NCBI GenBank assembly: GCA_017560945.1
Contig: JAFZDY010000041.1
Coordinates: 1-49,216, forward strand
Reading direction: 5' to 3'
Length of the DNA stretch: 49,216 bases
DNA from: Bacteroidaceae bacterium
GTDB taxonomy: Bacteria; Bacteroidota; Bacteroidia; Bacteroidales; Bacteroidaceae
Both the position numbers and the translations under genes were made by a program. Below the pieces are notes generated by a model. It searched no databases and was not told the DNA's origin. It saw nothing but the letters and a program-made list of their open reading frames with translations. This document shows, piece by piece, positions 1 through 49,216 of the stretch. The number at the start of each line of letters is the position of its first letter. The stretch's first letter is position 1.

Positions 1-2018
1 AAGAGGGCGATGAGGATGCAAATGGTGGTGGTGATGGAGAGGAGCTTTTTCAGATTGTTTTCCGATTTCAGCATTTTCTCGCACTCTTCCATGCACGAAT
101 AGATGACGATGGTCGGAATATATCCACTTCCTTCCTGACGGAATTTAATCAATTTCTCTTTCAATGTCGGCCACGTACCCGGATGGAATCTGAACACAAG
201 TTCCTCGGGGAGCATGAAACCTTCTCTGTTATTTCTAAGATGAAGTTCATCGTAATATTTACTGTTAAAGAAAAGGGAAGGTTGCACGGGGGTAGTGGGT
301 GAAAGGTTATTGAAGTCCTTCACCACTCCTATTACGTGACAACGGCCATAATTCTCTCCGACGGGATGTTCCCATCCGGTAAGTCGCGCAAATGTTTCGT
401 TCACAAGAATGTCATATACGCCATCCTTTTCAGTCATCCAACGCCCCTCCACCAGTTGAAGACCGTTAAAATTACAAAAGGCTTCATCTACCCAATACTC
501 GTAACAATCTGTTATTTCAGTCAACAAGGGTAGCTCTTCGGGAGTAATCCTGCCTTTATCACTACCATTCGGATAGATAGGATTTCGGGTGAAGAAGAGG
601 GTGTCCACCTCGGATTGTTGTTTGATGAATTCGAATATAGCGGTCTTTTCTTCGTCATTATTGACATGCATGAGAATGACACCTATGTTCTCGCGATTGA
701 ACCCCAAGTCCCCATGGCGTAGAGTGTGAAGTTGTTTCATCAACACCACTACACAGAAGATGCAACACATACCTATGCCCAATTGTGCACCTGTGCTGAT
801 ACGGCGGAAGAGATTATAGCGGTTGAGTGCACCCACCCCAGTGACAACACTCTGCAACGACTGACGGCGGAAGTAGGCAATAAATGGTAAGGAGACAAGT
901 ATCGACGCCACTATCACCATCGACATGTAGAGGAGGATTTCGCGATAGATGTATCCCGTATTGTGAGGCAATTCGGCCAACGTGCGAAACCAATCGAGGG
1001 AAGCATCCAACATCATGATTCCTATGAACATGGCAAAGAAGAGCAACAGTGCGTATTCGGTAATGAACTGCACCATCAGGTCGCCACGCGAAGCACCGAA
1101 CACCGTCCGCAGGGCAATTTCGCGCTTGCGGATGAAGAGGCGGTTAATGAACATGGTCAGGTAGCTCAGCAGGCCACATAGGATGAGTACACCGCCCGCA
1201 ATGGCAAACAGGTAGATATGGTTCAACCGCACGGCGATATTCTGTTCGTAATATCTATTGGCTTGTCTCGCTTTGTCTATGCGTACCAGGTCAAGTTGTT
1301 GATGCGTCAAACTGAAGAAGTCTTCTTTTCCGAAAATGTTAATCCATGATATGGGAGTCCTGTCAAGACGGGCGTTCACGGTGTCAGGATTGGCATTCGG
1401 ATAAAATTTGAAGAAGTGACAGGAATAAATTCCGTCTTCTTTAGGACTCACACTGGCGATTTCAAAAGGGAAGTTGGTATGTTCGCCCCATCCCTTCAAC
1501 ACTGCTCCTACCGTGCGGTTTCTCATATAGGCGTCTTCTTTGTTATATACTTCACATGTCAGCGCTTGTCCGATGGGTGATTCATCTCCCCAAAGTTTGT
1601 GAGCCAATTCTTCGGTGATGGCCACCATCGAAGGATTGTGTAGGAAACTATCGTCGCCTTCCAATATCTTCACACCGAAAAACGATATAAAATTACTATC
1701 GCACACGACCTCATCAGCTCCTACATCTTGTCCGTTTATCTTCGCATGATAACCCATCCCCATACGTGCCACCTCTTCCACCTCGGGAAACTGCTCAATC
1801 TTGTCCGTAATGAAAGTCCCTGGTGACACTATCTGGTTCAGGTAATATATCCTGTCCGCATCCTTGTGAAACGCATCATAGGTAGTTTCGTACTTTATCC
1901 AAAGCATTGCCAATGCAAAACAAGCGAAGCCAATGGCAAGACTTACAATGCTAACCACTGATTGCAGGCGGTACTTTACCAGTTGTCGCCATGCGAGTTT
2001 GAAGTTGTGCTCAATCAT
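1..2018 (-). CDS. FtsX/MacB-like ABC transporter permease, C-terminus cut by window edge
   Basis: The frame opens at an ATG at 2018 and stays open to base 1, giving 672 codons; by comparison with its paralogs (about 790 residues) roughly 120 C-terminal residues lie outside. It starts MIEHNFKLAWRQLVKYR, followed by a hydrophobic helix at about residues 18-41, a periplasmic MacB_PCD-like region, a central membrane block with the FtsX signature IRKREIALRTVFGA, a second soluble region, and the start of the second FtsX block (LLSITTTICILIAL) at the edge. Permeases of this type work with a cytoplasmic LolD/MacB-type ATPase to move lipoproteins, peptides or drugs outward from the inner membrane or periplasm. 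It is the fourth gene of the operon headed by the ATPase at 7873. Its first 55 residues nearly match those of the permeases starting at 27658 and 30156. Substrate unknown. Confidence 0.88.
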   Translation of the reverse strand, partial: MIEHNFKLAWRQLVKYRLQSVVSIVSLAIGFACFALAMLWIKYETTYDAFHKDADRIYYLNQIVSPGTFITDKIEQFPEVEEVARMGMGYHAKINGQDVGADEVVCDSNFISFFGVKILEGDDSFLHNPSMVAITEELAHKLWGDESPIGQALTCEVYNKEDAYMRNRTVGAVLKGWGEHTNFPFEIASVSPKEDGIYSCHFFKFYPNANPDTVNARLDRTPISWINIFGKEDFFSLTHQQLDLVRIDKARQANRYYEQNIAVRLNHIYLFAIAGGVLILCGLLSYLTMFINRLFIRKREIALRTVFGASRGDLMVQFITEYALLLFFAMFIGIMMLDASLDWFRTLAELPHNTGYIYREILLYMSMVIVASILVSLPFIAYFRRQSLQSVVTGVGALNRYNLFRRISTGAQLGIGMCCIFCVVVLMKQLHTLRHGDLGFNRENIGVILMHVNNDEEKTAIFEFIKQQSEVDTLFFTRNPIYPNGSDKGRITPEELPLLTEITDCYEYWVDEAFCNFNGLQLVEGRWMTEKDGVYDILVNETFARLTGWEHPVGENYGRCHVIGVVKDFNNLSPTTPVQPSLFFNSKYYDELHLRNNREGFMLPEELVFRFHPGTWPTLKEKLIKFRQEGSGYIPTIVIYSCMEECEKMLKSENNLKKLLSITTTICILIAL

Positions 2019-2023
2019 GTTTT

Positions 2024-2123
2024 ATTCAAAGTTTAATATTCAAAGTTCAATATTCAAAGTTTAAAGTTTAAAGGGGAAAGCATTCTACTCCTTCCCACAG
2101 GGGGGAGGGGGTGGGTCTCCTCT
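2024..2123. repeat. Heptad array plus GC-rich palindromic module between permease genes
   Basis: The spacer has two parts. Next to the downstream start codon (2018) is an array of 7-bp words (ATTCAAA, GTTTAAT, GTTCAAT) at 2024-2073; CAAA recurs at 2027, 2041 and 2055, exactly 14 bp apart. Then comes the GC-rich module 2080-2123 (cattctactccttcccac followed by a G-rich run and gtgggtct). The same two-part arrangement occurs at 4549-4616 and 7019-7090. Confidence 0.8.
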
Positions 2124-2133
2124 TTGCTTGAAA

Positions 2134-4530
2134 TCATCCTTTTGCTATCTCCTCCGCAAGACGGATATGTGCTACTTGCAAGATGCGCCACAAGATGGTG
2201 AGTACCACCAACAGAGTTACACCAAGGAAGATGCTTATCCAGAAGAGCGGACCATAGTTGAAGTATGCTACATAGTTCGAACTCATGAGAGAGAATATGT
2301 AGTACACGATGGGTAAGGCCAGCACAAAGGGGATGACCAACAGGTAGAAGTACCTACGTCCAAAGAGCCACAAGATATCGGGGAAGCGGGCACCGTGTAC
2401 CTTGCGCAGAGCCACTTCGCGACGTCGGCGTTCGGTATCGAGGGTGATGGCGGAATAGACACCCAATAGGGTGATGCTCAGACTGACGATGGCAAAGAAG
2501 AGTAAAAGTTCTTTTGCCAAAGACTCTACTCCTTGATTCTCTTCGATTTCTTCTTTCAGTGTGGTTATCTTTACATCTACACCTGTGGCTAATACTTTGT
2601 GGAGCTCTTCCATTATGAATTCACGTACGGCCTTTACCTGACCGGGGTAGCACTTTACGTATATATAGTTGGGATTCTCTCGACCTGTTGCTGCTTTGTT
2701 GCTCATGTATATTGTACTCCTATCATTCATTCCAAAAGCCGTCCTGACCATATAGGTTGAGTTCTTTACTACCGCTGTGACCATGAGCGTAGTCCCATAT
2801 TGATAAAATGTGTGTCCGAGGATATCCTCGTCGTACTTGGCAGCAAACTCCTCGTCGACGGCTATCTGTTCGGGAGTCTCGGGCCACACACCGCGCACCA
2901 ATCCGATGTTCATAAATTCGAAGAAGTTCTGTGGAATCTCTTTGTACATGATGCTTATTGACGACTCATTGTTCCTGTCCGGTTCGGTGAAAATACTACT
3001 TCCCGTAATACTCTCCAGCATATTGTTCATCGGCAGTATGTCCTTCACTCCGGCATGTGTCTTCAAGTGGTTTATAAACACCTGCTTCTCGTCGGGGCGC
3101 ATTGTCGTTTTTCTGGAATCGAAGGCAAAAGAGAGTATCTCTTCCTTCTCCTTATGTGAGAGATTACTCATCATCGAAGCCGTGGAAAGGTTTGTCTGTA
3201 TGTAGAAGCCTACCGTGAGGCTGACAAATACCCAGCAGATAAAGAATTGGAGTCCCATCATCAGGTTTCGTCCCAAGTGACGACGGATGCGTGGTGCACT
3301 GCTGAAACCCGTCACACCCTGTTGGATGGTGATGTGTCGGATGTAGAAGCATACACCCGCGCAGATGACTATACAGGCAAGCAGTAGCCAACCGATGTAT
3401 TCGACCATCTGCCACCACATCAGCGAGGCGTCAATCCGTATCCAGGAAATGATGTCGGGCAACTGAATGAGTGGAATCACAACTTTTGAGGTATACGAAC
3501 AGACGAAGGCCGTGGCGCACAGTAGCATGAAGGTCTGTGTAAAAAGTAACCCGAAGAGGTCTCTCATGCGGCAACCGAACAGGCGTCGCAGGCTGTATTC
3601 GCGCGAACGGTTCAGGATGCTGCCTATCATGAAGTGAAGGAAGTTGAGCATGCCTACCGAGAGGATAAGTATGGCAAAGGTGGTGATGATGCTGGCTGTT
3701 CCGGCCATACTTTCAGTTCGTGATTCTCCCATGCGGGTGGCCACTATGTTCTTTTTTCTAACGTTGTTATCTTCGATTTGTGCCATGGCGGGTTGTACGG
3801 AGTTTGTCAGTTCCCTGTTTACATCCTCCAATGTTACCCCCTTTGGCATCAGACCAAAGATGTGTATACGCGATCCATGGGATGAAGTCACCCGCGGGCT
3901 GTCTTCATCGTTGAGTTTCAGTGCGTCAATATCTTCATAGAAACTGGTATTCCCAGGAAAGTCAGCCATCACGGCACGCACGGTATAGAGGGTATTGATG
4001 TCCATTCTACCAATGGTACGTCCTATGGCTTCAGTAGCCGACCCGAACTTACGGCAGGCTTCCGATTCACTGAGTACTATGGAATTGGGTAGGTTGGCTG
4101 CCTTTTCCCAACTTCCAGCTACGATTTTTACTCCGAAGAAATCAGCAAAAGCACTATCTACATCCACTATTCCCAAGTCTGCGGAACCCTGTCTTCCCAT
4201 ATTGTCCTCGTAGAAGTGGTCATGTGGATAACTGACAATGACCATACTGAACTTTTCCAGTGTATTCAGCGGAAGTTTTGTAATCCTTTCCCCCTCTGTG
4301 ACGGAGAATGTTCGAAATAATCTATCTACGTAAGTTGTATCGTGAAAACCAATCTCCGCAATGCGGTCGTAGTTATCGAAGTGTTTGTCTATGCCCATGA
4401 GGTATCGGGCAAAGTACATACAGAAACTGAAGCACAGCAAACTGGCCGAAAGTCCCAGTATACTGATGATGTTTTGCGAACCATATTTGCAGATGTTTCG
4501 CCATGCAATGGTAATGTTGTGTGATAACAT
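2134..4530 (-). CDS. FtsX/MacB-like ABC transporter permease
   Basis: This is an inner-membrane permease of 798 residues with the duplicated [membrane helix - periplasmic MacB_PCD-like domain - FtsX membrane block] layout and about eight membrane segments. FtsX signatures are LNRSREYSLRRLFGCRMRDL in the first half and TERRRREVALRKVHGARFPD in the second. I take the ATG at 4530 (MLSHNITIAWRNICKYG), because it lines up with the M-x-x-H-N start of the other permeases; the frame can be extended six codons to a TTG at 4548, but that lies in the intergenic repeat. The first 40 residues and their DNA nearly match the next gene upstream, while the periplasmic part (about 60-270) has diverged. Third gene of the ATPase operon, 100 bp downstream of the previous stop. 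Exported substrate unknown. Confidence 0.9.
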   Translation of the reverse strand: MLSHNITIAWRNICKYGSQNIISILGLSASLLCFSFCMYFARYLMGIDKHFDNYDRIAEIGFHDTTYVDRLFRTFSVTEGERITKLPLNTLEKFSMVIVSYPHDHFYEDNMGRQGSADLGIVDVDSAFADFFGVKIVAGSWEKAANLPNSIVLSESEACRKFGSATEAIGRTIGRMDINTLYTVRAVMADFPGNTSFYEDIDALKLNDEDSPRVTSSHGSRIHIFGLMPKGVTLEDVNRELTNSVQPAMAQIEDNNVRKKNIVATRMGESRTESMAGTASIITTFAILILSVGMLNFLHFMIGSILNRSREYSLRRLFGCRMRDLFGLLFTQTFMLLCATAFVCSYTSKVVIPLIQLPDIISWIRIDASLMWWQMVEYIGWLLLACIVICAGVCFYIRHITIQQGVTGFSSAPRIRRHLGRNLMMGLQFFICWVFVSLTVGFYIQTNLSTASMMSNLSHKEKEEILSFAFDSRKTTMRPDEKQVFINHLKTHAGVKDILPMNNMLESITGSSIFTEPDRNNESSISIMYKEIPQNFFEFMNIGLVRGVWPETPEQIAVDEEFAAKYDEDILGHTFYQYGTTLMVTAVVKNSTYMVRTAFGMNDRSTIYMSNKAATGRENPNYIYVKCYPGQVKAVREFIMEELHKVLATGVDVKITTLKEEIEENQGVESLAKELLLFFAIVSLSITLLGVYSAITLDTERRRREVALRKVHGARFPDILWLFGRRYFYLLVIPFVLALPIVYYIFSLMSSNYVAYFNYGPLFWISIFLGVTLLVVLTILWRILQVAHIRLAEEIAKG

Positions 4531-4548
4531 ATCACTATATTTATTCAA

Positions 4549-4616
4549 AGTTCAAAATTCAATATTCAAGGGAGGAAAGCATTCTACTTTCCTTCCCAAA
4601 AGGGGGAGGGGGAGTA
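4549..4616. repeat. Heptad array plus GC-rich palindromic module
   Basis: Second copy of the inter-permease spacer: attcaaagttcaaaattc words abut the gene start, followed by gggaggaaagcattctac, cttcccaaaag and a G-rich run. The shared gcattctac stretch shows common origin with 2080-2123 and 7043-7090. Confidence 0.75.
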
Positions 4617-4630
4617 TCCTTGTCACTTAA

Positions 4631-7003
4631 TCAACTCTTGGCAATTTCGTCTGCAGGGTGTGTATGTGCTACATTCAGGATACGCCACAGGACTGTGAGT
4701 ACCACCAGTAGGGCTATTGCCACAAAGATGCCCAACCAAAAGAAGAAACCGAAGTAGATGAACTCCAAGTGGTTTGTACTTATGAAATGTATCACTAAGT
4801 AGCCTACGGGAAAAGCCAATGCTGCCGAGATGACCAATATCCAGAAGTAACGGCGGCCAAACATCCACAAGATATCACTGAAGCGTGCACCGAACACCTT
4901 ACGAATGGCCACCTCTCTACGGCGACGATCAGTATCGATGGTGATGGCCGAGTAGATTCCCAACAAGGTGATGACCAAACTGATGATGGTAAGGAAACGA
5001 ACCATCTTCTGTATGTCTGTTACGCTTGAGTGGGAGTCCTCAATATCTTTCATCAGTGTGGTGATTTTCGGCTCTATATTTTCGGGGAACACTTTACGAT
5101 ACTCTGCCATCACATGTGAGCGCACCGCCTCTACCTGTCCAGGGTAACACTTCAGATATACATGGCTAATCTGTTCTTGATGTTCATCTACCATATATAA
5201 CCTTTCAGGATTTGTCCCTCGTGAATCGTTGCGTGAAACCACTCTGTCCACAATACCTGTGACTGTGTATGACGAGGAGTTCTCGTGACTATAGAATGTC
5301 TTTCCTATGATGTTTTCATCGAACAATTCTGCAAAATAGACATCAGCAGCCACTTCACCTCCCCTCTGAGGGTATCTGCCACTTATCAATTTCACATTCA
5401 TGAACTCAAAGAAATTCATAGGTACGTATTCCATTGAAGGACAGCAGCAAGACTTCTCTTTATCGGGAGCATCCGATAGAAACATGTGATCTCCATCATA
5501 GTTAAATAAGTGAGAGAAATGAGGCATTATCTCCTTCACCCCCGAATGTGTCGCCAACTGTTGGCACAACAGGGATTTCTCTTGTATGGGAATAGATACA
5601 AAATCCGGATTGAGTGATACAGAAAGTATCTGACTCTTCTCTTCACGGGTCAACGACTTGAATGACTCATTTTGGTTCTTCTCTGATTGCAGATACAGGG
5701 CTATGGTGAGACTGAAGAATATCCAGCAAGTGAAGAACTGAAAGCCCAAAATGAAGTTTCTACTTACCTTTCTTTGGTGGCGTGGTGCAGCCGTGTTGCC
5801 TGCAATGCCTCGCTGAATGGTGATACGGTGAATGCGAAGGCTCAATACCAAGCAGATGATGGTGCAAAGGATGTATATCCAACCGGTGTATTCGGTCGCT
5901 TCCAATAGGAGTTTCATTCTGTCCACATCGGGTGGTACCATATCTTTCGATACGATGGCTCGCACATCCAACCAACGGAGTACATAGTTGCACAACCATC
6001 CGACCGGTATCATCAACATGGTCATTTGGGTCATAAGCATCAGGAAAAGGTCTCTCCACCGACATCCCATCATACGACGCATACTATATTCGTGGCTACG
6101 GTTCAGCAATGAACCAATGAGCAAATGCAGGAAGTTGAACAATCCGACAGACAGTATTATCAAGGCTATACCAATCACTGCTGACCATATTATAATCTCC
6201 ATACTTCCTTTGTCTCCAATACGACTTGCCTTAAGCACCAAGTCGCCACGTTCTATACCTCCAATGAAGGGGAAGTGTGTCATCACGGTGAGTAGTTCCT
6301 CATTGAGGTCTTCTATGCTACATCCCTCAGCCAACAATCCACGTGTATAGTAGTGGTTTGCTTCGTTGACCAGGTCATTCACACACAATAGGTCCAAATT
6401 TCGTTCATTACCTCCGACGGCATAGGATTTCTGTTGATTCCAGTCCTCCATCACCGCACGTACCGTGTAAGTATGTTCCCTATGAACGGTTTCACTCCTG
6501 TGCAGTGTCTGACCTATAGCTTCAACTTCGGAACCAAAGATTCGACGGGCAGTCGAAGCCATCAGTACTATGGAGTTGGGATTCTTGGCCACCTGTTCCC
6601 AACTACCTGCTACAATGTGTGGAGCATAGAGTGTGACAAAGGAACTATCCGTATCCATTGCTATCAATCCATGAGCTAACTCTTTGCCAGTATGGTTTTC
6701 CAAATAAGATCTTGTGTGAGGCCATCCAACGGTACATACATCTGATAAGGTATTAAGATGAAGTGACTTTAATTTAGCCGCATCATTCTTATTCAAGTAC
6801 CAAGACCATGAAGATTCTCCCGTAATCTTTACGAGTCGGTCACGATTCTCTAATGTGTTTTCCGCTTCGGTATAGAAACGGACAAAGTGCATACAGACGC
6901 TGAAACAAACCAAACTGGCTGAAAGTCCCAGTACACTGATGATGTTTTGCGAACCATATTTGCAGATGTTTCGCCATGCGATGGTAATGTTGTGTGATAA
7001 CAT
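4631..7003 (-). CDS. FtsX/MacB-like ABC transporter permease
   Basis: 790 residues from the ATG at 7003 (MLSHNITIAWRNICKYG); a TTG start six codons upstream at 7021 is possible but unlikely. Architecture matches the neighbours: N-terminal helix about 20-42, periplasmic domain to about 270, membrane block with LNRSHEYSMRRMMGCRWRDL, second periplasmic domain, then the C-terminal FtsX block with TDRRRREVAIRKVFGARFSD. It is the second gene of the operon, 195 bp downstream of the ATPase stop. It is the closest paralog of the permease at 2134-4530: DNA around the two starts (4449-4560 and 6921-7032) is almost identical, consistent with tandem duplication or gene conversion. An unusual Cys cluster (KSCCCPSMEY) sits in the second periplasmic domain and is absent from the paralogs. 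Confidence 0.9.
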   Translation of the reverse strand: MLSHNITIAWRNICKYGSQNIISVLGLSASLVCFSVCMHFVRFYTEAENTLENRDRLVKITGESSWSWYLNKNDAAKLKSLHLNTLSDVCTVGWPHTRSYLENHTGKELAHGLIAMDTDSSFVTLYAPHIVAGSWEQVAKNPNSIVLMASTARRIFGSEVEAIGQTLHRSETVHREHTYTVRAVMEDWNQQKSYAVGGNERNLDLLCVNDLVNEANHYYTRGLLAEGCSIEDLNEELLTVMTHFPFIGGIERGDLVLKASRIGDKGSMEIIIWSAVIGIALIILSVGLFNFLHLLIGSLLNRSHEYSMRRMMGCRWRDLFLMLMTQMTMLMIPVGWLCNYVLRWLDVRAIVSKDMVPPDVDRMKLLLEATEYTGWIYILCTIICLVLSLRIHRITIQRGIAGNTAAPRHQRKVSRNFILGFQFFTCWIFFSLTIALYLQSEKNQNESFKSLTREEKSQILSVSLNPDFVSIPIQEKSLLCQQLATHSGVKEIMPHFSHLFNYDGDHMFLSDAPDKEKSCCCPSMEYVPMNFFEFMNVKLISGRYPQRGGEVAADVYFAELFDENIIGKTFYSHENSSSYTVTGIVDRVVSRNDSRGTNPERLYMVDEHQEQISHVYLKCYPGQVEAVRSHVMAEYRKVFPENIEPKITTLMKDIEDSHSSVTDIQKMVRFLTIISLVITLLGIYSAITIDTDRRRREVAIRKVFGARFSDILWMFGRRYFWILVISAALAFPVGYLVIHFISTNHLEFIYFGFFFWLGIFVAIALLVVLTVLWRILNVAHTHPADEIAKS

Positions 7004-7018
7004 ATCATTATATTTATT

Positions 7019-7090
7019 CAAAGTTCAATATTCAATATTCAAGGGAGTAAAGCATTCTACTCCTTCCCACAGGGGGGAGGGGGGAGTGGA
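7019..7090. repeat. Heptad array plus GC-rich palindromic module
   Basis: Third copy of the spacer. Words caaagttcaatattcaatat adjoin the permease start, followed by gggagtaaagcattctactc, cttcccacag and a run of G with one A. It differs from the 2024-2123 copy mainly in the number of 7-bp words. Confidence 0.78.
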
Positions 7091-7155
7091 TAGAGTCTGT
7101 GGTTAAAGTTTATACCTTTATATAGTTCCTATATTTATAGTATTTATTTCCTCCA

Positions 7156-7194
7156 TTTGGGGTGGGTAAGGGGAGGGGCTGTCCCTCCCCCTCT
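7156..7194. repeat. GC-rich palindromic module, inverted copy, just after the ATPase stop
   Basis: ttggggtgggtaagg is followed by a stem GGGGAGGG (7170-7177) and CCCTCCCC (7183-7190) around a five-base loop. The GGGTGGGT tail precedes the stem here, so this copy lies opposite to those at 17580 and 11229. It could act as a weak transcript-end hairpin, but a bare stem without a T tract is poor evidence for termination. Confidence 0.65.
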
Positions 7195-7198
7195 TCTT

Positions 7199-7873
7199 TT
7201 ATAGATGCATCTCTTCCACCACTTGACCATCGAAGAGGTTGATGATGCGGTCGGCATATCCGGCATCGTGGCGTGAGTGGGTTACCATCACCACGGTACA
7301 ACCTTCCTTGTGGAGTTGGCTCAGGAGGGTCATCACCTCGTGACCGTTCTTGGAGTCGAGGTTACCTGTCGGCTCGTCGGCAAGGACGAGTTTGGGACCT
7401 CCCACTACGGCACGTGCAATGGCTACACGTTGTTGTTGTCCACCTGAGAGTTGCTTGGGGAAGTGCTTCTCGCGATGGGTAATGTTCATGCGATCCATCA
7501 CTTCGCGGATACGCTTCTTGCGTTCCTCCTTGGGTACTCCCATGTAGAGCAGGGGTAGTTCGATGTTCTCGTACACGTTCAACTCTTCGATGAGGTTGAA
7601 ACTTTGGAATACGAAGCCGATGACACCCTTGCGCAACTCGGTACGACGACCTTCGGAAAACTCGGATACATTGGTGCCCATCAATTCATACGTACCTTCC
7701 GTAGGATTGTCCAACAAGCCCAGGATGTTCAACAGTGTAGATTTACCACAACCCGAAGGACCCATGATGGCTACGAACTCACCTTCCTTCACTTCCAGGC
7801 TTACATTGTGCAATGCCCAGGTTTCTACTTCTTCCGTACGGAATACTTTCTTTACGCAATTGGTTTTAATCAT
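7199..7873 (-). CDS. ABC transporter ATP-binding protein, LolD/MacB type
   Basis: This 224-residue cytoplasmic ATPase powers the permeases encoded after it. All ABC motifs are intact: Walker A GPSGCGKS (38-45), Q-loop Q90, signature LSGGQQQR (142-149), Walker B VLADEP (163-168) with catalytic E167, and switch H199 in MVTHS. Length and sequence fit the LolD/MacB/YknY branch that pairs with FtsX-like permeases, not importers. It is the first gene of the operon and the only ABC ATPase in the window, so the permease pair at 25280-30156 may also use it. Its leader is about 170 nt and holds a C10 tract and the 109-bp repeat shared with the other permease locus. Start ATG at 7873. Confidence 0.95.
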
Positions 7874-8000
7874 AATAGTTAATTTTTTTGCGACTCCTCA
7901 CTTCCTCGCACAAAGCAGGAGGTGAATCGTCTTTGGTTAATAGATTTATGTTATTTTTTTCTCTCTCTCTTAATTTCAACTGAGTGTACAGGTCTGTTTT

Positions 8001-8010
8001 CCCCCCCCCC
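8001..8010. repeat. Ten-C homopolymer in the leader of the ABC operon
   Basis: An uninterrupted C10 run follows four T bases, about 130 bp upstream of the ATPase start and downstream of the predicted transcription start near 8041. It would be G10 in the transcript. Tracts like this are prone to slipped-strand length change; it is outside any gene, so any effect would be on leader structure or expression. A sequencing or assembly error in length is also possible. Confidence 0.7.
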
Positions 8011-8042
8011 ATTCTGGTGAGAAGGCCTAACCTCGGTTTTGT

Positions 8043-8151
8043 CCTTACAAAATTATTGAAACGTGCAAGAAAAATCGAAGAAATTTTCAAAAATCGTCTT
8101 TTTTTGATGAAAATTGTATGATTTCTGGACACTCGATTTTTGAAAAATGGG
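8043..8151. repeat. Exact 109-bp repeat, copy 1, upstream of the ABC ATPase operon
   Basis: These 109 bp are identical, base for base, to 30280-30388. The flanks diverge at once on both sides. The repeat contains an inverted repeat, ATTTTCAAAAATCG (8083-8096) facing CGATTTTTGAAAAAT (8134-8148), and a promoter-like sequence at its gene-proximal end. Both copies lie in the same orientation upstream of an FtsX-permease operon, 170 and 124 bp from the start codon, suggesting a duplicated regulatory cassette. Confidence 0.9.
8048..8079 (-). promoter_or_regulatory. Candidate promoter of the ABC ATPase-permease operon
   Basis: On the minus strand TAATTTTG (plus 8048-8055) matches the Bacteroidetes -7 box TAnnTTTG, with TTCG (plus 8076-8079) as a one-mismatch -33 box and a 20-nt spacer. 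Transcription would begin near 8041. The inverted repeat at 8083-8148 lies immediately upstream, where an activator could bind. The same boxes recur in copy 2. Confidence 0.5.
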
Positions 8152-8208
8152 ATTTTTGCCTGTTTTGGGTGAAAAATGGGGGTGGATTGGTGGGTGCGAT
8201 TTTTTCTT

Positions 8209-8274
8209 AGGTTAGGGAAATTTTTCTCTCAGGTTAGGAAAAAATATTTCTCAGGTAGGGTAAAAAAATGTGTG
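8209..8274. repeat. Three 22-bp AT-rich tandem units (AGGTTAGGGAAA type)
   Basis: The boxes aggttaggg (8209), aggttagga (8231) and aggtagggt (8253) recur at exactly 22-bp steps, each followed by an A/T run and two of three ending in ctctc or tctc. Related units occur at 22999-23046 and inside the coding sequences of priA (17107-17158) and the GSCFA gene (36368-36419). The rest of the 7874-8448 gap holds the leader, the 109-bp repeat and the cysE promoter region; no gene was seen. Confidence 0.7.
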
Positions 8275-8365
8275 AAAATGACCTGTGTCTGTTATCGTAA
8301 AAGTCTCCTTCGCCTCGTGGTCGAGTAAAATCAGGTGGATGGGGATTAAAAATAGAGTCAACTTC

Positions 8366-8396
8366 TTGATTAGTTGACGGATTTTGTGTTACTTTG
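8366..8396 (+). promoter_or_regulatory. Candidate cysE promoter
   Basis: TTACTTTG (8389-8396) matches TAnnTTTG at seven of eight positions, and TTG (8366-8368) lies 20 bp upstream as a partial -33 TTTG box. Transcription would start near 8403, about 45 bp before the chosen ATG. Confidence 0.35.
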
Positions 8397-8448
8397 CAGA
8401 TTGATTGGCGGAGTGACCCTCCGCGTGTAAATACATCGATTCGTGAGT

Positions 8449-9351
8449 ATGAAGCCACAGAGTTATATGCAGATACTGACCGATGCCGTGGAGCAACTTT
8501 CCGAGGCATCGTCCTATACAGGCCTGTGCCATCATCATCGCCAGGGGCAACCCTTGCCCTCTGCAGGACAATTGGAGCAGATTGTCGACCTTGCCCGTGC
8601 CATACTTTTTCCTGGATATTTTGGAAACTCCAGTGTCAATGCCCAGACAATGACCTATCACATAGGGGTGGATGTGGAGCGACTCTATCACTTGTTGGTG
8701 GAGCAGATTCAGGCAGGCTTGGCTTTCGATGTATCGGAGGAGGGTAGTGGTGTGGAGAGCCTTTGCGAGGAGGCTCGTCGGTTGGCAGCACTGTTCATAG
8801 GTCGCTTGCCCGAGATGCGTCGTACGCTGGCCACCGATGTGGAGGCTGCCTACAATGGCGACCCTGCGGCAAAGAACTATGGCGAGGTCATCTGTTGCTA
8901 TCCGGCCATACGTGCCATCAGTAACTATCGTATAGCGCACGAATTGCTGGTGTTGGGTGTCCCTCTCATCCCGCGCATCATCACCGAGATGGCTCATAGC
9001 GAGACGGGTATCGACATACATCCGGGTGCTACCATAGGACATCACTTTACCATTGACCATGGTACGGGTGTGGTCATAGGTGAGACATGTATCATCGGCA
9101 ACAATGTGAAACTATACCAGGGTGTGACGCTGGGAGCAAAGAGTTTCCCCTTGGACGAAAATGGTAATCCCATCAAGGGTATAGCTCGTCACCCGATACT
9201 GGAGGATGATGTCATAGTCTATAGCAATGCCACCATATTGGGACGCATCACCATAGGAAAAGGAGCCGTAGTGGGGGGAAACATCTGGGTGACAGAGAAT
9301 GTGCCTGCCGGCGAAAGGATAGTACAGATGAAAGTGAAGGATAGGGATTAG
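8449..9351 (+). CDS. cysE: Serine O-acetyltransferase
   Basis: Makes O-acetylserine from serine and acetyl-CoA, the carbon skeleton for cysteine. The N-terminal half is helical; the C-terminal half (about 190-290) is a left-handed beta-helix of hexapeptide repeats with DIHPGATIG and the DHGTG signature. The Asp and His of the active site (Asp189 and His204, counting from this ATG) have the 15-residue spacing of the E. coli enzyme. At 300 residues it is the long form common in Bacteroidetes. I chose ATG 8449 over the GTG two codons earlier (8443). It has its own promoter-like sequence and is followed by 200 bp of repeat before the methyltransferase gene. Confidence 0.92.
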   Translation: MKPQSYMQILTDAVEQLSEASSYTGLCHHHRQGQPLPSAGQLEQIVDLARAILFPGYFGNSSVNAQTMTYHIGVDVERLYHLLVEQIQAGLAFDVSEEGSGVESLCEEARRLAALFIGRLPEMRRTLATDVEAAYNGDPAAKNYGEVICCYPAIRAISNYRIAHELLVLGVPLIPRIITEMAHSETGIDIHPGATIGHHFTIDHGTGVVIGETCIIGNNVKLYQGVTLGAKSFPLDENGNPIKGIARHPILEDDVIVYSNATILGRITIGKGAVVGGNIWVTENVPAGERIVQMKVKDRD

Positions 9352-9383
9352 TGAATAGTGAAAGGATGAAAGGGGCGATGGGC

Positions 9384-9527
9384 TTTGAGCAGTGAGCTTT
9401 GAACCTTGAATCTTGAACTTTGAATCTTGAACTTTGAACCTTGACTTGCTCAGCTTGATGAGCGATAGCGAACTAATCTTGAACCTTGAACTTTGAACTT
9501 TGAACCTTGAACCTTGCACTTTGAATA
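9384..9527. repeat. Heptad array TTGAAC(Y) interrupted by a 33-bp dispersed box
   Basis: About a dozen 7-bp words (cttgaac, tttgaac, cttgaat) flank a box at 9441-9477 reading ttgacttgctcagcttgatg then agcgatagcgaactaat. The same box occurs inverted at 19744-19779 and direct at 44691-44725, with variants at 25153-25182 and 30215-30250. The array ends 23 bp before the next start codon. It fills nearly the whole gap; no gene or clear terminator was seen. Confidence 0.8.
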
Positions 9528-9550
9528 GAACATAATAATTAAAAATATAT

Positions 9551-11146
9551 ATGGAATTTGAACTCATCGCCAAAACCTTCCAAGGATTGGAAGAGGTATT
9601 GGCAAAAGAACTTATCGCACTGGGAGCAAACAATGTAGAGATTGGCCGACGAATGGTATCGTTCACCGGCAACAAGGAAATGATGTATCGTGCCAACTTC
9701 GGTTTGCGCACGGCTTTGCGTATATTGAAACCTATCAAACACTTCAAGGCTCAGTCAGCCGACGACGTGTACGAGGCCGTGAAGTCCATCGAGTGGGATC
9801 AGTACTTGACGGCAGAGAAAACCTTTGCCGTGGATGCGGTGGTGTTCAGCGATGAGTTCCGCCACTCAAAGTTCGTTGCCTACAAGGTGAAGGATGCCAT
9901 TGTGGACTATTTCCGTGAGAAGACAGGCGATCGTCCCAACGTGAGACTGAACAATCCTGACTTGGCACTGAACATCCACGTGGCACAGGACAAGTGTACT
10001 CTTTCATTGGACTCATCGGGCGAATCGCTCCATCGTCGTGGATATCGTCAGGAGACTATGGAAGCCCCGCTCAACGAGGTGTTGGCGGCTGGTATGATTA
10101 TGATGACAGGTTGGCAGGGCGAGTGTGACTTCATCGACCCCATGTGCGGATCGGGTACATTGCCCATCGAGGCGGCACTGATTGCACGCAACATTGCACC
10201 AGGTGTGTTCCGCAAGGAGTATGCATTCGAGAAGTGGAACGATTTCGATCAGAACCTCTTCGACCACATCTACAACGATGAAAGTGCCGAACGCGAATTT
10301 ACCCACAAGATATATGGATACGACAACAATCGTCAGGCCATAGAGGTGGCTACGCGCAACGTGCGTGCGGCTGGATTGACCAAGGAGATTGAAATCATCT
10401 TCCGCGACTTTGCTGACTTCCAGACTCCCGAGGAGAAGGCTATCATTGTAAGCAATCCGCCTTATGGCGAACGTATTTCGGCCGATGACCTTTTGGGCCT
10501 CTACGAGATGATTGGAAACCGCTTGAAGAATGTATTCAAGGAGGGCGATGCGTGGATATTGAGTTATCGTCAGGAGTGCTTCGACAAGATAGGACTTAAG
10601 CCTTCGGTGAAAATCCCTGTGTACAACGGAGCCTTGGAGTGCGAGTTCCGCAAGTATCAACTCTTCAGTGGTCGTTACAACGACTTCCGTCGCGAGGGAG
10701 AGGAATTGGCCGAACGCAAGGAACGTCGCGAGCGCGACGAACGCCGTGCTGGCACAGGACGTTACGAGGAACGTCGCCAGCGCCGCATGGAGGAGTACAA
10801 GAAGAAGTCAGCCTCAAAACCCTTCAGAGGAAAGGGTGAAGATGCACCCGAGGGAGAGGAGAGACCTTTCCACAAGAAGGATGGTGATCGTCGTTTCAAG
10901 AAATCATTTGACCGTGAGCGTGGTGAAGAGCGCCGCGAACGCAAGTTCGAAGGAAAAGGACGTTTTGGTGACTCTCCGCGCAAGGAGAAAGGCTTCAAAC
11001 CCCGACGTGAGGAGCGTGAGCAGAAGCAGGAACGTCGCTTCGGAACATGGAGACAAAGCGAGGAAGAGCGCGAATTGCGCGGTGAACGCAAGCGTCTCAG
11101 TGGCATTCAGGCCATGAGTTTCGAGCAAAAGAAAAAGGACGAATAA
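9551..11146 (+). CDS. THUMP-domain class I RNA methyltransferase (RlmL-N/UPF0020 type) with charged tail
   Basis: A SAM-dependent methyltransferase predicted to modify a guanine in RNA (the RlmL/Trm14 group). Residues 1-160 carry a THUMP-type RNA-binding region; the Rossmann methyltransferase follows with DPMCGSGTLPIEAA (motif I, from 196) and SNPPYGER (301-308, the NPPY catalytic motif). The enzyme core ends near residue 375. Residues 380-531 are almost all Arg, Lys, Glu, Asp and Gly, with repeated ERRERD-like and RFGD-like strings and no hydrophobic core: a disordered, RNA-binding-like tail making up over a quarter of the protein. Exact target (23S rRNA or tRNA) cannot be read from sequence. 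Followed 45 bp later by the peptidase gene. Confidence 0.9.
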   Translation: MEFELIAKTFQGLEEVLAKELIALGANNVEIGRRMVSFTGNKEMMYRANFGLRTALRILKPIKHFKAQSADDVYEAVKSIEWDQYLTAEKTFAVDAVVFSDEFRHSKFVAYKVKDAIVDYFREKTGDRPNVRLNNPDLALNIHVAQDKCTLSLDSSGESLHRRGYRQETMEAPLNEVLAAGMIMMTGWQGECDFIDPMCGSGTLPIEAALIARNIAPGVFRKEYAFEKWNDFDQNLFDHIYNDESAEREFTHKIYGYDNNRQAIEVATRNVRAAGLTKEIEIIFRDFADFQTPEEKAIIVSNPPYGERISADDLLGLYEMIGNRLKNVFKEGDAWILSYRQECFDKIGLKPSVKIPVYNGALECEFRKYQLFSGRYNDFRREGEELAERKERRERDERRAGTGRYEERRQRRMEEYKKKSASKPFRGKGEDAPEGEERPFHKKDGDRRFKKSFDRERGEERRERKFEGKGRFGDSPRKEKGFKPRREEREQKQERRFGTWRQSEEERELRGERKRLSGIQAMSFEQKKKDE

Positions 11147-11182
11147 GCATACCCTCCTGACCCTTCCTGTGAGGGGGAGGGG
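11147..11182. repeat. GC-rich palindromic module between methyltransferase and peptidase
   Basis: taccctcctgacccttcctg followed by tgagggggaggggcaa: a CCCTTCC / GGGGGAGGGG stem directly after the stop codon, in the orientation opposite to the copy at 11229. The pair flanks the 5' end of the peptidase gene. Confidence 0.6.
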
Positions 11183-11191
11183 CAAACCATT

Positions 11192-13399
11192 ATGATTATG
11201 ATGAAAAGGAACAGTAAACAATACTTTTCACTCCCCTCCATCATTGGAAGGGGCAAGGGGTGGGTCTTTTGTTTCCTCCTTACAACCTTTACCGTCATGG
11301 CACAAGAACATAAACCCTTTACCTTGCACGACCTTATCCCTGGTGGCGAGACTTACCATCAGTGTACTCCCCAAAACTCATCGTACACATGGTGGGGTGA
11401 CCAGTGTGTGAAACTGGACGTGGATACATTGAAGGTGTGGAATCCCGCGGAGAAGAGTCAAGCCAAGGTGCTGGTGCAACTCGACCAGGTAAACAAGTGG
11501 TTGGAAGCAGCGGACAAGAAACCTGCACGTTCACTACAGAGTGTATCGTTTCCCTATGCCGACAAGTCGTGGATGCTCCTTCAAGTTTCTCGCGAATACA
11601 TCCTGCTCGATTGGCAGACAGGTAAGGTGGAGTGGACTCTGCCCATTGCCGAGAAGGCTTCGAACAGGGATTGGAACAAGACTTCGCGCCACTTGGCCTA
11701 TACCGTGGACAATAATTTGTGGATAACCACGGCTGAGGGAAAGAACATACAGGTAACTGATGAACCAGAGGGTATCAAATGTGGTGTAGCCGTCCATCGT
11801 AATGAGTTTGGCATAGAGACAGGAACATTCTGGAGTGCCTGTGGACAACGCTTGGCCTTCTATCGTATGGACGAAACCATGGTGAGCGACTATCCGCAAG
11901 TGGATACCGATGCCCGCACGGCAGAATATAATCCCGACAAATATCCCATGGCTGGTACGGCCAGTCACAAGGTGACGGTAGGTGTGTACGACATAGCTAC
12001 TGGCAAGACTCTATACCTGAAAGCAGGAGATCCCACAGACCGCTATTTTTCCAATATAGCCTGGAGCCCTTGCGGACAGTATATCTACATGATGGAACAT
12101 CCGCGTGAGCAGAATCGTGCCGAACTGGTGCGTTATCATGCCCTCACGGGTGAAAAGGATGCGGTACTCATTACTGAAACACACGAGAAGTATGTGGAAC
12201 CCATGACACCCATTACCTTTTTGCCGTGGGACGACACCAAGTTTATCTACCAAAGTCAGCAGGACGGTTTCAATCACCTATACCTATATAATAATAAAGG
12301 TGAAAAACTTTCTCAACTTACCCAAGGTGACTGGTTGGTGCAGCAACTCGTAGGTTTCAATCAGGGACGCAAGGAGGTTATCATCAGTACTACCGAGGTC
12401 AGCCCCCTTCAGAGTAACCTCTATGCCGTCAGTGTAAAGAGTGGCAAACGTCGCCCCTTGGGAAATAGCGAAGGAGTGCACTCCGTGGTGCTATCGGCTT
12501 CGGGCGATTGGATGATAGACCGTTATTCTGCTCCACAGACACCGCGCCGCATCGAAGTGGTATCGGTAAAGACCGGCAAGATGATAGATACATTACTGGA
12601 GGCTCCTGATCCATGGGATGGTTTCAATGTGCCTGAGATAACAGTAGGCACACTTAAGGCTGCTGATGGAGAAACCGATCTTTACTATCGATTGGTAAAG
12701 CCTGTGGACTTTGATCCAACGAAGAAATATCCCATCGTCGTCTATGTATATGGTGGCCCTCATGCACAGATGATTCACAACTCATGGAACTACGATGTAC
12801 GTGGATGGGACATCTATATGGCGCAGAAGGGCTACGTGGTATTTACCCTGGACAATAGGGGAAGTGGCAACCGTGGATTGGAGTTCGAGAATGTCACCTT
12901 CCGCCAATTGGGAGTAGAGGAGATGAAGGACCAGATGCAGGGAGTTGCTTTCCTTCAGAGTTTGCCCTATGTAGACAGTAATCGTCTGGGAGTACATGGT
13001 TGGAGTTACGGAGGATTCATGACCACCAACCTGATGCTTACCTATCCCGATGTATTCAAGGTAGGAGTAGCTGGAGGCCCTGTGACCGATTGGAAATACT
13101 ACGAAGTGATGTACGGTGAAAGATATATGGATACTCCTCAAACCAATCCTGAAGGATACAAGAACAGTAGTCTTCTCGAGAAAGCCGGAAATTTGAAAGG
13201 TCGTCTGCTCGTCATCCATGGTGGTAACGATCCTGTTTGTGTCCCCCAAATGACCTATTCTTTCATAAAGGCTTGCATCGACAAAGGTACACACCCCGAT
13301 CTTTTCATCTATCCCGGCCATGGTCACAATATGACAGGACGCGACCGTGTGCATTTGCACGAACACATCACCCGCTACTTCGAAGATTTCCTGAAGTAG
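11192..13399 (+). CDS. Secreted S9 dipeptidyl peptidase (DPP IV family)
   Basis: An exported serine peptidase that removes dipeptides, often X-Pro, from peptide N-termini; such enzymes feed periplasmic peptide use in Bacteroidetes. Residues 1-37 form a signal peptide (hydrophobic core about 24-36, cleavage near VMA-Q). The beta-propeller spans about 60-480 and holds the HRNEFGI motif (Glu205 region) that anchors the substrate amino group. The hydrolase domain follows, with GWSYGG nucleophile Ser605, Asp680 in HGGNDP and His712 in PGHGHN, so the triad is complete. The signal peptide is partly encoded by the GC-rich repeat (residues about 13-27). ATGs at 11192, 11198 and 11201 are all possible starts; the last gives MKRNSK. 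Confidence 0.93.
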   Translation: MIMMKRNSKQYFSLPSIIGRGKGWVFCFLLTTFTVMAQEHKPFTLHDLIPGGETYHQCTPQNSSYTWWGDQCVKLDVDTLKVWNPAEKSQAKVLVQLDQVNKWLEAADKKPARSLQSVSFPYADKSWMLLQVSREYILLDWQTGKVEWTLPIAEKASNRDWNKTSRHLAYTVDNNLWITTAEGKNIQVTDEPEGIKCGVAVHRNEFGIETGTFWSACGQRLAFYRMDETMVSDYPQVDTDARTAEYNPDKYPMAGTASHKVTVGVYDIATGKTLYLKAGDPTDRYFSNIAWSPCGQYIYMMEHPREQNRAELVRYHALTGEKDAVLITETHEKYVEPMTPITFLPWDDTKFIYQSQQDGFNHLYLYNNKGEKLSQLTQGDWLVQQLVGFNQGRKEVIISTTEVSPLQSNLYAVSVKSGKRRPLGNSEGVHSVVLSASGDWMIDRYSAPQTPRRIEVVSVKTGKMIDTLLEAPDPWDGFNVPEITVGTLKAADGETDLYYRLVKPVDFDPTKKYPIVVYVYGGPHAQMIHNSWNYDVRGWDIYMAQKGYVVFTLDNRGSGNRGLEFENVTFRQLGVEEMKDQMQGVAFLQSLPYVDSNRLGVHGWSYGGFMTTNLMLTYPDVFKVGVAGGPVTDWKYYEVMYGERYMDTPQTNPEGYKNSSLLEKAGNLKGRLLVIHGGNDPVCVPQMTYSFIKACIDKGTHPDLFIYPGHGHNMTGRDRVHLHEHITRYFEDFLK
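11229..11272. repeat. GC-rich palindromic module inside the peptidase signal sequence
   Basis: cactcccctccatcattgga then aggggcaaggggtgggtctttt: a CCCCTCC / GGAAGGGG stem plus the GGGTGGGTCTT tail. It lies in frame and encodes SLPSIIGRGKGWVF of the signal peptide. The tail sequence and its reading frame match the copies in priA (17509-17541) and at 39110-39195. Confidence 0.8.
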
Positions 13400-13435
13400 T
13401 TCCTCTTTTTGATGTACAAGGTTTCAGATAATCAT

Positions 13436-13479
13436 AAAAAGGAACAGGGCGCGAAATCCTTCGCGCCCTGTTCCTTTTT
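13436..13479. terminator. Bidirectional intrinsic terminator
   Basis: A perfect 20-bp inverted repeat (13436-13455 and 13460-13479) around a 4-base loop: five A, then GGAACAGGGCGCGAA, loop ATCC, the complement, and five T. It sits between the convergent stop codons of the peptidase (13399) and cysS (13505) and gives a GC-rich stem plus U tract in both directions. Confidence 0.93.
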
Positions 13480-13504
13480 ATAATACTTATCTAACGATTT
13501 CGTT

Positions 13505-14983
13505 TTATACATTCAGTTTCCAACTGAAACCATCCTTGGTATCCTTGATTTCGAAACCAAGAGCGGTGAGTTGGTCGCGGATGAGGTCGCTTGTAGCCCA
13601 ATCCTTGGCAGCCTTTGCCTTCATACGTTGCTCCAGCAGCATATCCACTACTTTACCAAATGCCTCCTCGCGACGTCCGTCACCATCGCCCTTCTCTTCC
13701 TTCAGACCGAGGATGTCGAAGAGGAAGGTGTGCAAGGTCTCTTTCAACTCATTCAGGTCTTTGGCCGTGAGGGTGGCCTTCTTGTCGAGTACGGTATTGA
13801 TGATGCGGCAGGCATCGAACAGGTGTGAGATGACGATGGGGGTGTTCAAGTCATCATTCATGGCATCGTAGCACTTTTGACGAAGTTGTGTCACATCGAT
13901 GGTGCTGGTGGCGGCGGGTTGTATACGCTCGATATTGGCCATAGCCTCCATCAGACGTGCCAGTCCCTTTTCGCTTGCCTGAAGGGCTTCGTTGCCGAAG
14001 TCCACGGTGCTACGATAGTGAGCTTGAAGGATGAAGAAACGGATGGTCATGGGGCTATAGGCCTGCTCCAACAAAGGATGTGAACCCGCAAAGAACTCGC
14101 TGAGGTTGATGAAATTGTTGTATGACTTACCCATCTTCTGTCCGTTGATGGTTATCATATTGTTGTGCATCCAGTAGTGCACCATGTCGTCACCCTGGCT
14201 GGCCACACTCTGTGCTATTTCGCACTCGTGGTGGGGGAAGACGAGGTCCATTCCTCCGCCGTGGATGTCGAAGTGGTTGCCCAAGTACTTTCGTCCCATA
14301 GCGGTACATTCACAGTGCCATCCAGGGAATCCGTCGCTCCACGGGCTTGGCCAACGCATGATGTGTTCGGGCTGGGCACATTTCCACAAGGCGAAGTCTG
14401 CGGGGTTGCGTTTCTCGTCCTGTCCGTCCAGCTCGCGTGTGGTGTTCAGCACGTCGTCAAGATTGCGTCCTGACAACTTACCATAGTGATGATCCTGGTT
14501 ATACTTTGCTACGTCGAAATACACCGAGCCACGGCTTTCGTAAGCATAGCCGTTGTCCAATATCTCCTGCACCAGAGCTATCTGCTCCATGATGTGGCCC
14601 GAGGCATGGGGTTCGATGCTGGGAGGAAGCACGTTCAGTGCCTCCATCGCCTTATGGTAGCGGTTTAGGTAGTGCTGCACCACTTCCATAGGCTCCAATT
14701 GCTCGAGACGTGCCTTCTTGGCAATCTTGTCCTCGCCCTCGTCGGCATCGTGCTCCAGGTGACCCACATCAGTGATGTTGCGCACATAGCGCACCTTGTA
14801 GCCAAGGTGGGTGAGGTAGCGGAAAAGGATGTCAAATGTGATGGCTGGACGAGCATGTCCGAGGTGTGCATCGCCATACACTGTAGGGCCGCACACATAC
14901 ATACCCACATGGGGGGCATGCAGGGGCTTGAATGCCTCTTTTTGGCGCTTCAAGGTGTTATAGATAAGAAGAGTCTGTTCCAT
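13505..14983 (-). CDS. cysS: Cysteinyl-tRNA synthetase
   Basis: Charges tRNA-Cys in the cytoplasm. 492 residues, the normal length. The class I signatures are present: HLGH (40-43, HIGH motif) and KMGKS (283-287, KMSKS motif). Zinc-binding candidates are Cys31 in [11 protein letters not shown], Cys224 in GWHCEC and the HHE stretch near 251-253. The C-terminal DALR/anticodon-binding helices follow, ending FSWKLNV. It is the last gene of a minus-strand run with priA and the 7TM-HD gene, and its 3' end meets the shared terminator at 13436-13479. Confidence 0.97.
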
Positions 14984-15067
14984 AGTTTCTGTATCTTTGT
15001 TGTATAATTGGGTGCAAATTTAGTCAAAATATGTGAGGTGACAAAAAATATGAGCCAAAGCCTTGTA

Positions 15068-17560
15068 TTAACACGGATCTGCATCGAAGTAGATGGTGCA
15101 TGAGCGGAAGCGGGCATCGGTCATCAGTCGTTGGCGGATGAGCAGTAGTTGTTGGCGTACCTTGGTGAGTGAGGCGGTTGTCTCAATCTTGAGAACCATC
15201 TTGCGGATGAAGAGTGTCTGCACTCGGGCAATGGGCGGTGCATCGGGGCCCAGGACGCGGTCGCCAAAGACGGCTCGCAGGTGGACGCTCATCTCATGAG
15301 CCAGTGTGTCAAGCAAGTCGGCTTGATGGTGCTTCATATAGACATATATCAGGCGGTAATAGGGGGGGTAACGGAATAGCAGACGCTCTGCCAACTGGTC
15401 GTCGTACATGCCGGTGTAGTCGTTTGTCATCACTTGATGGATGACGGGTGCATCCTTGCTGCGTGTCTGTAGCACCACCAATCCCTGTTTGTGCTTGCGT
15501 CCAGCGCGCCCCGCCACTTGTGCCATCAGTTGGAAGGCTCGTTCGTGTGCGCGGAAGTCGGGGAAATTCATCATTGCATCAGCATCGAGTATGCCCACCA
15601 CACTCACGTGGTCAAAGTCCAATCCCTTGGAAACCATCTGTGTGCCGATGAGTATGTCGGTATGGTGGTGTTGGAAGTCGTGGATGATGCGTTCGTAAGC
15701 CTGGCGGGTGCGTGTGGTGTCGAGATCCATACGTGCCACGCGGGCTTCGGGGAAAATTTGTAGGATGCTCTCCTCGATGCGCTCGGTGCCAAATCCTCGG
15801 TGGCGGATTTCCTCGCTTTCACAAGCGGGGCATCTGGAGGGGATGTGGTAGGTGTATCCGCAATAGTGACAGGTCAGTTGTCCCAAGCCTCGGTGGTAGG
15901 TCAGACTTACATCGCAATTCTTGCATCGGGGTACCCATCCGCATGTCTTGCACTCTACCATGGGGGCAAATCCACGGCGATTTTGGAAGAGGATTACCTG
16001 TTCGCCTTGTTCCAATGCGCGTCGCATGTGTCCCAATAGGGTGGGCGAGAAGGGGCCACTCATGCGTCGTTTGTGTTGCAATTCGGCAATATCGACCACC
16101 TCTATCTCAGGTAGTTGAATGGATTGGTGTCGCTTCTGCAGGCTGACGAGGCCATATTTTCCCGTGAGGGCATTGTAGTAACTCTCGATGCAGGGGGTGG
16201 CCGTGCCCAGCAGCACTTTTCCTCCCATCATGGTGGCAAGTACGATGGCTGCGTTGCGGGCGTGATAGCGAGGGGCAGGATCCTGTTGCTTGTAGGTATT
16301 CTCGTGCTCCTCGTCCACGATGACGAGGCCCAAGTTCTTGAAGGGTAGGAAGACCGATGAACGTACACCCAGGATGATGTCGTAACTCTTGTCCGAGAGT
16401 TGCTTTTGCCATATCTCCACCCTCTCCTCGTCGGGAAACTTGGAGTGATATACTCCCAATCGTGAGCCGAATACACGCTTCAGTCGTTCAGTAATCTGGG
16501 TTGTCAGAGCTATTTCGGGCAACAGATAGAGTACCTGCTTGCCTGCTTGCAAGGCTTGTTGGATGAGGTGAATGTATATTTCCGTCTTTCCGCTTGAGGT
16601 CACTCCGTGCAACAGGCAGATGGGCTTGTCGCGAAAGCACTCGTTGATGCGGTCGAATGCCTCTTGCTGATATGTATTGAGGGCATTCAAGGGTTGGACA
16701 CTGGCGCACTGATTGTCCTTCAGTCGGCCAATCTCGTAGGGAAATTGTTCGAGTATCCCCTTCTCCACCAGTTGGGCAAGTATCGCTGATGAGGCTCCCG
16801 AGGTGGCGAGCAACTCCTTCTTGCTTACTGATGGTACTTCCATGCCGATGAAGGTCATGAGCAGTTGTTGTTGCTTTTGCGCACGCTTGAGGGTGTCGAG
16901 CAAGTGGTGTAATTGCTCTTCGTCGTGTGGGCCTCCAGCCAGTCGGACGTGCGTCTCAGTCTTTGGCTTGTAACTCCTCTTCACCTCCTCCTTTACAAAT
17001 ATGGCCTCTTTCTGAAGCAACGAGTTGATGGTCGGGAGCACATTCCTTATGCCTGTTTCCTTTTCTATCTGGGCGACGGTGCGCTCCTTTTCATCGCTCA
17101 ACAGGGAAAATATTTTTTCCTCGTTGGGGAGAAATTTTTCTCCCGTAGGGAAAAAATCGGGGTTCAATTCGACACGAGTTTCGCTTTCGAGTTTCATCCC
17201 CGAGGGTAGTGCTGCCTTGTACACATCGCCCAATGTGCAAAGGTAGTAGTCGGCAATCCATTGCCAAAGTTTCAGTTGCTCGGGTAGTATGATAGGGTAT
17301 GGATCCAACACTTCGGTGATGGTCTTCACTTCGTATTCTCCTTCGGGGGGTGTATGGTGCAGACGGATGACGATGGCCGTGTAGAAGCGCTTCTGTCCGA
17401 ATGGGACAATCACGCGGCTACCCACCTGCACATCTCCCACCATGGAGGGGGGAAGTTGGTAGGTGTAACTATTGGCCAAGGGGAGGGGGACTATGACGTC
17501 GGCGTAGACCCACCCCAGCCCTCCCTCTAGGGAGGGAGACAAAATACCTGATTTGTCCAT
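15068..17560 (-). CDS. priA: Primosomal protein N', replication restart helicase
   Basis: Reloads the replicative helicase at stalled forks. 830 residues: N-terminal DNA-binding region, superfamily 2 helicase core with Walker A GVTSSGKT (319-326) and DEEH (416-419), and eight zinc-binding cysteines in four pairs (537/540, 546/549, 564/567, 577/580). The family normally begins at about YADVIVPLPLANSYTY. Here 18 extra residues precede it, and those from about SPSLEGGLGWV are translated GC-rich repeat (17509-17541); no ATG, GTG or TTG lies in frame nearer to the conserved part, so the upstream ATG at 17560 must be used. A second repeat family underlies residues about 135-152 (FFPTGEKFLPNEEKIF). 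Gap to the upstream 7TM-HD gene is 53 bp; operon likely. Confidence 0.96.
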   Translation of the reverse strand: MDKSGILSPSLEGGLGWVYADVIVPLPLANSYTYQLPPSMVGDVQVGSRVIVPFGQKRFYTAIVIRLHHTPPEGEYEVKTITEVLDPYPIILPEQLKLWQWIADYYLCTLGDVYKAALPSGMKLESETRVELNPDFFPTGEKFLPNEEKIFSLLSDEKERTVAQIEKETGIRNVLPTINSLLQKEAIFVKEEVKRSYKPKTETHVRLAGGPHDEEQLHHLLDTLKRAQKQQQLLMTFIGMEVPSVSKKELLATSGASSAILAQLVEKGILEQFPYEIGRLKDNQCASVQPLNALNTYQQEAFDRINECFRDKPICLLHGVTSSGKTEIYIHLIQQALQAGKQVLYLLPEIALTTQITERLKRVFGSRLGVYHSKFPDEERVEIWQKQLSDKSYDIILGVRSSVFLPFKNLGLVIVDEEHENTYKQQDPAPRYHARNAAIVLATMMGGKVLLGTATPCIESYYNALTGKYGLVSLQKRHQSIQLPEIEVVDIAELQHKRRMSGPFSPTLLGHMRRALEQGEQVILFQNRRGFAPMVECKTCGWVPRCKNCDVSLTYHRGLGQLTCHYCGYTYHIPSRCPACESEEIRHRGFGTERIEESILQIFPEARVARMDLDTTRTRQAYERIIHDFQHHHTDILIGTQMVSKGLDFDHVSVVGILDADAMMNFPDFRAHERAFQLMAQVAGRAGRKHKQGLVVLQTRSKDAPVIHQVMTNDYTGMYDDQLAERLLFRYPPYYRLIYVYMKHHQADLLDTLAHEMSVHLRAVFGDRVLGPDAPPIARVQTLFIRKMVLKIETTASLTKVRQQLLLIRQRLMTDARFRSCTIYFDADPC
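17107..17158. repeat. 22-bp AT-rich repeat units within priA
   Basis: On the plus strand gttgggga (17123) and gtaggga (17145) lie 22 bp apart, each followed by an A/T-rich run. The second reads gtagggaaaaaatc, close to gtaggggaaaaaatc at 23021. In priA the stretch encodes FFP-x3-KF and related residues, and the protein is not obviously lengthened. Confidence 0.5.
17509..17542. repeat. GC-rich palindromic module covering the priA start region
   Basis: gacccaccccagccctccct then ctagggagggagac: the stem CCCTCCCT / AGGGAGGG with the GGGTGGGTC tail on the minus strand. It is in frame with priA and encodes residues from about SPS to GWV. Confidence 0.85.
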
Positions 17561-17579
17561 TGATTTGAGTATCTCTTTT

Positions 17580-17614
17580 CCCCCTCCCTAGAGGGAGGGT
17601 CGGGGTGGGTCTTC
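17580..17614. repeat. GC-rich palindromic module at the 3' end of the 7TM-HD gene
   Basis: ccccctccctagagggaggg then tcggggtgggtctt. It is the inverted partner of the 17509-17542 copy, 37 bp away, so the two form a larger inverted repeat between the 7TM-HD stop (17614) and the priA start (17560). Confidence 0.85.
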
Positions 17615-19692
17615 TATTTTTTCAATTCCGGATAACTGATGCGGGTGTGATAGACAGTCTTCAGTTTCTCCTTGAACACGGCCTTTATAGTCTCTATGGC
17701 ACGGAAGGTGATGGGGCATTGGCGGAAGGCTCCTTCGGCCACTTGGGAGTCGATGAGTTTCTCCACCAGGTTGCTGATGCTCTCCTCGGTGTACTCCGCA
17801 AGGCTACGCGAGGCGGCCTCCACGGTGTCGGCCATCATTAGGATAGCCTCCTCCTGTGTGGAGGGGTTAGGCCCTGGATAGGTGAAGAGAGACTTGTCCA
17901 CCTCTTTTTCGGGGTGGGCATTTTGTTCGGATACGTAGAAGTATTTCGTCATACCCACTCCGTGGTGGCTACTGATGAAGTTTCGTATCACCTCGGGTAA
18001 GTTGTGCTTGTCCGCCAGTTTCAGTCCGTCGGTCACGTGGTTGATGATGATGTGCGCGCTCTCGGTGAAGGTGAGGGTGGTGTGCGGATTCACACCCGAC
18101 TGATTTTCAGTGAAGAACACAGGATTTTCTATCTTGCCTATGTCGTGATAGAGTGCGCCTGTACGCACCAGTTGGCTATTGGCTCCTATCTCGCGTGCGG
18201 CTTCGGCGGCCAGGTTAGCCACTTGCAACGAGTGTTGGAATGTGCCAGGTGCCACCTCCGACATCTTGCGCAGGAGCGGAGTGTTGATGTTGGACAACTC
18301 TACCAATGTCACGTTACTGGTAAAGCCGAAGGTCTTTTCCAACAGGAACAATAGCGGGTAGGTAAAGAGTAACAGGATGCCATTGACGATGAGCGACAAA
18401 TACATACTGGTGTCCAACTTCGTCAAGTCATCGGTGTGGATGAGTTCGTAGGCAAAGTACGTCAACATCATTGAAAGGCTCACTAACAGGGCTGCTCGCA
18501 CAAGTTGTGAGCGTTGCGACAATTCGCGCAGACTATAGATGCCCACCAATCCGCCGATGGAATGTACGAGCAGAAACTCGTACGGATAGCGCAATACCAT
18601 AGAGCAGAGCAATAGCATGATGATGTTTGCCATGAAGGCCGTGCGCGAATCCATGAACACTCGCACGATGATGGGCACCATGGCAAAGGGGATGAGGTAG
18701 ACGTTGAGGATGCTGTTTATCACCATCAGCGATGTGATGATGGGGAAGAACACGATGAGGCCCATCAGCAACAGTATGGTACGCTTGCGAGCATAGTAGT
18801 TGCGGCGGAAGAGGTCGAGATACAGCATGAAGAGGGTAACCAATATGCCCACAAAGAGTATCTGTCCGGCCAATGTCAATCGCTTTTGGGCGGCCGTTTC
18901 GCTACGCTTTTTCATCTCCTTGCTCAGCGATTGCAGGATGTCGTAGGTGTGTTGGTCAATGATTTCGCCTCTGTCGATAATCTTGGTACCATTGATGACC
19001 ATGCCACTGCTCCACGACACGGTGGCGAGCAACTCCTGTTCGGCTGCTTGTGATTTCTCCTTGTCATACACCATGTTAGGGCTCACGAACTCCTGCAAGT
19101 TGCATTGTTGCATGATTTGCAGGTCGAATTGTGCGATGTCGGAGTGAATGAGTTCCTTGTATGCCTCCTTCACGGTCAGCAACGAGGCCACCTTCACTGG
19201 GCGGGCTGTATTGTTCTCGGCCAGCATGATGGATTGTATGCTATCCGCTTTCAGCGTCGTCAACTCCTGGGTGTCTATGATGCCCTGTTCGTATATCTTG
19301 TCCAGGTTTTGCTGGATGTGGTTGTAGTACCTTTCTCCCTCGTTGCCTGGCAGGTTTCCCAGTGTCTCCTTCAGTGCCCCACGTGTGAAACTCTCGTGTA
19401 GTCTTCTTTGTTGGTCCAGTTTCACCTGATTCTCCTTGTCGAAGTAGGGATGAAATTGCTTCATCACACTGTCCTGCTCCTGCTTCACGGCCGCATCGTC
19501 CTTGTAGATGGGGAAGTCATAGGAGGCTATCAGTTGGCCATATCTCCATGGATGGTTAAGTTCAAACTGATAGGCGTAGTTTCTTTCGTGTGGATAGAAA
19601 TAGACAACGATGGCTATGGTGGCCAACGCAAGTGCTATGCGGTACATGATACCTGCACGGGTCAGGGGGTGACGGCTATTGTATCTGCTCAT
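17614..19692 (-). CDS. 7TM receptor with intracellular HD phosphohydrolase (PgpH-type)
   Basis: An inner-membrane protein of 692 residues. An N-terminal helix (about 17-33) is followed by an extracytoplasmic 7TMR-HDED domain (about 40-265), seven closely spaced helices (about 270-455) and a cytoplasmic HD domain. The HD metal ligands are visible: His487 in TFQHSLQVANLAAE, His516-Asp517 in LYHDIGKIENP, the HIIINHV and SSHHG histidines, and Asp622 in MMADTVEAASRS. PgpH in Listeria degrades cyclic di-AMP, and that is the likely reaction here by family; no sequence here shows the ligand. First gene of the run with priA and cysS. The gap upstream holds heptad repeats. Confidence 0.93.
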   Translation of the reverse strand: MSRYNSRHPLTRAGIMYRIALALATIAIVVYFYPHERNYAYQFELNHPWRYGQLIASYDFPIYKDDAAVKQEQDSVMKQFHPYFDKENQVKLDQQRRLHESFTRGALKETLGNLPGNEGERYYNHIQQNLDKIYEQGIIDTQELTTLKADSIQSIMLAENNTARPVKVASLLTVKEAYKELIHSDIAQFDLQIMQQCNLQEFVSPNMVYDKEKSQAAEQELLATVSWSSGMVINGTKIIDRGEIIDQHTYDILQSLSKEMKKRSETAAQKRLTLAGQILFVGILVTLFMLYLDLFRRNYYARKRTILLLMGLIVFFPIITSLMVINSILNVYLIPFAMVPIIVRVFMDSRTAFMANIIMLLLCSMVLRYPYEFLLVHSIGGLVGIYSLRELSQRSQLVRAALLVSLSMMLTYFAYELIHTDDLTKLDTSMYLSLIVNGILLLFTYPLLFLLEKTFGFTSNVTLVELSNINTPLLRKMSEVAPGTFQHSLQVANLAAEAAREIGANSQLVRTGALYHDIGKIENPVFFTENQSGVNPHTTLTFTESAHIIINHVTDGLKLADKHNLPEVIRNFISSHHGVGMTKYFYVSEQNAHPEKEVDKSLFTYPGPNPSTQEEAILMMADTVEAASRSLAEYTEESISNLVEKLIDSQVAEGAFRQCPITFRAIETIKAVFKEKLKTVYHTRISYPELKK

Positions 19693-19718
19693 GATTCTTT
19701 CTGTTTTTGGGGTTCTTG

Positions 19719-19860
19719 AGGTTCAAAGTTCAAGATTTAAAGTTAGTTCGCTATCGCTCATCAAGCTGCGCAAGTCAAGGTTCAAAGTTCAAAGTTCAAA
19801 GCTCATCGCCCATCGCTCATAACTCACAACTCATTGCTCACAGTTCATTGCCCTTTTCAT
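19719..19860. repeat. Heptad array, inverted 33-bp box and degenerate CTCAT words upstream of the 7TM-HD gene
   Basis: gttcaaagttcaagatttaa, then the dispersed box inverted (19744-19779: tagttcgctatcgctcatca then agctgcgcaagtcaa), three ttcaaag words, and a run of related words (gctcatcgcccatcgctcat then aactcacaactcattgctca). This low-complexity block fills most of the 19693-20059 gap, which otherwise holds only the gltX promoter. Confidence 0.7.
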
Positions 19861-20000
19861 CTCTCGTCCTTCGTCCCTAAAATTAAACTCTCTATACTCG
19901 TTTTGTCTTCGTTAATTTTCCATTTAACGGGGCTAAAGTACAAAAAAAAACAATAGAGCAACCTCTTTTTGCTCTGCAAACGGTTACTTCTCCTCATTTT

Positions 20001-20033
20001 TTTACTCTATTTCAGGAAAAAACCGTATTTTTG
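20001..20033 (+). promoter_or_regulatory. Candidate gltX promoter
   Basis: TATTTTTG (20026-20033) is a full match to the TAnnTTTG -7 box; TTTA (20001-20004) lies 21 bp upstream as a one-mismatch -33 box. Transcription would begin near 20040, about 20 nt before the ATG. Confidence 0.5.
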
Positions 20034-20059
20034 CCGAAAATTTATACAGTTTTATCATT

Positions 20060-21622
20060 ATGGCAGAGAGAAAAGTCCGGGTGCGTTTTGCCCCGAGTCC
20101 TACTGGTGCGTTGCACATTGGAGGTGTACGCACTGCGTTATATAACTATTTGTTTGCCCGTCAACATGGCGGCGAATTCATCTTCCGTATCGAGGATACC
20201 GACTCTAACCGTTTCGTACCTGGTGCCGAAGAATATATCATTGAATCATTCAAGTGGTTGGGCATCAAGTTTGACGAAGGTGTTAGTTTTGGTGGCAACT
20301 ATGGTCCTTATCGTCAGAGCGAGCGTCGCGACATCTACAAGCAGTATGTAAAGATGTTGCTCGATGCCGGTAAGGCTTATATGGCTTTCGATACTCCCGA
20401 GGAGTTGGATGCCAAGCGTGCCGAGGTGCAAAACTTCCAGTACGATGCCTCTACTCGTATGTCGATGCGCAACTCACTGGCCCTTCCTAAGGAAGAGGTT
20501 GATCGCCTGTTGGCCGAGGGACACCAGTATGTAGTACGTTTCCTCATCCAACCTGGTGAAGAGGTGCACGTGGACGACCTTATCCGTGGCGATGTAGTCA
20601 TCAACTCATCCATCCTCGACGACAAGGTACTCTATAAGTCAGCCGACGAACTTCCTACTTACCACTTGGCCAACATTGTGGACGACCATTTGATGGAAGT
20701 CTCTCACGTGATCCGTGGTGAGGAGTGGTTGCCTTCGGCTCCCTTGCATGTGTTGCTCTATCGTGCGTTTGGTTGGGAGGATACTATGCCTCGTTTTGCT
20801 CACCTTCCCTTGTTGCTCAAGCCCGAGGGTAATGGTAAACTTTCCAAGCGCGATGGTGACAAACTCGGTTTCCCCGTATTCCCCCTCGAGTGGCACGACC
20901 CCAAGTCGGGCGAAATCTCTTTAGGTTATCGCGAAGCCGGTTACTTGCCCGAGGCAGTTATCAACTTCCTTGCTCTGCTTGGATGGAATCCTGGAAACGA
21001 TCAGGAAATCATGTCACTCGACGAGATGGTACAACTCTTCGACCTCAGTAAGTGCTCTAAGAGTGGTGCACGCTTCGACTATGTAAAGGGTATTTGGTTC
21101 AATCACCAGTACCTCCTTCGCCAGGCCGACATTGATTGGGCACCCGAGTTCGACAAAGTTCTTCGTGCCAACGGCATCGAGTCAACTCCCGAGCGCGAAG
21201 CACAGGTGGTAGCCATGATGAAGCAAAAGGTAGTAGAGTACACCGACAAGTTGGGCAATAAGAAAAAGCGTAACATCAGCTTCGTGAGCGACTTGTGGCC
21301 ACTTTGCGACTTCTTCTTCCTCGCTCCTCAGACATACGATAAGGAGGGCGACAAGTTCATTCGTAAGAACTGGAAGGAAGAGACTGGAGCCGAGATGACC
21401 GAGTTGGCCAATTTGCTCGAAGGTCTCACCGACTTCTCAGTAGAGTCGCTTAAGCAAGCCGTGGATACATGGGCCGAGGCTGGTGAAAAGAAACCCTGGA
21501 ACCCCTGGCGCGTATGCCTCGTAGGTACAGGTCAAGGCCCCGACATGTACGAATTGGCTGCCTTCCTCGGTAAGGAAGAGACCATTAGCCGTATGCGTAA
21601 AGCGATTGAGGCACTTGCTTAA
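20060..21622 (+). CDS. gltX: Glutamyl-tRNA synthetase
   Basis: Charges tRNA-Glu in the cytoplasm. 520 residues, of the usual size. The class I nucleotide-binding motif [11 protein letters not shown] lies at 12-22 and the KMSKS equivalent KLSKR at 260-264; the ATG at 20060 opens [14 protein letters not shown], the expected N-terminus. Codon use is even and GC-rich relative to the permeases. It is followed after 105 bp of AT-rich repeat by the Kdo transferase gene in the same direction, so the two may be cotranscribed. Confidence 0.97.
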
Positions 21623-21720
21623 ATTATGAAATATGAATTATGAGATATGAATTGTGTGTGAAATAACTCTGAAAATAAATGGAGGTTTTACTCACAATTC
21701 ATAATTCATAATTTAGAATT
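21623..21720. repeat. Imperfect inverted repeat between gltX and kdtA
   Basis: Words of the kind aaattatgaaatatgaatta and tgagatatgaattgtg on the left face cacaattcataattcataat and ttagaatt on the right, around a central 32-bp segment. It can fold as a long AT-rich hairpin; there is no GC-rich stem or T tract of a standard terminator. Confidence 0.65.
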
Positions 21721-21727
21721 AACAAAG

Positions 21728-22945
21728 ATGTACAACATAGCCATTTACTTCTACCTGCTGGCCATCAAGTTTGTTGGGTTGTTCAACAAGAAGGTAAAAC
21801 TCATGTGCCAGGGACACAAGCAGGTTTTCGATATCTTACGTCAGAGAAGAGACAAGGAAAGTCGTTATTTGTGGTTTCATGCCGCCTCGTTGGGCGAGTT
21901 TGAACAGGGTCGTCCGTTGATTGAACGCATCCGCAAGCAGTACCCTCAGTACAAGGTATTGCTCACCTTCTTTTCCCCCTCGGGATACGAGGTGCGCAAG
22001 AACTATGAGGGAGCCGACATCATCTGCTACCTTCCCTTGGACACTCCCCGCAACGTGCGTCGATTCCTCAACTTGGCCCGTCCGTCCATGACCTTCTTCA
22101 TCAAGTACGAGTTTTGGCAAAACTACATGAAGGCACTTCAGCATCGTGGTATTCCCACCTATAGTGTCTCCTCCATCTTCCGTCCCAACCAAGTGTTCTT
22201 CCGTTGGTACGGAGCCACCTACCGCAAGGTACTCACCCGCATCACCCACTTCTTTGTGCAAAACGAGGAATCAGTTCGCCTGCTTGCCTCTTGCGGCATT
22301 ACCAATGCTACTATCGTTGGCGACACCCGTTTCGATCGCGTGTTGGAAATCTTCCAAGCAGCCAAGCAACTCCCCTTGGTAGAGCGTTTCAAGGGCGATT
22401 GTCACAAAGTGCTTGTGGCAGGTAGTTCATGGCAACCCGATGAAGAACTCATCATCGATTACTTCAATCGTCACCCCGAGATGAAACTCATCATTGCCCC
22501 CCATGTGGTGAACGATAACCATTTGGCATGGATTGAGGGTAAACTCAACCGCCCCTCTATGCGCTACACCAAAGCCCTCGGTGCCGATCTTTCGCGTGTC
22601 GATTGCCTCATTATCGATTGCTACGGATTGCTCTCGTCCATTTACCGCTATGGCGAAATTTCCTACGTAGGTGGTGGCTTCGGCGTAGGTATTCACAATG
22701 TATTGGAGGCAGCCGTATATGGCATTCCCGTCCTCTTTGGCCCCAACAATCAACGTTTCCGCGAGGCGCGCCAACTCCTTGCCACTGGCGGAGCATTCGA
22801 GATTCACAACTCCACCGACTTCAATGCTACCATGGATCGCCTCTTTACCGACGAGGCTTTCCTTGCACAGAGCGGTGAGCGTGCAGGGCACTACGTGAGC
22901 GACAATGCTGGTGCCGCCGATGCCGTGTTGAAGGAGGTATTTTAA
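21728..22945 (+). CDS. waaA: 3-deoxy-D-manno-octulosonic acid (Kdo) transferase
   Basis: Transfers Kdo from CMP-Kdo to the lipid A precursor at the inner face of the inner membrane. 405 residues with a GT30/GT-B layout: an N-terminal membrane anchor (YFYLLAIKFVGLF), HAASLGEFEQGRPLIE with catalytic Glu57, the linker motif VGDTRFDRV, then AGSSWQPDEE and the C-terminal donor-binding stretch YVGGGFGVGIHNVLEAA. All are intact, so the organism makes Kdo-containing lipid A. Start ATG at 21728. No GC-rich terminator follows; the hairpin at 23001-23020 is the best candidate. Confidence 0.96.
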   Translation: MYNIAIYFYLLAIKFVGLFNKKVKLMCQGHKQVFDILRQRRDKESRYLWFHAASLGEFEQGRPLIERIRKQYPQYKVLLTFFSPSGYEVRKNYEGADIICYLPLDTPRNVRRFLNLARPSMTFFIKYEFWQNYMKALQHRGIPTYSVSSIFRPNQVFFRWYGATYRKVLTRITHFFVQNEESVRLLASCGITNATIVGDTRFDRVLEIFQAAKQLPLVERFKGDCHKVLVAGSSWQPDEELIIDYFNRHPEMKLIIAPHVVNDNHLAWIEGKLNRPSMRYTKALGADLSRVDCLIIDCYGLLSSIYRYGEISYVGGGFGVGIHNVLEAAVYGIPVLFGPNNQRFREARQLLATGGAFEIHNSTDFNATMDRLFTDEAFLAQSGERAGHYVSDNAGAADAVLKEVF

Positions 22946-22998
22946 ACTCCCAATTACTTGTAATAAGTAACTAATAACCTGCGCCGATTTTTTTGAGT

Positions 22999-23046
22999 GT
23001 CTGAAAAAAAGTTTTTTCAGGTAGGGGAAAAAATCAGCACAGGTAA
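22999..23046. repeat. 22-bp AT-rich repeat units downstream of waaA, with hairpin
   Basis: The hairpin CTGAAAAAA-AG-TTTTTTCAG (23001-23020) is followed by ggtaggggaaaaaatcagca, and the next unit opens with aggtaaatg, 22 bp on. The hairpin's own U-rich arm could help end the waaA transcript. Related to 8209-8274, 17107-17158 and 36368-36419. Confidence 0.6.
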
Positions 23047-23053
23047 ATGTTAG

Positions 23054-23182
23054 TTTTGTTAGATTGTCAAATTGTTAAAAAGTTAAATTAAGGTTTATGC
23101 AGTAATCCTTTTGCATTTTGCACAAATATCTCATGTCATAATTTGACTTTTTGACAAACTAACATTTGACAAGCTAACAAAA
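23054..23182. repeat. Imperfect inverted repeat, MITE-like
   Basis: The left arm 23054-23090 (ttttgttagattgtcaaatt...) pairs with the right arm 23139-23182, which reads the same on the other strand apart from an extra 7-bp ttagttt-like word. The arms are about 37 and 44 bp around a 48-bp centre. No coding capacity. It fills the gap between waaA and the lipoprotein gene. Confidence 0.6.
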
Positions 23183-23232
23183 GAAGTAAAAAAGTTACCA
23201 TGCAATGCCTTGAACTTTGAAGAATTCAAGAT

Positions 23233-24753
23233 TCAAGACTCGATTCTTTCTGCGCCAAGCCATTGTTTTATGCATTCTTCCGTACCATGATAGCTCGGAC
23301 GCATCATTGAACCATAGTTCACTATCACTCCTTCCCGATTTATGATGAAGTAGTAGGGAAGAGAGTTTACATTGAGCTGGTTGTAAAGTTTGTTAGACTC
23401 ATTACCATTAGGCCAGTCAATGGTCAACACATGTTCAATACCAGGTATATGCATTTCATAAGTATCTAAAACCTTCTTTACCAATTCCTTGTTATTGTTA
23501 TTACAGATGGAAATGAATACGATATCTTCTATGGAAAATTTCTGACGAAGTTCTTTTAAAGGTTTCATCTCATGCATGCATGGCGGGCATCCTGGATTCC
23601 AAAAATCTATATAAATCATCTTTCCTCGATGACTATTTAGAAGATTATAGAAACACTCCATGTAAGACATGGATTTAAGTGCTTTAACCCCATCCTGATA
23701 GTTTCCGTATAAGATGTAGTCGGATACAGGTTTGGGATTTTCTTGGTAATTCTTTTTTGATTGTTGAAGTTGTAAAACGGTATTGCGCAGATAAGGCGAC
23801 TTAACATATTGATCAAAGCATTCTTTATACTGATTGAAATAGGTGGTATCATTCAGCTCATAAAGGGAGGAAGCCAAACTTTGAGTATAGAGGTAAGGCA
23901 TGGCATGAGTATCTTTCATGGGAGAAAAGATATCGTCCATGGTTACAGTTTGGTCATGATTCTGAAAACGTTCGTTGATACGGAATAGGTATGAATATAT
24001 TTCTTTCGACAAACGGAAGTGAGCATTAGTAATCACTCGGTTGTCCAACAATAGTGAGGCTTCACCAAGTCGATTGGCATACCGATTAAGATCAAATCCT
24101 TCCATTCCATAAATTTGGCAATAAATCGCATATTGGAACAAAGCTGTATAATAATCCGCTTTTATCAGTTGGCTGATGTATTCTTTTACCTTCTCATTCG
24201 GTTGGTATTTGGTAACATACTCATCGTATCGGTGTAGCCTTTCTTGATATTCTTGTTCCATCAGTTGTTCGAATTCTTCATTGGTCGTGAAATCTTTCCA
24301 AATTCTGTAATCTTGAATATAGTATCCACCCTCAATGAAGGATGTGAATTGCTTGTTGAGCTCTGCTCCATTCCCATCGATAACAACATTTAGTAAGTCT
24401 TTAAAGTCTATTTCCAAATTGATGCTATCGCCAGGTTGCACATACAAATGTTCTATATAGGGATTGATAGCTACTTCACACATTTGGGAGTGAAGTTGAA
24501 AATTGAAATAAAAATTATTTTCCGAATTGATAAGGGAAGTATAAGTAATCTGTCCCTCGTCGAAGAATGGAAGTTCAAGTACAATATCATTGATATGTGG
24601 GTACAAGTCACGATTCTTTATGTGCCCAGAGATAAAGACTTTACCTTGCATAGGTACTTCCTCTGTCATAGTTTTCTCATGCTTACATCCGCATAGTAAC
24701 AGGATTGTTTGAATGATTGTTAATGTTACAATCAGTAAACTTTTCTTTCTCAT
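23233..24753 (-). CDS. Thioredoxin-fold (TlpA/AhpC-TSA-like) lipoprotein
   Basis: Probably a membrane-anchored periplasmic thiol-disulfide protein. From ATG 24753 it is 506 residues: a lipoprotein signal MRKKSLLIVTLTIIQTILLL ends in the lipobox LCGC (Cys23), then a DUF4369-like N-terminal region, a long helical middle, and a C-terminal thioredoxin fold with the redox motif CPPC at 389-392 (DFWNPGCPPC) and the cis-Pro stretch NSLPYYFIIN. An ATG 15 codons upstream (24798) would bury the signal and is less likely. The gene is clearly more AT-rich than gltX or waaA, which hints at transfer. It is monocistronic, with an unusual 22-bp palindrome array 90-110 bp upstream. Confidence 0.88.
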   Translation of the reverse strand: MRKKSLLIVTLTIIQTILLLCGCKHEKTMTEEVPMQGKVFISGHIKNRDLYPHINDIVLELPFFDEGQITYTSLINSENNFYFNFQLHSQMCEVAINPYIEHLYVQPGDSINLEIDFKDLLNVVIDGNGAELNKQFTSFIEGGYYIQDYRIWKDFTTNEEFEQLMEQEYQERLHRYDEYVTKYQPNEKVKEYISQLIKADYYTALFQYAIYCQIYGMEGFDLNRYANRLGEASLLLDNRVITNAHFRLSKEIYSYLFRINERFQNHDQTVTMDDIFSPMKDTHAMPYLYTQSLASSLYELNDTTYFNQYKECFDQYVKSPYLRNTVLQLQQSKKNYQENPKPVSDYILYGNYQDGVKALKSMSYMECFYNLLNSHRGKMIYIDFWNPGCPPCMHEMKPLKELRQKFSIEDIVFISICNNNNKELVKKVLDTYEMHIPGIEHVLTIDWPNGNESNKLYNQLNVNSLPYYFIINREGVIVNYGSMMRPSYHGTEECIKQWLGAERIES

Positions 24754-24840
24754 ATAAACTGCATTTTTATTAAAATCTTCAAATTTGGCAAAACTCATTG
24801 ATAATCAGTCAAAATTAGTACTCTTTTCAATTTCGTTTAA

Positions 24841-24950
24841 AAGATACTCCAGTACCAGTTAAGTGGTACTGCAGTACCACCGCATTGGTACTCGAGTACT
24901 ACATAAGTGGTACTGCAGTATCTCTTAAGTGGGATTCTGGTACTTATTAA
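24841..24950. promoter_or_regulatory. Array of five 22-bp units, each centred on a GTAC...GTAC palindrome
   Basis: Units start at 24841, 24863, 24885, 24907 and 24929. Their inner palindromes are TACTCCAGTA (imperfect), GGTACTGCAGTACC, GTACTCGAGTAC and TACTGCAGTA, centred at 24849.5, 24871.5, 24893.5 and 24915.5, exactly 22 bp apart; four units end in TAA. A degenerate sixth follows. The phase is two helical turns, as expected for side-by-side dimer sites. The array lies upstream of the lipoprotein gene (start 24753) and fits an operator array better than a transposon remnant. Confidence 0.6.
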
Positions 24951-25018
24951 GAGTATTCTGACAACTCTTTGTATTCAACGAATTCAAGGTTCAAAATTCA
25001 AGGAAAGGGGGCGGTCTC

Positions 25019-25118
25019 TGTCATCCTGAGAGAAGCGAAGGATCTGTGAACGTGAGCATGAGTAATCGAGAAAGTGGATGTAATCAGATCCTTCCTCCCG
25101 AAGGTCGTCAGGATGACA
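25019..25118. repeat. 100-bp inverted-repeat element (TGTCATCCTGA ends)
   Basis: The left arm 25019-25046 (tgtcatcctgagagaagcga then aggatctg) faces the right arm 25085-25118 (cagatccttcctcccgaagg then tcgtcaggatgaca), around a 38-bp centre. The ends TGTCATCCTGA / TCAGGATGACA pair perfectly. This TCATCCTGAG...GAAGGATCTG motif is familiar as a dispersed noncoding repeat in many bacteria. No reading frame is present. Confidence 0.75.
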
Positions 25119-25148
25119 AAAATGATATAGTCTGCAAATCATAATTAC

Positions 25149-25236
25149 TCAAGCAAAGCTCTCATCAAGCTACGCAAGTCAAAGTTCAAGGGAGGAAAGC
25201 ATACTACTCCTTCCCATAGAGGGGCATAGCGAGGGG
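25149..25236. repeat. Composite of 33-bp box variant, heptad words and GC-rich module
   Basis: ctcaagcaaagctctcatca then agctacgcaagtc (box variant), aaagttcaa, then gggaggaaagcatactactc and cttcccatagaggggcatag. The order box-heptads-module matches 30213-30275. It lies just downstream of the permease stop at 25280. Confidence 0.7.
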
Positions 25237-25279
25237 AGATAGTGTCCTATGCGACGGAGGTCAGTTGGGATGGGTTCTC

Positions 25280-27658
25280 CTATCCTTTGCAAATCTCATC
25301 TGCAGGGCGAGCCTTTGCCGTTTTCCATACGCGCCAACCGACACAGAGGGCTACGAGCAGGGCAACAAGAAGGAAGATGCCTACGTATATCCACCACGAT
25401 ATTTCCGTTTGTACCACGTATTGCTCCAGCCATGGCTTCATGCAGGCATAGCCCACAGGGAAGGCTACGAGAGCCGCCACTCCTTGCAGCGCCATATATT
25501 CGAGGAAGAACATATCGAGGATGTCTTTCGTAGTAGCACCGAATACCTTACGAACGGCAATCTCCTTGCGACGTTGTTCACAAGTGAGCATTATCATTGA
25601 CCATACTCCAAAGAGGGCGATGAGAATGCAGACAAAAGTGATGATATTAAGGAGCTTCTGCAGATTGAGTTCAGATTCAAGATAGGTATCAAATTCTTCC
25701 TCTGAATCGGTAAAGTAAAAATCGCCTCCTTCGTATCGCTTGACATATTCTTCGTATTTCCTTTCGAGGTTTTTCCATTCTTCGCCTTGGTATTTGAATA
25801 TAAACTTGGTGCCAGGGTTGTATGAACGTTTCCAAGTCACTTCCTTGCAAATGAAGGTAGGAAAAGGTTGTCTCAGAGGTCCCATGTTGTGAAAGTCTTT
25901 CATTACACCCACCACATGTAAAACAACGTCCGATGAATACTCTATCTTTTTGCCTATCGGGTCGTCCCAACCAAATTCCTTCACAACACTTTCGTTGACG
26001 ACAATGGCCATCGGGTCGTCCTCTTCACTGAGAAAGTGCCCCTGTAACAGCCTCAATCCATAGAATTCGGGGAGCGCAAACTCCTTGTCTTCAAAGTATT
26101 GTAAACCGATTGTTTCTTTCAGCATCTTTTGTTCGGAAACTAAATACCCACCGATACTAATCATCTCTATTTCTCCGTTAGGGAACAGTGAATTTCTCCT
26201 TCGTATCACTTTCACCACTTCGGGTTGTTGGCGGAGGTAGCTGGCAAAGGATTCTATTTCATCTTCCGTCAAGTCGTAGGTTTGAATAAGCCCGATGTTG
26301 TTACGCTCAAATCCGAAATCATTGTAGCGCAGGGCATGAATCTGTTTTTGGAATACCACGGTGCAGAAGATAAACAGGATGCTGATGCACATCTGCAGGC
26401 ATACGCTCAACTTACGGAAGTTGGAGTAGCTGAACAGCCCTACTTGGCTCTGGATGGAGTTGTGCAACGCCTGACGACGGAAAAAACCGATGACTGGTAG
26501 TGAAATGAGTAACGATACACTCCCCACCCACAACATGTAGATGCTACCTTCACGATACACAAATTCTATATCTTTAGGCAGTTTGGCCATTTGGCAGAAT
26601 GGTTCCCTGACGGCATCTATTACGAATATTCCCAATAGAAGTGCAATGAACAGTACCAGTCCGTATTCGATGAGGAATTGCAGTATCAGGTCTCTTTTGG
26701 TGGCACCAAACACCGTGCGCAGGGCAATCTCGCGTTGGCGGATGAAGAGACGGTTGATGAACATGGTCAAGTAGTTGAGCAATCCACACAGAATCAGCAA
26801 ACTGCTGGCCAAGGCAAACAGGTAGAGGTGATTCAACTTCACACTCATAGCAGCCTGATAAAGCGTGTGACGGAGTTGGTCGAGAGGCAGCAACTTCAAC
26901 GCGTTAGGTTGGGCTGGTTCCTTTTTGCGATTGCCGCAGAAGTCCAGAGAATCCAATCTTGCATTTATTTCATCCACATCGGCATGAGGGGAAAGGCGAA
27001 GAACGTGTTCAAAACTGGGAGAATAAGGTATGTCATAACCTTTGAAAGGGTTATGGTTCTTCTTTGATGTATTGTTGACCAACAAGTCGAAGTGAAGACA
27101 ACTATGCTCATCTTCCCAACCATCAACCACGGCTGTCACCGTATAAGGTACTATACTGGCTTCTGTTCCTGCATCTAACGTAAACTCCTGTCCCAAGGGA
27201 TCTTTGCCCGGCCATAGTCGTTCGGCAGTCAGACGATTAATGGCAACTTCTCTATTGTTATGCAGGAATCCGTCAGTACCAGCTAATATTTGTATATTGA
27301 ACATCTCGAGGAAGGAACTGTCACAATAGGTACATACTATATCTGCAAGAAGAGAGTCGTTTTGTCTCAGGTCCCAATAGTATCCATCCGTAAAAGCAGT
27401 TGCGGCCTCTACCTCGTGGCAATATTTCACCACACTATCGCAGTATTGATTAGGAATCGTCCATTGATTTTCATTAGCTAAAAAATACATCCTGTCCGCA
27501 TCCTTATGAAATGCGTCATACGTGGTTTCGTATTTTATCCACATGCTTGCAAGTGCAAAACAAGCAAAGCCGATTGCCAAACTTACGATACTGACCACTG
27601 ATTGCAAGCGGTATTTTACCAGTTGCCGCCATGCGAGCTTGAAGTTATGCTCAATCAT
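25280..27658 (-). CDS. FtsX/MacB-like ABC transporter permease
   Basis: 792 residues from ATG 27658 (MIEHNFKLAWRQLVKYR), two copies of [helix - periplasmic domain - FtsX block]. FtsX signatures are FIRQREIALRTVFGATKRDL and CEQRRKEIAVRKVFGATTKD. Its N-terminal 55 residues nearly match the permease at 1-2018 and the next gene upstream, and its last 100 residues nearly match that next gene, while the periplasmic domain (about 60-270) is different in each. It is the second gene of a two-permease operon with no ATPase of its own; the ATPase at 7199-7873 is the obvious partner because the upstream 109-bp regulatory repeat is shared. Substrate unknown. Confidence 0.9.
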   Translation of the reverse strand: MIEHNFKLAWRQLVKYRLQSVVSIVSLAIGFACFALASMWIKYETTYDAFHKDADRMYFLANENQWTIPNQYCDSVVKYCHEVEAATAFTDGYYWDLRQNDSLLADIVCTYCDSSFLEMFNIQILAGTDGFLHNNREVAINRLTAERLWPGKDPLGQEFTLDAGTEASIVPYTVTAVVDGWEDEHSCLHFDLLVNNTSKKNHNPFKGYDIPYSPSFEHVLRLSPHADVDEINARLDSLDFCGNRKKEPAQPNALKLLPLDQLRHTLYQAAMSVKLNHLYLFALASSLLILCGLLNYLTMFINRLFIRQREIALRTVFGATKRDLILQFLIEYGLVLFIALLLGIFVIDAVREPFCQMAKLPKDIEFVYREGSIYMLWVGSVSLLISLPVIGFFRRQALHNSIQSQVGLFSYSNFRKLSVCLQMCISILFIFCTVVFQKQIHALRYNDFGFERNNIGLIQTYDLTEDEIESFASYLRQQPEVVKVIRRRNSLFPNGEIEMISIGGYLVSEQKMLKETIGLQYFEDKEFALPEFYGLRLLQGHFLSEEDDPMAIVVNESVVKEFGWDDPIGKKIEYSSDVVLHVVGVMKDFHNMGPLRQPFPTFICKEVTWKRSYNPGTKFIFKYQGEEWKNLERKYEEYVKRYEGGDFYFTDSEEEFDTYLESELNLQKLLNIITFVCILIALFGVWSMIMLTCEQRRKEIAVRKVFGATTKDILDMFFLEYMALQGVAALVAFPVGYACMKPWLEQYVVQTEISWWIYVGIFLLVALLVALCVGWRVWKTAKARPADEICKG

Positions 27659-27663
27659 ATTTT

Positions 27664-27715
27664 GTTTAATATTTAATATTTAAGATTCAAAGTTTAAGGT
27701 TCAAAGTTTAAAGTT
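27664..27715. repeat. Heptad words upstream of the permease start
   Basis: gtttaatatttaatatttaa then gattcaaagtttaaggttca and aagtttaaag. This is the same word family as at 2024-2073, without the GC-rich module. It fills the space between the two permease genes with AT-rich sequence. Confidence 0.6.
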
Positions 27716-27771
27716 GTATGCCTTAATTTATCCCTTTAATTTTTAAATTCTTTTATTTGAGAACTCGTTCT

Positions 27772-30156
27772 TCACTCTATCTCATCCGCAGGGCGAGCCT
27801 TGGCTGTTTTCCATACTCGCCAACCGACACAGAGGGCTACGAGCAGGGCTACCATGAGGAAGATGCCTACGTATATCCACCACGAGATTTCCGTTTGTAC
27901 TACGTATTGCTCCAGCCATGGCTTCATGCACGCATAACCGATAGGGAAGGCCACTATGGCCGCTATACCTTGCAGGGACATGTATTCGATGAAGAACATA
28001 TCGAGGATGTCCTTCGTAGTAGCACCATATACCTTACGAATGGCAATCTCCTTGCGACGTTGTTCACACGTGAGCATAATCATTGACCATACACCAAAGA
28101 GGGCGATGAGAATGCAGACACCGGTGGTGACACTGATGAGTGTTTGCAGGTTTTCTTCAGATTGTAACATTTTGTTGTATTCATCTGTCAGGTCTTCCCA
28201 ATTATCAGGATAAAAAGTACTTCCTCGCTTGTTAAAAAAGTCTTCAATTTTTTCCATCAGCGCCTGTTTGCATCCAGGTTTATAGCGAAGGAGGAGGTTT
28301 TTTATAGCATAATTTCGTATATCATCGGTATTTTCTAAACTCCTGATGACGCAACATTCAGCCTTGATGGTGGGGGAGATATTCTGGAAGTCTTTAACCA
28401 CTCCCACAATCTTATTCTCGTGAATAGAGTGTTCTAACGGATTCTTCCATCCCATCTGGCGGACAAACGATTCGTTTACCATAATGGCTTGATTTTCACC
28501 ATCGTGCAACCATCGACCCTGTGACAACGTGAGTCCGTAAAAGTCCACTATTGCTTTTGAAATCCATTGAACACTCAACTTAAGAGGATTTGTCAACTCA
28601 GGGAAATGATGTGGATGTAGTGTCATCGTCCCTTCTCTTGTTGTAGGATAGATAGGAATTGGGCTTATGAAAGCGGTATCTACTTCGGGACATTGTTTCA
28701 AAAAGGACGCCATCTCTTCTATTTCCTCCCAATTAATGTGTTGATACACTATCCGGTTTTCGCGTTCGAATCCAATATCACCATGTCGCAGGGTATTCAG
28801 TTGCTTCAGTAGTACTACGGTACAGAAGATACACAGGAAACTGATTCCTATCTGTACTCCTGTACTGATACGACGGAATAAGTTGTATTTCATCAATCCA
28901 CCCACTCCTGTGATGCTACTTTGTAATGATTGGCGACGGAAGTACCAAATGACTGGTATAGAGATGAGTATCGACACCATAAAGACCATCAACATATACA
29001 CCAGACTCTCGCGATGGAAGAAATCCCAATCTTCGGGCAAACCCGACATTTCGAGGAACCAATCAAGTGAAACCTGCACTACATAAATGCCACAGAATAG
29101 GGCGATGAGCAACAATAGACCATACTCAGTAAGGAATTGTACCATGAGTTTTCCACCCGTAGCACCAAACACGGATCGCAGGGCTATTTCTCGTTTGCGG
29201 ATAAATAGGCGATTGATGAACATTGTCAAGTAGTTCAGCAAACCACACAAGATGAGCATACCACCAGATATGGCAAACAGGTAGACATGGTTGATTTTAA
29301 TCGCAGCCATCTTTTTGTGAAGGTTTGTTTCGTGTCGCACCTTTGTAATAGGGACAGCCTTCATCCTCTGATTAGTGAACAACTCATCCAAAGTTATGGC
29401 GCTCACGCCCTCCAACCCTGGAATATTTCTATAAATCCGCATTGTATCGAGGCGGGCATTCAAGGCTTCCATATCCACCATGGGTGAAATGCGTGCCATC
29501 AAACAACTACCAAGAGGATTCAAATTTCCGTTCGGATTGATTGGTTTGCGAAGGAGAAAATCAATCCCTCTGAAATTGGTATGCTCTCCCCAATCGCGAA
29601 AGACCGCAGACACTCGTAATGACAATATGTATTTCTCTTCTCTAACCTTATCTCCAGAAATAATTGTTAGAGTGTTCATTATCGTCATTTCTTTTCCTAT
29701 GGGAGACTCGTCACCAAATATTTTATGTGCAAATTGGTCGCTAATGGCCACTTCATTTTCGTTATGCACAAAGTTCCCGTTTCCTTCCACAATATCCAAT
29801 CCGAATAATGCGACAAAATTGGTGTCGTTCATCATAAATCCTCTGCCATACAACGACATTCCATTGATTGTATCCGCATTGACATAGTTCACATGCGAAA
29901 ACTGTTCCAACTGAGGAAGTTCACGTAAGGTGCGGGGATCAGTATCCGTTGAGAGCATAATATCCCCATTCTTTAATATGACGTGTATCTCATTCGCATC
30001 CTTGTGAAATGCATCATATGTGGTTTCGTACTTTATCCACATGCTTGCAAGGGCAAAGCAAGCGAAGCCGATTGCCAAACTTACGATACTAACTGCTGAT
30101 TGCAAGCGGTACTTTACAAGTTGTCGCCATGCGAGACTAAGATTATGTCCAATCAT
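27772..30156 (-). CDS. FtsX/MacB-like ABC transporter permease
   Basis: 794 residues from ATG 30156 (MIGHNLSLAWRQLVKYR). Same plan as its paralogs: N-terminal helix about 18-41, first periplasmic domain, FtsX block with FIRKREIALRSVFGATGGKL, second periplasmic domain, and the C-terminal FtsX block with CEQRRKEIAIRKVYGATTKD. Its C-terminus stops at PADEIE, two residues shorter than PADEICKG in the next gene; DNA at 27780-27935 closely matches 25288-25443. It is the first gene of the second permease operon, 124 bp downstream of the second 109-bp repeat. The absence of an ATPase suggests it borrows one. Confidence 0.9.
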   Translation of the reverse strand: MIGHNLSLAWRQLVKYRLQSAVSIVSLAIGFACFALASMWIKYETTYDAFHKDANEIHVILKNGDIMLSTDTDPRTLRELPQLEQFSHVNYVNADTINGMSLYGRGFMMNDTNFVALFGLDIVEGNGNFVHNENEVAISDQFAHKIFGDESPIGKEMTIMNTLTIISGDKVREEKYILSLRVSAVFRDWGEHTNFRGIDFLLRKPINPNGNLNPLGSCLMARISPMVDMEALNARLDTMRIYRNIPGLEGVSAITLDELFTNQRMKAVPITKVRHETNLHKKMAAIKINHVYLFAISGGMLILCGLLNYLTMFINRLFIRKREIALRSVFGATGGKLMVQFLTEYGLLLLIALFCGIYVVQVSLDWFLEMSGLPEDWDFFHRESLVYMLMVFMVSILISIPVIWYFRRQSLQSSITGVGGLMKYNLFRRISTGVQIGISFLCIFCTVVLLKQLNTLRHGDIGFERENRIVYQHINWEEIEEMASFLKQCPEVDTAFISPIPIYPTTREGTMTLHPHHFPELTNPLKLSVQWISKAIVDFYGLTLSQGRWLHDGENQAIMVNESFVRQMGWKNPLEHSIHENKIVGVVKDFQNISPTIKAECCVIRSLENTDDIRNYAIKNLLLRYKPGCKQALMEKIEDFFNKRGSTFYPDNWEDLTDEYNKMLQSEENLQTLISVTTGVCILIALFGVWSMIMLTCEQRRKEIAIRKVYGATTKDILDMFFIEYMSLQGIAAIVAFPIGYACMKPWLEQYVVQTEISWWIYVGIFLMVALLVALCVGWRVWKTAKARPADEIE

Positions 30157-30164
30157 GTCTTATT

Positions 30165-30275
30165 CAAAATTTAATATTCAAAGTTCAATGTTCAAAAATT
30201 CAAAGTTCAAGATTATTCGAGCAAAGCTCTCATCAAGCTACGCAAGTCAAAGTTTAAGGGAGTAAAGCCTGCTAC
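30165..30275. repeat. Heptad array, 33-bp box variant and partial GC-rich module
   Basis: aaaatttaatattcaaagtt and caatgttcaaaaattcaaag, then the box variant 30213-30250 (attattcgagcaaagctctc then atcaagctacgcaagtca), then aaagtttaagggagtaaagc with the module cut short where the 109-bp repeat begins (30280). The truncation suggests the 109-bp segment was joined in later. Confidence 0.7.
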
Positions 30276-30279
30276 TTTG

Positions 30280-30388
30280 CCTTACAAAATTATTGAAACG
30301 TGCAAGAAAAATCGAAGAAATTTTCAAAAATCGTCTTTTTTTGATGAAAATTGTATGATTTCTGGACACTCGATTTTTGAAAAATGGG
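30280..30388. repeat. Exact 109-bp repeat, copy 2, upstream of the second permease operon
   Basis: Identical to 8043-8151. The inverted repeat lies at 30320-30333 and 30371-30385. A promoter-like pair occupies 30285-30316 on the minus strand (see separate entry). The distance to the permease start is 124 bp. Confidence 0.9.
30285..30316 (-). promoter_or_regulatory. Candidate promoter of the second permease operon
   Basis: On the minus strand TAATTTTG (plus 30285-30292) with TTCG (plus 30313-30316) 20 bp upstream, inside the 109-bp repeat. Transcription would start near 30277, giving a leader of about 120 nt composed of the heptad array and box. Confidence 0.5.
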
Positions 30389-30423
30389 GAAAATGGAGAA
30401 AATGGACGTTTTTTAATCTACGA

Positions 30424-30682
30424 ATTTAGTGACGAGTTACTGGTGACAAAAGGTGGTTTTGCATCCAATTTTTTCCAGATGCTAATGACACGGCAATAAA
30501 ATATATTGCCACGAGCACGAACACCTATAGCGGGGAAATCCCTTGTGGCTACCCAGAAAATCTGTCTATTGTTGGGGCATCCTTAAATGACGCTTATACA
30601 AGCAATGAAAAGAATGAATCCGGGGTATCCGCGTCTGAAGAATTATGCAAGGAGAAGAAATCTCTTGTCACTCGTCACTAAA
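30424..30682. other. Unexplained 259-bp element with short inverted ends
   Basis: The left end TTTAGTGACGAGT (30426-30438) and right end ACTCGTCACTAAA are inverted copies. Inside is the hairpin GGCAATA-AAA-TATATTGCC. An 85-codon frame on the plus strand (30434-30682) stays open to the TAA at the right end but has no ATG start. The minus strand also holds a 40-codon open stretch. I cannot assign a function: it could be a small mobile remnant, a structured RNA or a degraded gene. It occupies the gap between the 109-bp repeat and the trkH stop. Confidence 0.4.
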
Positions 30683-30683
30683 A

Positions 30684-32138
30684 TTATGACTTACGCCAGA
30701 AACCAGGGGTAAGGAGAAGAAGTACGCTGAACAATTCCAAACGGCCGATGAGCATAAGGAAGGCGCTAACCCACTTGGCGGCATCGGGTAATGGTGCCCA
30801 CGAATTGATGCTGGCATAGTTGCCCAAAGCGGGACCTACGTTGCTCACACAAGACACCACTATACCATAGGCATCCATGAAATCGAGTCCGATGGCTATC
30901 ATTATCAGCCAACCGAAGAAGATGACCAGGGCATAGAGCATAAAGAATGCCAATAGGGTAATTTTTGCCTTGGAGTGTATCACATTGCCACTGATGCGCA
31001 AGGGGATGATGGCATTGGGGTGGATAATGCGAAGGAATTCGTTGCGAACGGCCTTCATCACCATGGCTATGCGTACGCACTTGATGGCTCCACTGGTAGA
31101 ACCTGCACAGGCTCCGAAATACATTACCACCGATAAAAGGAACCATAGGATGGGTGGCCATAACATGTAGTCGGCAGATACGAAACCAGTAGTCGTCTGC
31201 ACCGATACGACTTGAAACAGGGCTTCGCGGAAGGATGCCTCGAACTCTCCGCCTCGTACAATCGTCAATCCTAATGCGATGAGAAGGGTAAAGGATAGGG
31301 CAAGTCCTATGTACCAATGAAACTCTGTGTCGTCGAACAACTTGCGAACTTTCCTTTTGAAAATGGTGGTAAACAACAGGGTGAAGTTGATGCCGGAAAT
31401 GAACATGAAGAAGATGGTCACATATTCAATGTAAGCCGAGTCGAATGCCCCGATGCTGGCATTGCGTGTGGAGAAACCTCCTGTGGCGGTGGTGCACATG
31501 GCATGGCAGATGCAATCGAACCACTCCATGTCTCCAACGGCGAAGAGTAGGGCACAGATTACGGTAAGTCCCACATAGATGCTCCATATCCACTTGGCTG
31601 TTACCTCGATACGTGGATGTACCTTGTCGTGACGAGGACCTGTTGCTTCGGCGGCAAACAATTGTACACCGCCCACACCGAAGACTGGCAACACGGCAAT
31701 GGTGAAGAAGATGATGCCCAAGCCACCTATCCATTGAGTCATGCTTCGCCAAAAGAGCAATCCGTGAGGGAGGGCTTCGATGTTGGGAAGTACAGAGGCA
31801 CCTGTAGTGGTGAATCCTGACATGGTTTCAAAGAATGCGTCGGTGACAGAGGTAAGATGTCTGCTAAGGAGAAAAGGCAACATGCCTATGAGGGAGAAAA
31901 CAATCCACGAGAAGGTGACAATGATGTAACCATCGCGTCGGCCAAACCGCTTGTCCGCTTCGCGTCCTAAGTAGTTGAGTACTCCTCCAACCAGCAGGGA
32001 TATGCCTGCTGATATGACAAAGGGCCAACGGTCATTCTCGCCAAAGTAGAAGCCGAATGCCGAGCAGAGTAGCATCAGCAATGACTCGATGTAGAGCAAG
32101 AATCCCAGGATGCGGGAAATCATTTTCCAACTAATCAT
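30684..32138 (-). CDS. trkH: Trk potassium uptake system membrane subunit
   Basis: Inner-membrane K+ translocating subunit, 484 residues. Four membrane-pore-membrane repeats are visible by their filter motifs: TTTGAS (110-115), TTATGG (216-221), TTTGF (315-319) and SNVGPALG (432-439), each with the central glycine. It needs a TrkA-type regulator, encoded immediately upstream (54 bp gap). Last gene of the dxs-trkA-trkH run. The ATG at 32138 gives MISWKMISRILGF; an internal Met at residue 6 is an alternative start. Confidence 0.95.
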   Translation of the reverse strand: MISWKMISRILGFLLYIESLLMLLCSAFGFYFGENDRWPFVISAGISLLVGGVLNYLGREADKRFGRRDGYIIVTFSWIVFSLIGMLPFLLSRHLTSVTDAFFETMSGFTTTGASVLPNIEALPHGLLFWRSMTQWIGGLGIIFFTIAVLPVFGVGGVQLFAAEATGPRHDKVHPRIEVTAKWIWSIYVGLTVICALLFAVGDMEWFDCICHAMCTTATGGFSTRNASIGAFDSAYIEYVTIFFMFISGINFTLLFTTIFKRKVRKLFDDTEFHWYIGLALSFTLLIALGLTIVRGGEFEASFREALFQVVSVQTTTGFVSADYMLWPPILWFLLSVVMYFGACAGSTSGAIKCVRIAMVMKAVRNEFLRIIHPNAIIPLRISGNVIHSKAKITLLAFFMLYALVIFFGWLIMIAIGLDFMDAYGIVVSCVSNVGPALGNYASINSWAPLPDAAKWVSAFLMLIGRLELFSVLLLLTPGFWRKS

Positions 32139-32192
32139 AAAATTCAGTTATGAGTGACAAACCTACGGAACAGTGTGTGGTAAGTCACGAGT

Positions 32193-33530
32193 TTAAAAGT
32201 ACTTTTCAATCTTTTTAATCATAACACCCGAGCAGAAGACCACCACGTGGTCACCAGGTTTGATGAGGGTGTTACCAGTGATGAGTTGTCCCTCGTCGTC
32301 GCGGATAAGTCCACCGAGTGATACACCCTTGGGAAGTCCTAAGTCCTTCACAGGCTTGCGGGTGACGGGAGCACCCTCTTTCACGGTGAACTCTGCCACG
32401 TCGGCATTGGCCAGGGTGAGGCACTTGACATTGCTCACATCGGCGTCGAGCATCATCTGGTAGATGTGGCTGGCGGCAATCAGCTTCTTGTTGATGATGG
32501 TACCAATGTCCAATCCCTCGGCCATATCGATGTAGTCGAAGTTCTCGATGTTGGCTACCGTCTTGTTTACTCCCATGCGCTTGGCCATGAGGCAGGCGAG
32601 TACATTTGTCTCGGAGTTTCCTGTGAGTGCCACGAAGGCATCGGTTGTCTCCAACCCCTCTTCCTTCAGCAGACTCAAGTCGCGTCCGTCGCCGTGAATC
32701 ACCATCACACGATTGTCCACCAACTCGGTCACTCGGTTGCATCGGTGGCGGTCACTCTCGATGATGGTCAGGTGTATGTTGTCGGGCATGATGTTGGCTG
32801 CGCGTACGGCAATGCGTCCACCGCCCACAATCATCACGTTGCGTACATCGGGATATATCTCCTTGCCTGCTATCTTTCGTATATAGGGGATGTGTTTCTT
32901 GGTGGTCATGAAGTAAACGATGTCGTTTTCGCGAATGCAATCGTTTCCTCGTGGGATGATGGTCTCGTGTCCGCGCTTGATGGCTACCACGTGGTAAGGT
33001 ATTTCGGGTGAGCCCAACTGGTGGAAGGGGATGTCAAGAATCTCTGAACCCTTGCGCAACTTCACACCTAACAACACCAATGCGCCACCGCGCACTTCCC
33101 ACCACTGGCGTATCCAGCTCATGCGCACGGCATCCACAATCTCCTTGGCGGCCAGCATCTCGGGGAAGATGAGTGAGTCAACACCCATCTTTTTCCAAAA
33201 CTCCTGATGCTTGGGAAGGAGGTATTCGTAGTTGTCGATACGAGCCACTGTCTTGCGTGCTCCCAGATTGTGGGCAATCATGCAAGCCGTCATGTTGCGG
33301 CTCTCGTCAGGGGTAACAGCTATGAAAAGGTCAGCGTCGGGCACACCTGCATCTCTCAAACTGGCAATGGAGGTAGGCGAAGCTACCACGGTCATTAAGT
33401 CGAAATCATTGTCCAACTTGCTCAGCCGATCTTGACTCTCGTCCATCAAGACGATGTCCTGTCGCTCCCTGGAAAGCAGTTTTGCCAAGTGGGTTCCCAC
33501 TTCTCCGGCTCCCACGATGATTATTTTCAT
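32193..33530 (-). CDS. trkA: Trk system potassium uptake regulatory protein
   Basis: Cytoplasmic NAD(H)-binding gating subunit for TrkH, 445 residues. It has the full duplicated RCK layout: first TrkA-N domain with GAGEVG (7-12), TrkA-C (about 140-220), second TrkA-N with VGGGRIA (about 235), and a second TrkA-C ending VVFCSGVMIKKIEKYF. Conserved acidic residues follow both nucleotide-binding beta strands (MDES, IESD). It is the middle gene of the operon, 57 bp after dxs and 54 bp before trkH. Confidence 0.96.
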   Translation of the reverse strand: MKIIIVGAGEVGTHLAKLLSRERQDIVLMDESQDRLSKLDNDFDLMTVVASPTSIASLRDAGVPDADLFIAVTPDESRNMTACMIAHNLGARKTVARIDNYEYLLPKHQEFWKKMGVDSLIFPEMLAAKEIVDAVRMSWIRQWWEVRGGALVLLGVKLRKGSEILDIPFHQLGSPEIPYHVVAIKRGHETIIPRGNDCIRENDIVYFMTTKKHIPYIRKIAGKEIYPDVRNVMIVGGGRIAVRAANIMPDNIHLTIIESDRHRCNRVTELVDNRVMVIHGDGRDLSLLKEEGLETTDAFVALTGNSETNVLACLMAKRMGVNKTVANIENFDYIDMAEGLDIGTIINKKLIAASHIYQMMLDADVSNVKCLTLANADVAEFTVKEGAPVTRKPVKDLGLPKGVSLGGLIRDDEGQLITGNTLIKPGDHVVVFCSGVMIKKIEKYF

Positions 33531-33587
33531 ATCTTTTTCAAAATTAAATAGTTAACAACGAAAGGGTAAATGCTCCTTGGCTTTTAT

Positions 33588-35495
33588 TTATTCATTTCGC
33601 AATTCTTTCATTGCTTTTACAATGCTCTCCTCATCCATCTTGCAGAGGTGGTACAACTCCTTCACCGAGCCGTGCTCTACAAAATTATCGGGGATGCCTA
33701 CACGAGCCACACGCGGTGTGTAGCCATTGTCGGCCATGAATTCCAGTATGGCAGCTCCCATACCTCCCTTGAGCACGCCATCCTCCACGGTGACGATGCG
33801 GGTGAATTGGGAACCTATCTCGTGCAACATCTCTTCGTCGAGGGGCTTGAGGAAGCGCAGGTCATAGTGTGCTACACTCAACCCTGTCTCCTGCTCAAAA
33901 CGGGCAATGGCTCTGGTGGCCATGTTTCCTATGGGACCCAAGGTGAGGACGGCCATCTCCATACCCTCCTTCAGGCGGCGACCTTTGCCCACCTGTACCT
34001 CTTCGAGCGGACATTGCCAATCTACCAACACACCACGGCCACGTGGATAGCGGATGGCAAAGGGACCCTTGTCGGGCAATTGGGCGGTGTACATCATGCG
34101 GCGCAATTCGTGCTCGTCCATTGGCGATGCAATGGTGAGGTTGGGGATGGGGCGCAAGTAAGCCAGGTCGAATGCACCATGGTGAGTAGGTCCGTCCTCG
34201 CCCACCAATCCTGCGCGGTCGAGACAGAGTACCACGGGCAGTTTCAATATGGCTACGTCGTGGATGATGTTGTCATAGGCACGTTGCATGAAGGATGAGT
34301 AGATGTTGCAGAAGGGCAACAAGCCATCCTTGGCCAATCCGGCCGAGAAGGTGACGGCGTGTCCCTCGGCAATGCCTACGTCGAAGGCACGGTCGGGTAG
34401 GGCCTTCATCAGTATGTTCATAGAACATCCGCTGGGCATAGCAGGGGTTACTCCTACGATGCGGGGATTTTGCTCGGCAAGTTCAAGCAATGTGCGTCCG
34501 AATACATCTTGGAAGAGTGGGGGCATTCCCTCAGTGTCGGACACTATGCGTTCGCCCGTCTCCTTGTCAAAGACGCCTGGTGCGTGCCACTCGGTAGCAG
34601 CCTGTTCGGCAGGGGCAAATCCCTTACCCTTGGTGGTGTGGATATGTAGCAACTTGGGGCCTTCCATGTCCTTGATGGCACTCAGCACTTGCACCAGGTT
34701 CTTCACATTGTGTCCGTCCACAGGGCCAAAGTAGCGTATGTCCATGCCCTCGAATACATTCTGCTGGTTGCTGAAGAGTGACTTCAAACTGTTGTTGAAG
34801 CGTAGGATGCGCTTCTTCATGCTGGTGGTCAACCATCCCCACTCCATGAACTTTTGCGAGATGCGGTAGCGCCACAGGTTGTACCACTTGGAGGTGTTCA
34901 ACTCCACCAGGTACTCCTTCATGCCTCCCACACTACGGTCGATGGCCATGTTATTGTCGTTGAGGATAATCAATAAGTTGTTGGGGGTCGTTGAGGCATT
35001 GTTAAGTCCTTCGAAGGCCAGTCCTCCACCCATCGAGCCATCACCGATGACGGCCACCACGCGGCGGTCATTCTCGCTCTTGCTCTTGGCCGCTACTGCC
35101 ATGCCGAGTGCGGCAGAGATGGAGTTGCTTGCATGTCCGCAGATGAATGCATCGTACTCGCTCTCCTCGGGTGAGGGGAAGGGACGCACACCGCCCAACT
35201 TGCGATTGGTGCAGAAGTTCTCGCGGCGTCCAGTGAGAATCTTGTGTCCGTATGCCTGGTGACCCACGTCCCACACGATGCGGTCGTAGGGGGTGTTGAA
35301 CACATAGTGCAGGGCCACTGTCAACTCTACCACTCCCAAGCTGGAGCCGAAGTGTCCGGGGTTTCGCGACACTTCGTCAATGATATTTTGACGCAACTCA
35401 TCGCATACTTGAGGCAATTGCTCAGGCTTCAGTTGCCTCAGATTGTCTGGTGTATGGATGTCCTTTAACAGGTTGTATGCAGTATTATTGTCCAT
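33588..35495 (-). CDS. dxs: 1-deoxy-D-xylulose-5-phosphate synthase
   Basis: First enzyme of the non-mevalonate isoprenoid pathway: condenses pyruvate and glyceraldehyde-3-phosphate with thiamine diphosphate. 635 residues, the usual length. Visible are [15 protein letters not shown] (His48), the ThDP/Mg motif [13 protein letters not shown] (from 151) continuing to ILNDNNMAI, and the transketolase pyrimidine-domain stretch [18 protein letters not shown]. First gene of the dxs-trkA-trkH run, transcribed from a promoter that mirrors that of the GSCFA gene. Confidence 0.97.
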
Positions 35496-35513
35496 TTTAG
35501 TTATAAATAATCG

Positions 35514-35554
35514 TGCAAATGTAGCAAAATAACCTTAATATGCTTACATTTGCA
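35514..35554. promoter_or_regulatory. Mirrored divergent promoters of dxs and the GSCFA gene
   Basis: TGCAAATGTA (35514-35523) and TACATTTGCA (35545-35554) are exact inverted copies 21 bp apart. Each contains TACATTTG, a full match to the -7 box TAnnTTTG, pointing outward: minus toward dxs (start 35495), plus toward the GSCFA gene (start 35576). No good TTTG box is found 19-21 bp upstream of either. The 10-bp symmetry could also be a dimer binding site. Confidence 0.45.
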
Positions 35555-35575
35555 GGGATTTTTTCACTCATAACC

Positions 35576-36577
35576 ATGTATAATGACTTCATAACCCCCG
35601 TCAGCATCCCCAAAAGCAAGGTGGAAATAGCCATTGAGCACCCCTTGATGCTATTGGGGTCGTGCTTTGCGGAAAACATAGGCAAGAGGCTTGTAGAAAA
35701 CAAGTTTGTGTGTGATGTCAACCCCTTTGGCGTACTCTACAACCCCTTGAGTATTGCCCAAGCGGTGAGTCAGATGTTGGACGGACGCGTGTACGATGAG
35801 GATGCTGCCGAACTGATTGAGCACCAGGGACAATGGCATAGCTTGATGCACCATGGCTCCTTTTCCGATGCTTCGAAGGAAGAGTGTCTGGCGCGCATCA
35901 ACCAGCGATTGTCACAGGGGGCAGACGTGCTTGCAAAGGCGCGTGTGTTGCTCATCACCTTTGGCACTGCATACGTCTATCGCCACCTCGAGAAGGGTGT
36001 GGTGGTGGGCAATTGTCACAAGTTGTCCGAGCGCACTTTCAATCGTCAGCGCCTTACCCCTGAGGAGATAGTGAGGGAGTATGTCCCCCTCATTCAGCGC
36101 CTTGCAGAGGTGAATCCCGAGGTGCACATCCTCTTCACCGTCAGCCCTATACGTCACTTGCGCGATGGGCTTCATGCCAATCAGTTGAGCAAGGCCACCC
36201 TGCTATTGGCCATCGACGAACTATGCCGACTGATGCCCGAGCGGTGCAGTTATTTCCCCGCTTATGAAATCATGATGGACGAGTTGCGTGACTACCGTTT
36301 CTATGCCGATGACATGATGCATCCAACCCCCTTGGCCATAGAGCATATTTGGCGACGTTTCGCCGACATTTTTTTTCCCCTACCTACAAAAAAGTTTTTG
36401 CAGGCATGGGAAGAAATTCGCCAAGGCCTATCCCATCGACCCTTCAACCCCGAGGGGGAACAATATAAGCAGTTTTTAAGTCAAATAGAGTTAAGAATTC
36501 ATCGACTTAAAGAAAAATATCCGACCTTTGACGCCGAAAACGAATTACACCTATGCCGTACACGATTAAACAAATAG
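35576..36577 (+). CDS. GSCFA-domain protein, SGNH-hydrolase-like
   Basis: 333 residues from ATG 35576 (MYNDFITPV); a start at 35540 is in frame but would place the promoter box inside the gene. The family name motif GSCFAE lies at 28-33, with Ser29 as the likely nucleophile, and the C-terminal DDMMHPT stretch supplies the Asp-His pair of an SGNH/GDSL-type esterase. The physiological substrate of this family is not known to me. It overlaps the murF-alr fusion by 25 bp, so the two are cotranscribed and a cell-envelope role is plausible. An AT-rich repeat unit lies within it at 36368-36419 (IFFPLPTKKFLQ). Confidence 0.85.
   Translation: MYNDFITPVSIPKSKVEIAIEHPLMLLGSCFAENIGKRLVENKFVCDVNPFGVLYNPLSIAQAVSQMLDGRVYDEDAAELIEHQGQWHSLMHHGSFSDASKEECLARINQRLSQGADVLAKARVLLITFGTAYVYRHLEKGVVVGNCHKLSERTFNRQRLTPEEIVREYVPLIQRLAEVNPEVHILFTVSPIRHLRDGLHANQLSKATLLLAIDELCRLMPERCSYFPAYEIMMDELRDYRFYADDMMHPTPLAIEHIWRRFADIFFPLPTKKFLQAWEEIRQGLSHRPFNPEGEQYKQFLSQIELRIHRLKEKYPTFDAENELHLCRTRLNK
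36368..36419. repeat. AT-rich repeat units within the GSCFA gene
   Basis: ttttttttcccctacctaca then aaaaagtttttgcaggcatg and ggaagaaatt: a unit on each strand around an A/T centre. The right part lines up with ctgaaaaaaagttttttcag and gtaggggaaaaaatc at 23001-23035. The protein reads normally through it. Confidence 0.45.
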
Positions 36578-39018
36578 CCAAACAAGTACACGCAAAAGTA
36601 CAAGGCAATGAGAATCTGACAATTAACCGAATACTGACGGATAGCCGTTCGCTCTGCTTCCCCGAGGACTCACTCTTCTTTGCACTGAAGAGCAAACGCG
36701 GTGACGGACACCGCTACATCGACGAACTATATGCCCGTGGTGTGAGAGCCTTTGTGGTGAACCATCTGCCCGAAAATGCAGAGGAAATGGAGGGTGCCAC
36801 CTTCCTCATAACCGACAATACACGCAAGACTTTGCAGAAACTCGCCGAAGTGCATCGCAAGGAGTTTGACATCCCCATCATAGGCATCACTGGAAGCAAT
36901 GGAAAGACTGTGGTGAAGGAGTGGCTCTACCAGTTGTTGGGCGACTCGCGCCGTGTGACTCGCTCGCCACGTAGTTACAACTCGCAGATAGGTGTCCCCC
37001 TCTCAGTATGGATGCTGAACGAGCAGACGGAGGTGGGTATCTTCGAAGCAGGCATCTCGGAAATGAACGAAATGCCCGCCCTACAGAGCATCATACGTCC
37101 CACCATAGGAATTCTCACCAACATCGGTGGCGCGCATCAGGAGAACTTCTACTCCCTGCAAGAGAAGTGTATGGAGAAACTCACCCTCTTCAAGGATTGC
37201 GATGTCATCATTTACAATGGCGACAATCGTCTGTTGTGCGAGGGTGTGGCCAAGTCGATGCTGACGGCCAAGGAGATAGCATGGTCAACCGAAGACGACG
37301 AGAAACCCCTCTACATCTCCTCCATTACCAAGGACGACACAGGCACTTGCGTATGCTATCGATACATTGGCTTCGAGGGCGAATATCGCATCCCCTACAT
37401 CGACGATGCCTCCATTGAAAATTCGCTCAACAGCTTGGGTGCTTGCCTCTACCTGATGATGAGCCCCGAGGAGATTGCCCAACGGATGCCCCTGCTCGAA
37501 CCTGTGGCCATGCGCCTCGAGGTGAAGGAGGGAAGACACGGATGCACCATCATCAACGACACTTACAATAGCGACTTGGCCTCGTTGGACATAGCCCTCG
37601 ATTTCATGGCTCGTCGACCCGATCGCAAGGGACGTCGTCGCACACTCATCCTTTCGGACATCCTGCAAACGGGCCAAACGGCCAAGTTCCTCTATCGCCG
37701 TGTGGCACAACTGGTGGAGAGCCGAGGTATTGACAAAATCATCGGTGTGGGTGAGGATATATCTGCCTCTGCCGAATTCTTTACCATGGAGAAACACTTC
37801 TTCCCCTCTACCGAATCGTTACTTGCCTCGGAGGAATTTACCTCCCTGCGCAACGAATTGATATTGGTAAAAGGTGCGCGTCGTTTTCACTTCGATACAG
37901 TGACTGAGCAATTGGAACTGAAGGTGCACGAAACCATCCTTGAGATTGACCTCAACGCCTTGGTGGCGAACTATAACTACTATCGAAGTCTGCTTCACTC
38001 CGACACCAAGATGGTGTGTATGGTAAAGGCATCAGCCTATGGCGCAGGATCTTACGAGATAGCAAAGACTTTGCAAGACCATCAAGTCGATTACCTTGCC
38101 GTTGCCGTTGCCGACGAGGGAGTAGAACTTCGCAAAGCAGGAATCACTTGCCCCATCCTCATCATGAATCCTGAACTTACGGCCTTCAAGACCATGTTTG
38201 ACTACCGCTTGGAGCCAGAGGTGTATAGTTTCAACTTGCTTACCGAATTGGTGAAAGCCGCTGAGAAGGAGGGAGTGACCAACTATCCTATCCATGTCAA
38301 GATTGATACAGGTATGCACCGCCTTGGTTTCTTACCTGAGGAGATGACACGCTTGGTTAACCGCCTTTGCGAACAATCGTCCGTAGTACCTCGTTCAGTA
38401 TTCTCGCACTTTGTCGGAAGCGATAGTGACGGATTTGACACCTTCAGCCAACGTCAACTCGACCTCTTCCAACAAGCAGCCGCCACGTTGCAAGCAGCCT
38501 TCCCGCACAAGATTTTGCGTCACATATGCAACTCTGCTGGCATTGAACGCTTCCCTGAAGCACAGATGGAGATGGTGCGCCTCGGCTTAGGCCTCTATGG
38601 AGTAAGTCCTATTGATAACCACATCATGCACAACGTGAGTACGCTGAAAACCACCATCTTGCAAATACACGATGTGCCAACCGACGAAACGGTGGGATAT
38701 AGCCGCCGAGGATTGCTCAATCGTCCTTCGCGCATTGCCTCCCTCCCCATAGGGTATGCCGATGGCCTTAACCGTCGACTGGGCAATGGACGCGCCTATT
38801 GTCTGGTAAACGGACAACGTGCCCCTTACGTAGGCAACATCTGCATGGATGTGTGCATGATTGATGTCACGGATATTGATTGTCACGAGGGTGACACGGC
38901 CGTCATCTTCGGAGACGGATTGCCTGTGACGGTGTTGAGTGATGTATTGGAGACTATCCCCTATGAAATTCTCACCAGTGTAAGCAATCGTGTGAAGCGC
39001 ATTTATTTCCAAGATTAA
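36553..39018 (+). CDS. murF-alr: MurF-alanine racemase fusion (bifunctional)
   Basis: One 821-residue polypeptide joins two peptidoglycan steps. Residues 1-450 are UDP-MurNAc-tripeptide:D-Ala-D-Ala ligase, with the ATP loop GITGSNGKT (111-119) and NDTYNS in the C-terminal domain. Residues 457-821 are alanine racemase, with the PLP lysine Lys492 in MVKASAYGAG, catalytic Tyr716 in VGYSRRG, PIGYADG and VGNICMDVCMIDVTD. Both halves look catalytically complete. The fusion supplies L-to-D-Ala conversion and use of D-Ala-D-Ala in one cytoplasmic protein; this arrangement is typical of Bacteroidetes. The start overlaps the end of the GSCFA gene by 25 bp. Confidence 0.96.
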   Translation: MPYTIKQIAKQVHAKVQGNENLTINRILTDSRSLCFPEDSLFFALKSKRGDGHRYIDELYARGVRAFVVNHLPENAEEMEGATFLITDNTRKTLQKLAEVHRKEFDIPIIGITGSNGKTVVKEWLYQLLGDSRRVTRSPRSYNSQIGVPLSVWMLNEQTEVGIFEAGISEMNEMPALQSIIRPTIGILTNIGGAHQENFYSLQEKCMEKLTLFKDCDVIIYNGDNRLLCEGVAKSMLTAKEIAWSTEDDEKPLYISSITKDDTGTCVCYRYIGFEGEYRIPYIDDASIENSLNSLGACLYLMMSPEEIAQRMPLLEPVAMRLEVKEGRHGCTIINDTYNSDLASLDIALDFMARRPDRKGRRRTLILSDILQTGQTAKFLYRRVAQLVESRGIDKIIGVGEDISASAEFFTMEKHFFPSTESLLASEEFTSLRNELILVKGARRFHFDTVTEQLELKVHETILEIDLNALVANYNYYRSLLHSDTKMVCMVKASAYGAGSYEIAKTLQDHQVDYLAVAVADEGVELRKAGITCPILIMNPELTAFKTMFDYRLEPEVYSFNLLTELVKAAEKEGVTNYPIHVKIDTGMHRLGFLPEEMTRLVNRLCEQSSVVPRSVFSHFVGSDSDGFDTFSQRQLDLFQQAAATLQAAFPHKILRHICNSAGIERFPEAQMEMVRLGLGLYGVSPIDNHIMHNVSTLKTTILQIHDVPTDETVGYSRRGLLNRPSRIASLPIGYADGLNRRLGNGRAYCLVNGQRAPYVGNICMDVCMIDVTDIDCHEGDTAVIFGDGLPVTVLSDVLETIPYEILTSVSNRVKRIYFQD

Positions 39019-39052
39019 GAGGAATACACTCTCCCTTATACTCTTTGCGAGA

Positions 39053-40204
39053 ATGGGAATGCAAATAGGAAAACACTATATGCACAAAACGAATGAACCA
39101 CACACTTCACTTTCCTCCCTCGAGGGGCGATTGCGAATGGGTACATCCATCGCGAAAATTGGGCGATGGAGGGAAGGCAAGAGGTGGGTCTTTCTTCTTC
39201 CACTTCTACTTTGCCTGTTTCCCCTCTCTGCGTCATCCGACACACTACGAGTGATGTGGTATAATGTGGAAAATCTTTTTGATTGTTATGATGAGGAAGG
39301 AAAGAACGATGAAGAGTTCCTTCCCGACGGAGAAAACAAGTGGACACCCTACCGATACTATCAAAAACTACGTGCCATAGCACAAGTGGTTGCCGCCGTG
39401 GGCGACCAGCAATTGCCCGACATCATAGGGTTGTGCGAGGTGGAAAGCGATTCGGTATTGACTGACCTTACCCGACGACGTTCACCCTTGCGTACGGCTG
39501 GATATCAATACATTGTCACCCATTCACCGGATGAACGTGGAGTGAACGTGGCTTTACTCTATCTTCCTGGTCGTTTTCGTCCGTTATCCCAACAAAGTAT
39601 AGTGGTACATAATGACCGCCCTACGCGTGATATATTGTATGTCAAGGGATTGGTGTCTCCCACCGATACACTTGACCTCTTCCTTTGTCACTTGCCCTCG
39701 CGTCGAGGTGGAGCGCGTCAAAGTCAGCCTTCCCGTTTGCAAGCCGCACAAGTGTTGCGTCAAGCCATCGATTCGGTGAGGGATGTGCGTCCACAAGCCC
39801 GTATTTTGGTGATGGGAGATTTCAACGACGCCCTTGTTCACACTCGTGTAGGTGATGTGTTGGGTGTGGTTGCTTCACCCAGTGCTTCGAGCGACCTTGC
39901 CCATGGCCTTGTCTCCCTTACCGCAAACAAACTCCCTGGCACATATGCTTACCAGGGAAAGTGGGAAGTGATAGATCACTTTCTTGTAAGTCCTTCTCTT
40001 CTACAATCCTCTGGTCATCAATTCTATACCTCACCTGAACTCACCCGTGTAGCAGCTCTTCCTTTTCTGCTTACCAGGGACGAGAAATATGGAATTGACA
40101 TACCCTTGCGCACCTATATAGGTCCTCGTTATCTTGGAGGATTCAGCGATCACCTTCCCTTGGTGGTGGACTTTGTGAGGGTTATTGCCAACCCTCCTCG
40201 CTGA
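39053..40204 (+). CDS. Secreted endonuclease/exonuclease/phosphatase-family protein
   Basis: A metal-dependent phosphoesterase of the EEP fold, exported. Core residues are visible: Asn71 in YNVENLFD, Glu129 in LCEVES, DERGVNVALLY, GDFNDA (Asp256, Asn258) and the terminal SDHLP. The signal peptide core WVFLLPLLLCLFPLSA lies at 45-60. Residues about 20-47 are translated GC-rich repeat (39110-39195), so the start is uncertain: ATG 39053 gives 383 residues with a very long n-region, ATG 39137 gives 355 and a better-shaped signal. Substrate (nucleic acid, phospholipid or other phosphodiester) cannot be told. The 3' end overlaps the RNase R stop tail-to-tail by 23 bp. Confidence 0.88.
   Translation: MGMQIGKHYMHKTNEPHTSLSSLEGRLRMGTSIAKIGRWREGKRWVFLLPLLLCLFPLSASSDTLRVMWYNVENLFDCYDEEGKNDEEFLPDGENKWTPYRYYQKLRAIAQVVAAVGDQQLPDIIGLCEVESDSVLTDLTRRRSPLRTAGYQYIVTHSPDERGVNVALLYLPGRFRPLSQQSIVVHNDRPTRDILYVKGLVSPTDTLDLFLCHLPSRRGGARQSQPSRLQAAQVLRQAIDSVRDVRPQARILVMGDFNDALVHTRVGDVLGVVASPSASSDLAHGLVSLTANKLPGTYAYQGKWEVIDHFLVSPSLLQSSGHQFYTSPELTRVAALPFLLTRDEKYGIDIPLRTYIGPRYLGGFSDHLPLVVDFVRVIANPPR
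39110..39195. repeat. GC-rich palindromic module encoding the N-terminus of the EEP protein
   Basis: tttcctccctcgaggggcga, then tccatcgcgaaaattgggcgatgga (39148-39172; a TCCATCGC...GCGATGGA stem), then gggaaggcaagaggtgggtc and tttcttc. It ends with the same GGTGGGTCTTT tail as the copies at 11229 and 17580 and encodes GKRWVF in the same reading frame as GKGWVF of the peptidase. Confidence 0.75.
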
Positions 40205-42497
40205 AGTCAGGCTCTTCGCCTCGCAATGGCCTATTCTTTCCGCGTGGCCCATAGGAGCGAGCATTTTCGTCAACGAGGGCAAAATTCAGTTGCTTTTTCT
40301 CCAAGTTTGCACTGGCAACGCGTATCTTCATTTTATCACCCAAGCTGATGCGTTGGCGGGTGCGACGTCCTACAAGGCAATAGTTGCGTTCGTCGAACTC
40401 GTAGTAGTCATCGCCCAAGTCGCGCATAGGCACCATACCTTCGCACTTGTTTTCCTCAATTTCTACGTAGAGTCCCCAATCGGTCACTCCGCTTACCACT
40501 CCGTCGAATACGCGACCGATGTGTTCGCTCATAAATTCTACCTGCTTGTATTTGATGCTACTTCGCTCGGCACTGGCGGCCAATTGCTCCATAGCCGATG
40601 AGTGTTCGCACATCTCCTCGTACTTGGCTTGTTGTACGGTGCGTCCACCATCGAGATAGCGGGTGAGCAAACGGTGTACCATCATATCAGGATAGCGACG
40701 GATGGGAGAGGTGAAGTGAGTATAGTAGTCAAAGGCCAATCCATAGTGTCCAATGTTGTGGGTACTATATTTTGCCTTTTGCATTGTCTTCAACGAGATG
40801 GTTTCGATGAGGTTTTGTTCGGCCTTTCCGTGTATCTCGGACAACAGTTTGTTGATGCCCTTGCTCACATCAGTTTTTGTACCGTTTCCACCACGTAATT
40901 TATAGCCAAATCTGGCAATAAATTGTCTCAGGTTATCTAATTTTTCGGGGTCGGGTAAGTCGTGTATTCGATAGGGGAATACCTTTGCTTTCTTGTTCTT
41001 TGGCACACGTCCTATGTCTTCGGCCACAGTGCGGTTGGCCAATAGCATGAACTCCTCGATGAGTTTGTTGGCCTCCTTCGATTCCTTGAAATATACGCCC
41101 AAGGGCTTACCTTTCTCGTCGATGTGGAAACGTACCTCCACACGTTCGAAGTTGATGGCTCCTGCGGCAAAGCGTCTTTCGGTCAGGCATTGGGCCAGAC
41201 GATTGAGGGTAAGGATGGCATCTTTGAAAGACGCATCCTCCCCCTTCTTCTCCGCAAGGGAGGGACGTAAGATGTTGGAGTCCGAGGCTTTTATTCCTTC
41301 TTCCTGGGGAAGGTTAGGATGAGGTCCCCCTTCTATAATCTCCTGCGCCTCCTCGTAAGTGAAGCGGCGTTGGCTACGGATGATGGTGTGTACTATGCGG
41401 TAGTTCTTCACTTCTGCACGGTCGTTGAGGTGGAAGATGACCGAGTACGCCAATTTGTCCTCATCGGGGCGGAGCGAGCATAGCTGGTTGCAGAGCCGTT
41501 CGGGCAACATGGGGATGGTACGGTCTACCAAGTACACTGAAGTGGCTCGTCGATAGGCTTCTTTGTCTATGATTCCCCCCTCGGGTACGTAGTGGGTCAC
41601 GTCGGCAATGTGTACTCCCACTTCCCACAATCCCTCTTTCAAGGGGCGTATGCTCAGCGCATCGTCAAAGTCTTTGGCATCAGCAGGGTCGATGGTGAAG
41701 GTTGTCACTCCGCGGAAGTCTTCGCGTCGGGCCACTTCTTGTGGATGAATCTCATCGGGAATCATATCGGCTGCCCGCTCTACGGCCTCGGGATACTTGT
41801 AGGGCAAACCATATTCGGCAAGGATAGCATGCATCTCGGCATTGTTCTCACCCGTACGTCCTAAGATGTCTATGACCTGTCCCACGGGGTTGTGAGAGTC
41901 CTCGGGCCAATCCACAATCTTCACTACGGCCTTGTCGCCATCTTTTCCATTCTTCAGTTTGCTTTTGGGGATAAATATGTCGTTGGCCAGGGCGCGTGTC
42001 TCGGTCAACAGGAAGGCATAGTTCTTTTCCACGCGCAAGGTACCCACAAAGGTGTCGTTTACACGTTCGATGATTTCTATTACTTCACCTTCCTTGCCTT
42101 GCCCACGTCGTTTGGCAAAGAGGGCTACCTTCACACGGTCACCATCCAATGCATGTTTTGAGTTGCGTTCGGCAATGCCCACTGGTTCGCTTCCATCGTC
42201 GGGTATGAAGGAGTTTCGTCCACTGGGCTTGCGTTGGAAGGTTCCCTCCAATGTTTGTCCGAAACTACAAAGTTTGTATCGTCCGCGCTCTACTTCGCGG
42301 ATGTATTCGTCGAGTACCAGGTCGGACAATACGTCCAAGCAGAGCATCTTCAGCGGATGTGTCTTCAGATAAAGGTCGGCAAATATCCGTTTGGTGGTAA
42401 ATTCCCACTCAGGATTTTGTTGGAAGAGCTCTATCAGTTGCTCCACCATAGCTTTTCTGTTGAGGCGTTTGCCTACTTTTTTCTCGTTCTTTCCCAT
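40182..42497 (-). CDS. rnr: Ribonuclease R with an in-frame repeat insertion
   Basis: 3'-to-5' exoribonuclease that degrades structured RNA. 771 residues: N-terminal winged-helix region, cold-shock domains (about 85-230), RNB catalytic domain from about 255, and an S1 domain (about 660-740) with a basic tail. The RNB metal site is intact: Asp270, Asp276, Asp278 and Asp279 in TIDPADAKDFDDA. Residues about 390-422 (GPHPNLPQEEGI through LRPSLAEKKGED) interrupt EEAQEIIE...AILTLNRLAQ, where family members have only a few residues; the inserted DNA (41226-41332) is two copies of the GC-rich module. The rest is uninterrupted, so the enzyme is probably active. Its 3' end overlaps the EEP gene. Confidence 0.95.
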   Translation of the reverse strand: MGKNEKKVGKRLNRKAMVEQLIELFQQNPEWEFTTKRIFADLYLKTHPLKMLCLDVLSDLVLDEYIREVERGRYKLCSFGQTLEGTFQRKPSGRNSFIPDDGSEPVGIAERNSKHALDGDRVKVALFAKRRGQGKEGEVIEIIERVNDTFVGTLRVEKNYAFLLTETRALANDIFIPKSKLKNGKDGDKAVVKIVDWPEDSHNPVGQVIDILGRTGENNAEMHAILAEYGLPYKYPEAVERAADMIPDEIHPQEVARREDFRGVTTFTIDPADAKDFDDALSIRPLKEGLWEVGVHIADVTHYVPEGGIIDKEAYRRATSVYLVDRTIPMLPERLCNQLCSLRPDEDKLAYSVIFHLNDRAEVKNYRIVHTIIRSQRRFTYEEAQEIIEGGPHPNLPQEEGIKASDSNILRPSLAEKKGEDASFKDAILTLNRLAQCLTERRFAAGAINFERVEVRFHIDEKGKPLGVYFKESKEANKLIEEFMLLANRTVAEDIGRVPKNKKAKVFPYRIHDLPDPEKLDNLRQFIARFGYKLRGGNGTKTDVSKGINKLLSEIHGKAEQNLIETISLKTMQKAKYSTHNIGHYGLAFDYYTHFTSPIRRYPDMMVHRLLTRYLDGGRTVQQAKYEEMCEHSSAMEQLAASAERSSIKYKQVEFMSEHIGRVFDGVVSGVTDWGLYVEIEENKCEGMVPMRDLGDDYYEFDERNYCLVGRRTRQRISLGDKMKIRVASANLEKKQLNFALVDENARSYGPRGKNRPLRGEEPDFSEEGWQ
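41226..41332. repeat. Two GC-rich palindromic modules inserted in frame in rnr
   Basis: Plus strand: cctcccccttcttctccgca then agggaggga (first stem), a 26-bp linker, then ccttcttcctggggaaggtt and aggatgaggtccccc (second stem plus tail). On the coding strand the second begins ggacctcatcctaaccttcc, the reverse of the GGGTGGGTC-type tail. The insertion keeps frame and adds about 33 residues. Confidence 0.78.
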
Positions 42498-42576
42498 AAT
42501 TTTTGTCTGTTTGGTAGAAAGGGGTGCTCGTTTCGTCGAACAAAGAAAACAAAATATTCGCTTGCTTGGTTGTTTT

Positions 42577-42608
42577 TTTGACAGATATTTATAAAAATTG
42601 TATCTTCG
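42577..42608 (+). promoter_or_regulatory. Promoter of the epimerase-PAP2 pair
   Basis: TTTG (42577-42580), a 20-bp spacer and TATCTTCG (42601-42608), seven of eight matches to TAnnTTTG. Predicted start near 42615, 38 nt before the ATG at 42653. This is the best-formed two-box promoter in the window. Confidence 0.6.
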
Positions 42609-42652
42609 CGGCCGAAAATAGCGATGAGTAACTCAAAAAGACTTAAAACTTC

Positions 42653-43696
42653 ATGAAGATATTAGTTACCGGAGCCAGTGGCTTCATTGGTAGTTTTCTG
42701 TGCGAGGAAGGACTTGCGCAGGGATGTGAAGTGTGGGCTGGCGTGCGTCGTACGAGTAGCCGTCGCTACTTGCAGGATGAACGGTTGCACTTTGCCGAAC
42801 TGGACTTCGCCCATCCTGAGCGGTTGGCCGAGCAACTGTCCCATCACCAACAGGCACATGGCGGGTGGGATGTTGTCATCCATTGTGCCGGTGTCACCAA
42901 GTGTCCGCGTGAGGAAGATTTTGAACGAAATAACCACCTCTATACCCGCCACCTGGTAGAGGGGCTGATGCAGGCAGGTATCACGCCCCGCCAATTTGTA
43001 TATCTCAGTTCGCTCAGCATTTTTGGTCCTGTTCGCGAAGAGGTGGTGCATAGGGAGTTCCCTCGTGGCTTCGATTGTCAATATGCTCCCATTACCGAAC
43101 ACGATACTCCTTGTCCCAATACGGCTTATGGTCGTAGCAAACTCCATGCCGAACAGTATTTGCAGGGTTTAGGCGACCGGTTGCCTACCGTCATCTTCCG
43201 TCCCACCGGTGTGTATGGCCCTCGCGAGAAGGACTATTTCCTCATGGCCAAGAGCATCAGGGGACACGTTGACTTTTCCGTAGGATATCGCCGACAGGAG
43301 ATTACTTTCATCTACGTGAAGGACTTGGTTTCGGCCATCTATTCAGCCATTCGGCAGGGGACAGTCCATCGCGCATATTTTGTGAGCGATGGAGGCATCT
43401 ATGAGAGCCGCACATTCAGTGACCTCATCCAACGCGAGTTGGGTATTTCGTGGGTGTTGCGCATCAAGAGTCCCCTGTGGGTACTTAGGCTTATCTCCTA
43501 TGTGGCAGGGTGGTGTGCGTCGGTCGTTGGCAAAACGTGTACTTTGAACAAAGATAAATTTCAAATAATGAAGCAACGCAATTGGCAATGCGACATCACC
43601 CCCTTGAAGGAGGAACTTGGGTGGACTCCCCAATACGACTTGGAGCGTGGTGTCAAGGAGACCGTTGCGTGGTATAAACAAGAAAAATGGCTTTAA
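42653..43696 (+). CDS. NAD(P)-dependent epimerase/dehydratase-family protein (extended SDR)
   Basis: 347 residues with the extended short-chain dehydrogenase fold: nucleotide-binding GASGFIG (7-13), HCAGVTK, active-site Ser119/Ser120 and Tyr159-x3-Lys163 in AYGRSK. It overlaps the start of the PAP2-family gene by 10 bp, so the two are translationally linked. A hydrophobic stretch near 275-300 (SPLWVLRLISYVAGWCASVV) could associate with the membrane, unusual for a sugar epimerase and in keeping with a lipid substrate. Sphingolipid-making bacteria use an enzyme of this broad family as a ceramide-pathway reductase (CerR in Caulobacter); that role here is inference. A nucleotide-sugar enzyme remains possible. 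Confidence 0.85.
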   Translation: MKILVTGASGFIGSFLCEEGLAQGCEVWAGVRRTSSRRYLQDERLHFAELDFAHPERLAEQLSHHQQAHGGWDVVIHCAGVTKCPREEDFERNNHLYTRHLVEGLMQAGITPRQFVYLSSLSIFGPVREEVVHREFPRGFDCQYAPITEHDTPCPNTAYGRSKLHAEQYLQGLGDRLPTVIFRPTGVYGPREKDYFLMAKSIRGHVDFSVGYRRQEITFIYVKDLVSAIYSAIRQGTVHRAYFVSDGGIYESRTFSDLIQRELGISWVLRIKSPLWVLRLISYVAGWCASVVGKTCTLNKDKFQIMKQRNWQCDITPLKEELGWTPQYDLERGVKETVAWYKQEKWL

Positions 43697-44658
43697 TACA
43701 TACTCTTACCCAACCCATTGAAAAGCAACAGGGATTATTTGCTATCGAGCGCATCAGCCTCATGTACAATGCTTTCACCACGGTATTGATAGGAATCTTC
43801 TATATGCAGTTGGCCAATCCTGGCATTCAACTTATTGAGCGCATGGGCATAGTGGGAATGACCCTCCTCTTCTATATGTGGTACCAGTGGCGTCCCTGCA
43901 GACTTACCACCTTTGTACGTGTAGTGTCACAAATGTTTCTACTGATGTATTGGTATCCCGATACGTACGAGTTTAACCGTCTTTTCCCCAATCTCGACCA
44001 CCTTTTTGCCGAGTGGGAGCAGAGACTCTTTGATTGCCAACCGGCCCTATGTTTTAGCGAGATGTGTCACACTACGTGGTGGAGCGAGGCATTCAACATG
44101 GGTTATTGGGCTTACTATCCTATGACATTTCTTGTGGTCTTCTACTACTTCTTTGCCCGTTACGAAAAGTTTAAGCAGATAACCTTCGTCATTCTCTGCT
44201 CCTTCTTTATGTACTACCTTATATACATCTTCCTACCCGTCACAGGTCCTCAGTTCTACTTCAATGCCATTGGGCTGGAGCAGGCTGCCATAGGATTTTT
44301 CCCCAATGTGGGAGATTACTTCCTGTATCATTCGGAGTTGTTGCCCAACCCCGATGCCATCGACGGATTCTTCTTCCGTTTGGTAGAGAATGCGCAAGCT
44401 GCTGGTGAACGACCCACTGCAGCCTTTCCCAGTTCGCACGTTGGTATCTCCACCATACTGATGATATTGGCGGGTAAGGCCAACCGCCGCCTCATGTTCT
44501 TCATGCTCCCCTTCTATATACTGCTCTGCGGTGCCACTGTATATATTCAGGCGCACTATATGATAGATGCCATTGCCGGATTCTTCTCTGCTCTATTGAT
44601 CTATTGGATGTCTTCTCTTATCTATACACATAGGAGAAAGTTAGGCTTAGGAGAATAG
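43687..44658 (+). CDS. PAP2-superfamily membrane protein, AUR1-like
   Basis: 323 residues, about six to seven membrane helices. The phosphatase/transferase motifs are late in the chain: GPQFYF (187-192), PSSHVG (248-253, His251) and AHYMIDAIAG (289-298, His290 and Asp294), which fits the PAP2_3/AUR1 branch that moves a phospho-head group onto ceramide, more than a soluble phosphatase. The start codon lies within the last codons of the epimerase gene. Bacteroidetes make ceramide phosphoinositol and phosphoethanolamine, so a sphingolipid head-group transferase is a reasonable guess; undecaprenyl-pyrophosphate or lipid A phosphatase are alternatives. No other sphingolipid gene is in the window. 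Confidence 0.85.
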   Translation: MALIHTLTQPIEKQQGLFAIERISLMYNAFTTVLIGIFYMQLANPGIQLIERMGIVGMTLLFYMWYQWRPCRLTTFVRVVSQMFLLMYWYPDTYEFNRLFPNLDHLFAEWEQRLFDCQPALCFSEMCHTTWWSEAFNMGYWAYYPMTFLVVFYYFFARYEKFKQITFVILCSFFMYYLIYIFLPVTGPQFYFNAIGLEQAAIGFFPNVGDYFLYHSELLPNPDAIDGFFFRLVENAQAAGERPTAAFPSSHVGISTILMILAGKANRRLMFFMLPFYILLCGATVYIQAHYMIDAIAGFFSALLIYWMSSLIYTHRRKLGLGE

Positions 44659-44690
44659 CACGCGGATAAATTTAATGAATTATGATTTAT

Positions 44691-44725
44691 GACTTGCGTA
44701 GCTTGATGAGCGATAGCGAACTAAT
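44691..44725. repeat. 33-bp dispersed box
   Basis: gacttgcgtagcttgatgag then cgatagcgaactaat, the same box as at 9441-9477 and (inverted) 19744-19779. It is flanked by tatgatt words, not TTGAAC heptads. The rest of the 44659-44916 gap holds only the terminator and unremarkable sequence. Confidence 0.7.
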
Positions 44726-44832
44726 TATGATTTTTTTGCTTGCATGATTCTTTAGACGCGGATGACACGCATTTCTTTGCTATTCGTGTACCTTGAGTGA
44801 CGTTGTACCCATTTTAGGGGGGTGGAAGAGTT

Positions 44833-44878
44833 AAAAAAGGCGGCGCGCTGATATCACATCAGTGCGCCGCTGCTTTTT
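44833..44878. terminator. Bidirectional intrinsic terminator
   Basis: aaaaaaggcggcgcgctgat (44833-44852), a 5-base loop, then atcagtgcgccgctgctttt t (to 44878): a GC-rich stem with one mismatch and A/T tracts on both sides. It lies between the convergent stops of the PAP2 gene (44658) and the large secreted protein (44917). Confidence 0.88.
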
Positions 44879-44916
44879 CAAATAAAATCTATATATTTAA
44901 CCGTATGAATGTAGTG

Positions 44917-47900
44917 TTACTTGATTATCACCTTACGACCGTTTACAATGAATATTCCATTGAGTTGGTGGGTGTTGGTCACACGGCGACCCTGCAGGTC
45001 GTAGATGACGGCAGAGGGCTGATCATCGGCGGGCAATAGAGTGATGCCATCCACACCCATTTCAGCTACATACACGACATCGGTATCGGGCATAGCATCG
45101 TAGGTGTCGCCTATCCAGCCGATGAATATCTCGCCTTCGGTGGTGGGCTGATACACATACTCGGGCATAGTTTGTCCATAGGCCACGTCGATGGTGTGTA
45201 CCAATTCGTCTCCAACGTAGTAGTAAACCTTGTGGATGTTGACGATGTAGGAGCCTTCGTAGGTGAGGTCGGTGGCAGGGACAACCTCAGCTACTTCACC
45301 CCATCCGCTGAAGGTGTAGCCCTGCTTCTGTGGTACCTCGGGGGTAACAATGGCAGTGCCGCGTGCCAGGGTGTCGGTGGCAAATACTTCGCCATCGAGG
45401 AGGTAGGTGATGACGTACTTGGCATACATGACTTCTACTTCGCACGATGCACTCACTCCGCTACCATCTGTGGCGGTGGCAGTGATTACGGCAGTGCCAG
45501 GAGTTATGGCAGTGATTTTACCCAATGTATCGACAACAAGTACCAGAGTGTCGCTACTTGCCCAAACGAGTGCCTTATCCGCAGCATTGTCGGGTGTGAC
45601 ATTGGCAAGTAGGGTCAATGTGTCGCCCTCGGTGAGGGTGAGAGTGGTGTGGCTGAGGGTGATGGTCTCGACGGGGATGGCACGATACTCGACATAGAGT
45701 GTGGTGTCGGTCGCAATCTCGGTCAACTCGTCGCCGTCGGGTGCACTCTTCCATACAGGGCGATAGCCGTCAATGATTTCGAGCTGAGGCAGGGTGCTGT
45801 TGGCATAGAGGGTGTCAATTTCCATAGAGATGTTGGTGGTGTAGGTGACCATATAGACGTGTGCGCCGCCAAGGGTGGGGTGTACATCGACACCTATCTG
45901 CTGGCCGAAGGCTTCGCCCAAGAGGTAGGCTACCTCGCCCGATGTCATTTGCTCAGAGGTGACGGTAATCTGTCCATCAACGATGTCGTACTGCTGTGTG
46001 GCAAAGAGGTTCTTGGCCTTGTTCTTAGCAGAGGTTCCACCGATACAGGCTGCCACCTTGTTTCCCGTGACAGTACCCAGGTTGAAGGCATTCTCCATGA
46101 CGGCATCCTTGTGATTGTATCCGGCTACGCCACCACAGCTGGCTGTACCTGAGATGTCACCCACGTTGTACGAGTTGGTGAGTTGAGCGGTTGATTGTGA
46201 TACTGAACCTGTGATACCTCCCACGTAAGTGGATGTACCAGTGATGGTGGCAAAGTTGGCACAACGGTCAACAAAGGTCTTGGTGCCCATGTAGGCTACG
46301 ATACCTGCTACGTACTGCTTGGCACTGACTTCACCAGTAACGGTGATGCCGCTGATATGGCTATCCTTGATGTAGCCGAAGAGTGCCTGGTAAGTATTCT
46401 CGTTGTGGATATATAGACCACGGATGGTGTGTCCGTCACCCTCGAATGTGCCTTGATAAGCCGTATTTGACTTAGCACCACCTATGGGTGTCCAGTCGTA
46501 GTTGCAGAGGTCAATGTCGTTGAGGAGTTTGGCCGAAATCTTGTAGTCGCCACCGTTCACTTTTGCAGCAAACCATGCCAACTGAGCTCCTGTGCTGATG
46601 TGGTAGATGCCGTCCACAAGGGTGGGTTCAGTGAGGGTGATACCGTCCCATCCGCTCTCGTCGGCCTTGACCATCTCAACGATGCAGGTCTGTTCGCTCT
46701 CAGACTCGTCGCCAATGGTGAGTTGGCTGCGGAAGCAGTGATAACCAGGCTTGGTAGCCTTGATGATGTAGGTGCCATAGGTAGGAGTGTAAAGTCCTTC
46801 GGCATTGGGCTTGAGGGTGTCGCCATCGATGGTGATGGTATATTCAATGCTATCGACATTGGCCACCAGGTTGAGGGTGAAGGTCTTTATGGGGGTGATG
46901 GGGATGTGTACCTCGGGCAACTGGCCAAAGTAGGTCTTGTGAGCAATGGCTGTGAAGTTGGGCGAACGGCCAAGGTTCTTGTTGATGGAGCGATGTGCGC
47001 CGATGGGGTCGCCAAAACCATTGACCTGAATGACGCCCTGATCCATTACGAGTTCATTGGCAGTGGTGGTGTCGAAGTCGGCGGGTATCTCGATGGTGAC
47101 AGCTTGAGCCGAGGGGGCAGAGCCAAAGGTGTACTGCCCGGCACCGAGGATGAGTGACGAACCATTGGGGATGTTGTTGTAGGTGATGTAGGCCGACATG
47201 TTGTATATGCCCGCCAACTTGTTGGCAGGGTGGTGCAGGCCGCTATACTGAATCTTCACCTGATCACCAGGTTGGAAGATGGTGCTACCGGGGCGGCTGG
47301 CATTCGTTACTTCGCGATGACAGGTCTTGGCGGTAAGTACCTGATAGATGGAGTGGCCATTGGCGTCGGTCATCTGCACGATTTGTCGACCCTCCTTCAA
47401 TAACAGGGTGTACGATCCGTCCTCATTCAGGGTGACACCCTCAGAACCGAATCCACTGTATGTGGCCATGTGCTCGCCTATGGTGGGGTATGCTATCTCT
47501 ACCTTCTCCACACCTGTGGGGGTGAATGTGTAGGTGGCTCCCTCGTCGGTGTCGAGGTAGTAGAAGACGTCGTGCTCGGCATCCACGTACTTGCCTGCGG
47601 TCTTCAGTGCGCCCTCGTTGTAGGCTTCGTTGATGTACATGTTGGGCTGCATGGTGGTGACGGAGTTGCCCACAGTCACCACGTAGGCGGCAGTGTTTTC
47701 AGGCCATATGGCACCCCAGTACTCGCCACCCATGAAGGGAGTCTTGGTGAGTGAGTCGGCCTTGGTATTGTACTTATAGTAATTCAGTGCAATGGCATCG
47801 TAGGTGACCAACACGATGGCTGTACCTGTACCCACAGCCTTGATGGTTGACCATGGCTCGGTGGTGGGGTGTGCATTGTCAATCTCGATGACACCGGTGC

Positions 47901-48981
47901 TGGGATTTCCCTCGAGGTCGAGGATGGTGTAGTGGAAATCGGGTTCGATGAAGTAGTTGGCGGTCTGCGTGTCGGTCAACTGCCATGAGCGCATGGGCAA
48001 GGCACTGTAGGTATCGCCTACACTCATCTGCAAGTGTCCGCGCTCGTTGATGTTGACGAGAATGTTGCCTGTCTCGTAGCCATCGTTCTCATTGACATCG
48101 TGCTTGATGGCCTTGGGGTCAAGTGCCTGGTAGTGGGCATCGGTGAACTTCAGGTACGAGTTTTCGCTACCATCGATGTCCATGGTGAAGTATCCACCTT
48201 GGGTGAGACCATCGGCTTTCCATGTGCGGAAGTTGTACACCTGGTTGTCGGCAAGGCGGTAGTATACCTTTTTACTATTGCCATCGACTTCGGTCTTCGA
48301 GGGTTCTACTTTAGTGAAGTTGGTGAAGTGGCTGAACTTCTTTCCAATGAAGATTTCAGCCTCGGCAGGGAGGGTGACGATGTAGTCTCCACCCATGGGG
48401 ATGGCGCCACTCACGGTTACACCCCCTGTGAGGGTGCCGCTGCGGTCGTTGCTCATGTAGCCCTCGGCCTGATGCTCCTCGCTCGGAACGAGCGAAACGT
48501 AATAGCTGTTTCCATTGAGCGCCAGGAATGTCTTACGACCAGCCGTGACACTGTTGCCCAAGCCTACAACCATCCTTTCGCCCTCGCGGGTGGATACATC
48601 TACGGTAATGGTGTAATCCTTGTCGACTTCCCAATTGGTTTTGTCCTCGTGCTTATTGGTGGCATATACGGTGTTTGTCAGCACGGCAAACTCCTGTATG
48701 CTATCGGCTCTGAGGTCGTCTCTGACGTCCAACTCAATGGTGCCATTGATGGTGGCACTGTCCTTGGCAATGGCTGTGAGTACATACGTACCCTGAGGGG
48801 CATTGAAGGTGTAGGTCTGACCATCGGGTTCACCCACGTCCACGGGGCTGCCTGTAGCCTTGTCCACAATACTCATCCACGGTGAGGTGGAGTTCATTTT
48901 CACAATCACGTCGGCTGACTGCATACTCATGCAACACACTATCGTGGCAGCCGCGCTCAGGAGTAACTTCTTCATTTTCAT
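44917..48981 (-). CDS. Large secreted multidomain protein (GLUG, BIG2, InlB-type repeats, C-terminal sorting tail)
   Basis: 1354 residues. A signal peptide (MKMKKLLLSAAATIVCCMSM, then QSA) is followed by about 780 residues of beta-rich sequence I do not recognise, with several similar 100-residue stretches that look Ig-like. Residues about 800-1000 are GLUG-type repeats (LLNDIDLCNYDWTPIGG, GTFEGDGHTIRGL, then VGGITGSV and CGGVAGYN). About 1105-1185 is a BIG2 Ig-like domain, 1190-1310 two InlB/Flg_new-type repeats (GYTFSGWGE, EIFIGWIGD), and 1320-1354 a tail with YDLQGRRV and GIFIVNGRKVIIK, as on type IX-sorted or surface proteins of Bacteroidetes. A surface adhesin or matrix protein is likely; ligand unknown. 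It follows another such protein by 22 bp. Confidence 0.85.
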   Translation of the reverse strand: MKMKKLLLSAAATIVCCMSMQSADVIVKMNSTSPWMSIVDKATGSPVDVGEPDGQTYTFNAPQGTYVLTAIAKDSATINGTIELDVRDDLRADSIQEFAVLTNTVYATNKHEDKTNWEVDKDYTITVDVSTREGERMVVGLGNSVTAGRKTFLALNGNSYYVSLVPSEEHQAEGYMSNDRSGTLTGGVTVSGAIPMGGDYIVTLPAEAEIFIGKKFSHFTNFTKVEPSKTEVDGNSKKVYYRLADNQVYNFRTWKADGLTQGGYFTMDIDGSENSYLKFTDAHYQALDPKAIKHDVNENDGYETGNILVNINERGHLQMSVGDTYSALPMRSWQLTDTQTANYFIEPDFHYTILDLEGNPSTGVIEIDNAHPTTEPWSTIKAVGTGTAIVLVTYDAIALNYYKYNTKADSLTKTPFMGGEYWGAIWPENTAAYVVTVGNSVTTMQPNMYINEAYNEGALKTAGKYVDAEHDVFYYLDTDEGATYTFTPTGVEKVEIAYPTIGEHMATYSGFGSEGVTLNEDGSYTLLLKEGRQIVQMTDANGHSIYQVLTAKTCHREVTNASRPGSTIFQPGDQVKIQYSGLHHPANKLAGIYNMSAYITYNNIPNGSSLILGAGQYTFGSAPSAQAVTIEIPADFDTTTANELVMDQGVIQVNGFGDPIGAHRSINKNLGRSPNFTAIAHKTYFGQLPEVHIPITPIKTFTLNLVANVDSIEYTITIDGDTLKPNAEGLYTPTYGTYIIKATKPGYHCFRSQLTIGDESESEQTCIVEMVKADESGWDGITLTEPTLVDGIYHISTGAQLAWFAAKVNGGDYKISAKLLNDIDLCNYDWTPIGGAKSNTAYQGTFEGDGHTIRGLYIHNENTYQALFGYIKDSHISGITVTGEVSAKQYVAGIVAYMGTKTFVDRCANFATITGTSTYVGGITGSVSQSTAQLTNSYNVGDISGTASCGGVAGYNHKDAVMENAFNLGTVTGNKVAACIGGTSAKNKAKNLFATQQYDIVDGQITVTSEQMTSGEVAYLLGEAFGQQIGVDVHPTLGGAHVYMVTYTTNISMEIDTLYANSTLPQLEIIDGYRPVWKSAPDGDELTEIATDTTLYVEYRAIPVETITLSHTTLTLTEGDTLTLLANVTPDNAADKALVWASSDTLVLVVDTLGKITAITPGTAVITATATDGSGVSASCEVEVMYAKYVITYLLDGEVFATDTLARGTAIVTPEVPQKQGYTFSGWGEVAEVVPATDLTYEGSYIVNIHKVYYYVGDELVHTIDVAYGQTMPEYVYQPTTEGEIFIGWIGDTYDAMPDTDVVYVAEMGVDGITLLPADDQPSAVIYDLQGRRVTNTHQLNGIFIVNGRKVIIK

Positions 48982-49003
48982 TTCTTCCTTGTTTTATTAT
49001 GGT

Positions 49004-49216
49004 TTATTGTCTGAATATCTTTTTCTTTCCACCTTGTATGTATGGCCTTCCGACAGGGGGTTGGCTGAGTCGTATCCCTCGCAAGTCGTAGATGTCGCCA
49101 GCATCGAGGGGAGGACGAATGGACTCCACTTGGGTGAAATCGTCATCGGGAGGAAGGGCCAGGAAGTGTGCAGGGTTGATGTACACCTTGTGCCGTCCTA
49201 TCAGGTATCCCTCGGG
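49004..49216 (-). CDS. C-terminal end of a second secreted protein, 5' part outside the window
   Basis: The frame is open from the window edge to the TGA-type stop at 49004, giving 70 codons with no need for an internal start (the GTG at 49186 is just a codon in the frame). The end reads DIYDLRGIRLSQPPVGRPYI then QGGKKKIFRQ, the same kind of Y-D-L-x-G tail as the next gene. The tail marks an exported protein; nothing more can be said. The 22-bp gap suggests cotranscription with the large protein. Confidence 0.75.
   Translation of the reverse strand, partial: PEGYLIGRHKVYINPAHFLALPPDDDFTQVESIRPPLDAGDIYDLRGIRLSQPPVGRPYIQGGKKKIFRQ

Follow-up and report, generated by a model that had tools for sequence, protein, structure and literature searches.

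Whether a dispersed repeat can build the signal peptide of a bacterial gene is the question raised by the EEP-family gene (Exo_endo_phos_3) in the 49,216-nt stretch analysed here (the window), which belongs to a 2.35-Mb MAG (G000; 57 contigs, 82% complete) assigned to Bacteroidaceae by its named PriA relatives. The initial annotation had proposed that GKRWVFLL in the EEP protein and GKGWVFCF in an S9 peptidase come from the same module tail in a common frame, that priA is read in that frame as well, and that the module acts as a mobile N-terminus in this lineage. The correspondence within the window was confirmed: the EEP and peptidase genes both carry GGTGGGTC in one codon phase, with GGC AAG AGG TGG GTC TTT CTT CTT (GKRWVFLL) at positions 39176-39199 of the EEP ORF, and the GGTGGGTC tail of the right-hand priA module, which adjoins Tyr19, is read in the matching phase (LGWVYADV). 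Matches to the 11-mer GGGTGGGTCTT with at most one mismatch numbered 5 in the window versus 0.92 expected, a count reached in 1 of 100 shuffles; the EEP copy itself has one mismatch. When the EEP copy was aligned over 80 nt with the copy ahead of an unrelated amidase gene on another contig (C41, L021), the score was 66 (maximum of 2000 shuffles, 33), and without the tail it was 50 versus a shuffle maximum of 33. The features of the window are listed in Table 1; all start codons are predicted.

Table 1. Module copies and associated genes in the window
Feature	Position	Strand	Remarks
EEP (Exo_endo_phos_3) gene	39053..40204	+	ORF and domain match
Long-subtype module copy, read as n-region (SSLEGRLRMGTSIAKIGRWREGKRWV)	39114..39190	+	EEP N-terminus
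EEP signal peptide: native hydrophobic core with cleavage region (FLLPLLLCLFPLSASS)	39191..39238	+	
DPP-IV-like S9 peptidase gene	11192..13399	+	
Module within the peptidase signal-peptide n-region (SLPSIIGRGKGWV, followed by FCFLL)	11229..11266	+	
Degenerate facing partner module	11148..11183	-	Upstream of the peptidase start
priA	15068..17560	-	Start codon 17558-17560, flanked by two modules
Right-hand priA module, putatively translated (SPSLEGGLGWV)	17506..17542	-	Within the first 18 PriA residues
Facing partner module	17576..17612	+	Gap between 7TM-HD gene and priA
Partial module copy	2099..2117	+	Apparent gene gap

The module spans ~35-45 nt (~77 nt in the long subtype) and consists of a CTCCC..GGGAG palindrome and, after it, a G-rich tail that has GGTGGGTC(T) at its end; GGTGGGTC itself was set by the search pattern, and the base after it was T in 85% and C in 15% of tails (n = 150). 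Its usual unit comprises two modules with their tails outward and measured 84-168 nt among 30 complete GACCC..GGGTC units. With the score threshold for a partner module placed at 1% of shuffles, a facing module lay upstream of 113 of 146 tails, while downstream a facing module was found for one tail and a same-way module for three. The same-orientation upstream test was also passed by 89 of the 146 tails because the module core is palindromic; nevertheless, among the 116 tails that had a partner of either kind, the facing match led by over 5 points in 105 and the same-way match in 6. At priA the two modules are 89% complementary, and there, as in the peptidase, M16 and other genes, the start codon lies between two facing modules.

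Counted as overlapping matches, the pattern AGGGN{0,14}GGTGGGTC occurred 34 times in the source genome versus 4 times for the reversed control. Across the family, at least 10 matches were present in 37 of 251 genomes from 9 genera (up to 194 per genome) and the others had 9 or fewer by hand count; the reversed control reached its maximum of 17 in genome G258, itself one of the 37 (30 matches). Copy number differed sharply among species of one genus, a patchy distribution that fits a mobile repeat. Several copies stood at contig ends in G002 and G005, so draft assemblies may break there and undercount the repeat. The 30 complete units resemble MITEs in being small, in having terminal inverted repeats and in containing no transposase gene. 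The repeat presumably moves by transposition; no transposase linked to it and no RAYT gene flanked by it was found: Y1_Tnp was present in 5 of 15 genus genomes and in none of the contigs of the incomplete source MAG, and a simple motif search detected no modules at those five loci. No convincing target-site duplication was seen at the 30 complete units, where direct repeats of at least 3 nt were not commoner than in shuffled pairings and one of three 2-nt comparisons gave P = 0.038.

Repeats of other kinds were also observed. In relatives, a second dispersed repeat (GCGTCATCTGCGTCT and similar) occupies gene gaps (upstream of L093, L089 and L031), including empty peptidase sites. The window contains a 109-nt sequence twice at 100% identity (8043-8151 and 30280-30388), TTGAACTTTGAAYCTTGAA-type arrays in apparent gene gaps (9371-9538, 19719-19861, 2025-2070 and 27665-27710), some of them mutually inverted over 120 nt, and a 22-nt tandem repeat (TACTCCAGTACC..) at 24845-24932 in a partly palindromic region. 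Adjacent pairs of long ORFs (~800 aa) at 2134-7021 and 25280-30156 share flanking repeats and stretches of 70-93% identity and are likely paralogs.

Orthologs of EEP, PriA and the peptidase were compared across the 15 genus genomes. Three of these (G000, G002 and G005) had a filled EEP gene, and in G002 and G005 the position and frame of the module agree with those in the window. In G014, G007 and G013 it lacked the module and began with MK and the hydrophobic core directly at the stop codon of the upstream gene (G014, MKALLLLILLLLPLLTPAQ); the EEP core and cleavage region listed in Table 1 thus has its counterpart in module-free orthologs. Because these already possess an ordinary signal peptide, the module did not build one. 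A genuine module is read in frame at the EEP N-terminus, but the proposal that it constructs the EEP signal peptide was not confirmed, and the further proposal that two genes gained a signal peptide from it fails, since module-free orthologs already have one and only the n-region is module-derived. The module was accordingly rejected as builder of the hydrophobic core. As judged from the aligned N-termini, it mostly follows a start that looks native and precedes the native hydrophobic core, and in the predicted proteins it is the signal-peptide n-region that is lengthened, with core and cleavage region native.

Filled and empty sites were found at the other loci as well. PriA was filled in four genomes (G000, G002, G005 and G014), and in outgroups (G001, G003, G008, G010 and G011, for example) it started with MKK, MKH or MKQ, immediately ahead of the conserved [FY]xDV motif. 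The PriA N-termini of G006 and G007 are longer with no recognisable tail, and in G012 other repeats give the EEP protein a long N-terminus; N-termini that lack the module are therefore variable as well. PriA module extensions in other Bacteroidales were rejected: 15 readable starts lay 1-3 codons before [FY]xDV and were module-free by eye. This check drew on 80 matches, 13 of which begin before residue 18; the 16 loci viewed comprised 12 of those 13 (L172 omitted) and 4 others, and L197 had no motif match. The peptidase was filled in G000, G002, G005 and G007; the G002 copy is cut by a contig end, and an apparent frame break there was rejected as the contig begins inside the module. Two genes that we take from reading to encode TolC-like and M16-like proteins (the names leuA-like, leuC-like and ilvH-like below were assigned likewise, unlike the Pfam-matched ones) behaved similarly. 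The TolC-like gene was empty in G000 (MNIKKLFLFSLLLLL) and filled in G005, G002, G012 and G014, with an apparent in-frame loss of 33 nt that removed the module in G006. For the M16 peptidase gene, G012 and G004 have empty sites and G005, G006, G002 and G014 filled ones. An assembly artefact was rejected on the basis of the occurrence of these insertions in other genomes.

A census of G000, G002, G005 and G014 yielded 153 distinct tails, to which a direction was assigned by the codon usage of the next 300 nt: 72 pointed into a gene running away from the tail, 79 faced a gene end and 2 lay at contig ends. The 72 forward tails comprised 20 classed as N-terminal extensions (frames 10:5:5), 7 internal or long cases, 24 with an ATG no more than 24 nt after the tail and 21 running for fewer than 60 codons, 18 of which stop within 7 codons. 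The 24 tails closely followed by an ATG, together with the caution in the available portion of PMC3733652 that many annotated 5' ends of REP-bearing ORFs are suspect, would suit over-extended ORFs whose true starts follow the module. We consider this most improbable, because the next in-frame ATG, GTG or TTG after the tail lies at +60 in EEP, +27 in PriA (window), +54 in M16, +51 in L206 and +70 in L231, in each case past the hydrophobic core or inside a conserved domain, while in G005 the EEP gene offers a TTG at +21, inside the core, and the peptidase an ATG at +30, at the cleavage site. Moreover, the module-spanning frames are open across species. The EEP ORF has in-frame ATGs at 39053, 39059, 39080 and 39137, and between 39140 and the point where the hydrophobic core ends ATG, GTG and TTG are all absent. 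As the next starts of EEP and PriA coincide with the conserved domain or fall within it, making either gene from a usual start requires that the module be read. The same applies to frames 0 and 1 in general, which contain no ATG, GTG or TTG within the module, such that it would be translated in any gene starting at a usual codon; the tail does contain a GTG in frame 2, and the six families using that frame need not read the whole module.

The initial annotation had also anticipated enrichment at gene starts together with a frame bias, and the first of these was borne out. By eye count, 5 of 26 source-genome tails lay within ~150 nt after a possible start versus ~1.0 expected (one of the five, in a leuA-like gene, also has an ATG just after the tail), and for the four genomes the figures were 16 of 153 (4 doubtful cases of the 20 dropped) versus ~6.1, under a null that assumes 26 genes for the window and takes no account of selection or of a preference for gene gaps. 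After families had been collapsed and corrected by eye, there were 15 N-terminal and 9 internal families (P = 1.5e-7 for uniform landing over 400 codons). For these lists, which were drawn up by eye with orthologs collapsed, L274 and L300 were dropped from the 20 N-terminal rows and L275 and L284 were counted as internal; L296 was merged with L021 as one amidase family (frame 2 in G002, frame 1 in G000) and counted once as frame 1; L230, L235, L305, L309 and the leuA-like gene were moved in from other classes; and L282, classed internal or long, was left out as ambiguous. The homolog check of the internal families covers L287, a clear fit, and L275, which fits only downstream of the insert. 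The frame bias was rejected, as the 15 N-terminal families used all three frames (6:3:6; chi-square p = 0.55); agreement of all three window genes has a chance of 1 in 9, and the common frame is true of these genes and not of the lineage. The exact-tail WVF reading gave little to count: the genome contains 8 exact GGGTGGGTCTT tails, a thin sample, and among the contexts viewed an open WVF near a start was seen only in the peptidase copy, the C48 copy reading WVF but behind a stop codon. In a second genus, the 20 tails viewed included N-terminal landings in a lipoprotein-like protein (L350), a leuC-like gene (L353) and perhaps L345.

By eye, 11 of the 15 N-terminal families encode lipoproteins or other exported proteins in which the tail adjoins or lies close to the hydrophobic core: EEP, the S9 peptidase, the M16-like and TolC-like proteins, and proteins matching the Pfam families SusD-like_3 (two, one of them under the curated cut-off), DUF4843, PGA_cap, Laminin_G_3, Trypsin_2 and LTD/OAD_gamma. 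Relative to 29 of 69 background ORFs scored by a crude hydrophobicity test, this excess gave p = 0.027, and when one hydrophobicity test was applied to both sides (12 of 15 families) p = 0.008, the background being small and taken from the neighbourhood of repeats. The excess is modest because hydrophobic N-termini are common in that background.

Modules were not confined to gene starts; they lie mostly in outward pairs filling gene gaps, and some lengthen C-termini or are located within genes. At the 79 tails facing a gene end, 53 genes stop no more than 59 nt before the element, 14 run into it and stop there (two of them overlapping it by a single base), 4 continue through it, 4 stop at least 60 nt before it and 4 have no stop in the stretch. 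A whole unit inside a GH2 beta-galactosidase gene (L287, G002) encodes a 28-residue insert, the protein aligning with PDB 6hpd as far as residue 333 and resuming at 362. One further gene, L284 (G002, C100), apparently has two modules, before and after a hydrophobic stretch of its N-terminal region. The notion of a mobile N-terminus captures the in-frame N-terminal recurrence and the filled and empty sites, but not a repeat that also abuts or extends gene ends and sits inside genes.

The outward pairing permits a different reading, in which the facing pair is a large hairpin with the start codon in its loop, kept to tune translation initiation at priA foremost, and the translated tail is a by-product. 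The priA leader had a predicted fold of -80.1 kcal/mol (z -9.2) that places the AUG in an apical loop of 19 nt, those of the other three species were also stable (z -10.8, -3.9 and -3.9), as was the G007 peptidase leader (z -6.9), and the priA start codon is aligned across the four species. However, the EEP and peptidase leaders of the window (z -1.9 each) and the G005 peptidase leader (z -2.1) were little more stable than shuffles, neither EEP in G005 nor the TolC-like gene has a facing partner above threshold, the minimum free energy structure of G002 priA has separate hairpins inside an outer stem, and any outward-facing inverted pair folds in this manner without selection. We therefore regard the hairpin reading as unlikely; regulation may apply at priA but hardly to the whole repeat family.

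The same arrangement of starts between modules could mean that the pair travels as a unit whose spacer brings along an in-frame ATG that takes the place of the native start. In EEP the TGATGA stop-start overlap of relatives is gone and a new ATG lies further down, and in an ilvH-like gene of two species the spacer ATG is in frame with a native ATG directly after the tail. Yet spacer starts look like those native to orthologs that lack the module (MM[KR]R for the peptidase, MNI for TolC and M[KR]T for M16), spacers differ between genes in length and, by eye, in sequence, and in L222 a native-looking start precedes the whole unit, all of which makes a portable start codon very unlikely. Only slightly less doubtful is a broader portable translation-start cassette, in which a loop-presented start and a basic, disposable n-region would have been recruited repeatedly for exported proteins and the replication-restart helicase PriA.

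The repeat is thus probably a dispersed REP/MITE-like palindromic element of a Bacteroidaceae lineage that is tolerated in signal-peptide n-regions while native signal peptides are kept. It lies in gene gaps and intrudes on adjoining coding ends, and a landing after the native start and before the hydrophobic core would be tolerated if the frame were kept, since n-regions take polar, basic residues of variable length and the G/A-rich module strand codes for G, R and K. The segment, presumably translated and neutral for the protein, would then leave with the cleaved signal peptide. Such n-region landings would include those in EEP, in the S9 peptidase and in a number of further exported proteins, with PriA as a cytosolic case kept in four species.

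Several known systems are comparable, the nearest in kind of tolerance within proteins being the Rickettsia palindromic elements (RPEs). According to the accessible parts of PMC2229807 and PMC10969869, RPEs are short palindromic repeats of ~100-150 bp that occur in gene gaps as well as in frame in many unrelated protein genes, and the available text of PMC3733652 reports that RPE-1-decorated N-termini are expressed in vivo. The present repeat is likewise a short palindrome found in gene gaps and inserted in frame into conserved, unrelated genes (PriA, EEP and peptidase orthologs; GH2 beta-galactosidase), a likeness of kind rather than of compared sequences; it differs from RPE in its host, its two-module outward units and the clustering of its landings at N-termini, mostly of exported proteins. 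GTAG/CGTC REPs, in the same portion of PMC3733652, are 20-40 bp palindromes, mostly in opposite-oriented pairs near gene ends, sometimes intragenic and many at ORF N-termini, with CGTC repeats in five phyla including Bacteroidetes. The close opposite-oriented modules described here, near gene ends, at times intragenic and at times N-terminal, are similar to such dimers, whereas their end tag is GGTGGGTC(T) and neither GTAG nor CGTC, the comparison being by tag and not against the Bacteroidetes repeats of that paper. In the Yersinia MITE YPAL/RU-2, as far as the accessible part of PMC2229807 describes it, the element ORF is fused to adjoining ORFs and the YPO1552 signal peptide is partly MITE-formed; there the element contributes a hydrophobic cluster to a putative new protein, while here it contributes the n-region of old, conserved proteins. 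The literature on other repeats includes a Cardinium MITE (PMC9769881) and Porphyromonas gingivalis repeats (PMC5771137). A literature search of titles and abstract openings, with most subscription journals outside its scope, returned no description of the present repeat. What seems new is the host group, the start-to-core landing in many exported proteins and the ortholog-controlled empty and filled sites.

For annotation, these findings advise caution: N-termini in this group should not be trimmed on the presumption that GC-rich repeat peptides are errors. Beyond Rickettsia, a palindromic repeat has been accepted repeatedly inside proteins in gut-type anaerobes, which suggests that signal-peptide n-regions offer selfish DNA a safe place to land.
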